Below, in pieces: positions 1 through 40,913 of a DNA stretch of 40,913 bases (position 1 is its first letter; each line of letters starts with the position of its first letter). A program made the translations under genes and the position numbers. The DNA comes from Bradyrhizobium jicamae (GTDB taxonomy: Bacteria > Pseudomonadota > Alphaproteobacteria > Rhizobiales > Xanthobacteraceae): NCBI RefSeq assembly GCF_001440395.1, contig NZ_LLXZ01000009.1:1-40913 (forward strand). The letters run 5' to 3'. The notes below the pieces were generated by a model. The model saw nothing but the letters and a program-made list of their open reading frames with translations, was not told the DNA's origin and ran no database searches.

Positions 1-416
1 ACATTCACGCCGGTCTGCACACCCCGGCCGATCTTCTTCAGCACGCTCCAGAAGCTTTGCAGCTCCATGTCCGTCGGCGGCGCTGCCGCGGCAGGCTGGA
101 AGCCGGGCTGGCCGGCGTTGAAAATGCCCAGTTGTTTGCCGATATCCAGGCCGGTCTGCGCACCCTGACCGATCTTCTTCAGTACGCTCCAGAAGCTCTG
201 CAGCTCCATGTCCGTCGGTTGAGCCGTATCTGGACCGGCGGAGAATGGCAGGAACCCACCGCCTACCTTGCCCACGACACCACCGATATTTCTCCCGGTC
301 TTGCCACCGATCAGGCCGCCGATAACTCTTCCGGCGGCGCCGCCGAGGATCGAGCCGAATATCCCTTGCGGATCCAACTGACTGTAGTCTTCAATTCCTT
401 GCTGCGTTCCATTCAT
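1..416 (-). CDS. Glycine-rich repeat protein, C-terminus beyond the window edge
   Basis: Partial gene read right to left, entering the window edge with an open frame of at least 138 codons. It starts at an ATG (414-416) with a good GGAGG-type ribosome site at 424-429. Residues about 25-60 are a glycine-zipper-like stretch (GGAAGRVIGGLIGGKTGRN), which in other proteins packs membrane or oligomer helices. After it come two copies of a 47-residue unit containing TDMELQSFWSVLKKIG; the second copy is cut by the edge. I do not recognise the family. It lies next to, and on the same strand as, the SARP-type regulator. No signal peptide or enzyme motif is visible. The reading is confident because of the ribosome site and repeat conservation at protein level; function is unknown. 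Confidence 0.7.
   Translation of the reverse strand, partial: MNGTQQGIEDYSQLDPQGIFGSILGGAAGRVIGGLIGGKTGRNIGGVVGKVGGGFLPFSAGPDTAQPTDMELQSFWSVLKKIGQGAQTGLDIGKQLGIFNAGQPGFQPAAAAPPTDMELQSFWSVLKKIGRGVQTGVN
2..77 (-). repeat. Copy A of a 76-base intragenic direct repeat
   Basis: This stretch matches 143-218 with only scattered differences, giving a period of 141 bases (47 codons). It encodes the second TDMELQSFWSVLKKIG unit of the truncated gene. More copies may lie beyond the left edge. Confidence 0.85.
143..218 (-). repeat. Copy B of the 76-base intragenic direct repeat
   Basis: Partner of 2-77. Most differences fall at third codon positions, which suggests selection on the protein repeat rather than a very recent duplication. 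Confidence 0.85.
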
Positions 417-565
417 GAGTAAAGCCTCCAATATGTGGCCTCGCCCGCAAGCGACGCGCGCTTACAGTGCAGGACCGGGATCACTTCGCGTACGAAGGTA
501 AGGCTGATGTTACGCGTGGGATCGTGATCCAAGTGTCATGCGCAGCGTGAAAGTAGCGTCAAAGT

Positions 566-1336
566 CTATGGGACCGGGCAAGTTGATTGAGGCGGGCGTG
601 AATTGTCCGTGCGGAACATGCGCCGGATGTCGCGCTGCAATTGTTCGGTTTCCCCTTCCGGCACAGCGCGAACTTCCTTCCACAGCACGGTGCGGCAAAG
701 ATCGTACTGACGCAAAGCGTCCGCACGACGGCCCTGCTGCGCATAACAGCGCATCAAGATGCGATGCACGTCCTCCTGCAGTGGGTCGATCGCAAGAATG
801 CGCAACGCCAGCGCGATCGCGATATCCATTCGCTCGCGCCCGCCGGCGTCCAAGAGGCCCACAACGGCTCGCATGGCCTGCGTTCTCAGTCGTTGGCGCT
901 CGGCAGACAGCCAGGCTTCAAACGCACATGAGGTCGAGCTGATGCCATCGAGAAGTTCGCCGCGATAAAGCGCCGCCGCGCGCGCCATCCGTTCGGGGTC
1001 GCCGTCCTTCAGGAGCTGCTCGAATTCCCCGACATCGGTCTTGACGGCGTCCGGACAGATGCGGATGTCGCCGCGATCCGCCGAGATCACGTCGGCGTAT
1101 TGCGGCAGCACATGACGCAATGTGAGCAGAGCCTGTCGAAGGCTGGCGCGCGCGCGATCTGCAAAGTGCCCGTCCCACAACAGCGCTGCGAGCTTGCTGC
1201 GTGAAATGCCGCGAGGAGAGCTGAGGGCTACATAGCCTAGAAGCGTCGCGGCCTTTCGACTCGGTATCGACACCGACTCGCCGGAGACCTGCATTACCTC
1301 GACGCCGCCGAACAGATTGATCTGCAGCAGAGGCAT
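566..1336 (-). CDS. SARP/BTAD-family transcriptional regulator
   Basis: A 256-residue protein with the layout of SARP regulators: an N-terminal OmpR-like winged helix (about residues 1-95, with LFGGVEV and SRSKLAALLWDG) followed by a bacterial transcriptional activation domain of TPR-like helices (about 100-245, including RGELLDGI and FEAWLSAERQRLR). In the family such proteins bind direct repeats upstream of target genes and recruit RNA polymerase. This one lacks the extra C-terminal ATPase or cyclase domains that larger relatives carry. The ATG at 1334-1336 is used; the ribosome site is weak (AGGACA). It could control the neighbouring repeat-protein gene or the more distant cluster; no operator was identified. 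Confidence 0.85.
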   Translation of the reverse strand: MPLLQINLFGGVEVMQVSGESVSIPSRKAATLLGYVALSSPRGISRSKLAALLWDGHFADRARASLRQALLTLRHVLPQYADVISADRGDIRICPDAVKTDVGEFEQLLKDGDPERMARAAALYRGELLDGISSTSCAFEAWLSAERQRLRTQAMRAVVGLLDAGGRERMDIAIALALRILAIDPLQEDVHRILMRCYAQQGRRADALRQYDLCRTVLWKEVRAVPEGETEQLQRDIRRMFRTDNSRPPQSTCPVP

Positions 1337-2096
1337 TGTCCTGACCCTCAGTTGAAAACTGGCTTGAAGCGTTCAGATACCGCGCAATGACTTATCAGCA
1401 TGATCGTCCAGAATTGGGACGCCGCCACCTGTAAAAACGTCGGCAGCCAAGACCGAGATGCTCTGACAATCCTACAACCTTAGTTAGACAAGACAATGGA
1501 CCACCTCATATCTTTTTAGTGATTGCAAGTTTGGTTTGATAGTGAACTGCTTCATATGCGTGAGGTTGCGTACGCAACGCTGTCTGATCGCATCGGCGGT
1601 CACGAGCGCATGAATCTCACCCTCAAGAAAAGAAGCGATACGTCTGCGCCGCTTCAACAGCCTGCAGCGCAGGATCGCTTCGACGTCTCGGTTGGTGAGT
1701 TCAATACAGTTCAATACAGAGACGCCGCACGAGACGCGCGACACGAAGTGTCCCACCGAATTCAACACGAACACCATGCCGCTGCGGCGGGGTGGATCGA
1801 ACCCGCTTATCCGTTCCACAATCGCGACCAGTCGTCACAGCATGCGATTGCCTCCGTCGGCACCCAAGCAAAATATCAATCTCTTTACCCGTGCTGACCG
1901 GCCAAAGGCTTGGCATCACGGAAAGCGCCAGCACCGCTTGGCAGCTTTATGCACTTTGATGTCGGATACTTTGACCTGGGAGCACAGATCTGTAGCCGAG
2001 AACCTTGCAGCCCTCGACGAGCCGTTCGCACGAAGCTGTCACCCATGTCTTAGGTACGACCCGTTACCCATGTCTTCGGGCCGGACAGTCGGAAGT
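1337..2096. other. Intergenic region without a convincing gene
   Basis: About 760 bases. Several open frames exist on both strands but their translations are low-complexity and look like no family. There is a perfect tandem 10-base repeat (ttcaatacag) at about 1700-1719. Nothing else was seen. Confidence 0.5.
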
Positions 2097-2112
2097 TGGC
2101 GGAGAGGGAGGC
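2097..2112 (-). other. Candidate attachment site: tRNA-Ser 3'-end fragment
   Basis: The sequence tggcggagagggaggc is the reverse complement of a typical serine tRNA 3' end (acceptor stem plus encoded CCA). It is identical to 23931-23946. The bases to its right do not continue into a tRNA T-arm, so this is not a tRNA gene but a likely att core left by integration. A related direct repeat (gtatgggccag...tatgggc) lies near each copy. Confidence 0.6.
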
Positions 2113-2240
2113 AAATTTAGTATATATCGCCCTTATTCACACAGGTTCACCGAAATTCGCTACACGCCTGCGCCAAAGGCGCAAGCTGTACAGGCGGCCT
2201 CATGGGCGTTCGCCCCTGTTCACGTGAAGTTTTTCCTCGA

Positions 2241-2260
2241 GTATGGGCCAGCGTATGGGC
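2241..2260 (+). repeat. Copy 1 of gtatgggccag-type paired motif
   Basis: The motif gtatgggccagcgtatgggc contains two half-copies of gtatgggc. A near-identical double motif occurs at 23857-23877. Both lie within about 150 bases of an identical tRNA-Ser fragment, so they may be integrase arm sites or residual flanks of integration. Confidence 0.45.
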
Positions 2261-2472
2261 TACACGTTCCACGGAAGGTCGGGATCGGTTGCTGAGCATT
2301 CTCACGGCGAAGGACGCGATCAGCACGAGCAGCCTGGATATCCTACTGCTCAAGGTTACACAGAAGCGGCCGAATAGGAAAGGTGCTCAGGTCAGAGCTT
2401 TTCCACAGCGGTTGGTCCACAGATGATCCGCCGCTCATTTTCTGCCAGCCGCCGGCTGGGCGCCGGATGCCG

Positions 2473-2697
2473 TCAGTCGCACCAAACGATCTTCCCGATC
2501 GTAGTAGTGGATGGCGCGAATGAAGTCAGACAGCAAGTTTGATTGACGCCGCAAGTGCCGAATCCCCCGCCGTAAGGCAGAGTAGTCCCCAAAACGACCA
2601 CCACACACGCCCCACGGATGACGAAAGCAATTACTGGCGCTGATGCAAATCGATGCCGGGTTTTGGTGCCAAGCGAACTATGGACATCATAGGACAA
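2473..2697 (-). CDS. Possible small cysteine-rich protein
   Basis: A 74-residue open frame with a hydrophobic central segment (about residues 20-40) followed by a short C-terminal part containing the cluster TCGVNQTCC and ending IVWCD. This could be a small exported disulfide-bonded protein. No clear ribosome site, no partner gene and no recognised family support it, so it may be a chance frame. Confidence 0.25.
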   Translation of the reverse strand: MSYDVHSSLGTKTRHRFASAPVIAFVIRGACVVVVLGTTLPYGGGFGTCGVNQTCCLTSFAPSTTTIGKIVWCD

Positions 2698-3202
2698 AAA
2701 TCATGTCGCATGACGGCGCCCACTGCTCGATGAAATGGGTGATGAGGCCTTGCGCCCGACATGCGTCTTCGAGAATGCGCATTTGCCCGTGAAGAGCGGG
2801 CAAACATGTTCGCTGCTACGTCGGGTGTGGGCAGACGCAGCTGCGCTCTTCGATGCGGTGTTCATCTGCATCGACTGCGTGAAGCAAGGTCGTCGACTTC
2901 CAGAGAACGTCGGGTGCCCCGAACGGAAAATCAATTCTTCCGGGGTCCCGGGCAGGCGACCTTCGCCAACGCATCGATCAGCAATTCGCTGCTCCGAGGT
3001 CCCCGCGGGCACGGATTTCGGCCAACCGTCAGAATAGCGCCCCTCTATACCGATTGCTAGCGCACAGGGCAGGTATTCAGTACCGGATCTTTCAAAACGT
3101 ATGATGTCCCGCCCTTGGTATCGCGATTCCGCGCCCATGGGGACGTGCTTTCGCGGTCTTTCTTGTGTAATCTCTTTCTGTGGTTGTGGAGCCAACACTT
3201 AG

Positions 3203-6200
3203 ATGGGCGACGCACGGATGTCGGTGACCGCGGCGCAACAAATTGCGGACTGGCTCAAAAAGCTCGGCATGTCCGAGTACGCGCAAAGTTTCGCCGAGAA
3301 CGACATTGATATGGCCGTTCTCCCCGACTTGACCGACCAACATCTCAAAGACCTTGGCGTTTCGCTCGGCCACCGGTTGAAAATGCTGCATGCGATCCAC
3401 GATCTCAGCAACGTCTCGGCTGCCGTAACGGCACCTTCTGCACTCGTGGATATCGAGCCAACTCGGCGAGACGACGCCGAGCGTCGCCAACTGACGGTGA
3501 TGTTCACCGACCTCGTTGGCTCGACGGCGCTCTCGACCACGCTCGACCCAGAGGATCTGCGTGCGGTAATCGGCGCGTATCATAAGTGCGTCGCGGAGAC
3601 GGTCGCCCGGTTCGACGGCTTCGTGGCCAGGTACATGGGCGATGGGGTGCTCATCTATTTCGGCTATCCCCACGCCCATGAGGATGATGCCGAGCGTGCC
3701 GTCCGGGCGGGACTGGCGATCATCGAGGCGATCGGCAAGCTGGGTATCCAGGAGCCGCTCCGGGTGCGTATCGGCGTCGCGACGGGCTTGGTCGTGGTCG
3801 GCGATCTCGTTGGTGCCGGCGAGGCCCGGGAACGCGGGGTGGTGGGCGAGACGCCGAACCTGGCGGCTCGTCTGCAGGGGATCGCTGAGCCGAACACGGT
3901 TGTCATCGCCGAAGGCACTCGAAGGCTCCTCGGCAACCTCTTCGAGCTACAAGACCTCGGGCCGAAGAACCTCAAGGGTATTGCCACGCCAACGCGGGCC
4001 TGGGTGGCGTTGCGAGCGAGTTCCGTGGCGAGCCGCTTCGAGGCGCTACACGCAACTGGCCTAACTGCCCTCGTCGGGCGGGAGGAAGAACTCGAATTGC
4101 TCCTACGGCGTTGGGCCAGGGCAAAGACAGGTGAAGGCCAGGTGGTCCTGATCGCCGGTGAGGCTGGGATCGGCAAGTCGCGGCTCACGGCCGCACTTCT
4201 GGAACGCCTCGCCAGAGAGCCGCATACGCGTTTGCGCTATTTCTGCTCGCCGCAGCACACCAACAGCGCGCTATATCCGATCATCGGGCAGATGGAACGT
4301 GCCGCCAGGCTGGCGCACGACGATACACCGCAAGCGAGGCTCGACAAGCTTGATACCCTGCTCGCGCAGACCTCGACCTCGATCGGGGACGCCTCGCTCT
4401 TTGCCGAGATGCTGTCGCTTCCGAATGATGGACGCTATCCAGCCCTCGAATTTACCCCGCAGCAGCACAGGCAGAGAACATTCGAAGCGCTCGTCTCACA
4501 ATTAGAAGCGCTTACACGGCAACGCCCAGTCTTGATAATCTTTGAGGATGCGCATTGGACCGATCCTACGAGCCTAGAAGTCTTCGACCAGGACGTGGCC
4601 AGGTTTCAGACCCTTCGCGCACTAATGATTGTGACATTCCGCCCGGAATTCGATCCGCCCTGGATCGGACAGCCGCATGTGACCGCCATGACGATCAATC
4701 GGCTGACGAAACGCCAAGTCGGCGCCATGATCGACGGCGTAGTCGGCAACAAGCTGCTGCCGGCGGGCATCAGGCAGGACATCGTCGAACGTACGGATGG
4801 CATCCCCCTTTTCGTGGAGGAGATGACGAAGGCAGTGCTGGAGGCGGAGGGCCAGGGCGCGGTCGAACGCACGATTGCCGTCGTTCCGTCCCCGGCCTTG
4901 GCAGTCCCCGCAAGTTTGCACGCTCCATTGATGGCGCGGCTCGACCGGCTCGGCCCCGCCAAAGAAGTGGCACAGATTGGCGCGGCGATCGGCCGGAAGT
5001 TTTCGCATGCTCTCCTGGCGGCGGTGGTGCGCATGCCAGAGGCGGAACTGGGATCAGCGTTAGACCGTCTCATACAGACTGGTTTGCTTTTCAGGTTGGG
5101 CTTGCCGCCGAATGCGACTTACCTATTCAAGCATGCCTTGGTGCGGGACGCGTCCTATGGCACGTTGCTGCGCGAGCCCCGCCGCGCGCTTCATGCACGC
5201 ATTGCCGAAGCAGTCGAAAGCCAATTCGCCGCGACAGCCGAGAGCCGGCCGGAGTTGCTGGCACATCACTGCACTGAGGCCGGGCTGATCGAGAGGGCGG
5301 CGGCCTTATGGGGCAAGGCGGGACAGCGGTCGCTAGCGCGTTCAGCGCTAGTAGAGGCGACGGTTCAGCTAAACCGCGCTCTTTCACAGATTGCGACGCT
5401 GCCGGGCACACCAGCGCTGCGTGGCGACCAGATCAAACTGGAGGTCGCGCTTGTGAATGCTTTGATGCACACCAAGGGCCACGCGGCCCCTGAGACTATC
5501 GCATCTCTCGATCGAGCCCGCGCCTTCATCGAGCAAGCGGAGTCACTCGGAGAGCCCCCTGAAGACCCGTTGCTCCTGTTTTCAGTCCTCTATGGGTTCT
5601 GGGTCACGAACTATATAAAGTTCAAAAGCGACGCTCTCCTCGACCTTGCGACAGAGTGCTTGGCACTTGCCGAGAAGCAGGGAACAATGGTTCCGCTCAT
5701 GCTTGGGCATCGTATTATGGGTACGTCTCTAATGTGTACGGGCGTCCTTGCGGAAAGTCTGGCACATTACGATCAGGCGATCGCGATCTACGAACCCGCC
5801 GAGCATCGTGCGCTGGCGGCTCGATTTGGCCAGGACATTAGGGTCGCAGCCCTATCCTATCGGTCCTGGGCTCTGTGGCTTCTTGGCTTCCCCGAGGCTG
5901 CACGCAGAGACGCTGAACAGGCGCTCAAGGAAGCGCGCGAGATCGGCCAAGCAGCCACGTTGATGTATGCCCTGTTCCATACATCCTTTACCCATATCTG
6001 CTGCGGAAACTATGCGGCAGCAAGCGCCGAAGCTAATGAACTTGTCCCCCTTGCAGAAAAAAGAGGTTCATTGTTTTGGGGGGCGCTCGGAATGGTGGTC
6101 CAAGGTTGCGTCTTGGCACTCACTGGGAAGGCCTCAGACGCGGTCCATGTGATCGACTCGGGTATCATCGCACGTCGGTCAACGGCGGCAACAGCGCTAG

Positions 6201-6607
6201 TGCCATTCTGCCTGTCGTATCTGGCGGGCGCTCATGCTGACCTCGACCACTTCGATGATGCACGGGACTGCATTCGCGAAGCGATGACCCAGGTAGAAGC
6301 AACCAAGGAAAGTTGGTTTGAGGCCGAGATCAAGCGCATGGCAGGCGAAATCGAGCTATTGTCGCCCAACCCACACGCAACGAAAGCGGAAGAATATTTC
6401 GAACATGCGCTGGCGGTCGCTCGTCAGCAGCAGGCAAAGTCCTGGGAACTGCGTGCGGCTGTGAGCATGGCGCGACTGTGGTACGATCAGGGCAAACGAC
6501 AGCAGGCCCACGATCTTCTCGCCCCGGTCTACGGTTGGTTCACCGAGGGCTTCGACACGCTGGACTTGAAGGAGGCCAAATCGCTGCTGGAGCAGCTCCA
6601 GGCATGA
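3203..6607 (+). CDS. SAM-domain adenylate/guanylate cyclase with AAA ATPase and TPR region
   Basis: A 1134-residue multidomain signalling protein. Residues about 10-70 form a sterile-alpha-motif domain (ADWLKKLGMSEYAQSF). Residues about 92-270 are a class III cyclase domain with both metal-binding aspartates (FTDLVGST and MGDGVLIYFG) and the Asn/Arg transition-state pair in NLAARLQ, so it is probably active. From about 290 there is an AAA/STAND-type ATPase with Walker A GEAGIGKS (about 318-325) and Walker B LIIFEDAHWTD (about 443-453), followed by a long helical TPR-like region to the end. This architecture is common in Bradyrhizobium. The first ATG is annotated; an in-frame ATG five codons later is possible. 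Neither has a strong ribosome site. Confidence 0.9.
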   Translation: MGDARMSVTAAQQIADWLKKLGMSEYAQSFAENDIDMAVLPDLTDQHLKDLGVSLGHRLKMLHAIHDLSNVSAAVTAPSALVDIEPTRRDDAERRQLTVMFTDLVGSTALSTTLDPEDLRAVIGAYHKCVAETVARFDGFVARYMGDGVLIYFGYPHAHEDDAERAVRAGLAIIEAIGKLGIQEPLRVRIGVATGLVVVGDLVGAGEARERGVVGETPNLAARLQGIAEPNTVVIAEGTRRLLGNLFELQDLGPKNLKGIATPTRAWVALRASSVASRFEALHATGLTALVGREEELELLLRRWARAKTGEGQVVLIAGEAGIGKSRLTAALLERLAREPHTRLRYFCSPQHTNSALYPIIGQMERAARLAHDDTPQARLDKLDTLLAQTSTSIGDASLFAEMLSLPNDGRYPALEFTPQQHRQRTFEALVSQLEALTRQRPVLIIFEDAHWTDPTSLEVFDQDVARFQTLRALMIVTFRPEFDPPWIGQPHVTAMTINRLTKRQVGAMIDGVVGNKLLPAGIRQDIVERTDGIPLFVEEMTKAVLEAEGQGAVERTIAVVPSPALAVPASLHAPLMARLDRLGPAKEVAQIGAAIGRKFSHALLAAVVRMPEAELGSALDRLIQTGLLFRLGLPPNATYLFKHALVRDASYGTLLREPRRALHARIAEAVESQFAATAESRPELLAHHCTEAGLIERAAALWGKAGQRSLARSALVEATVQLNRALSQIATLPGTPALRGDQIKLEVALVNALMHTKGHAAPETIASLDRARAFIEQAESLGEPPEDPLLLFSVLYGFWVTNYIKFKSDALLDLATECLALAEKQGTMVPLMLGHRIMGTSLMCTGVLAESLAHYDQAIAIYEPAEHRALAARFGQDIRVAALSYRSWALWLLGFPEAARRDAEQALKEAREIGQAATLMYALFHTSFTHICCGNYAAASAEANELVPLAEKRGSLFWGALGMVVQGCVLALTGKASDAVHVIDSGIIARRSTAATALVPFCLSYLAGAHADLDHFDDARDCIREAMTQVEATKESWFEAEIKRMAGEIELLSPNPHATKAEEYFEHALAVARQQQAKSWELRAAVSMARLWYDQGKRQQAHDLLAPVYGWFTEGFDTLDLKEAKSLLEQLQA

Positions 6608-6727
6608 GCGAGATCCGCAAATGGAATCGGCGGCGGCCAATATGCCAATACCTTCGAGGCCAATGCACCGCCGTCAAAGCCGAGCATGCCGCCACATACC
6701 ATGCGTCGCGCCGCTACGAAAAATACG

Positions 6728-7426
6728 TCACCGGAATCGCATAGTGCGCAGCAAGCGCGAACCGATTGCTGCCTTTGCGACAGGCCCCATCAGGTGACGA
6801 ACGGGCCTGGCCTTGCCGTCCCAAGTGGCCGCTGCTTGCGTAACTTTTGCGAACATCTCGCGGATACGGGGCTGGAACTCGATCAGTTCTACGATCTCGC
6901 AACCCCCGGCGATGGAATTGCGCACTGCATTTGCTTTTTCAGGCGCCACCTCTCCAAGCCGAATTCGTTCCATCGGAGAACCGGCGCGAGCAGGCAGGGA
7001 AAAATAGGCGAAGCGGGCGCCCGAAAAAGACAGCATCTGCTGGATCGTCGCGCCAGATGCCTTGGCCTCCGCGACGGACCGCTGGTAATCGTGCGGCTCG
7101 ACGCAAAAACCGCAGTGCTGAAAACCGCTCCTTCCGGCCGCAAGGAAGGCGCGCCAGCTTGACGGCTCATCGTCGAGCGGCTGAATAAGCTCCAGCTGCA
7201 CCCCGCCGACCTGACAGAATCCGAACATGATCAGCGGGCGTGAGGGCCTCTCCAGATACTTGTTATCAGTGACCACCACCGGACCGATCGTGAGCCAGGG
7301 CCCGATACCCTGGTCAATCCAGCCCTTGATGGCTTGCTCAAGATCGGGCACCACATAGCCTAGCTGATCAGCGCTTTTCTCAAGCAGCGGGATGTCCGCA
7401 TCGATTGGCTTGCTGAGGCGCTCCAT
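6728..7426 (-). CDS. VOC (glyoxalase/bleomycin-resistance fold) family protein
   Basis: A 232-residue protein whose first 150 residues read as a vicinal-oxygen-chelate domain: LGYVVPDLEQAIKGWIDQG near the start, VQLELIQP in the middle and FQHCGFCVE with a metal-ligand-type histidine. In this superfamily paired beta-alpha-beta-beta-beta modules bind a divalent metal and catalyse isomerisation, epimerisation or dioxygenation. The substrate cannot be deduced. It faces the cyclase gene and ends about 120 bases from it. It lies on the same strand as the isoprenoid/encapsulin cluster but about 0.8 kb downstream with an interposed plus-strand gene, so membership of that operon is doubtful. Confidence 0.8.
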   Translation of the reverse strand: MERLSKPIDADIPLLEKSADQLGYVVPDLEQAIKGWIDQGIGPWLTIGPVVVTDNKYLERPSRPLIMFGFCQVGGVQLELIQPLDDEPSSWRAFLAAGRSGFQHCGFCVEPHDYQRSVAEAKASGATIQQMLSFSGARFAYFSLPARAGSPMERIRLGEVAPEKANAVRNSIAGGCEIVELIEFQPRIREMFAKVTQAAATWDGKARPVRHLMGPVAKAAIGSRLLRTMRFR

Positions 7427-7735
7427 ACGATTCTCCGGTGCTGCCGAATGTTGTCGCGCAGACGTTTCGCGACACCCTACTATAACCCTGGAAAGTTGCA
7501 GTAGGACGGCTGTGCTGCGGTCGCGCGCATCGTGGCCCGGGGAAAATTCTGGTTCTTAGGAAACAAGGTCAATCACCATGCGGTTTTACTGCCGAACGAG
7601 CAGGCACTTCAGAGTGGTCGTATTCTGGTAACGCTTGATCTATAATGCCGTGGGCATACGATAGGTGAACCTCGACTTGCAGCAGTCGGGGCCAGTTAGT
7701 CGCAGTCTGTGGCCGCTATTTGGGAGCAGCATCCC
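7427..7735. other. Intergenic region without a convincing gene
   Basis: About 310 bases between divergent genes. It presumably carries promoters for the VOC gene and the small plus-strand gene, but I could not identify convincing -35/-10 pairs. Confidence 0.4.
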
Positions 7736-7918
7736 ATGCAGCAATATTGCGCGTTCCGCATAGATAGTCTGGGCAAAGTCATTGGAACGACCAAATTGTC
7801 TTGCGCTGACGACACCGAGGCAAAAAGAAGAACAGAAGCATTGAGGGACGGCGACGAAATCCAGCTCTGGCAGTGCGATCGGTTGGTCGCGGTATTTAAG
7901 ACCCGCGCAAGTCACTAG
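7736..7918 (+). CDS. Small conserved rhizobial-type protein
   Basis: A 60-residue protein starting MQQYCAFRIDSLGKV and ending shortly after EIQLWQCDRLVAVF. The pattern (aromatic Y-x-x-F start, a DD-rich middle, then alternating hydrophobic LWQ near the end) is that of a small beta-rich protein very common in Bradyrhizobium and relatives, whose function is unknown to me. The ATG at 7736 is preferred over the upstream one at 7709 because family members begin directly with this core. It is a single gene with no operon partner. Confidence 0.65.
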   Translation: MQQYCAFRIDSLGKVIGTTKLSCADDTEAKRRTEALRDGDEIQLWQCDRLVAVFKTRASH

Positions 7919-8008
7919 TCTGGAGGTCGCTGATACGGTGCCACTTTCGATAGTTCAGCCCGCTGCGAGGGCGGCGTGGAGATTTGAACAAGATCCGATC
8001 TAAAGCGG

Positions 8009-8110
8009 GTAACGGTGAAACTCACTGTCCAATCCAAGGCCATCACCTTCCCGACCGACGCCAAGCTGGTCCATGCGACGATCAAGGGGCTTAATGGGCT
8101 TCTTGACGAA
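8009..8110 (+). mobile_element. Remnant of an IS5-type transposase gene
   Basis: Read from 8009, the translation contains TVQSKAITFPTDAKLVH followed by a lysine-rich stretch, matching the conserved segment T-V-Q-x-K-A-I-T-F-P-T-D-A-K-L of IS5-family DDE transposases. Only about 30 residues are recognisable, with no DDE triad or terminal inverted repeats nearby, so this is a dead fragment. Confidence 0.65.
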
Positions 8111-8219
8111 CGACTAAAATGGCGCACACGCGCAGACGCAGCTTTCCTGGCGGGACTCAATCAAGGGATCTAAGAGCAATCGAGTTACGATGTCCCCATC
8201 CATTCCAACCTGACCCCGA

Positions 8220-11186
8220 TTACGCGTCGCGCTGGGTCAGGAAGTCTATGCAAGTGCGCAGCCATTCGAGGTCTGGACCTGCAGGTACACCGGCGAACGC
8301 CGAGTTGTGGAATTCGCGCGCTGCAGCCTCTGCAAATTCGGCTGCCGCTCGCTGCGCCCACGGGATGCTCCCGCCGTCCGCGATGATCTGATGTAGCCTC
8401 AGCACTTCGCGCGGCAAACGTCGCTCGCGGGGCCGCGCCAGAAAGGTGCTAATCCACGCACGGTCAGTGGGATTCGCCCGGCCGAGGGCGTGCGCAAGCA
8501 GAAGCGTCCGTTTGCCTTCCCAGAGATCTCCATCGATCTCCTTGCCGTAACGCCCAATGTCGCCAACCAGGTTAAGAACATCGTCGGTGATCTGGAAAGC
8601 CAGTCCAAGCAGATAGCCAAACCGATCAAACCTACCAAGATTCTGGTCCTCGCCGTTGGCAACGAGTGCACCAATCCGCATGGGGTGAATAAAGCTGTAC
8701 CAGGCTGTTTTCTTGAGCACGAGCCGCAGATAATCGTCTGTCGTGACTGTGAGATCATTGTCTCGCACCCATCCTAGTTCGTTGGCCTGCCCCTCCAAGG
8801 TCTCGACGACCATGTGATCGACTTCGTCGAAGATGCGCAGTGCCGTCACCGGTCCGAGCCGCTCGCCGGTCTTGCGGAAAAGGCGCATAGCGAGTGCGTT
8901 CATGGAATCGCCGGTGTTCACGGCAATTGGAATCCCGGCGCGGCGATGCATCGTCGCAACGCCACGCCGCCAGTCGCTACCGTCTTCAATATCGTCATGC
9001 ACGAGAAATGCATTGTGCAGCATTTCCAGGCCGGCGGCGGCAGGAAACGCATCCTCCGCGCGGCCGCCCAGCGCTCTCGCGGTCGCGATGCAGAGGGCAG
9101 GACGAAGGCCCTTGCCTGACCGGCCCATGAAATCCGTCACGAGGCCATACAGGTGGCGCTGCGGTTCCCACGTCGGTACACCTTCTGTGAGCATATCGGC
9201 CAGCATGTCGCGATACCACACCAGGCGGTCCAGGAAGCCAGCCGGGCCTACGATCTCGCCGGCCAATGGCACAGTGTCCGCGACCTTGATCAACGCATCC
9301 TGCAGGGTGGGTACATCAACCAAGCGGCGCGCCATCGTCGCAGGGTCGACCGTAGCAAGCGCGCCGACATCATCCGCGGCAGCACTGTGCGGGTCGAGCG
9401 TGTCGGCGACGGCATGAGTGAACGGCGATACCTGCTCGAGCAGGAAGCTTGCCTGCTCCAGGAGCGGCGACGCACCGCGTAAGGCGTGAGCAGCTACCTG
9501 CGCGAGTGTAGCGTCCCACGGCAGGCCGGCCTGGTATCGCGCAGCATCGTGCAGCCGCCATGGCACGAGGATTTCAGGTTCGTGCAGCGGCCACAACTCA
9601 CAGCGGCTTCCGTCGAATTTCACTGCGTCAAGCAGCCCATTCACTGCGCGCCGAGCTGCCTCATTGGCTGCCTCCATCGTCGCGAGGTCGGTATGCGTGC
9701 GAACGTAGTCCGACGCCAGGAAAAGGTTTGGAATGGCGGTGGTCGCTTCGGGACGCAGAGCCCAGGTTTCGACGTGATTCACCAGCAGCGGCTCGGAATT
9801 CCGTAGCCAGCCCGGGCGTTCGGGATCGTTCTCAATGTTCGCGCTGAGGAACCACGAATGCAAATCCTCATCGCGCAGCACCTTATCACCGGCATCATTG
9901 AGCGAGCGCTTCAGTTGATTCCATGTCTCGCGCACCACTTCTTCACGCGAGCACTGCATGGCTGGGCGTCCGTCCGATCCCGGCGCCGTCCAATCGGAAA
10001 GATCGACCGAGAGGATGCCGTGCACATCGCTGTCTCGGAACAGCTCAGACGGCACATCACGCCAGAACTGAAGCTGCGAGATGCTCGTGAGCGCCCATTC
10101 GGTGTCGATGTGAATCACGTGCCCGTGCGCCGACGGCACCGCGCGGTGCAGATAGAACTGCACGCCGTTCATCCACTCCAGGTTCGGAGCCAGCGCGCGC
10201 AGGTTGGCGAGCGTCGGGTCGGCTGCCGCCAGGCGGTCGCTCACCAGCGGGGCGATGTCCTCGAGCGGGAGCGCCGCCACGTAGTGGTCACCATGCACCA
10301 CGATGCGCTGACCCTGCTGGCGAGCGACGACGCCGGTGATCCGTCCGTTCTCGTAAAGGATCTCCTCGACTAGCGCGTTCTTGACGTACCGCACCCCTCT
10401 CGACTCGAGATACGCAAGCCACGGATCGATCCAGACGAGATTCGTTGGCCCATCGAGCACGCGATCAGTCGATCCCGCGATCGGGTTCAGGATCGTCAGC
10501 ACCAGCTGCACAAAGATGTCACCGATAGTGCGCGCACTGGCCTTGCGCGCTTTGGACGCCACCAGCGAGCGCGTAATGCCGGTGGCGAGGAACTTCTGGT
10601 ATGACGCCGACCGCTGCTCGGCGTCGACGAACTCCCACCAGCTCGTGCGTTCGTATTCTGCGAGCCGGCGCTGGTGGCACGACGTGAGTATCTGCCAGAC
10701 GCGCGCGCCGAAGAATGCCAGATCGTCGGGAGTGAGGCCAGTGGAGTGTTCGAACAACAACAGGATGTCCCGCAACATGGTGCCGGCATCGCGGGGCGAG
10801 AGCGGAAAGCCCGCCGGTACGACGAACGGGGGCTCGTCGTATTGCGTGAACTCCAGTCGCGTGGTCGGCACCAGGTGATCTGCCACCTTGCTCCCGTCAA
10901 ACGACGGTATGCGGCGCATGGTCTCGACTACGTGCTTGTAGAAACCTGGGAAGAATCGAAACCCATGCTCGCCGGGCACCCGATGCTGGATCGGCGCCCC
11001 GGCGCCATCGGGGACCTGATGTCCGCTGAAGTCCTCGCCCTCGTGCATGACGGGAATGCTGCGGGCCTTGCCTCCCGCAATATCGCCGCTCTCGAGCACC
11101 ACAACATCAAGGCCGCGCTCGATCAACTCGTGCGCGGCACTCATGCCGGCGACACCGCCGCCCAAGACGATAACCTTAGTAGGCAT
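8220..11186 (-). CDS. FAD-dependent oxidoreductase fused to polyprenyl diphosphate synthase
   Basis: A 988-residue two-enzyme fusion. Residues 1 to about 560 are an amine-oxidase/phytoene-desaturase-like flavoprotein: the Rossmann motif GGGVAGMSAAHEL is at 9-21 and the C-terminal FAD-contact region (FLASDYVRTHTDLATMEAA) is at about 505-530. It resembles hydroxysqualene dehydroxylase or carotenoid desaturase relatives. Residues about 640-988 are a trans-polyprenyl diphosphate synthase: GKGLRP near 691-696, first aspartate motif DDIED near 730-734, FQITDD near 863-870 and a GKEIDGDLWEGKRTL segment near 880. All metal-binding aspartates for chain elongation are present. A linker of about 80 residues joins the domains. 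It is the last large gene of the minus-strand cluster. I infer that it makes and oxidises an isoprenoid; the product is unknown. Confidence 0.88.
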   Translation of the reverse strand: MPTKVIVLGGGVAGMSAAHELIERGLDVVVLESGDIAGGKARSIPVMHEGEDFSGHQVPDGAGAPIQHRVPGEHGFRFFPGFYKHVVETMRRIPSFDGSKVADHLVPTTRLEFTQYDEPPFVVPAGFPLSPRDAGTMLRDILLLFEHSTGLTPDDLAFFGARVWQILTSCHQRRLAEYERTSWWEFVDAEQRSASYQKFLATGITRSLVASKARKASARTIGDIFVQLVLTILNPIAGSTDRVLDGPTNLVWIDPWLAYLESRGVRYVKNALVEEILYENGRITGVVARQQGQRIVVHGDHYVAALPLEDIAPLVSDRLAAADPTLANLRALAPNLEWMNGVQFYLHRAVPSAHGHVIHIDTEWALTSISQLQFWRDVPSELFRDSDVHGILSVDLSDWTAPGSDGRPAMQCSREEVVRETWNQLKRSLNDAGDKVLRDEDLHSWFLSANIENDPERPGWLRNSEPLLVNHVETWALRPEATTAIPNLFLASDYVRTHTDLATMEAANEAARRAVNGLLDAVKFDGSRCELWPLHEPEILVPWRLHDAARYQAGLPWDATLAQVAAHALRGASPLLEQASFLLEQVSPFTHAVADTLDPHSAAADDVGALATVDPATMARRLVDVPTLQDALIKVADTVPLAGEIVGPAGFLDRLVWYRDMLADMLTEGVPTWEPQRHLYGLVTDFMGRSGKGLRPALCIATARALGGRAEDAFPAAAGLEMLHNAFLVHDDIEDGSDWRRGVATMHRRAGIPIAVNTGDSMNALAMRLFRKTGERLGPVTALRIFDEVDHMVVETLEGQANELGWVRDNDLTVTTDDYLRLVLKKTAWYSFIHPMRIGALVANGEDQNLGRFDRFGYLLGLAFQITDDVLNLVGDIGRYGKEIDGDLWEGKRTLLLAHALGRANPTDRAWISTFLARPRERRLPREVLRLHQIIADGGSIPWAQRAAAEFAEAAAREFHNSAFAGVPAGPDLEWLRTCIDFLTQRDA

Positions 11187-11358
11187 GCTTCACCGAGCCA
11201 TGACCACCTAGCCCGACTTTTAGCCGATTTTGGAGGCGTCACCGAGCACGCGGGACGCGATACATCGGATCATTCTCGACGATCTCACGAGCACTTTCAA
11301 GCATGAGCTTCATTCGCCCCAAATTGCTAAACGTACGCCAGCGGCCATCTGTATTTGA

Positions 11359-11589
11359 CTAGTAGAAAAGCTCGAAGCGATCCGTATCCGGAATTGGGCG
11401 TAGCCGTGCGATCGGATCTGAAGTGCGGCGGTCAACTATCACATAAGCGCCGCTTCGCTGCGATTTTCGTGCCTTTTCCAGGTTTCGCTGTGCCGATCTG
11501 GCCCGCACCTTTGGCCATGACAAGTCGCATCGATCAGGCGTGCTTCCCGGCACACCTCTCTCGCGAAGCGTGTTGACAATGTCCGTCAA
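11359..11589 (-). CDS. Small hypothetical protein
   Basis: A 76-residue basic protein with an apparent TTG start. Its C-terminal half (YVIVDRRTSDPIARLRPIPD and then DRFELFY) looks like a small beta-rich domain seen in alphaproteobacterial hypothetical proteins ending in aromatic residues. The N-terminal half is rich in arginine and serine. It sits between the fusion gene and the next small gene on the same strand. No strong ribosome site is visible, so the start is uncertain. Confidence 0.45.
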   Translation of the reverse strand: MTDIVNTLRERGVPGSTPDRCDLSWPKVRARSAQRNLEKARKSQRSGAYVIVDRRTSDPIARLRPIPDTDRFELFY

Positions 11590-11782
11590 AACCTACGCGC
11601 AGAATCTCGTTGCGGCATCACGCTGGAAACAGCCGATGCACAGTTTTGTAGTTCGGACAGATTTGCGCTTGGGAATTTTGAAATAGATTCTGGTCATTTT
11701 GTCGCCTTTTGCTTTTGATGGCCGCGACGGCGTCGACGAATCCCTCCTTGATTACGCCTTCGGCGAGTTTGCCGATTGGCCT

Positions 11783-12205
11783 TCACCGTTTCTTGGCTGC
11801 GGCTTCCTCGGCCTCGATCTTCTCAAGCTGAGCCTTTGCCAGGTCCGCGTAGAACCCCTCGGGATGCCGTTTCAAAAACGCGTTGAGCGCGGACTTGGTA
11901 CCGATCTTCAGCGTGAGCTCAAGGTCGGCCTGCGGATTGGTCGGAGGGGCAGCGGGTTTGGGGTCTGGCACAAGCTGAGGGAATTCTTTTGCTTTCTGAT
12001 CATATATGAGCTCAGCCAGGGTCTTCCCCTCCTCGTCCATAAAGGCAATGAAAAATGGACCGTCACCGACGTCGGTCGGCACTTCCACAGTTATTCTGTT
12101 ATTTTTCGGGTTCACGACGATTGGCTCCCCCCCGAAGATCCTCACTTTTTTGATTTGTCCAATTATCTCAGGTCTCAAACCTTCAAGGTTGATTTCGATT
12201 GGCAT
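11783..12205 (-). CDS. Hypothetical protein of the encapsulin cluster
   Basis: A 140-residue protein with a clear AGGAGC ribosome site (12214-12219) before its ATG. The first 65 residues form a predicted small beta domain (IKKVRIFGGEPIVVNPKNN, then GPFFIAFMDEEGKTLAELIY). A proline-rich linker follows (about 75-92), then a helical C-terminus with ALNAFLKRHPEGFYADLAKA, which resembles the single TPR-like repeat found at the end of many caspase-type and periplasmic proteins. It ends in an alanine/lysine-rich charged tail. It lies about 130 bases downstream of the shell gene and is probably cotranscribed. A role as shell accessory or cargo adaptor is only a guess. Confidence 0.7.
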   Translation of the reverse strand: MPIEINLEGLRPEIIGQIKKVRIFGGEPIVVNPKNNRITVEVPTDVGDGPFFIAFMDEEGKTLAELIYDQKAKEFPQLVPDPKPAAPPTNPQADLELTLKIGTKSALNAFLKRHPEGFYADLAKAQLEKIEAEEAAAKKR

Positions 12206-12333
12206 TTGTATTTGCTCCTAGCTTTGTAGCGAGGTGAAGTAGCGACCATCATGCGGGTGAGCTTGGCCCCGAGACATTTGTCCGTACACGCCGCGATCAC
12301 CGGAGATGTCAAAGCTACAGTTGCCCCGAAGTC

Positions 12334-13290
12334 TCATGGCACCCCCCACATGAGCAGCCGCATGATTGCTTCGGGTTCCTTGATGCGAAGCGCCATCTTC
12401 TCGCACACACGGAAGACGAAAAGCGGGTCGGCTGTGACCTGCAGGAACTGGACGCATACGTCTGTGGCGATGACTAGCTCGACTGGCTCGCCGCCAAGTG
12501 CCACAACCACGCCGGCCGCAATGCCGGGAAGGACGTTGTTAAGCGTGGACGAGCGGAGCAGCGGACCGCCGCCCAGGAACGGGAGGATGCGATCTTGCGG
12601 CAATACAAGAGCCGGCGTTGGAGTCTGAGCGACAAGAAACAGCTCCTGGTCAAGCACCACCGCGAACGGTCCGAATTGGCCCTGCGCTTCCAGGCGGCCA
12701 ATGGCCTCGGATATCATTTCCACCAGCCGCGCGTCTCTGTTTGGGGCCGGCAGCCATGGCCTAGTAACCCACTGCGCGGGTCCCCAAAGTCCATTGCTTA
12801 CCTCCCCGCCGGTGATTTCCCAGACCGTTAGCGGGGCCGGTGGGCCGACCGCTATAGGGGGGGCAAAGCTACCCGGGATGAATGGGTTTGGCACCAATCC
12901 CCTGAAGACGACGGCGTCCTCAAGACGAGCCAGTACGTTGGCAGCGCGCCGGAATAAGGCTAGCACGCTGGTCATCTCCGGATCGGCCATCTGCGCACCG
13001 CGCACGGGCACTCTTACCTGTAACGTCGCCAACTGGATGACATGCCTGTCCTGGATACCTAATCTTATCGGCAGCGGAAAAGGTGGCGGAAAAGGTGGCG
13101 GAAAAGGTGCCGGAACAGCCTGGTACTGGATATCTTCCCGCCTCACGAAGTCGGTATCCCCGGGCAGCGGTCCAAGCAATGGAAGGAACGTCGCCGCGAT
13201 CCGTGCGCGGTTAGCTTCCTCTTGAACGACTTTGTTGACTCGAGCCCACTGCTCGTCGGTCCACGGCACTTGCGGGTTATCGGTTGTCAT
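12334..13290 (-). CDS. Encapsulin-type nanocompartment shell protein (HK97 fold, Linocin_M18-like)
   Basis: A 318-residue protein. The C-terminal 110 residues carry the encapsulin signature: FGPFAVVLDQELFLVAQ, then ILPFLGGGPLLRSSTL, GVVVALGGEPVELVIATD, and finally FRVCEKMALRIKEPEAI, which corresponds to the F-x-V-x-E-x-F-x-x-R-x-x-x-P-E-A segment closing the A-domain of family 1 shells. The N-terminus (WTDEQWARVNKVVQEEANRA) fits the N-terminal helix of that family. It is longer than typical 265-280-residue shells because of a proline-rich insertion around residues 60-72. The start at 13288-13290 is chosen because AGGGGGG lies 8-9 bases upstream (13299-13305); a start nine codons earlier exists. 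Encapsulins self-assemble into icosahedral protein shells that enclose cargo enzymes. No phage genes are nearby, arguing against a capsid. Confidence 0.85.
   Translation of the reverse strand: MTTDNPQVPWTDEQWARVNKVVQEEANRARIAATFLPLLGPLPGDTDFVRREDIQYQAVPAPFPPPFPPPFPLPIRLGIQDRHVIQLATLQVRVPVRGAQMADPEMTSVLALFRRAANVLARLEDAVVFRGLVPNPFIPGSFAPPIAVGPPAPLTVWEITGGEVSNGLWGPAQWVTRPWLPAPNRDARLVEMISEAIGRLEAQGQFGPFAVVLDQELFLVAQTPTPALVLPQDRILPFLGGGPLLRSSTLNNVLPGIAAGVVVALGGEPVELVIATDVCVQFLQVTADPLFVFRVCEKMALRIKEPEAIMRLLMWGVP
13074..13109 (-). repeat. Three 12-base tandem units inside the shell gene
   Basis: Three perfect copies of gcggaaaaggtg on the plus strand encode a repeated Pro-Pro-Phe-Pro stretch in the shell protein. 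Such an array can expand or contract by slippage and so vary the length of the insertion. Confidence 0.85.
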
Positions 13291-13419
13291 CTCAGAGGCC
13301 CCCCTAGTTCGATACATCGGGAATGAGATGCCGTTTGTGCTTGCGCACGAACGAATGCCAATATCTTGAGCTTAAAGCACCGTTGGTGCGCCTCCACAAG
13401 TGCGGCTCCGGACGAGTCC

Positions 13420-14496
13420 TCACTCTACATGTTTTGCCGCCCCCACTGTTACGACGTATATGTCGTACGAGGCGCGAAACGTCTTCATGTCCACCCTGCC
13501 CACGCCAATACACTGGGCGCGGTTGAGCCAAGCTAGCTCTTTGTCATCGGTCGCGTAGGTCGGCGCAAGAACGAACGGCGGCAGTATACCGAAGTCGCCG
13601 CTGATTGCACGTGCGTAGCCGGCCGCACCCAGGTCAAGGATGCCGTCATACAAGCAGTCGATCCGCGCACCAGACCGCGTCTGCAGACACTCCGTCACGT
13701 TGACTATTGCAACACCGTCCTTCCGGATGCGCAGCCAGCTGGTCCCACCGGGCCGGACGACCCCCTCGAAGCGCGGCCCAACGAAGCGTCCTTCCGTGAC
13801 GTGCAAGTTGATCCGCAGTCCATCCGGCATAACGCCTATCACCTCCTTACGGACGGCCACCGTGCCGGCCCAGAGGAACGTGGTATCCCAGTCCCAGCGG
13901 GGCTCGCCTGCAGATAGAGCAGCGGCCGGTGCCGCTCCGCAACCCACTTGATACCGGGGACATTCGGCGGACTCCCGAAGGCGCGGAGAGATCGGCTGGC
14001 CGGCAAAGCGAAGCACCGGCAGAAACTCCACCGTTCCGCCGGATTGGCCCGGCAGGAGCGCCCGAAATACCCGCCCGTTCGCACCGTGGACGCGCGGCGC
14101 GGATTGCCCGATTGCCTGGCGGACCGGGCCTCCGTTCACCCGGTACTCCACCGTGACAGCGTGACCCGGCCGCACTGGAGAGAGCGCTACCGTGACCGAT
14201 GCTGGGGTTCCGGGAGAAATCAGCGCGGGGGGCACGGGCGTATCCGCCTCACCCCATCGCAGCTCCGAGCCGTCCCGTGCGCGCTGCATCGAAGGCATGC
14301 ATGCTGCCGTAGCTGGAGCTTCATCCGTTTGCAGCGTCAGGGAAGGCGCCGGAAGAAACGGGTCACGCGCCGGAGCCGGTGAGGGTTTTGCCGCAGCTTC
14401 CGCGAAAACGCACGGCCGCTTATTGACGAATTCGCACGACGGGGAGTTCACCGGATGCTCCGAGGCGTGAGATCGAGACCCCGGCGCGCCCGCCAT
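13420..14496 (-). CDS. DUF3237 protein with N-terminal Ig-like domain, encapsulin cluster
   Basis: A 358-residue protein. After a poorly conserved first 80 residues, positions about 85-190 look like a beta-sandwich (ASVTVALSPVRPGHAVTVEY). Residues about 205-350 are a DUF3237 domain: LRINLHVTEGRFVGPRFEG, GTSWLRIRKDGVAIVNV, and LAWLNRAQCIGVGRVDM. DUF3237 is a small beta-barrel family of unknown activity. A closely similar copy is embedded in the neighbouring P450 fusion, so the two probably recognise the same partner or ligand. The true start may be downstream of the annotated ATG. It lies 130 bases upstream of the shell gene on the same strand. It has no obvious canonical cargo-loading peptide. 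Confidence 0.8.
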   Translation of the reverse strand: MAGAPGSRSHASEHPVNSPSCEFVNKRPCVFAEAAAKPSPAPARDPFLPAPSLTLQTDEAPATAACMPSMQRARDGSELRWGEADTPVPPALISPGTPASVTVALSPVRPGHAVTVEYRVNGGPVRQAIGQSAPRVHGANGRVFRALLPGQSGGTVEFLPVLRFAGQPISPRLRESAECPRYQVGCGAAPAAALSAGEPRWDWDTTFLWAGTVAVRKEVIGVMPDGLRINLHVTEGRFVGPRFEGVVRPGGTSWLRIRKDGVAIVNVTECLQTRSGARIDCLYDGILDLGAAGYARAISGDFGILPPFVLAPTYATDDKELAWLNRAQCIGVGRVDMKTFRASYDIYVVTVGAAKHVE

Positions 14497-14558
14497 GCTT
14501 CGTCTTCCTCGGCGAGGATTTCGAGTGCGCGCGCGATGAGATCGCCGGGATCGGTCAT
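14448..14558 (-). CDS. Possible small protein overlapping the DUF3237 gene
   Basis: A 36-residue frame beginning MTDPGDLIARALEI and ending GLDLTPRSIR. It reads like one amphipathic acidic helix with a short basic tail and overlaps the start of the DUF3237 gene by 49 bases. The frame stays open further upstream to 14786, but that part is low complexity. The terminal LTPRSIR faintly resembles the Leu-x-x-x-Ser-(Leu/Ile)-Arg pattern of family 1 cargo-loading peptides. No good ribosome site is seen, so existence is uncertain. Confidence 0.35.
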   Translation of the reverse strand: MTDPGDLIARALEILAEEDEAWRARRGLDLTPRSIR

Positions 14559-15004
14559 TAGGAGGGGCGCCTGGCGCACCGAGGAGTCTCCCAAGCGCGC
14601 AGCGCTTTGGGGTGCTGATTGAAGCGCGTCAAAGGGTTCGGAAAGAAGGCCGCGCTTTTGGACCGCCCCGGTTTGGACGCCAGCCGCACCGGCAAAACCC
14701 GGTAAACGCGACAGTAGCGGCGCCCCCGGGGAAGGGAGCCCCGAGTCCCCGACCGCGCTTTTCGATCCATAGCATTTGCCTGGCATTTGCTCGACCGACT
14801 TCGCATTCTGCTGCTATCTGAAGCCTACACTAAACTGCGTGTACAAAACAGGGGCACCATGCAAGCTGCTGCCGACCGGGACCTGGGGGATCTCCCTCTC
14901 GGCCCGCCTGTGCGGCATCAACACGGGACCGGCGCGTTACCGCGCCATGCCAGCGCCGGCCCCGCTTACGACGGCGAAAAACCGCTTGCCAGCGGCGCGA
15001 TGCC

Positions 15005-18000
15005 CTATCGCAAAGGGAATCTGTTGAACCCGATATCGTCTTGGATCACTGCGTCCAGTCCGACTGGTACGCGAGCAGGATTCGCCAGATCAAGCTTCCG
15101 AAACACGATCTTGTCGCGCCAGACCTTTCGCAAAAAATCCTCAAATACGAGAATTGTCAGTCGTTCACCTGCACATCGTCGGTATCCAAAGCCGAACGGA
15201 GCAAAACCGGCATAGTCACAAACCGGGTAGCTTCGTTCGTCCGCAACGACAAATAAGGTGCCGAAGCCGCTATTTTTAATACGGGCGTTTCGTCCGTCCT
15301 TGACCTTGAAACTGGTGATGTCAAACGGGCACCGTGCCAGGCCGATTTGCCGACATTTGTCATCGTTGATCTGCGCGCTGGTCGGGACGCGGAGATACCG
15401 TTGCGGATCGAACGTATTTGGATCCGTCCAGTGAATCGAATCCAGGCTGGTGCTGGTATGCGGCGTGGATACATAGCTGTCCCGTTCAAACGGTAGGCCG
15501 ACCTTTTGCTGCAGAGCTCCCCCGTGGACGCTTGATCTCGCATCATGGATTGTGGAGACGCTGCCACCGTTCGGTGAAATCACGCGGAACAATTCCATTA
15601 CGAATAGCTCAAGTGGCGAGAAAGGTGCGCCCCCGGCAGTGTCGAAATTTCCGCTCATTGTCTTCTGAAATGACGCTCGCACGGCCTGATCGCCGCCGTC
15701 TTCCGACAAGAGCGACATGACCCGGAAAATCGCATTGCCCCATTGGCTCAGCGCGACGAAATCGTGGAGGCACTCAACGACCATGTCCTTCTTGCTGAAA
15801 TGACCGCTGTCCTGGGCATTCTTCAGCCAATGCCAGGCCATAGTTCTCTCGGGATTTTTGGTTTTTCCCGATTGGATATCGCTGATGCGTTCACCGATCC
15901 ATGATTTGAGAAAATCCTGAAGCTCACGAACCTTCATGTAGTTGTGGTAGGTAATTGGCAGCAAGGGATCCCGATACGCAAAGACCGTATTGAACGCCTC
16001 TCCGATTTCACGAACCTCACGGGGAATATCGCTGCCAACAAGTCCGAGGTGAAGGTCCCAATAGAGGTCGAAATAGTGGTCGAGGTAATGCCGCATAAAT
16101 GGCCTGTCAGCGAATTTCTGATCCAAGAGCTTGTCAAAAAAAGCTGTAACTTTGGCGCGGTACATCGGCTTATAGAGATCGGGCGTCACCGCCGAAAAAT
16201 AGATTCGCTTGCGAAGATTGTTCTCGCCCCGCTTTTCGAGACCTTGCAGAAAAACCATCACGCCCTCCTCAGGCGTCGGTTTCCAGTCACGATAGATCAG
16301 GCCAAAAACATCATGAGGTAGCGCATTCTCCTTACTGAAATTAGGGTCAATCATTGGCAACAGCGGCCGCTCCCCTTCGTAAATGTTCGTCAGGAAGAAA
16401 GGTATGACGACTTTCTCGACGTAGTTCGGATCGAAATTGGCAGGAATCGCGGTGCGAAAACGTTCAATCGCGGTGATGATCTGCTCCGGTATCGGTGACT
16501 GTGCTGCCGCGCTGGACGCCTCTTGTGCTCGCTCCCCCACTCGCACCCCGTATATGTCAAACTCAGCGCGGAGTGCGGTCATGTCCACCCTGCCCACGCC
16601 GATGCACTGGACCCGGTTGAGCCATTCGAGCCTTGGATCCGCAGTCTCATACGTCGGTGTGACCACGGCGGGGATTTGCCGATCATACTCGTCGCGCAGC
16701 GCCCGAGCGTAGCCGTCGGGACCAAAATCGGCGACCCCGCTGTAAGCGCCGTACACGCGAACACGTTCCCGCGTCTCGAAACACGCCCGGACGTTGACGA
16801 TCGCAATCCCATCCGGGCGGATATGCATCCAGTCCGCCGCGCCGGGTAACACGACTGCATCGTGACCCGGCCCAACGAAGGTCCCTTCCGTGATGTGCCA
16901 ATTGACCCGGAGGCCGTCGGACATTGGGCCGACCAAATCTTTGCGGAGCGCCACCTTCAATGATCCGAGGAAGCTCGTATTCCAAGGCAAGCGGGATGGA
17001 GGAGAGGCGGCTTCTCCAGATGCCCTCGAACGAGGGCGCGAGCCGGCGTTCGCCGTTCCCGCGCACGCGGCCGAACTGTCGCGGGCGTAACGCTGCGTCT
17101 GATCCGAAAGGCCGGTGATCACCCCGCGCACCTTAGGGAAAAAGCCCAGCACTTTGGGCGTGAAGCCCCATGCGAGAAGGGTCCGACCTTCTTCCGAGCT
17201 CCGGTCGAAGAGCAAAGACCCTGGCATCACCGGCTGCAGCAGAGGGGCGACATCGCTTCGCCACTGCCAGCAAACGACCGCCCCCTGTCCGATGCGCGCG
17301 ACCGCCGGGTAGACGCATTCGGTACCGCGCGGAAGCGCCTGCAGCGTGATGCCGGCTGTTTTGGCCGCCTGTGCTACCACGGACCCGTATGCCGTCGGAT
17401 CCGTGGCAAGCTCCAGGTCTCCCTGGACGACGCCACGTCTGTGCTGGTCTTTGATCGACAAGTGCAGCCGGCGCCCGTTGCACGCCATGTCGATGATCCC
17501 GGGCCGTTTGTCGGTACCCATGCGCTCGCGGCCAACGTCGATCGCAACCTGGGTTGTATCGAGCAATCGGAACATGTACATCCGCGCTTCGTTCTCGTAT
17601 ACCGCTGTTGCGGGATCGAACGATCCATCAAGCATCACAAGCACGCTCGATGCGCCGTTGGAGGCCGCCCTCAGGGACGCCTGGCTTTCGGGAGCGTTGT
17701 CCGCCACGGCAGCAACCACTATGAACATGGCGGCATACGGCCGGATCGAGGTGTCGGTGAACTTGTTCGACCAGAGCTGTGCGATAGCCGCTTGCCTGCC
17801 GTCCGCGTACTTCAACGTCATCGGCCTGTAGCCGCTGCCGGCCAATGCGGCATTCACCAGAGGGACATTGGAGCACTCGCCGTAGAGGTGCACCATTTGA
17901 CCGTTATAGTACTGAAGCTCATTCAGCACGACTGCGCCGCTGGTGGTTGTATAGGTCTTGCCCGTGATGATGTACTTGTCGAAGAGTGGTTCGTACCGCT

Positions 18001-18223
18001 GATTATCGACATCGGACGGTGGCGGCACGAACGCGTCCAAAGTCAACTTGCTCTTCGCTTCTCGGGACAGTTGCTGCTCGAAGGTGTGAACGACTTCTTG
18101 AACGTCTTCTTTGCTATGAGGGATCTGCAAGAGTCGAATGGCATCCGAATTTCCGAGCTCGCCGGCTGCGGCGAGCCTGGAGGCCTCGCGGATCATTCCG
18201 CTGCTACGAATCGTTGTGCCCAC
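15005..18223 (-). CDS. Three-domain fusion: acetoacetate-decarboxylase-like, DUF3237 and cytochrome P450
   Basis: A 1072-residue fusion. Residues about 50-260 resemble the acetoacetate decarboxylase beta-barrel (VVLNELQYYNGQMVHLYGEC, AAMFIVVAAVADN); the catalytic lysine could not be placed. Residues about 413-560 are a DUF3237 domain closely similar to that in the neighbouring gene. Residues about 590-1072 are a cytochrome P450: the K-helix ExxR is in ELFRVISP and the heme-ligand loop is FGFGYRRCAG with Cys1017 (codon at 15173-15175). The I-helix region lacks the usual Ala-Gly-x-x-Thr oxygen-activation motif, which suggests a peroxide-driven or isomerising P450 rather than a classic monooxygenase. 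It is the first gene of the minus-strand cluster that includes the encapsulin shell. I infer action on an isoprenoid or lipid. The start is not confirmed by a strong ribosome site. Confidence 0.82.
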   Translation of the reverse strand: MGTTIRSSGMIREASRLAAAGELGNSDAIRLLQIPHSKEDVQEVVHTFEQQLSREAKSKLTLDAFVPPPSDVDNQRYEPLFDKYIITGKTYTTTSGAVVLNELQYYNGQMVHLYGECSNVPLVNAALAGSGYRPMTLKYADGRQAAIAQLWSNKFTDTSIRPYAAMFIVVAAVADNAPESQASLRAASNGASSVLVMLDGSFDPATAVYENEARMYMFRLLDTTQVAIDVGRERMGTDKRPGIIDMACNGRRLHLSIKDQHRRGVVQGDLELATDPTAYGSVVAQAAKTAGITLQALPRGTECVYPAVARIGQGAVVCWQWRSDVAPLLQPVMPGSLLFDRSSEEGRTLLAWGFTPKVLGFFPKVRGVITGLSDQTQRYARDSSAACAGTANAGSRPRSRASGEAASPPSRLPWNTSFLGSLKVALRKDLVGPMSDGLRVNWHITEGTFVGPGHDAVVLPGAADWMHIRPDGIAIVNVRACFETRERVRVYGAYSGVADFGPDGYARALRDEYDRQIPAVVTPTYETADPRLEWLNRVQCIGVGRVDMTALRAEFDIYGVRVGERAQEASSAAAQSPIPEQIITAIERFRTAIPANFDPNYVEKVVIPFFLTNIYEGERPLLPMIDPNFSKENALPHDVFGLIYRDWKPTPEEGVMVFLQGLEKRGENNLRKRIYFSAVTPDLYKPMYRAKVTAFFDKLLDQKFADRPFMRHYLDHYFDLYWDLHLGLVGSDIPREVREIGEAFNTVFAYRDPLLPITYHNYMKVRELQDFLKSWIGERISDIQSGKTKNPERTMAWHWLKNAQDSGHFSKKDMVVECLHDFVALSQWGNAIFRVMSLLSEDGGDQAVRASFQKTMSGNFDTAGGAPFSPLELFVMELFRVISPNGGSVSTIHDARSSVHGGALQQKVGLPFERDSYVSTPHTSTSLDSIHWTDPNTFDPQRYLRVPTSAQINDDKCRQIGLARCPFDITSFKVKDGRNARIKNSGFGTLFVVADERSYPVCDYAGFAPFGFGYRRCAGERLTILVFEDFLRKVWRDKIVFRKLDLANPARVPVGLDAVIQDDIGFNRFPLR

Positions 18224-18684
18224 GCTGGTCGCCCTCGAATAGAATCAACCGCGCTAGGAGCCGCGCCGACTGTGTCCGTTCGAACCATTATTCCTGAGCG
18301 CGAAGGTCGGAATGTATAATATCCTGCTGATCCTTGCGAATGCCACACTGATCAACCTCCTGGAAGCGATCCAATTGAGGTATGTGTTGAGCATCAAGCA
18401 CAACTAAGAATGGCAAGGCAGCGCCACGGTGTCAATCGGCGTGCGAGCCAAACACGAAGCCGGCCTCGATCCGCGACCACCTTGAGAATTGGTTTCGCGC
18501 GGATTCCGGAAGAATATTCGAAGACTCACGGGCGACGAGTGTAGCGGTGCGGTACTCGTAAAACTTCTGCAACACCTTCGCCACATAAACCCGTCCTCGA
18601 CGTCGATGAAGTTGCGCAGAACGTTGGCTTTGGATGTGACGCGGCCATCATACTTTTCAGCCGCCTCATGGTAGCTGGCACATC
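18224..18684. other. Intergenic region upstream of the P450 cluster
   Basis: About 460 bases which should contain the promoter of the minus-strand encapsulin/P450 cluster. I could not assign promoter boxes. No gene was recognised. Confidence 0.4.
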
Positions 18685-18929
18685 ATGTCAGTTTATCGGT
18701 GCAATAAGACCGACCAGGAGATGCGCGAAATCAAAGTCAACATGGCTGGCATCACCTCCGGTATGCGGACAGACACGCAAGCGGGAACGCCCCTCTCTCG
18801 ACGACGCCCACCTCGGTGACCATCGAACAGCTTGCACTGAAGACCGCGGTCTTGATCGATGGTGACTTCATTACGTTCTACAACGCCGCATTCATCGACC
18901 GACTGACGTCTTCAGCCACGAAGCCATAG
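18685..18929 (+). pseudogene. Frameshifted copy of the small gene at 22536
   Basis: The ATG at 18685 opens a frame starting MSVYRCNKTDQEMREIKVN that aligns with MPVYLCNKTDQAMRDIEIG of the gene at 22536. At about 18795-18815 the frame is broken by a net two-base insertion (or one-base loss). The similarity resumes in another frame as TIEQLALKTAVLIDG and FIDRL, ending at a stop at 18927-18929. This is a decayed paralogue of unknown function. The two copies flank the nuclease/DUF2958/SNF2 block. Confidence 0.7.
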
Positions 18930-19192
18930 TAGGGAGCTTTGTCTCCCCTACGCCTAAGGCAAAGTCGCGGACATCCCCCCAGCTATAGACCGGCCAGGAA
19001 CCATCAGCGCCGTCCTCGACGGTGAAATGGAAATCCTTCAGGTGCTTCGCTTCCAGCATCCTCAACATGTCCGAAAACTGCCCGCCCTCGCGTGACCTCA
19101 AGCGAGAGGTGCAACGACGGAAGGTGTTCGGCTTTGAATAGAAGACCAGCGTCCGGAAACTCTCTCTTCATTGGGGTCGGCGTCGTAATCAT
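18892..19192 (-). pseudogene. Frameshifted small hypothetical gene
   Basis: Two overlapping minus-strand frames join into one plausible protein: MITTPTPMKREFPDAGLLF...LPSLHLSLE in one frame, then EGGQFSDMLRMLEAKHLKDF, FTVEDGADGSWPVYSWGDV in the next. The break is near 19095-19105. The joined product would be about 98 residues. I do not recognise the family. A natural one-base change or a sequencing error could explain it. Confidence 0.4.
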
Positions 19193-19597
19193 GACGATGC
19201 CGGGCCAGGTGAAGCGCGCCTCAGCAGAGCACCCTCACACCACGACAGATTCTATGGTAACTCGCAAGCATCACCATCCTAACTTGCAACTGCCGCGGTT
19301 TCGAGGAAGGGCTCGCGGCTGATCTGAGAGCATTGGCTAGCCTTAGAGCCGAAACAGCTCTTTTCTGTCCGTGCAGGCCAAATGACACTCTATATCCAAT
19401 AACCTCCTGTAACCTTCCCTACCTACCCATATCCCACATTTGCCCTTACCTCTTGCTATGCGGCCGTCTCGGTCTCTTGTCCGAACCTGGGCTGCCGCTG
19501 AACCGAGCCTGCGAGCCGGAAAGTCGGCCCAACCGAGCCGGTAAACATCCGCACCCGTCATCTGAATCTTGCGCGTCATCATCACCGCGAGATTTTC
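19193..19597. other. Intergenic region without a convincing gene
   Basis: About 400 bases upstream of the nuclease-like gene. It probably holds its promoter. Nothing distinctive was seen. Confidence 0.4.
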
Positions 19598-20773
19598 ATG
19601 CAAACGACACCCAGTGCCTCCGCCAGCGCCGCATACCTTCCGCGCGTCCCCCTCGTTCCTGAAGACGTCGCCCGCCGCAACAATGTATTCTTCGAAATCG
19701 ACACGCGCTTCCGCCGCGCCGCTCGCCTTCTTCAATGTCTGTGGTTGAAAGATCGAGGCATCCCCACCGGCCATCATGTTCGCGGTTACGGCGGCGACTC
19801 TGTAACCATGGAGCTTCATTCAACCCTCAGCCCCGACGCAGCCCGGGTCGGGCTCAATTTTCTTTCCCGAGAAATTCATACCTTCGTTCGTCGCGAGTTG
19901 CTGATGCGAGAGGAAGGCGCCGCCATCGACGAAGATCGCCTGCTTGGCAGCGCGCTTAGCTCCATGCCGCTGACCTTCAATATGTTCGGCCCCATGGCCC
20001 TCGACCTCAACCTCGCCACCGCCGTCCTGCGCCAGCTCCTGCCGGACTTCGTCCATCAGGTAACGGGTTTCATGTTCGAGCACTCACCCGGCCGCCGCCA
20101 GGAGCGCTTTCTGAACGACGGCACCGCCTTCGACCTCGCCATCCGCGTCATCACTCCGGATGGGGAAGAAGCCACGATTTTCGTTGAAGTGAAGTACTCC
20201 GAAGACATGGCCGGGCCCGCTGCCAGGCTCCGGGATCGCTACGATGAAGTTTCACGCGCCGTCGGCCTTTTCGTCGACCCGGACAGTCCGATGCTCCGCT
20301 CATTGGCGCTGGAGCAGCTTTGGCGTGAACATATGCTAGCCCAGTTGACCGTCGACCAAGGCCTCACCGCACGGGCCATGTTCATCACGATCGGCCCTCG
20401 CCTCAATCGCCGTGTCATGGCCGCCTTTCGTGTTTACGAAAATGAACTGATTGATGTCGACGACCAAGACCCCGACCGCGTCTCATTCCGGGCCTTTACG
20501 CTGGAACGCTTCATCGATGCCCTTGCGGAAGCCGGCGCCGATGGTCTCGCCCGTGACCTGTGGGGCCGCTATGCCGACTTCGAACGCGTCTACCACCTCG
20601 CTTTGGGCGAATATCTCGACGAGCCCTCAAACTACGCCCTCACGGCGCCGCTTGCTCCGCCTTCGTCCACAAGAGCAAAAGCGTCGCTCAAAGCGGCCAA
20701 AATCGCAATGACGGCAAAGCGAGCGACGAAAAGCAGAGAGCAGACGGTCAAGGGAGTATCCAGTGAAGGATGA
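19598..20773 (+). CDS. PD-(D/E)XK nuclease-superfamily protein
   Basis: A 391-residue protein whose central part has the spacing of a PD-(D/E)XK nuclease core: a likely first acidic residue in GTAFDLAIRVITPDG, then TIFVEVKYSED, where E-V-K is the (D/E)XK element (about residues 177-203). The fold fits the PGN_0703-type putative restriction endonucleases. The C-terminus is a basic lysine/alanine-rich tail. The downstream DUF2958 gene starts at a GTG inside its last codons (11-base overlap), so the two are translated together. In other genomes such pairs sit on plasmids and integrated elements. Function is inferred from motif shape only. Confidence 0.7.
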   Translation: MQTTPSASASAAYLPRVPLVPEDVARRNNVFFEIDTRFRRAARLLQCLWLKDRGIPTGHHVRGYGGDSVTMELHSTLSPDAARVGLNFLSREIHTFVRRELLMREEGAAIDEDRLLGSALSSMPLTFNMFGPMALDLNLATAVLRQLLPDFVHQVTGFMFEHSPGRRQERFLNDGTAFDLAIRVITPDGEEATIFVEVKYSEDMAGPAARLRDRYDEVSRAVGLFVDPDSPMLRSLALEQLWREHMLAQLTVDQGLTARAMFITIGPRLNRRVMAAFRVYENELIDVDDQDPDRVSFRAFTLERFIDALAEAGADGLARDLWGRYADFERVYHLALGEYLDEPSNYALTAPLAPPSSTRAKASLKAAKIAMTAKRATKSREQTVKGVSSEG

Positions 20774-21104
20774 CGCCCTCCTGACAGTCGGTGACCGCGT
20801 CGAACTTCTCGTGAATGCCCTTCATCCTGACGCCGATCACCCACGGGTGGTGAAGCTGTTCATGCCCGATGGCGCAGCGACCTGGCATCTTACCGAATGC
20901 GACCCGGACGATCCGGATCGCCTCTTCGGCCTATGCGACCTGGGCCTCGGCTTTCCCGAGCTTGGTTATGTCAGCCTCGCTGAAATCACTGAGTTGCGAG
21001 GCAAGCTAGGCTTGCCGGTCGAGCGCGACGAACACTTCGTCGCGGATCGACTGCTATCGGCATATGCCGCAACGGCCAGAGCAGCGGGCCGTATAACCGC
21101 TTGA
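20763..21104 (+). CDS. DUF2958 domain protein
   Basis: A 113-residue protein with the hallmark DUF2958 sequence: VVKLFMPDGAATWHLTECD, then LFGLCDLGLGFPELGYVSL and a LRGKLGLPVERDEHF segment. This family of small proteins is typically encoded on plasmids and integrative elements next to SNF2 helicases; its biochemical role is not established. It starts at a GTG overlapping the upstream nuclease-like gene by 11 bases, so it is translationally coupled. The frame is intact, unlike the convergent SNF2 remnant downstream. Confidence 0.9.
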   Translation: MKDDALLTVGDRVELLVNALHPDADHPRVVKLFMPDGAATWHLTECDPDDPDRLFGLCDLGLGFPELGYVSLAEITELRGKLGLPVERDEHFVADRLLSAYAATARAAGRITA

Positions 21105-21475
21105 CGTGGTCGGCAATGAGGGCACCCGATTTGCTGATCCTGTCGAAGATGCAAGCGCCAAAGAAACTGCCCACCCGAATCGTGCGCATCCTATTGATCT
21201 TTCTAGCAGTAAAGTTGGCCCGGAAGGGCTGCGCTTCCAAAGTGTGGTTATTGCGCTTTCGGAAAGCTGTGATGCTTGGAGCTCGACCGCAACAAAGCGG
21301 ATCTTTCGAGGTAAGGTGAAAGGAAATTCAGCAGAGCGTAGAAGCAAGTATCCACCAAACCCTGCGGAAAACACCGTCACACCAAGAACCGACCGACGCC
21401 TATTGCAATTGGGCCGCATAACATGGCTCGTCGGCTCAGGGCTCGATCATCCGCCTGTAACGCCCTTGGCGCCGT
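21105..21475. other. Intergenic region between convergent genes
   Basis: About 370 bases between the DUF2958 gene and the SNF2 remnant. An open frame crosses it but its translation is not protein-like. No terminator hairpin with a U-tract was recognised. Confidence 0.4.
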
Positions 21476-22480
21476 TCAGTAGTCGTCGCGAGCGGCGTGA
21501 TGTATCGGCTGAAGATGCGCCAAAAGGTTGGCACGCACCTCCCGAACGTGTTTGCAATTGCCCCGAAACTCAAAACCCTTGCAACTGCAATCCAGATGCC
21601 CGGCCCTTCCGAACGTCACGCGATAGAGCTCGTTCGGGTTGCGTGAACTTACGAATTCCCACGAACCGGACCGTTCGATCTCGGACTCCCTGGTGCGCCG
21701 TGCTGGAAGCGACTCGGCCAGTGCTTTGACGGTTGCTACCGACGGCCCGCCACTGCGCGCAAGGCGGACCTCCTCCATCAGGGCCGGCGCCAGCGCGCGC
21801 AAGCCGTTTTGCAAGTCGTCCAGAATGGATGCGTCTGGCAGTTCGTCACCTTCGACGGCCGTAATCAGCTCCATTTTCTGGGCTAGAAGTTCGGCGATGT
21901 ACCTGTCGAGTGAATTGGCTGCCTGAAAATACTCCACCGTTACGCTCCTTGTCTGGGCGAGACGATAGCAGCGATCCTCGGCCTGGGTGTGATTGGCGGG
22001 CACCCAGTCCAGGTCTTGGAACAGAACGTGATTGGCAGCCGTCAGCGTAATACCCACCCCGCCGGCAATGATGTTGCACAGGGCGACCTTCACGTCCGGA
22101 TCGTCCTGGAAGCGATCGACCGCCTCCTGTCGCGCCGCAACGCTATCGCTACCTGTGATCGTAACCGCGGCATCGGCCCAGACCTTCCTATGGCGTTCAA
22201 TTCCGGCGCTGTAGCACGTGAAGACGACGACCTTTTCGCCTGCAGCCACGATGTCACGAATGCGTTCTGCCACGGCATCGTGCTTGGCGGCGTGAAGCTG
22301 CGTTCTTACACGTGAGCTGCCCGAGAAATTTCTTGTCGTTCGGCTGGTTCGGATCGGTTCGGTCGTACCAGGACACGAACGATTCGATCGCCTTGAGGAC
22401 CGAGGGCCTTGACGACACATCGACCGGGATCCAGCTTCGCAGCTTTGGCGCGACCGAGGCTACATCATCCTAGCCCCTGA
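21476..22480 (-). pseudogene. Truncated and frameshifted SNF2-family helicase with SWIM zinc finger
   Basis: Only the C-terminal half of a Swi2/Snf2 ATPase remains. From about 22300 down to 21476 the frame is open and carries helicase motifs V and VI (AGGVGITLTAANHVLFQDLD, then QAEDRCYRLAQ) and a terminal SWIM zinc finger (CSCKGFEFRGNCKH). Upstream the similarity continues in another frame (ESFVSWYDRTDPNQPNDKKF), so there is a frameshift near 22312. The N-terminal Walker A/B half is absent. This is a SMARCAL1-like plasmid/element helicase that usually accompanies DUF2958. It cannot be an active motor. Confidence 0.85.
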
Positions 22481-22535
22481 GAACGCTCCCGCCGAAATCA
22501 CGCTATTTTTTCCAGATTGCGGCGCCGCTAACCTG

Positions 22536-22856
22536 ATGCCGGTCTATCTGTGCAACAAGACTGACCAAGCCATGCGCGACATCGAAATCGGTACAGTAGG
22601 CCTCACGATCAAGCTGTCGATGAGCACACCAGACGCCACCGGCAAGACGCCACTTGCAACGACGCGTACCTCGCTGGCGATCGAACAGCTCGCACCAAAT
22701 ACCGCAGTCCTGATCGATCGCTATGATCCCATGTTGGATGCAGACTTCATCACGTCGTACGACGTCGCATTCATCGACAGGAAGGCACAAAGACAGCGCC
22801 GACGTTGCATGATCGGCCCGGGCGGACCGAGCGTGCCGTTTTATCGTGTATGCTGA
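22536..22856 (+). CDS. Small hypothetical protein, paralogue of the broken copy at 18685
   Basis: A 106-residue protein beginning MPVYLCNKTDQAMRDIEIG with a central TSLAIEQLAPNTAVLIDRYD. I do not recognise the family. The related sequence at 18685-18929 shares the first 20 residues and the EQLA...TAVLID segment, so coding conservation is visible. The last 25 residues are arginine-rich and look out of frame, so the C-terminus may also be damaged. No strong ribosome site is present. It lies immediately upstream of the broken PP2C gene. Confidence 0.5.
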   Translation: MPVYLCNKTDQAMRDIEIGTVGLTIKLSMSTPDATGKTPLATTRTSLAIEQLAPNTAVLIDRYDPMLDADFITSYDVAFIDRKAQRQRRRCMIGPGGPSVPFYRVC

Positions 22857-23035
22857 TCGACGCCTGCGACAAGAGCTCACGATAGCGAGGATGGCTAACA
22901 AATTTGGGCTAACCCCCGTACATTTATCGTTTGTTCCGACGCACACTATCGGAGTTGATGCGAGACGGAGGAACTGAACTATTTGGACAGTCGGTCCAAT
23001 TGTCTTTGATCATCAGAGCAGCAAGCGCCATTCAA

Positions 23036-23801
23036 ATGACGGGCTGGACCATAGCTGCATTCACCCATCGCGGTCGGGTGCGCGCAGAAAATGAGGACTC
23101 TATTGCGGCCGATGCTCGAATCCTGACCGGTGACATGAATACACCGGCAAGTGATGATGGCATCGGAAGGCAGCTGCCTCCTGATGATCGCGGACGGCAT
23201 GGGTGGGCACGCGCAAGGCGCGATGGCCAGTCCAGCTGTTCTCGATTATCTCGTTGCAGCTATTGATCGGCTTTCAGATCCAGCCTCCTGCGCCGGAGTC
23301 ATCGAGGAAGCCAATCAACAGCTGTTTGAGCTCCTGCATGAGCGCGAAGAAGCACTCGGTATGGGCACCACCCTGGTGGGAGCCGTTCTGACAGCCGAAC
23401 GGCTAATCACATTCAATGTTGGTGACAGCCGCTGCTACTTGTTCAGCGCAGGCCAACTGGTACAGCTCAGCTACGACGATGTGCCCGAAGGCCGGAACAA
23501 CACCTTCTATCCTCGCCGCTCCCATGTCCTCAGTCAGGCGCTCGGCGGCACTTCGCTTCCCGTCGCGATCGAACCCCACATCTCCGTCGACCCGCCACTT
23601 GCATCTGGAGAGACCTTGCTGCTTTGCACCGATGGCCTCACCGACATGGTTCCAAATCAGGCGATTAGGCATATCTTAGGGACGGCCACGGATCCACTTC
23701 AGGTCGCCCGCAGGCTCGCCGCCAAGGCCTTCAGTTCGGGCGCCAGAGACAACATTTCCCTAATCGTGACTCGCCATTCGGACACACCCTGCCCCTCGTA
23801 A
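23036..23801 (+). pseudogene. PP2C-type serine/threonine phosphatase, frameshifted
   Basis: Two frames together encode a complete PP2C/Stp-type phosphatase of about 255 residues. The first starts MTGWTIAAFTHRGRVRAENE (23036) with the N-terminal E-N-E-D motif. At about 23140-23160 the frame shifts, and the rest follows in the next frame: MIADGMGGHAQG, GMGTTLVGAV, NVGDSRCYLF, LLCTDGLTDMV and ARDNISLIVTRH, so all metal-binding aspartates are present. Family members dephosphorylate Ser/Thr in kinase signalling or type VI secretion control. No kinase is nearby. Because everything but one frame position is preserved, decay is recent or the break is a sequencing error. Confidence 0.85.
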
Positions 23802-23856
23802 AGGCAGGAGCTAACTCACTCGGAGATAAGAGCGCACTAGCTTCGTCTCAACAGGA

Positions 23857-23877
23857 GTATGGGCCAGGATATGGGCC
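23857..23877 (+). repeat. Copy 2 of gtatgggccag-type paired motif
   Basis: The sequence gtatgggccag followed by gatatgggcc matches 2241-2260 with a few changes. It lies 54 bases left of the second tRNA-Ser fragment and 190 bases upstream of the integrase, as arm-type integrase sites often do. Confidence 0.45.
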
Positions 23878-23930
23878 ACCGAACAGCCAAGTTCAGGAAG
23901 CACGGAAAAATCAGGACTTTTCGGCCTGTA

Positions 23931-23946
23931 TGGCGGAGAGGGAGGC
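23931..23946 (-). other. Candidate attachment site: tRNA-Ser 3'-end fragment
   Basis: Identical to 2097-2112 over 16 bases and matching the reverse complement of a serine tRNA 3' end. The tyrosine integrase gene begins 125 bases to the right, the usual arrangement for an att site next to its integrase. No tRNA body follows. I infer the end of one integrated element and the junction to another. Confidence 0.65.
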
Positions 23947-24021
23947 CTTTTACTTTAAGTCCGAGCAGAGCCTAGAAAGTCCAGTTAGGCTAATAGCCTC
24001 AGGCTGTTAACAACTTTCGTC

Positions 24022-24041
24022 GTCCGACCAAGTCCGACCAA
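24022..24041 (+). repeat. Tandem 10-base repeat upstream of the integrase
   Basis: Two adjacent copies of gtccgaccaa. The position between the att core and the integrase start fits a recombination-directionality or integrase arm-binding site, but this is not shown. Confidence 0.5.
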
Positions 24042-24070
24042 ATCCCGCGAAATCCAAAAATTTTTGTGGT

Positions 24071-25252
24071 ATGGAATGTGGCATGAAGCCGGTCGGACGT
24101 CACCCCCAAAAAGCTTTAACTTCTGTTCGAGTGAACAGCTTAGCCGCCCCAGGCCGGTATGGCGACGGCAATGGCTTGTATCTCGTTGTCGATCCGTCCG
24201 GTGCTAAGCGCTGGGTGCTTCGGACGGTGGTGCAAGGTAAGCGCCGCGACATCGGTCTCGGTGGGCTGCGTTTGGTGTCTCTAGCTGAGGCTCGAGTCAA
24301 GGCACTTGAATATCGTCGGCTTGCAAGGGACGGCGGCAACCCGGTCGAAGCGAAACGTCGCGCCAAAGTCGTTCCGACGTTTGCTGATGCTGCGCGCTCC
24401 ACCCTTGAACAGCACCGTGGGGGCTGGAAAAATGAAAAGCACGCTTCAGCGTGGATCAACACCCTCACGACATACGTCTTCCCGATCATGGGCGAGAAGC
24501 GCGTTGACCAAATCGAAACGGCTGACGTCCTTCGCGCCTTATCCCCGATTTGGCTCTCCAAGCCAGAAACCGCCCGACGCATTCGTCGGCGCATAGCCAT
24601 CGTTCTCGACTGGTCGAAAGCGTCCGGGTTTCGAACCGGTGACAATCCAGTTGACAGTGTCAACAAGGGTCTTCCGCGTCAGTCCGAAAAGCGCGGTCAT
24701 TTCGCAGCGATGCCGTATTCTGAAGTGCCTGGGTTCGTCAAGAAGCTCCCCGAGGTGCCGACAAGTCAGTTTGCGCGTCTGGGTTTCGAATTTTTGATCC
24801 TTACGGCCGCAAGGACCAACGAGGTTTTAAGAGCCGATTGGACGGAGATTGACCTCGACAAAGCAATCTGGACGATCCCAGCCGCACGGATGAAGGTCGG
24901 TCGAGAGCACCGAGTTCCTCTGGCTAAGCGTTCCTTGGGCCTGCTGGAGACAGCTCGCGAGATTGGCGGCGATTCCGGGTTGATTTTTCCGGGCCGCCAG
25001 GTCGACGAGCCTATGTCCAATATGATTTTTTTGATGTTACTACGCCGACTGGGAGCAACCTTTACAGCTCACGGCTTCCGATCCGCGTTTCGTGACTGGG
25101 CTTCCGAATGCACAAACTTTCCGCGAGAAGTTTGTGAAATGGCGCTCGCGCATTCAATAAAGGACAAGACAGAGGCCGCTTATCGCCGCGGAGATCTCTT
25201 CGAAAAGCGTCGGCAACTAATGGAAGACTGGAACAATTTTCTATCCTCATAG
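24071..25252 (+). CDS. Tyrosine site-specific integrase (DUF4102 N-terminus, P4 type)
   Basis: A 393-residue phage-P4-type integrase. Residues about 15-100 are the DUF4102 arm-binding domain (AAPGRYGDGNGLYLVVDPSG). The catalytic domain has Arg248 in TAARTNEV, His334 and Arg337 in HGFRSAFRDW, His361 in LAHSIKDK and the nucleophile Tyr371 in EAAYRRGD, so it should be active. Family members integrate islands into tRNA genes, consistent with the tRNA-Ser fragment just upstream. The ATG at 24071 or an in-frame one at 24083 may be used. Its stop overlaps that of the convergent zinc-finger gene. Confidence 0.93.
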   Translation: MECGMKPVGRHPQKALTSVRVNSLAAPGRYGDGNGLYLVVDPSGAKRWVLRTVVQGKRRDIGLGGLRLVSLAEARVKALEYRRLARDGGNPVEAKRRAKVVPTFADAARSTLEQHRGGWKNEKHASAWINTLTTYVFPIMGEKRVDQIETADVLRALSPIWLSKPETARRIRRRIAIVLDWSKASGFRTGDNPVDSVNKGLPRQSEKRGHFAAMPYSEVPGFVKKLPEVPTSQFARLGFEFLILTAARTNEVLRADWTEIDLDKAIWTIPAARMKVGREHRVPLAKRSLGLLETAREIGGDSGLIFPGRQVDEPMSNMIFLMLLRRLGATFTAHGFRSAFRDWASECTNFPREVCEMALAHSIKDKTEAAYRRGDLFEKRRQLMEDWNNFLSS

Positions 25253-25951
25253 TCCTTTACGATTCGCTACTCTTCGCCTCGCGTTGTTATAGTCATCCTT
25301 GCACTTATCGCTGCAATACTTTGCGCCCGACTTTCTGCTGAACAAATTGTCGCAAGCGTCACATGCGAAAGTGTTTACCCCACGACTGATGCTGTCAAGC
25401 AATTGTAGTTTTAGCGCGTCAAGCAAGCACTTGGGTCGAAGGCTCATCCGAACGCCATCCACCGGATCTGCCTCGATATCCATCGCGCAAAGAGGCGATT
25501 TCACTCCCAATTCCTGAATCAGCGCTTGCAGCTGGGGCGACTTTTTTGCGTGATATCGCAAAATGTGAGCGCACCAAGCAGCTTCCTTCAAACATCGATC
25601 GATTTGATCTCCGGGCACATAAACAAACTCGGCCAATTTTCTTCCATTCATCAGCAAAACGCTGCTGGTGAAATGGGGCTTAGCCGACGAGCGCGTGAGC
25701 CCCTCGTCTGTCAACGGTCCGTAATGCCCCACAAATTCAAATAAAGCTTGCTCGCTTTTGACGTTAGCAAAGACCCGATAGAGATCGGGATATCTCTTGA
25801 GTGGATAATACTCGTCGCCGGATTCGGCAGTTGTAATTATCCGACGCCCAAATTCCCAACGCTTACCGTCGTCACCTGTAAACCCGCATGGCTCGACAAT
25901 TTCATAGTGGGAATGCCGAGTCCAAACAAACTCCAAAAGCCGATTAAACAC
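25247..25951 (-). CDS. Hypothetical protein with C-terminal CGNR-like zinc finger
   Basis: A 234-residue protein starting at a GTG, preceded by AGGAGC about 14 bases upstream. The first 180 residues match no family I know. Residues about 198-228 form a zinc-ribbon/CGNR-like finger: two cysteines in FACDACDNLF and two in GAKYCSDKCKDDY, followed by an arginine-rich ARRRVAN. Such fingers bind DNA in stress-type regulators. The gene converges on the integrase and their ends overlap by six bases, with no room for a terminator. It could be a regulator or defence protein of the integrated element. Confidence 0.75.
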   Translation of the reverse strand: MFNRLLEFVWTRHSHYEIVEPCGFTGDDGKRWEFGRRIITTAESGDEYYPLKRYPDLYRVFANVKSEQALFEFVGHYGPLTDEGLTRSSAKPHFTSSVLLMNGRKLAEFVYVPGDQIDRCLKEAAWCAHILRYHAKKSPQLQALIQELGVKSPLCAMDIEADPVDGVRMSLRPKCLLDALKLQLLDSISRGVNTFACDACDNLFSRKSGAKYCSDKCKDDYNNARRRVANRKGL

Positions 25952-26067
25952 GGATCACACGCTCCTAACACGGTTTGCCGTGTAGTTCCCCTGGGCATCA
26001 AGCGAACGAGTATGCGTCTCCATGCTTTCGAGCATGACACCGCAATTTCTTGACGTCGGAGGACTAC

Positions 26068-26328
26068 ATGAGCACTTCGCTGACCAAAATCAAAGAAGAC
26101 GCAGCGCCTACATCCAAGCTGCGCCGACTGATTTCTATCATCGGTCCGAACGGCCCGATACCGGTTTCCCGCTCCACTTGGTGGGCAGGAGTTAAGTCCG
26201 GTCGTTTTCCAGCGCCATTGTCCCTCGGGGGCCGCCTGACCGTCTGGCGAGACGAAGACATTCGTAAGCTGATCGAGGAGGGGATTCCGAGAGCCGGTTT
26301 GGCCACCAAGAGTGGGGACCGGTCATGA
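26068..26328 (+). CDS. AlpA-type helix-turn-helix regulator/excisionase
   Basis: An 86-residue protein with the MerR-like winged helix of AlpA/excisionase proteins: PVSRSTWWAGVKSGRFPAPL followed by GGRLTVWRDEDIRKLIEEG. The ATG at 26068 is chosen because GGAGG lies five bases upstream (26058-26062); a start six codons earlier lacks this. AlpA proteins activate integrase genes or assist excision. Its stop overlaps the start of the next gene by ATGA (26325-26328), so it is the first member of the DNA-modification operon and a candidate controller of it. Confidence 0.85.
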   Translation: MSTSLTKIKEDAAPTSKLRRLISIIGPNGPIPVSRSTWWAGVKSGRFPAPLSLGGRLTVWRDEDIRKLIEEGIPRAGLATKSGDRS

Positions 26329-27347
26329 TCTTCGCGAACAACGATGCCGCGGGGCAACCCCAGCGCACTGATGACGCTTTAGTGCAGGGCGGCACGGCTA
26401 TGGAATCACACTCGTACGTTACTGAGTCGGATGCAGTTGATGCCGCCGATCGGGTTGCTGATCATTGGGTCAACGCTGCGAAGTCCCTCGTTCAGGCTTG
26501 CGCGCTCCTTGTCCGGGGGCTGAATTTCTTTGCCAAAGACCCCGAGAAGCTCGATGTCTTCCTGGCGCGCTTAGTCGCCAAACGAGTGTTCTCTGAAAAT
26601 GATGTACTCGCGCGCCTAAAGGCCAATGGCAAGCTCGCGATGCTGGGAAAGATCGGTCGCAATGCCGAGACCCTCTTGCAACCGTCCGTTTTGTGCCTGT
26701 TGCCTGCGCATTACTCGATCATTTACCAGATCTGCCTCTTGGTCGAAGAGGTCGGCTGCGAGCGAGCAAAGGCCGAGCTGGCTGCATATTCCGATATAGC
26801 GCGCGAAGACGTGCTCAAGATGCGCGCCGCGTTAAAGGCGCCCGATACAACACCGGAACCTGTCGCGCCAGTAACGGTTGATGGTTTCGCGGCTCAGCTC
26901 TTCGCGGTCCGCTTTACGACGCAAAGCGTGCGGTCGTTCGCGAGCGACTATGCGAGCATCGACACGCTGGATCAATGTCTCCGCCGGCCTCAACCGGCTG
27001 ACAACGCGGGGCTGGTGGCGATTGTCCCTATACTGGCGCTTGGCACCTTCGAACGCGAGTTCATGCCGCTCCTGGGTTTTGACGGGCCCGACCACCTGTT
27101 TTTCGGCACCGCCCCGAACCAACCAGAAATCACCGATCTTGACGTCATCGTTGTCGCCAAACGCGGTGGTTTCCGACCTGAGCTTTTGACTGCCTTTCCG
27201 TCAGATGCAGGCAGCGTCCTCAAGCTGGCCGAGTTCTTTTTTCCTGGCTGCGACGTCAAGTGTCAGCTGTTCGCTGACGCACGAGCCAGCGGCTGGTCGA
27301 CGCTCATCGGCGACGAAAACTGGATCGAAAAGCCGAGCGTCCGATGA
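26325..27347 (+). CDS. Unknown protein of the proposed DNA carboxymethylation operon
   Basis: A 340-residue protein I do not recognise. Residues about 40-160 are helical (AADRVADHWVNAAKSLVQAC, HYSIIYQICLLVEEVG). After a proline-rich linker at about 170-180 comes an alpha/beta part with AIVPILALGTFEREFMPLLG and PEITDLDVIVVAKRGG, ending GWSTLIGDENWIEK. The D-L-D-V-I-V-V-x-K string slightly recalls a PD-(D/E)XK core, but the rest of that fold is not evident. It overlaps both neighbours by ATGA (26325-26328 and 27344-27347), so it is translated with the methyltransferase fusion. Candidate roles are a partner of the PP-loop domain, a target-recognition subunit or a cognate restriction factor. Confidence 0.85.
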   Translation: MIFANNDAAGQPQRTDDALVQGGTAMESHSYVTESDAVDAADRVADHWVNAAKSLVQACALLVRGLNFFAKDPEKLDVFLARLVAKRVFSENDVLARLKANGKLAMLGKIGRNAETLLQPSVLCLLPAHYSIIYQICLLVEEVGCERAKAELAAYSDIAREDVLKMRAALKAPDTTPEPVAPVTVDGFAAQLFAVRFTTQSVRSFASDYASIDTLDQCLRRPQPADNAGLVAIVPILALGTFEREFMPLLGFDGPDHLFFGTAPNQPEITDLDVIVVAKRGGFRPELLTAFPSDAGSVLKLAEFFFPGCDVKCQLFADARASGWSTLIGDENWIEKPSVR

Positions 27348-29419
27348 TTGAAAATCTGCGCAATATTCTCCGGGCCGAGGTTCTGGCGCGAAGCTCTGCC
27401 AGCCACGTCGGCCTTATGCTGTCTGGAGGTGCCGACAGCTTCGTGGTCGGTTTCGTCTGCGAGGAGGTCGGCAAGAAGGTTGTTGCCTATACATACGAAC
27501 TGGACGGGGTTCCCTCTTCTGAGCGTCCAGCCGCAGAAGCGATAGCCCGCCACATGGACTGGCCGCTTCGGGTCGTCCAAGTGCCAACCGCCGGTTTGAG
27601 GTCGGCTTTTCTGCGGTTGGCGATCGAACACGGCTGCTCAAAGAAGACCCAGTTCGAGGTCACGTATCCGATTGCGCACTTGATACCGGCCATCTTGGAG
27701 ACCGATATCTTTACCGGTTGGAATTTTGACGATCACTACGGCAACACCCGAGAAGATATCCTGGAAATCTCCAGGCTTAAGCGGGCGGGCTACTCCGACG
27801 CCGAACTCAAGGCCCACTTCGACGCCTCTCGTGCTGCAAAGTATGCCAGGTCCGATTCAATGAATTCTCCCGATACGTTCTGGTTCGCCAACCGAATTGC
27901 ATCGGCGCTTGGTAAGCGCCTGATCGATCCCTCCACGGCAAAATCGGTCCGCAAGTTCTTCCGTCGGTTTTCCCATGACGAGTTGTCGTCTATCGAAAAA
28001 CCCTTCATCCGGGAGATTTTCGCCGACGCTTTTGCTCGCCTTCCTTCGGGACTGATCGCCAAGGGCGTCAAGCTTCAGAAGGGCGGCGGAGTCCATAAGC
28101 TGTTTAGGACTCTAATCGACGATCCAGCGATCAATCGGTTCGAAAAGGCATACACGACGGTGAGCGCACTCTGCGAGCGTTGGGCCGCGGAAGTGCGCGA
28201 GAATCCAGATCAGTATCTGGAAGAACTGACCACGGTGCCGCCACTGCGGAAAGCCACCGTCATCGAAGCGCGAGGCACTAACGTTCGTCGCCCATCAATG
28301 GCCGACGTACGCAAGGCATCGCTGCGCAACTGTTTTACGGTGATTTCCCTGTTCGCGGGTGGCGGCGGGTCTTCGATGGGATATCGGTTGGCGGGCGGCA
28401 ACATCAGGGCAATCAATGAATTCGTCGCGGAAGCCGCTCGCAATTATTCGAAGAACTTCCCGGAAACGGTTGTCGATACCCGGGACATCCGAGACATCAT
28501 TCGCTATCCCGCGGACATCCTCGCCTTCCTGGCGTTGGTTGGCCTGGGCGCGGGCGAGCTGGACATACTGGACGGATCGCCACCCTGTTCCGAATTCAGT
28601 ACCGCCGGAAACGGACCGACCGAGCCCGGCATGCTGAAGGCGTACTCGGATCGGGCGCAAAAGGATATCTCGCTGCTTCCTTTTGAGTTCGCCAGATTCG
28701 CGCTGATCGCTCGGCCCAAAGTCATCGTGATGGAAAACGTCCCTGCTCTCGCCTCGCGCGGAAAGGCAATTTTCGAAAGCTTGCTCGGGATGTTGAGTAC
28801 AGAGTACGTGGTAACCTCGCGAGTGCTGTCCGCGAACGACTACGGCGTGCCGCAGAAGCGCCGTCGATTGTTCGTCCTTGGCATCAGGAAGGACGTCGCC
28901 GAAGTTGTCGGGGTCACGAGCGAGTTCGGAGCGTCGCTGCTTTTTCCGAATCCGACGCATACCGGCGTGACGATTCGAGACGCCTTCGCTGGGCTTGAGC
29001 AGTCGGCCGAAGACGTTCGCCCTTGGCTGACCTCCGCACAAATAACCACGATCGCGACAGCAGCCGCAAGGCTACCAAAGAATCCGCCTCGTCTGTTGCG
29101 TCCCAATCACATCGGTCAATCGGTCACACGCAACTATACGCTCACTAGGTGTTCCTTCGACCTCCCCGCACCGACGCTGACAGTCACGGGGCAACAGCCG
29201 AGTGGGCTAGCCGGCGCTATTCACCCTGAATACGACCGCAAGTTCACGATACCCGAACTCAAACGTCTAACCGGCCTGCCCGACGCTTTCGTGCTCACGG
29301 GCACACTTGGCCAAGCGGCCGAACGAATTTGCCGCATGGTGCCGCCATTTATCACCGAGGCGATCGCCGAAAGCATCTACCGGAAAATCCTACTTCCCTA
29401 CGCAAAGGCCAAGAAATGA
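27344..29419 (+). CDS. Asparagine-synthetase-like PP-loop domain fused to DNA cytosine-C5 methyltransferase, carboxy-SAM-type
   Basis: A 691-residue fusion. Residues 1 to about 300 are an asparagine-synthetase-type ATP pyrophosphatase domain: PP-loop SGGADS at 27-32 and TGWNFDDHYGN at about 127. It has no N-terminal glutamine amidotransferase. Residues about 333-691 are a complete cytosine-C5 methyltransferase: motif I FAGGGGSSMGYRLAG at 337-351, motif IV GSPPCSEFS with nucleophile Cys415, motif VI MENV, motif VIII PQKRRRLF and motif X near 660-670. Motif X reads RICRMVPP, where the family has I-G-N-x-V-P-P, so the conserved Asn is Arg664. An engineered basic residue at that Asn is known to let a C5 methyltransferase use carboxy-SAM. 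It overlaps both neighbours by ATGA. I infer that it writes 5-carboxymethylcytosine and then amidates it. Confidence 0.9.
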   Translation: MIENLRNILRAEVLARSSASHVGLMLSGGADSFVVGFVCEEVGKKVVAYTYELDGVPSSERPAAEAIARHMDWPLRVVQVPTAGLRSAFLRLAIEHGCSKKTQFEVTYPIAHLIPAILETDIFTGWNFDDHYGNTREDILEISRLKRAGYSDAELKAHFDASRAAKYARSDSMNSPDTFWFANRIASALGKRLIDPSTAKSVRKFFRRFSHDELSSIEKPFIREIFADAFARLPSGLIAKGVKLQKGGGVHKLFRTLIDDPAINRFEKAYTTVSALCERWAAEVRENPDQYLEELTTVPPLRKATVIEARGTNVRRPSMADVRKASLRNCFTVISLFAGGGGSSMGYRLAGGNIRAINEFVAEAARNYSKNFPETVVDTRDIRDIIRYPADILAFLALVGLGAGELDILDGSPPCSEFSTAGNGPTEPGMLKAYSDRAQKDISLLPFEFARFALIARPKVIVMENVPALASRGKAIFESLLGMLSTEYVVTSRVLSANDYGVPQKRRRLFVLGIRKDVAEVVGVTSEFGASLLFPNPTHTGVTIRDAFAGLEQSAEDVRPWLTSAQITTIATAAARLPKNPPRLLRPNHIGQSVTRNYTLTRCSFDLPAPTLTVTGQQPSGLAGAIHPEYDRKFTIPELKRLTGLPDAFVLTGTLGQAAERICRMVPPFITEAIAESIYRKILLPYAKAKK

Positions 29420-30102
29420 CCAAGCCCATTAGAGATTTCTCGTTTGGAGAACACGCCGTGACGTTTGATCGGCACATCAAAGATTCGATCCCGGGCTATG
29501 CCAATCTGGTTAGTCGGATTCTGCGGGACTCGCGGCGATTCGTTCAACCCCATACGACCGTGTATGACCTCGGCTGCTCTTCGGGCCGGACGTTGGCGAA
29601 AATCAGCCGCGTGAACAGTTCCTCGCGGAACGGCGTGAGGTACATCGGGATCGATTGCGAACCGGGCTTTGAGCCGCTGTGGCGCAAACGTCGAGCGTCG
29701 GGCCTGCGGTTCGAAACCGGGGATGCGCGCGTATTGCCGCTGGAGAACGCTTCTCTAATCATAGGCCAGTTCATCGTGCAGTTCATTCCGCCGATGGACA
29801 AACGAGCTTTGCTGCGCCGCATCCATGATAGTCTGGTTGAAGGGGGCGCGTTCATGATCGCGGAGAAAACTTTGGCCGAGACACCAAGGCTGCAAGACGC
29901 TGTGACTTTTTCCTACTATGATTACAAATTGGAGCGCGGCTTTACGGCCGAGCAGATCCTCGTCAAGGAACGCCAGCTGCGCGGACAGATGACCTGCATG
30001 AGTGAGGCCGAACTGCGAGGGGCCCTTAGGGAAGCGGGATTTACCGAGATGGAAAGGATTTGGGGTGAAGCACCATTCGCCGCATTTCTGGCGCTAAAAT
30101 AA
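29416..30102 (+). CDS. CmoA-family carboxy-S-adenosyl-L-methionine synthase homologue
   Basis: A 228-residue class I SAM-binding protein that aligns over nearly its whole length with E. coli CmoA (247 aa) as I remember it. Shared segments are IPGYANL (about 25-31; CmoA VPGYSNI), RFVQPHTTVYDLGCSSG (41-57; CmoA RFVQPGTQVYDLGCSLG), FIVQFIPP (CmoA FTLQFLEP), EGGAFMIAEK (CmoA PGGALVLSEK) and a C-terminal part from DYKLERGF to EAGF that aligns without gaps. CmoA converts SAM and prephenate to carboxy-SAM, used by CmoB on tRNA. No cmoB-like gene is here. The ATG at 29416 overlaps the methyltransferase stop (ATGA), so the cofactor synthase is coupled to the DNA enzyme. Confidence 0.9.
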   Translation: MTKPIRDFSFGEHAVTFDRHIKDSIPGYANLVSRILRDSRRFVQPHTTVYDLGCSSGRTLAKISRVNSSSRNGVRYIGIDCEPGFEPLWRKRRASGLRFETGDARVLPLENASLIIGQFIVQFIPPMDKRALLRRIHDSLVEGGAFMIAEKTLAETPRLQDAVTFSYYDYKLERGFTAEQILVKERQLRGQMTCMSEAELRGALREAGFTEMERIWGEAPFAAFLALK

Positions 30103-30114
30103 GGGCCCGCGGTT

Positions 30115-30157
30115 GACAATAGCCTCATTCCAAAGAGGCTTCCCGTAGGAAATTGTC
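30115..30157 (+). terminator. Candidate hairpin after the modification operon
   Basis: A perfect 6-base stem agcctc/gaggct (30121-30126 with 30135-30140) is nested inside an outer pairing gacaat/attgtc (30115-30120 with 30152-30157). It starts 13 bases after the last stop. There is no U-tract, so it may be a processing or weak termination hairpin. Confidence 0.4.
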
Positions 30158-30629
30158 CGCCATGCGTACGATTTTTACTCGGTAAAACCCTCAATTTCCC
30201 TGCTGGTTTGTGGCATCGCCAGATTGAGTCATCGGTACAAGCAAGCAGTGTTAGCTTTCAGATTCCAACGAAAAACTCTTGGTCGCCAGCGTTCTCCTTG
30301 AGGGGGATCCTAAATCGGCTACCCCCACCCCGCGATGCAGATCGATTCAAATCTGACGTAAGCGGCCTTCCCCGGCTGCCTTATTGCGAACGTCGTAAGC
30401 ATCCACTGCGCAATCGTCGACTCATCCTAGATCTACGCAATATTCTGACGATCGACGGCATAAGGCGGCGCAACAGTCGCTATTCTACAACCGGCGACAG
30501 AGATCCTCTCGCCAACGCTGACGAGAAGCAAGAACCAGCAACGAAAAGCTGATGCGTTTTCGCGTGCGTCTCGAATAGCGGCTCTATCGAACGTCGATAG
30601 GGTGTTGATTGGTCATGAGGAGAAATCAA
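30158..30629. other. Intergenic region with one repeat copy
   Basis: About 470 bases holding the first 54-base repeat (30273-30326) and no recognisable gene. The ribosome site of the CoiA-like pseudogene (gaggag) lies at its right end. Confidence 0.4.
30273..30326 (+). repeat. 54-base direct repeat, copy 1
   Basis: Begins aaactcttggtcgc and ends ggctaccccc. It matches 32070-32123 with few mismatches in the same orientation. The core has a run of G and a run of C about 15 bases apart that could form a short hairpin. Confidence 0.8.
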
Positions 30630-31412
30630 ATGAAATTTGCCGCTGTTGATGGAATGCGTCGCGAGGCGCAGCGTGGGTTGCTGGGCGGATGTCCAGATTG
30701 TGGAGCTATCGTAATCGCAAAGTGCGGCCATGTCAGAGTACCGCATTGAGCCCATCAAGGAATTCGTACCTGCGATCCTTGGTGGGAACCCGAGACGGAA
30801 TGGCATCGCACTTGGAAAAACTGCTTCCCCGAGGATTGGCAGGAAATCAGTCATACCTCGATAACTGGTGAAATCCATCGCGCCGACGTAAAAACCGAGA
30901 AGGGCTTAGTGCTGGAATTTCAGCACTCCATTCTGAATCAGGACGAGCGGGAGTCACGAGAACGATTTTATCCGAAGAATGGTCTGGGTCATCCACCGTC
31001 TAAGACGTGAGCGCAGGATAAGGCGCGATTCTTTGCGACGCTTCGCGGACCGCTAGGCGTCTACTCCAAACTTCCTATGTATTCCAGTCTACGAAGCGAG
31101 AGTGCCCTCTTGCGCGACTGGGGCGCTAGCCGCGTACCGGTTTACTTCGATTTTGGTTGTGACGAGGCGGACGATACTCCGCAACTCAACAAGAGCGCAC
31201 TCTGGCGACTCAACCCGGATGCTAGTGGTGGACGAGCCTCGGCGTACCTTTCTCCCGTAGCGAGAGCGGAGTTTCTGAGCGCTCACCTTGATGGATTGGA
31301 TTTCGAAGAGATGTTCAAGCAGGTGATAGAGCGCGATTTGAGTTACTACGCTCGACTCCAAGTCGCCAGGCCCCGGATACACGGTCCATATGATCGGCGT
31401 CCCCGTTTTTAG
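30630..31412 (+). pseudogene. Degraded CoiA-like competence protein gene
   Basis: Starts at an ATG with a good GAGGAG site (MKFAAVDGMRREAQRGLL, then GGCPDCGAIVIAK with a zinc-ribbon CxxC). One extra A near 30720 shifts the frame. In the next frame a TGA at 30748-30750 stands where Trp is expected. The core then reads ETEWHRTWKNCFPEDWQE, GEIHRADVKTEKGLVLEFQH and ERESRERFY, the CoiA signature including the nuclease-like H-R-A-D-V and E-F-Q-H. Further shifts near 30970 and 31015 lead to a last remnant ending at 31412. At least three lesions make it nonfunctional. Family members act in DNA uptake or processing. Confidence 0.8.
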
Positions 31413-32258
31413 CACTGCTGCAAATCGAGCGTTTGATCTACGATATTGGTGAGAGGCTATGATTGTATCACCTCTCCCCCTCACTTCGTTCGGGTGAGCG
31501 CCCTTCGGCGTAGTTGGGATTTTGTCTGAACGGGATGCCTCGTGTGCGGAAGCAATCATCAACAAGATACGTGCGGCTGCGGCTGAAGACATCACTTTGC
31601 TATCCAGCAAAATGATCCGTGCGTATTACGGCTTTCGGTATCACCGGATCAGAAGAACCACTATCGTGGTCGGGACCGGCAGTGCGGTGAGTCCCTGTTT
31701 ACCTTCTGCTTGTCTACGCAGGGTCTCGGCAAGACCGATCCGACGATCATGCCACCCTTGACGGTTTAAAGCTTTTCCATCTCTCGCCAGGCTTAGTTTA
31801 GCGACCGTGCCTGCTTTGGTCGTTCATTGTCCAAGAAATTCCATCCATGTCACAATGACCGGATGCTCCGACCAGTGTCTCAGCCCACCGGGATTTCCAC
31901 GCGTACTCACCTGTTCGGAAGGGCGTGGGGCGCTGTCATGGGTGCGCCGATACTGAGATGTAGAATATTTAGGGTAGTTTCCGGCACAACTCGGATGGGC
32001 GCCAAGCTTTTATTTCGACGCGTCGAATCCTCATCGGACATGCCAAGAGTGTCTTTTAGGAGCCGACGCAAACTCTTGGTCGCGGGCGTTCTCCTTGAGG
32101 GGGTCCCTAAATCGGCTACCCCCGGGCCTCGTTCGGTGCCGACGGCCCATTATTAAGATTTTCACGGCCAATCATATTGATGTCTGCTCACTGCGTACGA
32201 GACGTCGGCCGAGCATTCGCCTGACTTCCGCAAATGACCTTCCGGACTTTGGCTGCAG
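31413..32258. other. Non-coding stretch with second repeat copy
   Basis: About 850 bases with short frames on both strands that do not resemble proteins. It contains the second 54-base repeat at 32070-32123. Probably decayed DNA. Confidence 0.4.
32070..32123 (+). repeat. 54-base direct repeat, copy 2
   Basis: Partner of 30273-30326, same orientation and 1.8 kb apart, flanking the CoiA-like pseudogene. It may be a dispersed intergenic repeat or recombination scar. Confidence 0.8.
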
Positions 32259-32726
32259 CTACGAACAAGTCCCGCAAGGCGAGCGGCGTCCTTTTGAAGT
32301 GCTGGGCACCTCTACACGCCTCTTCGAGAGGTCATCAAGGATCACGCATTCGGGTCCCGGGCCGCCCGCACATGATGCGTCGCAGCTCGCGACGAAGGCT
32401 GCGATACTGCGCTCCAATGCCTTGAGTTCTGCCAGCTTAGCCCGCACCGCGATCAAGTGCTCCTGTGCAAGGTCGCGGGCATGAACGCAGGACTGTGTGG
32501 GGTCCTGCATCAACTCCACCAGTGAACGCACCTGCTCGATCGAGAAGCCAAACTCGCGGCAGCGGCGGATAAAGGTCAGCCGTTTCACGTCGGCATCGCT
32601 ATAGACGCGCTGACCACCGGCCTGACGGTCGGCCGACCGCAACAATCCAATTTCCTCATAATAACGGATCGTAGGGGCGTTGGTGCCGGTTCGTTTCGCG
32701 AGCGCGCCGATCTTCAGGCCGTCCAT
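32259..32726 (-). CDS. MerR-family metal-responsive regulator
   Basis: A 155-residue MerR-type regulator. The N-terminal winged helix reads LKIGALAKRTGTNAPTIRYY then EEIGLL, followed by the dimerisation helix and a C-terminal metal loop with cysteines in QSCVHARDL and ASCDASCAGGPGPEC. This layout fits thiophilic metal sensors (Hg, Pb, Cd or Zn). The ATG at 32724-32726 is chosen because the helix-turn-helix begins there; the frame is open upstream. It is divergent from the MerT-like gene, with a MerR-type promoter between them. Metal identity cannot be settled from sequence. Confidence 0.88.
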   Translation of the reverse strand: MDGLKIGALAKRTGTNAPTIRYYEEIGLLRSADRQAGGQRVYSDADVKRLTFIRRCREFGFSIEQVRSLVELMQDPTQSCVHARDLAQEHLIAVRAKLAELKALERSIAAFVASCDASCAGGPGPECVILDDLSKRRVEVPSTSKGRRSPCGTCS

Positions 32727-32755
32727 CGTATTGATTTCTCTGCAAATCTTTTCGC

Positions 32756-32786
32756 TTGAACCTCTAGTTACTTGAGGAGGTACGGT
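32756..32786 (+). promoter_or_regulatory. MerR-type promoter with 19-base spacer and operator dyad
   Basis: The -35 element ttgaac (32756-32761) and -10 element tacggt (32781-32786) are separated by 19 bases, the overlong spacing typical of MerR-activated promoters. The spacer holds the dyad cctc-tagttactt-gagg. It reads towards the MerT-like gene. Confidence 0.75.
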
Positions 32787-32829
32787 TAGTGCAAGCTTGG
32801 TTCTAATCACCTTCTGGAGAGATTCTTCC

Positions 32830-33552
32830 ATGTCGATCGCTGAGGCCACCCCTATCGCCTGCACACTAGCGCCTGGAGCGTACGAAGACCGCCTCGCCTG
32901 GATCGCCGCCTTGAACAAAGACGCGCTCCGCAGTCACGAGCGCCACGATCTCGTGTTGGAATTGCACTACGCGATCGAAGCGCGCGCTCGGGTGCATGAG
33001 ATGGTTCGCAATGAGCAAAGCTGCTGCGCTTTCCTTACGTTCGAGTTGCAAGAATCGCGTAATGACATCTGCCTTACCATCACCGCGCCCGAAGCAGCAT
33101 GGGAAGCCGCGGACGCCCTATTTGAACAATTTGTGGCTAAAGCGCCCATAGTCTCTTCTTCATGCTCGTGCGACACGTCGACCTCGGCGGCGAAGATGCC
33201 TGCGGAGGAGCTGCCCGGGTCGAAGGCTGCTAGCGTCACGGCGGTGACGCTTTCAACCGGCGCGGTAGCTTGCGGGGTATGCTGCGTCTTGCCCTTTGCA
33301 CTGCCGGCAACCGTGCTCGCCAGCACCGGAACTTTGTTGGCGTGGTTCGTCAGCATGCATCTGTGGGTGACCGTGCTTGCCTTTCTCTCCGTCGCCGGCG
33401 CATGGGGGTGGATTGCTTGGCAATCGCGCCACACGCGGCGTAGACCGGCCGCGTCAACGCTCGTGATGATGGCGGGATCAACAGTGCTATTGACGGTCGC
33501 AGTGTTGTGGCCGCTGATTGAGAAATCCCTCATCAGCGTGCTGCGGGCGTGA
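32830..33552 (+). CDS. Mercury-resistance-type membrane protein with cytoplasmic metal-binding-like domain
   Basis: A 240-residue protein with a GGAGAG ribosome site (32816-32821) before the ATG. Residues 1-110 form a soluble domain with RLAWIAALNKDALRSHERHD and a Cys-Cys pair in EQSCCAFLTFEL. The C-terminal part has three likely membrane helices; the first contains ACGVCCVLPFALP, resembling the Cys-Cys-Val-Leu-Pro motif of MerT helix 1. MerT-type proteins pass Hg(II) across the inner membrane to mercuric reductase. The gene is under the MerR-type promoter, which supports metal-induced expression. No merA or merP is in the window, so a different thiophilic metal remains possible. Confidence 0.65.
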   Translation: MSIAEATPIACTLAPGAYEDRLAWIAALNKDALRSHERHDLVLELHYAIEARARVHEMVRNEQSCCAFLTFELQESRNDICLTITAPEAAWEAADALFEQFVAKAPIVSSSCSCDTSTSAAKMPAEELPGSKAASVTAVTLSTGAVACGVCCVLPFALPATVLASTGTLLAWFVSMHLWVTVLAFLSVAGAWGWIAWQSRHTRRRPAASTLVMMAGSTVLLTVAVLWPLIEKSLISVLRA

Positions 33553-33570
33553 CCGCGCATCAATTTAATC

Positions 33571-33590
33571 CGCTGCCTTGAGCGGCAGCG
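33571..33590 (+). terminator. Candidate hairpin between the MerT-like gene and ynfA
   Basis: A 7-base perfect stem cgctgcc/ggcagcg with a 6-base loop, 18 bases after the upstream stop. No U-run follows, so it may attenuate rather than terminate. Confidence 0.4.
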
Positions 33591-33614
33591 AATGCTGTGA
33601 CACTGTCCTCTCCC

Positions 33615-33938
33615 ATGAAAACTGTTGTCGTCTATGTTGGCGTGGCGATCGCCGAAATCGCCGGTTGCTTTGCGTTCTGGGGGTGGTTGCGTCTTGGCAA
33701 GCCGATGTGGTGGCTGCTTCCAGGCCTGTTTTCTCTCATCGTGTTTGCTTACCTGTTGACATTCGTCGAGACCGAGGCGGCGGGCCGCGCCTATGCCACC
33801 TACGGCGGCATCTACATTGTCGCGTCACTTTTTTGGCTCTGGATAATCGAGAGCGTGCGTCCGGATCGCTGGGACATTGCCGGCGCTTCAGTGTGCCTAA
33901 TTGGCGCGGCCATCATTCTTTGGGGTCCGCGTGGGTAA
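33615..33938 (+). CDS. ynfA: YnfA/UPF0060 small membrane protein
   Basis: A 107-residue protein with four membrane helices matching E. coli YnfA (108 aa) in length and pattern: [18 protein letters not shown] near the start, [18 protein letters not shown], the hallmark [18 protein letters not shown], and a C-terminal GAAIILWG. YnfA is related to small-multidrug-resistance transporters. The ATG at 33615 gives the family length; an in-frame GTG at 33597 is less likely. It follows the MerT-like gene on the same strand after 62 bases with a hairpin between. Confidence 0.9.
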
Positions 33939-34015
33939 TAAATGTCGCCTAGTGGCCCTTCTCAGACATCTGGGTAAACTGAGCGTATGTCCGCTTTCGC
34001 AGCAAGGGCAGACAA

Positions 34016-34600
34016 CTAGACCAGCTCCACGACTTTCAGCTGCGCCTCCGGATTTGGCTCGATGTATCGTTGCGTGGTCCTGAGGTTCGAATGCCCAGCA
34101 AGCATCTGGACATCACGGAGGGATCCGCCAACGGTGGAGATTTTTCTAGCGCTATTGGTGATGAAGGTCCGGCGTCCGCTGTGACTGGAGCATCCGTCGA
34201 AGCCGATGTCGTGATACCATCGCCAGAATAGGTTCACGATGGCCTGAGCCGACATGCTGTCGGAGCGCTCGCTTTCGATCAGAAAACGGTTGCTCACGAT
34301 TACGGTCGTCTTGGAATATTCGCCGAGAGCTGTCCGAAGCTCATCGCTCATCGGTATCACGCGACCCGACCGGCCTTTGCTGGCCACGTTCTCCAGATAA
34401 ATGGCTTGGCCGATCTCGCCCCTGGCATCCGTGACCATCCTCCAGGTCAGGCTGGCTATCTCCTTGGCCCTTAGTCCGGCCTTTGCTGAGAGCAGGAAGA
34501 TAACCTGGTTTCGGGTCGGCCATCTGGTCTTGGCCAAGTAACCCAGGACAGCCTCGACTTGGCCCTTCGTTAACGTCTTGGCTTGCTTCCCCAATCCCAT
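34016..34600 (-). CDS. Small tyrosine recombinase
   Basis: A 194-residue recombinase consisting essentially of the catalytic domain. It has the first arginine in KAGLRAKEIASLTW, the H-x-x-R box in SSHSGRRTFITN, the second histidine and nucleophile tyrosine in LAGHSNLRTTQRYIEP. It lacks the N-terminal core-binding domain of XerC/D. The ATG at 34598-34600 has GGAGG five bases upstream (34606-34610); a TTG four codons earlier overlaps that site and is rejected. Similar small recombinases occur on plasmids and islands and may act as resolvases or invertases. Its substrate site was not found. Confidence 0.88.
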   Translation of the reverse strand: MGLGKQAKTLTKGQVEAVLGYLAKTRWPTRNQVIFLLSAKAGLRAKEIASLTWRMVTDARGEIGQAIYLENVASKGRSGRVIPMSDELRTALGEYSKTTVIVSNRFLIESERSDSMSAQAIVNLFWRWYHDIGFDGCSSHSGRRTFITNSARKISTVGGSLRDVQMLAGHSNLRTTQRYIEPNPEAQLKVVELV

Positions 34601-34612
34601 GTCGTCCTCCAA

Positions 34613-34949
34613 ACCGATTATTTATCGGCATCAGGACGCTGGAATGTAATCAGTCAGGAGTGGTCGTACATGCCGACTGGAAAATAGTGGTTGGAAGTCC
34701 AATGGCTTGGACGGACTGATTATAGAAGAGTAATTCCATCATCAGTGTTGAGTGAAAGCAGATGCAGACGAACATTGTCGATTGATAGCGAAATGGCGCA
34801 CTTCGACGAATTGCCCTCATGATGCTGTTACCGTGCGTTTTGGAAATCGTGGATCGGTGCTGCCGGGCCACCACCAAAGGGGTTTCGCAAGGCATTGGCC
34901 AGCGTTCTTGACGCCTTCCGCTGGGCTAGGAAGCTCGGTAAGGTAGGCC
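34613..34949. other. Intergenic region upstream of the defence genes
   Basis: About 340 bases between divergent genes. Presumably it contains promoters for the recombinase and the nuclease-type gene. No convincing boxes or genes were seen. Confidence 0.4.
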
Positions 34950-36461
34950 ATGCCGAAAATCACACGCACGATTGGTCCGTTTCATTTCGAGGACTTGGAC
35001 CCCAAACGCTTCGAGGATCTGATCCGCGCACTTGCGAATGATTTTAAGGACTGGCAATCGATTGAGGCAACGGGACGAAGTGGTTCTGATGACGGTATTG
35101 ATGTTCGCGGTTATGAGCGGATAGCAAAACCGGCTGAGTCAGATATTCTCGATGAAGACGAGGAGAGCGATCCAGCCCTGCATCCGATGCAGGGAAACAC
35201 GTGGATATTTCAATGCAAGCGCGAGAAGGAAATTGGACCTAAGCGAGTAAGTGCAATCCTCGCCGAAGTTGACGAGAACGATCCGCCATACGGATTTATC
35301 CTAGCGGCGCCAGCCAATTTTTCGAAAGCGTCGTACGATACTTTTCGGTTCGATCTCGTAAAAAAAGGAGTGATGGAGTTCTACCTTTGGGGAAGGGCGG
35401 AGCTTGAAGGAATGCTCCTGCTGCCGAAGAATGACCGGGTACTTTTTACCTTCTTCGGCATCTCTCTCGTCTCCCGACGCCGCTCGCGGTCAACAGAGAT
35501 TAGAGGAAAAGTTGTCAATAAGAACAAGCTGCTGCGAATCATGGGCGAAGGCAAGGGGCATTGGCCGGTGCTCTTGCGCGACACGAATGACGAACACTAT
35601 CCGTTTGAGGAGCAATATCCAGATTTCAATAAGAATCCTCGCTGGAAACGGTTCGAGGCGAGGCGCATCCATCCGCAAGGGCTCATCGTGAGGCATCAGC
35701 ACTGGTACGCCTACCTGGATGTCGACAAAAAGGAGTTCGACTTCACCGTGAAGGTGTCCTTGATTCAGCCTCATCATGTTGACGATGACGACTGGACGGC
35801 TCGTCAGAAGGAGGGGGAGCTCCGTGACGCGATAGAAGATTTCTGGGATCATCTCCCCAATCGCAACAAGGCTGAATATTGCAAAAATTCTCTTGTAAGA
35901 TTTGAGGACATGCTTGTGATCGACGAGAAGGGGATCACCCCGGACCGATGTCCACATATCTTCGTCGACTTTCAAAATCACAAGGGGCCGTTTTCCGGCT
36001 CACACGATTTTCTCGAAGTACGCCACGGCTACAGCGAGCCGGAACGGATTTCGCTAAAAGAGTTTAAGCGTATCAAAGTTTTTCCAGAAGAATTTTCGAC
36101 GCCGACAATTGGGACAGTTCATGTTGACGGCGTAGTTCAACTAGATTCCGATACTCATCGTCTCCTTGTCAACGGAAACGAGGGCATCAGGGAGATTTGC
36201 GTCATGGATGGAAGATATACATTTCTCAAAGAGCGCGACGTTTTCATGCTCAAAAGCGCGCGCGACAATTCTCTCAAGTATTTCCAGGTCACGCATGTGA
36301 AAAGCACGACCGTAGGCGAACATTTTGCAGGTGCCGATCGGGAATTTCGCAAAGAACAACTGGAGCGACGGCTTGATAAGGAGCTAGTCGACTCTGACGT
36401 GATTAACGTGTTTGAGTTCAAGCAGACTTACGATTGGCGAATCGAGCGGTACAAGGGGTAG
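34950..36461 (+). CDS. Mrr-like restriction endonuclease-fold protein
   Basis: A 503-residue protein. The first 150 residues look like an Mrr-type PD-(D/E)XK domain: FEDLIRALANDFKDWQSIEA, then GRSGSDDGIDVRGY with the catalytic-type Asp51, and WIFQCKREKEI with the Gln-x-Lys element (Gln88, Lys90). Mrr-fold enzymes cut modified or foreign DNA. The remaining 350 residues are a mixed alpha/beta region with many charged and aromatic residues and no known motif; they may recognise a target. It precedes the SIR2 gene by about 160 bases on the same strand. I infer a defence role; it is not a recognised typed system. Confidence 0.8.
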   Translation: MPKITRTIGPFHFEDLDPKRFEDLIRALANDFKDWQSIEATGRSGSDDGIDVRGYERIAKPAESDILDEDEESDPALHPMQGNTWIFQCKREKEIGPKRVSAILAEVDENDPPYGFILAAPANFSKASYDTFRFDLVKKGVMEFYLWGRAELEGMLLLPKNDRVLFTFFGISLVSRRRSRSTEIRGKVVNKNKLLRIMGEGKGHWPVLLRDTNDEHYPFEEQYPDFNKNPRWKRFEARRIHPQGLIVRHQHWYAYLDVDKKEFDFTVKVSLIQPHHVDDDDWTARQKEGELRDAIEDFWDHLPNRNKAEYCKNSLVRFEDMLVIDEKGITPDRCPHIFVDFQNHKGPFSGSHDFLEVRHGYSEPERISLKEFKRIKVFPEEFSTPTIGTVHVDGVVQLDSDTHRLLVNGNEGIREICVMDGRYTFLKERDVFMLKSARDNSLKYFQVTHVKSTTVGEHFAGADREFRKEQLERRLDKELVDSDVINVFEFKQTYDWRIERYKG

Positions 36462-36619
36462 AATGACGGAAATGCCGCATTTGAACCGCGCGGACGCTGG
36501 AAGATGTCGCGTCAGCAGGCAGTGCCTAGCAATTTAAGCGAGTCAGCTAGTTAGAAGCAGGGGCGCCTCCAGCGAAACCGGCACATGAACTATGAACCAG
36601 TAACGCGGACGTCAAATTC

Positions 36620-37624
36620 ATGAGCGACGGAATTCCGCTCATTCCTGTTATCCCGCAGGCCTTGCGCGAAGCGGCGCATCGCGGAACGCTGATTCCGTTC
36701 GTTGGCGCAGGAGCGTCAAGGCTTGCCGGATGCCCGACCTGGGCGCAGTTAGCCGATGGCGCCTTGATGGCTTGCATCACGGCCAACAAATTCAATCATG
36801 GGCAAATGGAGCAGATTAGACACCTCTCTCCGCGCATGAAGCTGTCAATTGCGCGCGCTATTGAATCAGAGCATGCGCTGACGATTGATTACGAGAAGCT
36901 GATCAATCCCTTCGATGGATATCAAAACAATGCAGTCGGACACCGCGTCTACCGCAGCCTTGGCAAGCTTAGCAAAACATTCGTCACGACCAATTACGAC
37001 GCTTGGCTAGACACTGAAATACTTGACCCTCCTTTATCAGTGAGCACCGATAGCCCGGTTCAAGACACTGTTGCCACGCCCCGTGTGCGACGCCGGATTG
37101 CGAATGTCGAGGACTTCACCCCGGCTAACCTCAACCAGGAGAATTGCGTTTTCCACATCCACGGCTCCTTGGTCGATCCCGCCGGCATGGTCATGACCAC
37201 GCGAGACTATATCCGACGGTACGCAAACGATCGAGGTAGCGACGACCCGACCCGCGAAAACCGAACGCTGACGTTCCTTGAGGTACTATTTCAGCATAAG
37301 ACCGTCCTTTTTGTCGGTTATGGGTTGGAAGATCTGGAAATCCTCGAGTACGTGATTCAGAAGGCTCGGCAGCAGTTTCCGTCGGAACGGCCGCAAGCCC
37401 GGCACTTCATGCTGCAGGGCTATTTCGCTCACGAGTATGAATTAATGCGGAGCCTTACGCAGTACTATGCGCAATGCGATATCGAATTGATCCCGTTTCG
37501 GCGTGATCAGCGCGATTGGGGGCAGCTAACGGAAGTGCTTGAGGCGTTTGCAGAGGCGATGCCGGCCAGAGCTCCGCTGGAGCTACAAGTGCAAATGGAG
37601 ATGGAGAGCTACCTTGAGCCCTAG
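36620..37624 (+). CDS. SIR2-like NAD-binding defence protein
   Basis: A 334-residue SIR2_2-type protein. It has the NAD-binding loop FVGAGASRLAGCPTW (about 27-41), TTNYDAW with the catalytic-type Asn (about 122-128), FHIHGSLVD with the catalytic-type His (about 182-190) and VLFVGYGLEDLEI (about 231-243). In prokaryotic defence systems such domains deplete NAD when phage is sensed. The sequence is a stand-alone SIR2 domain with a short C-terminal tail, and the large helical partner starts within its last codons. Together they resemble a split version of single-chain SIR2 defence proteins. The start has only a weak ribosome site. Confidence 0.9.
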   Translation: MSDGIPLIPVIPQALREAAHRGTLIPFVGAGASRLAGCPTWAQLADGALMACITANKFNHGQMEQIRHLSPRMKLSIARAIESEHALTIDYEKLINPFDGYQNNAVGHRVYRSLGKLSKTFVTTNYDAWLDTEILDPPLSVSTDSPVQDTVATPRVRRRIANVEDFTPANLNQENCVFHIHGSLVDPAGMVMTTRDYIRRYANDRGSDDPTRENRTLTFLEVLFQHKTVLFVGYGLEDLEILEYVIQKARQQFPSERPQARHFMLQGYFAHEYELMRSLTQYYAQCDIELIPFRRDQRDWGQLTEVLEAFAEAMPARAPLELQVQMEMESYLEP

Positions 37625-40439
37625 CCTACCATCGAAACTGGAATCGTTCTTCGACACGATGCGACGCGGGGACGAGTTCGCGCGGCACGGATTCGAGCTT
37701 CTATCCAAGCGTTCAGAACCGGAACAGTTTTTCGACGCGCTGAAAGCGGGGGGCTTTTTCGATCCCGCGAGCAATTTGGGACCGGTTCAGTCCGCAAATC
37801 CTGAATTCGTCCACATTCCGGTCTGGGCTCCGCTCACCTATCTGCAGGTGGTGACCAACCGCGCCAGGGAGTTGAAAGATGACACACTGGCCGAGAAAAT
37901 TTTGAACGTCATTCGCGCTGTCACGAATTACAGGGACAGCGACACGGGTGACCCACGCGACAACTTCCGGACCTACCACAAGTTTGCCGAGTTCTTCGGA
38001 TTGCTGCCGGTACGCTGCATCACGGAAGAAGATGTAGGTCTCGTCGCCGTTTGGCTCTCTTCCAAATTCGATCGATCGCTCGTCCCGCACGAGCTCACCA
38101 AGGGCTTTCTCAAGCATCTCTTTGAGAACGGTTCGGCGGCAAGCATAGCCAAAGCGTGCGCCGTGATCGGCGCGTGCCTTGTCCTTGAACAGAACCCCAA
38201 GCGGCAACGGCGGTCAGAAGACCTTGGTACCGTTGTCGAAGATCATTGGCTCAAGGAAATGCTTGATGCCTACGCGCGCGAGCTTGGCCGCAAGGCGGGC
38301 GTCAATGGTGCAAGGCTATTCGAGGATGGCTTAAGACGGGTCTATTCCCCCGACCGGCGCAGCTATGGGAGTTCGCTATGGCGGCCCGCGATCGAAAGTA
38401 ATCCGCAAAACCGCGATTTCTACGGGCCGGAGAATCGCTTCGTCGAAGGATTGCGCGATGTTTTGGAAGGATGGGTCGAGACAGCGCCAGCGCAGGCCGG
38501 AGTGTTTATTGCGGAAGCTCTGAAGGACGAGTCCGAGATCATCCGGAGGATTGCGCTTCATACGGTGAGTGAGCACTACGACGTGCTTCATGAGGCCTTC
38601 GAACCACACCTTACGCCCGCGCTTTTTTCAACAGGTCATCGCCATGAGCTCTATCGCTTGCTGACGATGCGTTTTGCTGAAATGTCACCACACGCGAAGG
38701 CTGGCGTAATAGCCGCTATCCGAAACCTTCCTATTCCTTCGCGCGGCGAGGATCGGGAACGTCGATTGCAATTCACGCAACGGGAGTGGCTCTCAGCCAT
38801 CAAGGATCAGCCTGAGGCGGCACAGTGGTTCGCAGAACTATCCGCCAAGCCGGAGCTTGGGCCAGTAACTGAACATCCTGAATTTCTCGCCTACCATGAG
38901 ACGCGCTGGGGCCCGGGGCCGGCTCCGTATGAAGCCGACTCGCTGGTCGCCTTCGCCGAGGATGGAACACTGATCGAACGATTGAACGGTTTCAACCCCA
39001 GTAACTCGTGGCGCGGTCCAACACTCGGCGGCCTCGTGGCGGCATTGGAAGGCGCCGTCGCTGCAAAGCCAAACACGTTCTTGCCGCTGCTATCGGAATT
39101 CCACGGAGCAAAGGTCCCGTTCCAACATGCTCTCATCCAGGGCTTCAAGAAGCTCTTCGATCCCTCGAATGAGAAGAAACCTGAATTCGACTGGAAGGCC
39201 GCGTGGCCGAAGCTACTCGCGTTCTTCTGCGAGACCGTTTCCCAAGACAGTTTTTGGGAAAAAGTTGAGGAAGACGAGCGCGCTTATGGGACCCCTACCC
39301 GTGAGTGGATGCGTGGACTTATCGCAAGTTTCCTCGAAGCGGCAACGCGCGACGACAAGACTGCCTATCCGGCCGACCTGTTGCCCAAGGGGTGGGAGAT
39401 CATCAAGACGATGCTCCAGCATGCGGAAGCGGGCAAACTCGATCTCGCCGATCCCATGACCTACTCGCTGAATACAGATAAGGGCCATGTCATCGGCGCC
39501 ATGTATAACCACGCGCTTCGAGCCTGCCGCGTTGCCGACAAAGCGAAGCAGCCGCGGGAAGAGGTGTGGCAAGCGCTCAAGGAGATGTTCGACGCTGAGC
39601 TGGATAAATGCCGGGACGACAATTTCGAGTTCTCGACCTTGTCGGCATCCTACATTTCCAATCTTCACTATTTGAGCCTTGACTGGCTCAAGGCCAATGT
39701 AGCTCGCCTGTTTCCAGCGAAGGAGTATCCCAACAATTTCAAGGTTGCGGTGGGCGGCCTTGCTTATGCTCAGGTGAGCCGGCCGATCTACCTCCTCCTG
39801 GCTCACCACAACGTCTTCTCGGACGCCCTGTCGACAAAGCTTGAGGACAGGAACGGCCGTGAGCGGGTCATTGAATGGGTGGGACTGGCATACCTTTGGG
39901 GCGACGAGACGCTGGCTTCCCCGATCGTGAAAGCCATCTTTTCCTCAGGAGTCGACGATGTCGAGACGCTGGTAGAGTTGTTCTGGCAAGTCAGACGCGA
40001 CAAGCTAACGGAGCAGCAACTCGAAAGCGTCCTGAGGTTCTGGGAACACTGCCTGAAGTGGTGGGAACAACGTGGCGATAAATCGGAGCATTTTATGGCT
40101 CGCCTCAGTCGCCTGAGCCCGTATGTGAGGAAGCTCGACCAGCGCACCATGTCGCTGCTGATGCCGGTGATGCCGTTTGCACACATCGATCACAGCACAG
40201 ATCAGATGGTGGGAGAGCTTGCAAGGATGGTCGATAGTGAGCCGGCGGGGGTCGCGGCCTTGCTGGAGACAATGCTCAATGCCAATGCACCAACCTATGA
40301 TCTCGATGACAAGCTAAAGAATTTGATCGAGCGGTTCGCGGAGCTTGGGTTGCGAGCAGAAGCTATTCGATGCACAGAAAAACTCCAACGTTCATTGCCT
40401 GGGATGCTCGATCTGTACAGAAAGCTGGTGACTGGGTAG
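37614..40439 (+). CDS. Large helical protein paired with the SIR2 gene
   Basis: A 941-residue, mostly alpha-helical protein with no recognised catalytic motif. Its rhythm of 30-40-residue amphipathic helices (for example SEIIRRIALHTVSEHYDVL and ALFSTGHRHELYRLLTMRF) suggests HEAT- or ARM-like repeats. The frame is open upstream to 37539, but that part is arginine/tryptophan-rich and unlike the rest. I prefer the TTG at 37614-37616, which has GGAG seven bases upstream and overlaps the SIR2 stop by 11 bases. The coupling suggests a complex in which this subunit senses the invader or inhibits the SIR2 effector. That is inference. Confidence 0.85.
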   Translation: MSPSLPSKLESFFDTMRRGDEFARHGFELLSKRSEPEQFFDALKAGGFFDPASNLGPVQSANPEFVHIPVWAPLTYLQVVTNRARELKDDTLAEKILNVIRAVTNYRDSDTGDPRDNFRTYHKFAEFFGLLPVRCITEEDVGLVAVWLSSKFDRSLVPHELTKGFLKHLFENGSAASIAKACAVIGACLVLEQNPKRQRRSEDLGTVVEDHWLKEMLDAYARELGRKAGVNGARLFEDGLRRVYSPDRRSYGSSLWRPAIESNPQNRDFYGPENRFVEGLRDVLEGWVETAPAQAGVFIAEALKDESEIIRRIALHTVSEHYDVLHEAFEPHLTPALFSTGHRHELYRLLTMRFAEMSPHAKAGVIAAIRNLPIPSRGEDRERRLQFTQREWLSAIKDQPEAAQWFAELSAKPELGPVTEHPEFLAYHETRWGPGPAPYEADSLVAFAEDGTLIERLNGFNPSNSWRGPTLGGLVAALEGAVAAKPNTFLPLLSEFHGAKVPFQHALIQGFKKLFDPSNEKKPEFDWKAAWPKLLAFFCETVSQDSFWEKVEEDERAYGTPTREWMRGLIASFLEAATRDDKTAYPADLLPKGWEIIKTMLQHAEAGKLDLADPMTYSLNTDKGHVIGAMYNHALRACRVADKAKQPREEVWQALKEMFDAELDKCRDDNFEFSTLSASYISNLHYLSLDWLKANVARLFPAKEYPNNFKVAVGGLAYAQVSRPIYLLLAHHNVFSDALSTKLEDRNGRERVIEWVGLAYLWGDETLASPIVKAIFSSGVDDVETLVELFWQVRRDKLTEQQLESVLRFWEHCLKWWEQRGDKSEHFMARLSRLSPYVRKLDQRTMSLLMPVMPFAHIDHSTDQMVGELARMVDSEPAGVAALLETMLNANAPTYDLDDKLKNLIERFAELGLRAEAIRCTEKLQRSLPGMLDLYRKLVTG

Positions 40440-40588
40440 GCAAGCCAGCAGATTGCCGAGGGGCGGCATATGGAAGTTCACGGGATACCTGCTCCGGACT
40501 GCAAGCATGCAGAGTTGGCAACATGGCATGTACAGGGTCATGCCCTTGAATAGGATCAGCGAGGTTATCCAACAACGGAGAACCTCAA

Positions 40589-40913
40589 ATGCCAGTCCTC
40601 AAGTCACTCTCGTTCACCGCTCTCCCCAAGACCACAAACGATCCCGTCCAGCAGCGCCGGACCAAATTCATCACGAAGTTGGAGGAGCAGAAGCTACTCT
40701 TGAACGACCCCAACCATGTCCGCACCGTCCAGCGATGGACTAAGGTAAACGGGGAGCGGCACACCACGACCAAGCAGCAGGCGGTCCGGCCCTGGTGGAA
40801 GACAGACCCGTCGGGTCAGGTGGTCATGTCGATCAAGTTCGGGGCCAAGCCCATTGAGTTCGAAAAGGGCAAGGCCGGCATCGTCGTCCCGTCCAAGGAC
40901 AAGCTTCCGACCG
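40589..40913 (+). CDS. Conserved hypothetical protein, C-terminus beyond window
   Basis: Starts MPVLKSLSFTALPKTTNDPV at an ATG with CGGAGAA about eight bases upstream and stays open to the right edge (108 codons). Further in it reads RRTKFITKLEEQKLLLND, VRPWWKTDPSGQVVMSIKFG and KPIEFEKGKAGIVV. This pattern matches a small family of alphaproteobacterial hypothetical proteins (a DUF family, possibly DUF6641) found on plasmids and integrated elements near replication or conjugation genes. No catalytic motif is visible. Confidence 0.75.
   Translation, partial: MPVLKSLSFTALPKTTNDPVQQRRTKFITKLEEQKLLLNDPNHVRTVQRWTKVNGERHTTTKQQAVRPWWKTDPSGQVVMSIKFGAKPIEFEKGKAGIVVPSKDKLPT

Follow-up and report, generated by a model that had tools for sequence, protein, structure and literature searches.

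What would a bacterium write on its DNA with an operon that joins a CmoA-like carboxy-SAM (Cx-SAM) synthase, a cytosine-C5 methyltransferase and an asparagine-synthetase-like PP-loop domain? The window, i.e. the whole stretch of DNA analysed here, is a complete contig (C9) of 40,913 bases from a genome of 8.73 Mb in 235 contigs. Four plus-strand genes at 26050–30102 encode an AlpA-like regulator, a 340-aa partner, a fused CmoY-CmoX protein and a CmoA-like protein. ATGA overlaps are found at all three junctions (26325, 27344 and 29416), and thus the AlpA-like gene (26050–26328) is assigned to the same operon. The first-pass annotation had proposed three coupled genes for DNA carboxymethylation and amidation. 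Its reading frames are open and intact, but a single 691-aa protein (27344–29419) contains both the methyltransferase and the PP-loop domain, and the third gene of its span encodes the 340-aa protein (26325–27347), for which it offered no reading. The features of the locus, including those shared with G192, a genome of the same genus, are as follows.

24071–25252, plus strand: tyrosine integrase, 393 aa (PF13356, PF22022, PF00589), left end of the conserved element
25247–25951, minus strand: 234-aa protein with a zinc-ribbon-like C-terminal end (weak PF09889; weak HNH PHROG matches)
26050–26328, plus strand: AlpA-like regulator that opens the operon (PF05930, 21.5 bits against a cut-off of 21)
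26325–27347, plus strand: 340-aa partner; N-terminal half helical; the C-terminal half may be MT-A70-like but lacks the catalytic motif
27344–29419, plus strand: fused CmoY-CmoX, 691 aa (PF00733, aa 9–96; PF00145, aa 331–679)
27344–28243, plus strand: CmoY-like PP-loop (AMP-forming amide ligase) half (PF00733; 31% identity to SpCmoY)
27422–27439, plus strand: PP-loop motif SGGADS, aa 27–32
27716–27751, plus strand: acceptor-side loop GWNFDDHYGNTR, aa 125–136 (SpCmoY counterpart GIGADGYYGVSK)
28334–29380, plus strand: CmoX-like C5-carboxymethyltransferase half (PF00145, aa 331–679; best match 8yf3)
28577–28588, plus strand: catalytic SPPC motif, aa 412–415
29333–29335, plus strand: Arg664 codon, corresponding to Arg350 of SpCmoX, which binds the carboxylate
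29416–30102, plus strand: predicted CmoA-like carboxy-SAM synthase, 228 aa (4gek match, 1.9e-28)
31571–31901, strand not assigned: conserved stretch, 79% of bases the same in G192
34016–34612, minus strand: second tyrosine recombinase, 198 aa (PF00589), right end of the G192-shared element

We consider it probable that these four intact genes, an operon on an element with an integrase, encode a two-step DNA hypermodification, ending in an amide of carboxymethylcytosine. By analogy with characterised phage enzymes, the CmoA-like protein would make carboxy-SAM, the CmoX half would carboxymethylate C5 of cytosine to give 5-carboxymethylcytosine, and the PP-loop half would likely adenylate the new carboxylate and couple an amine to form an amide. 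The 340-aa partner may recruit or aim the fusion on DNA. The most likely use, and the least certain step, would be an orphan mark that guards the element and the host DNA against restriction during movement of the element.

The chemistry has a precedent. Carboxymethylcytosine and amide chemistry were proven for CmoA-CmoX-CmoY of Synechococcus phage S-B43 (Yang et al. 2025, PMC12783734; PDB 8YF3), and before this report of December 2025 the base 5-carboxymethylcytosine was considered unnatural. The system of the window is not categorically new, because its chemistry is that of this published phage pathway. The earlier remark that no natural system had been described is thus overtaken for the pathway and, judging from the available part of the report, can hold at most for the final amide. 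Both loci have adjoining CmoA-like, CmoX-like and glutaminase-free CmoY-like functions, with the Cx-SAM-binding Arg and SPPC identical. However, CmoY and CmoX of S-B43 are separate genes in a lytic-type phage genome with the order A-Y-X, whereas the window has the fusion on a bacterial element in the order partner-YX-A, adds AlpA and the 340-aa partner and carries an altered ligase loop. Bradyrhizobium, prophage, integrase and bacterial chromosome are absent from the available text of PMC12783734, which, to that extent, does not describe a cellular, element-borne fused form with partner and altered loop. Searches of the open-licence PMC literature (preprints excluded) for 5-carboxymethylcytosine, CmoX and DNA-linked CmoA gave no further paper relevant by title. 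M.MpeI N374K also makes 5-carboxymethylcytosine (PMC12783734) and is likewise a C5-methyltransferase with a basic residue in the corresponding place beside the cofactor, but it is engineered and has no dedicated CmoA or ligase half.

The closest solved structure to the methyltransferase half is SpCmoX (8yf3), ahead of 5mC methyltransferases. All named SpCmoX residues, including the Cx-SAM-binding Arg and SPPC, are identical in the window (6/6). PMC12783734 recognises CmoX by SPPC and an Arg at position 350, and the window protein has both. Arg664 of the fusion aligns with this Arg350, which gives a name to the basic residue already suspected at the cofactor carboxylate, and Cys415 of SPPC aligns with Cys98 of SpCmoX. 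The fusion matches 839 proteins at E ≤ 1e-3 (query counted, plain methyltransferases also). In the 120 of these listed for residue counts, Cys is found in 119/120 and Arg in all 115 that have a residue at the 664 position. A cmoA gene lies in the neighbourhood of CmoX in the window (29416–30102), in G192, in G857 and in L007, a Hyphomicrobiales MAG locus; in G192 and L007 it stands together with the fusion. The CmoX half is predicted to transfer the carboxymethyl group from Cx-SAM to cytosine. Both this predicted writing of 5-carboxymethylcytosine and the predicted carboxy-SAM supply, already part of the earlier proposal, have good support from the residues, from the comparison of structures and from the phage enzymes already published.

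In viruses the Arg goes with cmoA, which is present at 26 of 27 Arg loci versus 0 of 17 Asn loci (Fisher p 2.6e-11; 44 loci scored of at least 80, near-duplicates kept; 36 of the 80 listed were left out where a cmoX match at 1e-20 or a residue at the site was absent). At L015, the sole Arg locus without cmoA, the contig ends 130 bases past the match. The L014 methyltransferase (1495–3600) has Asn and yet lies inside the CmoX clade on a long branch, on a short contig without cmoA; a strict Arg rule is weakened by this case, which possibly reflects a reversion to methylation or a wrong placement of the long branch.

The fusions form one clade with support 100, nested among Arg-type CmoX, in a tree of 71 hand-picked rows made with a quick method. 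PP-loop residues are conserved in the family (S27 in 112/120, G29 in 113/120, D31 in 113/120). The AlphaFold2 model of the 691-aa fusion has a pLDDT of 89.6, and comparison with the G192 copy indicates purifying selection (dN 0.13, dS 1.20). Two further homologues, P0003 (87%) and P0005 (83%), come from assemblies with the same longest contig of 7,358,571 bases, which suggests two fusion copies within one genome.

The CmoA-like protein is 36% identical to active SpCmoA over its whole length and 49% to the L007 copy, and it matches PHROG 4752 at 1.2e-46. It misses the curated TIGR00740 cut-off of 193.3 bits (120.5), as does active SpCmoA (115.6), and we therefore file it as phage-type CmoA-like and not as a TIGR00740 equivalog. 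Synthesis of Cx-SAM from SAM and prephenate is predicted for it by homology. In E. coli CmoA, Arg199 is presumably the residue that binds the Cx-SAM carboxylate. Alignments place Glu at this position in the window protein and also in active SpCmoA, so that the site decides nothing. A role in tRNA modification was considered and rejected. The protein is homologous to CmoA of the E. coli CmoA/CmoB tRNA pathway, but the window genome has no CmoB over cut-off (best 47.4 against 275 bits) and the predicted acceptor is DNA; of 14 control genomes, one has a CmoB over cut-off. A second CmoA-like gene, 32% identical to the island copy, is found in the host genome on contig C33 (L002, 1501–2286, minus strand). 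Since this gene exists but no CmoB over cut-off does, the island CmoA most likely serves CmoX. Between window and G192 (locus L093), CmoA is 50% and the adjacent fusion 79% identical; cmoA would change faster or have been exchanged between elements of the same genus.

The ligase half alone has no match among PDB sequences, and we assign it as CmoY-like. Identity to SpCmoY is 31%, and neither protein has a glutaminase domain: in the window the PP-loop comes first in the fusion, and a glutaminase gene is absent from the operon. The features by which CmoY is recognised, a PP-loop SGGxDS, no glutaminase domain and an adjacent CmoX, are all present. The acceptor side is different. The window loop TGWNFDDHYGN replaces SGIGADGYYGV of the glycine ligase SpCmoY, and the two loops are not the same (GWNFDDHYGN vs GIGADGYYGV). 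Asn127 is kept in 115/120 and Asp129 in 120/120 family rows, and none of 11 phage or viral ligases has Asn at the 127 position, where one of the 11 is gapped (weak viral matches L032 and L049 left out; nine fusion rows in addition to those of the window and L007). We read this altered loop as a changed amine pocket, and judging from it the amine may be other than glycine. The product is best stated as an amide of an unspecified amine.

Two other readings of the chemistry can be set against this amide of carboxymethylcytosine. An ordinary 5-methylcytosine methyltransferase, with the PP-loop half and CmoA as unrelated passengers, would agree with the purely generic annotations (DNA_methylase, dcm) of a family known from sequence. 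We regard it as highly improbable, as the Asn of 5mC enzymes is replaced by Arg throughout the 115 rows, the Arg is associated with cmoA, the genes are coupled by ATGA, and the fusion is one clade with a conserved PP-loop. The other reading keeps the carboxymethylation and takes free ammonia as the amine, giving 5-carbamoylmethylcytosine, the product that the first-pass annotation had named. The asparagine-synthetase-like domain (PF00733) and the acceptor loop unlike that of SpCmoY speak for it, as does the prediction of ammonia as the substrate of another phage ligase cluster (A0A7T0Q3R0), likewise a PP-loop ligase of this type beside CmoX and CmoA (PMC12783734). That cluster has a glutaminase domain, however, as a look-alike neighbour at viral locus L011 seems to have, while the window fusion and operon have none, and the proven glutaminase-free ligase SpCmoY couples glycine (PMC12783734, available part). 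For these reasons CH2-CONH2 is not the simplest reading; it is the weakest step of the earlier proposal, and we find free ammonia rather unlikely. The L011 neighbour, the one entry used from a listing of viral neighbours, has the appearance of a glutaminase-ligase, with N-terminal letters MCGIIG.

The 340-aa partner gave no match in Pfam, PHROGs, PADLOC, NCBIfam or PDB sequences, and for its L007 homologue the PHROG search gave only a weak hit to an excisionase/regulator (0.0054). The C-terminal half of the partner is possibly MT-A70-like, judging from a weak fold match, and the catalytic [DNS]PP[WFY] motif of MT-A70 is present in 0 of 29 rows. Gene order and this fold match suggest that the partner could recruit or aim the fused enzyme on DNA. 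A 308-aa protein encoded between cmoA and cmoX of G857 was tried as a partner homologue and rejected (hhalign probability 0.2%). A bolder proposal joins these points: bacteria would write an amide-hypermodified carboxymethylcytosine with the fusion, which would attach on the spot an amine other than glycine and ammonia and be aimed by an MT-A70-like partner without catalytic activity; this would be the first cellular carboxy-SAM DNA hypermodification. We hold this only tentatively and rather doubt it as a whole.

The element that carries the operon has an integrase and lies in a chromosome that is likely from Bradyrhizobium, the genus of the named homologues. Nucleotide homology with G192 runs in blocks from 24020 to 34676 and covers the integrase (75% identical), the fusion, the 330-base stretch and the second recombinase (69%); AlpA, partner and CmoA match G192 at the protein level. 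In L007 the order is integrase, AlpA-like stretch (8186–8302), partner homologue (26% identical), fusion (49%) and CmoA, followed by a recombinase unrelated to the second one of the window; the AlpA-like gene is thus matched in both relatives. Proteins of 297 and 128 aa are common to L007 and G192 and have no match in the window. The 234-aa gene at 25247–25951 has no match in L093, L107, L007 or L103 and probably does not belong to the system. In the stretches tried (window, L093, L007), left edge and right side share no exact direct repeat of at least 14 bases, and no Rfam family was found up to E 0.5 in 24000–34700, the conserved stretch 31571–31901 included. Occurrence is sporadic. Among 265 genomes of the genus at least two have the fusion, and in a sample of 397 from the order at least one has it, namely the window's own; at least 2 of 385 genomes of the class sample match, the fusion being in the window's only and G857 having an unfused CmoX with CmoA (all lower bounds, as scoring covered the top 2 to 7 candidates per genome). 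A contig scan with two narrow peptide patterns gave four loci, one of them a fusion, and neither fusion nor partner is in any of the 80 viral loci listed. Unfused relatives were also seen. The G857 locus (L103, 5987–9377), on an alphaproteobacterial chromosome, carries cmoA, the 308-aa gene, an Arg-type cmoX and a 200-aa gene near integrase, T5orf172 and HNH genes, and in the tree it branches as the sister of the fusions. Arg-type cmoX and cmoA stand beside a ParB-domain gene on an Azospirillum plasmid (L005) and beside phage capsid genes on a Thermobispora plasmid (L006).

Would such a mark belong to a restriction-modification system, in which it denotes self and an island nuclease, such as the Mrr-like (34950–36461) or the PDDEXK protein (19598–20773), cuts unmarked DNA? 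Both genes and a Dsr1-like pair lie within 10 kb, HNH and T5orf172 genes stand near the G857 CmoX, and a Schlafen AlbA_2 gene lies inside the G192 element. Dpd-type bacterial hypermodification islands, which write 7-deazaguanine, carry restriction genes. These islands resemble the window in an island-borne hypermodification that is related to a tRNA pathway and also found in phages, but base and chemistry differ and no restriction gene recurs at the four loci compared. All candidates of the window lie outside 24020–34676, and its four candidate proteins match nothing at the G192, L007 and G857 loci, whose own nuclease-like genes match neither the window nor each other. No nuclease-like gene is thus common to the four loci, searched both ways; the nearby nucleases and the Dsr1-like pair were rejected as parts of the system, and we think the restriction reading quite improbable. 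Because no nuclease recurs and HhaI resistance was reported for the phage modification (PMC12783734, available part), we propose the orphan protective mark.

If this amide hypermodification is true, the carboxymethylcytosine chemistry of phages would also exist in cells, carried by mobile elements of soil bacteria; a single polypeptide would perform both steps, and the amine might be a new one. The fusion would offer a compact enzyme for putting amides on DNA. Phage and bacterium would form a pair of systems, as with 7-deazaguanine DNA, and the operon makes the role of such marks in a bacterium directly testable.

Other genes of the window were noted in passing. The Dsr1-like SIR2 defence protein (36620–40439) adjoins the Mrr-like gene and is split across overlapping reading frames in different frames (36620–37624 and 37539–40439). 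The protein at 19598–20773 is a PDDEXK_13/REase-ARP nuclease outside the conserved element. A 1134-aa protein (3203–6607) combines a SAM domain, a guanylate/adenylate cyclase domain, an AAA ATPase and TPRs. The minus strand at 8220–18223 carries a polyprenyl synthetase-amine oxidase fusion (8220–11186), an encapsulin-like gene (12334–13317), DUF3237 proteins and a P450 match, and looks like an encapsulin-linked terpene locus.
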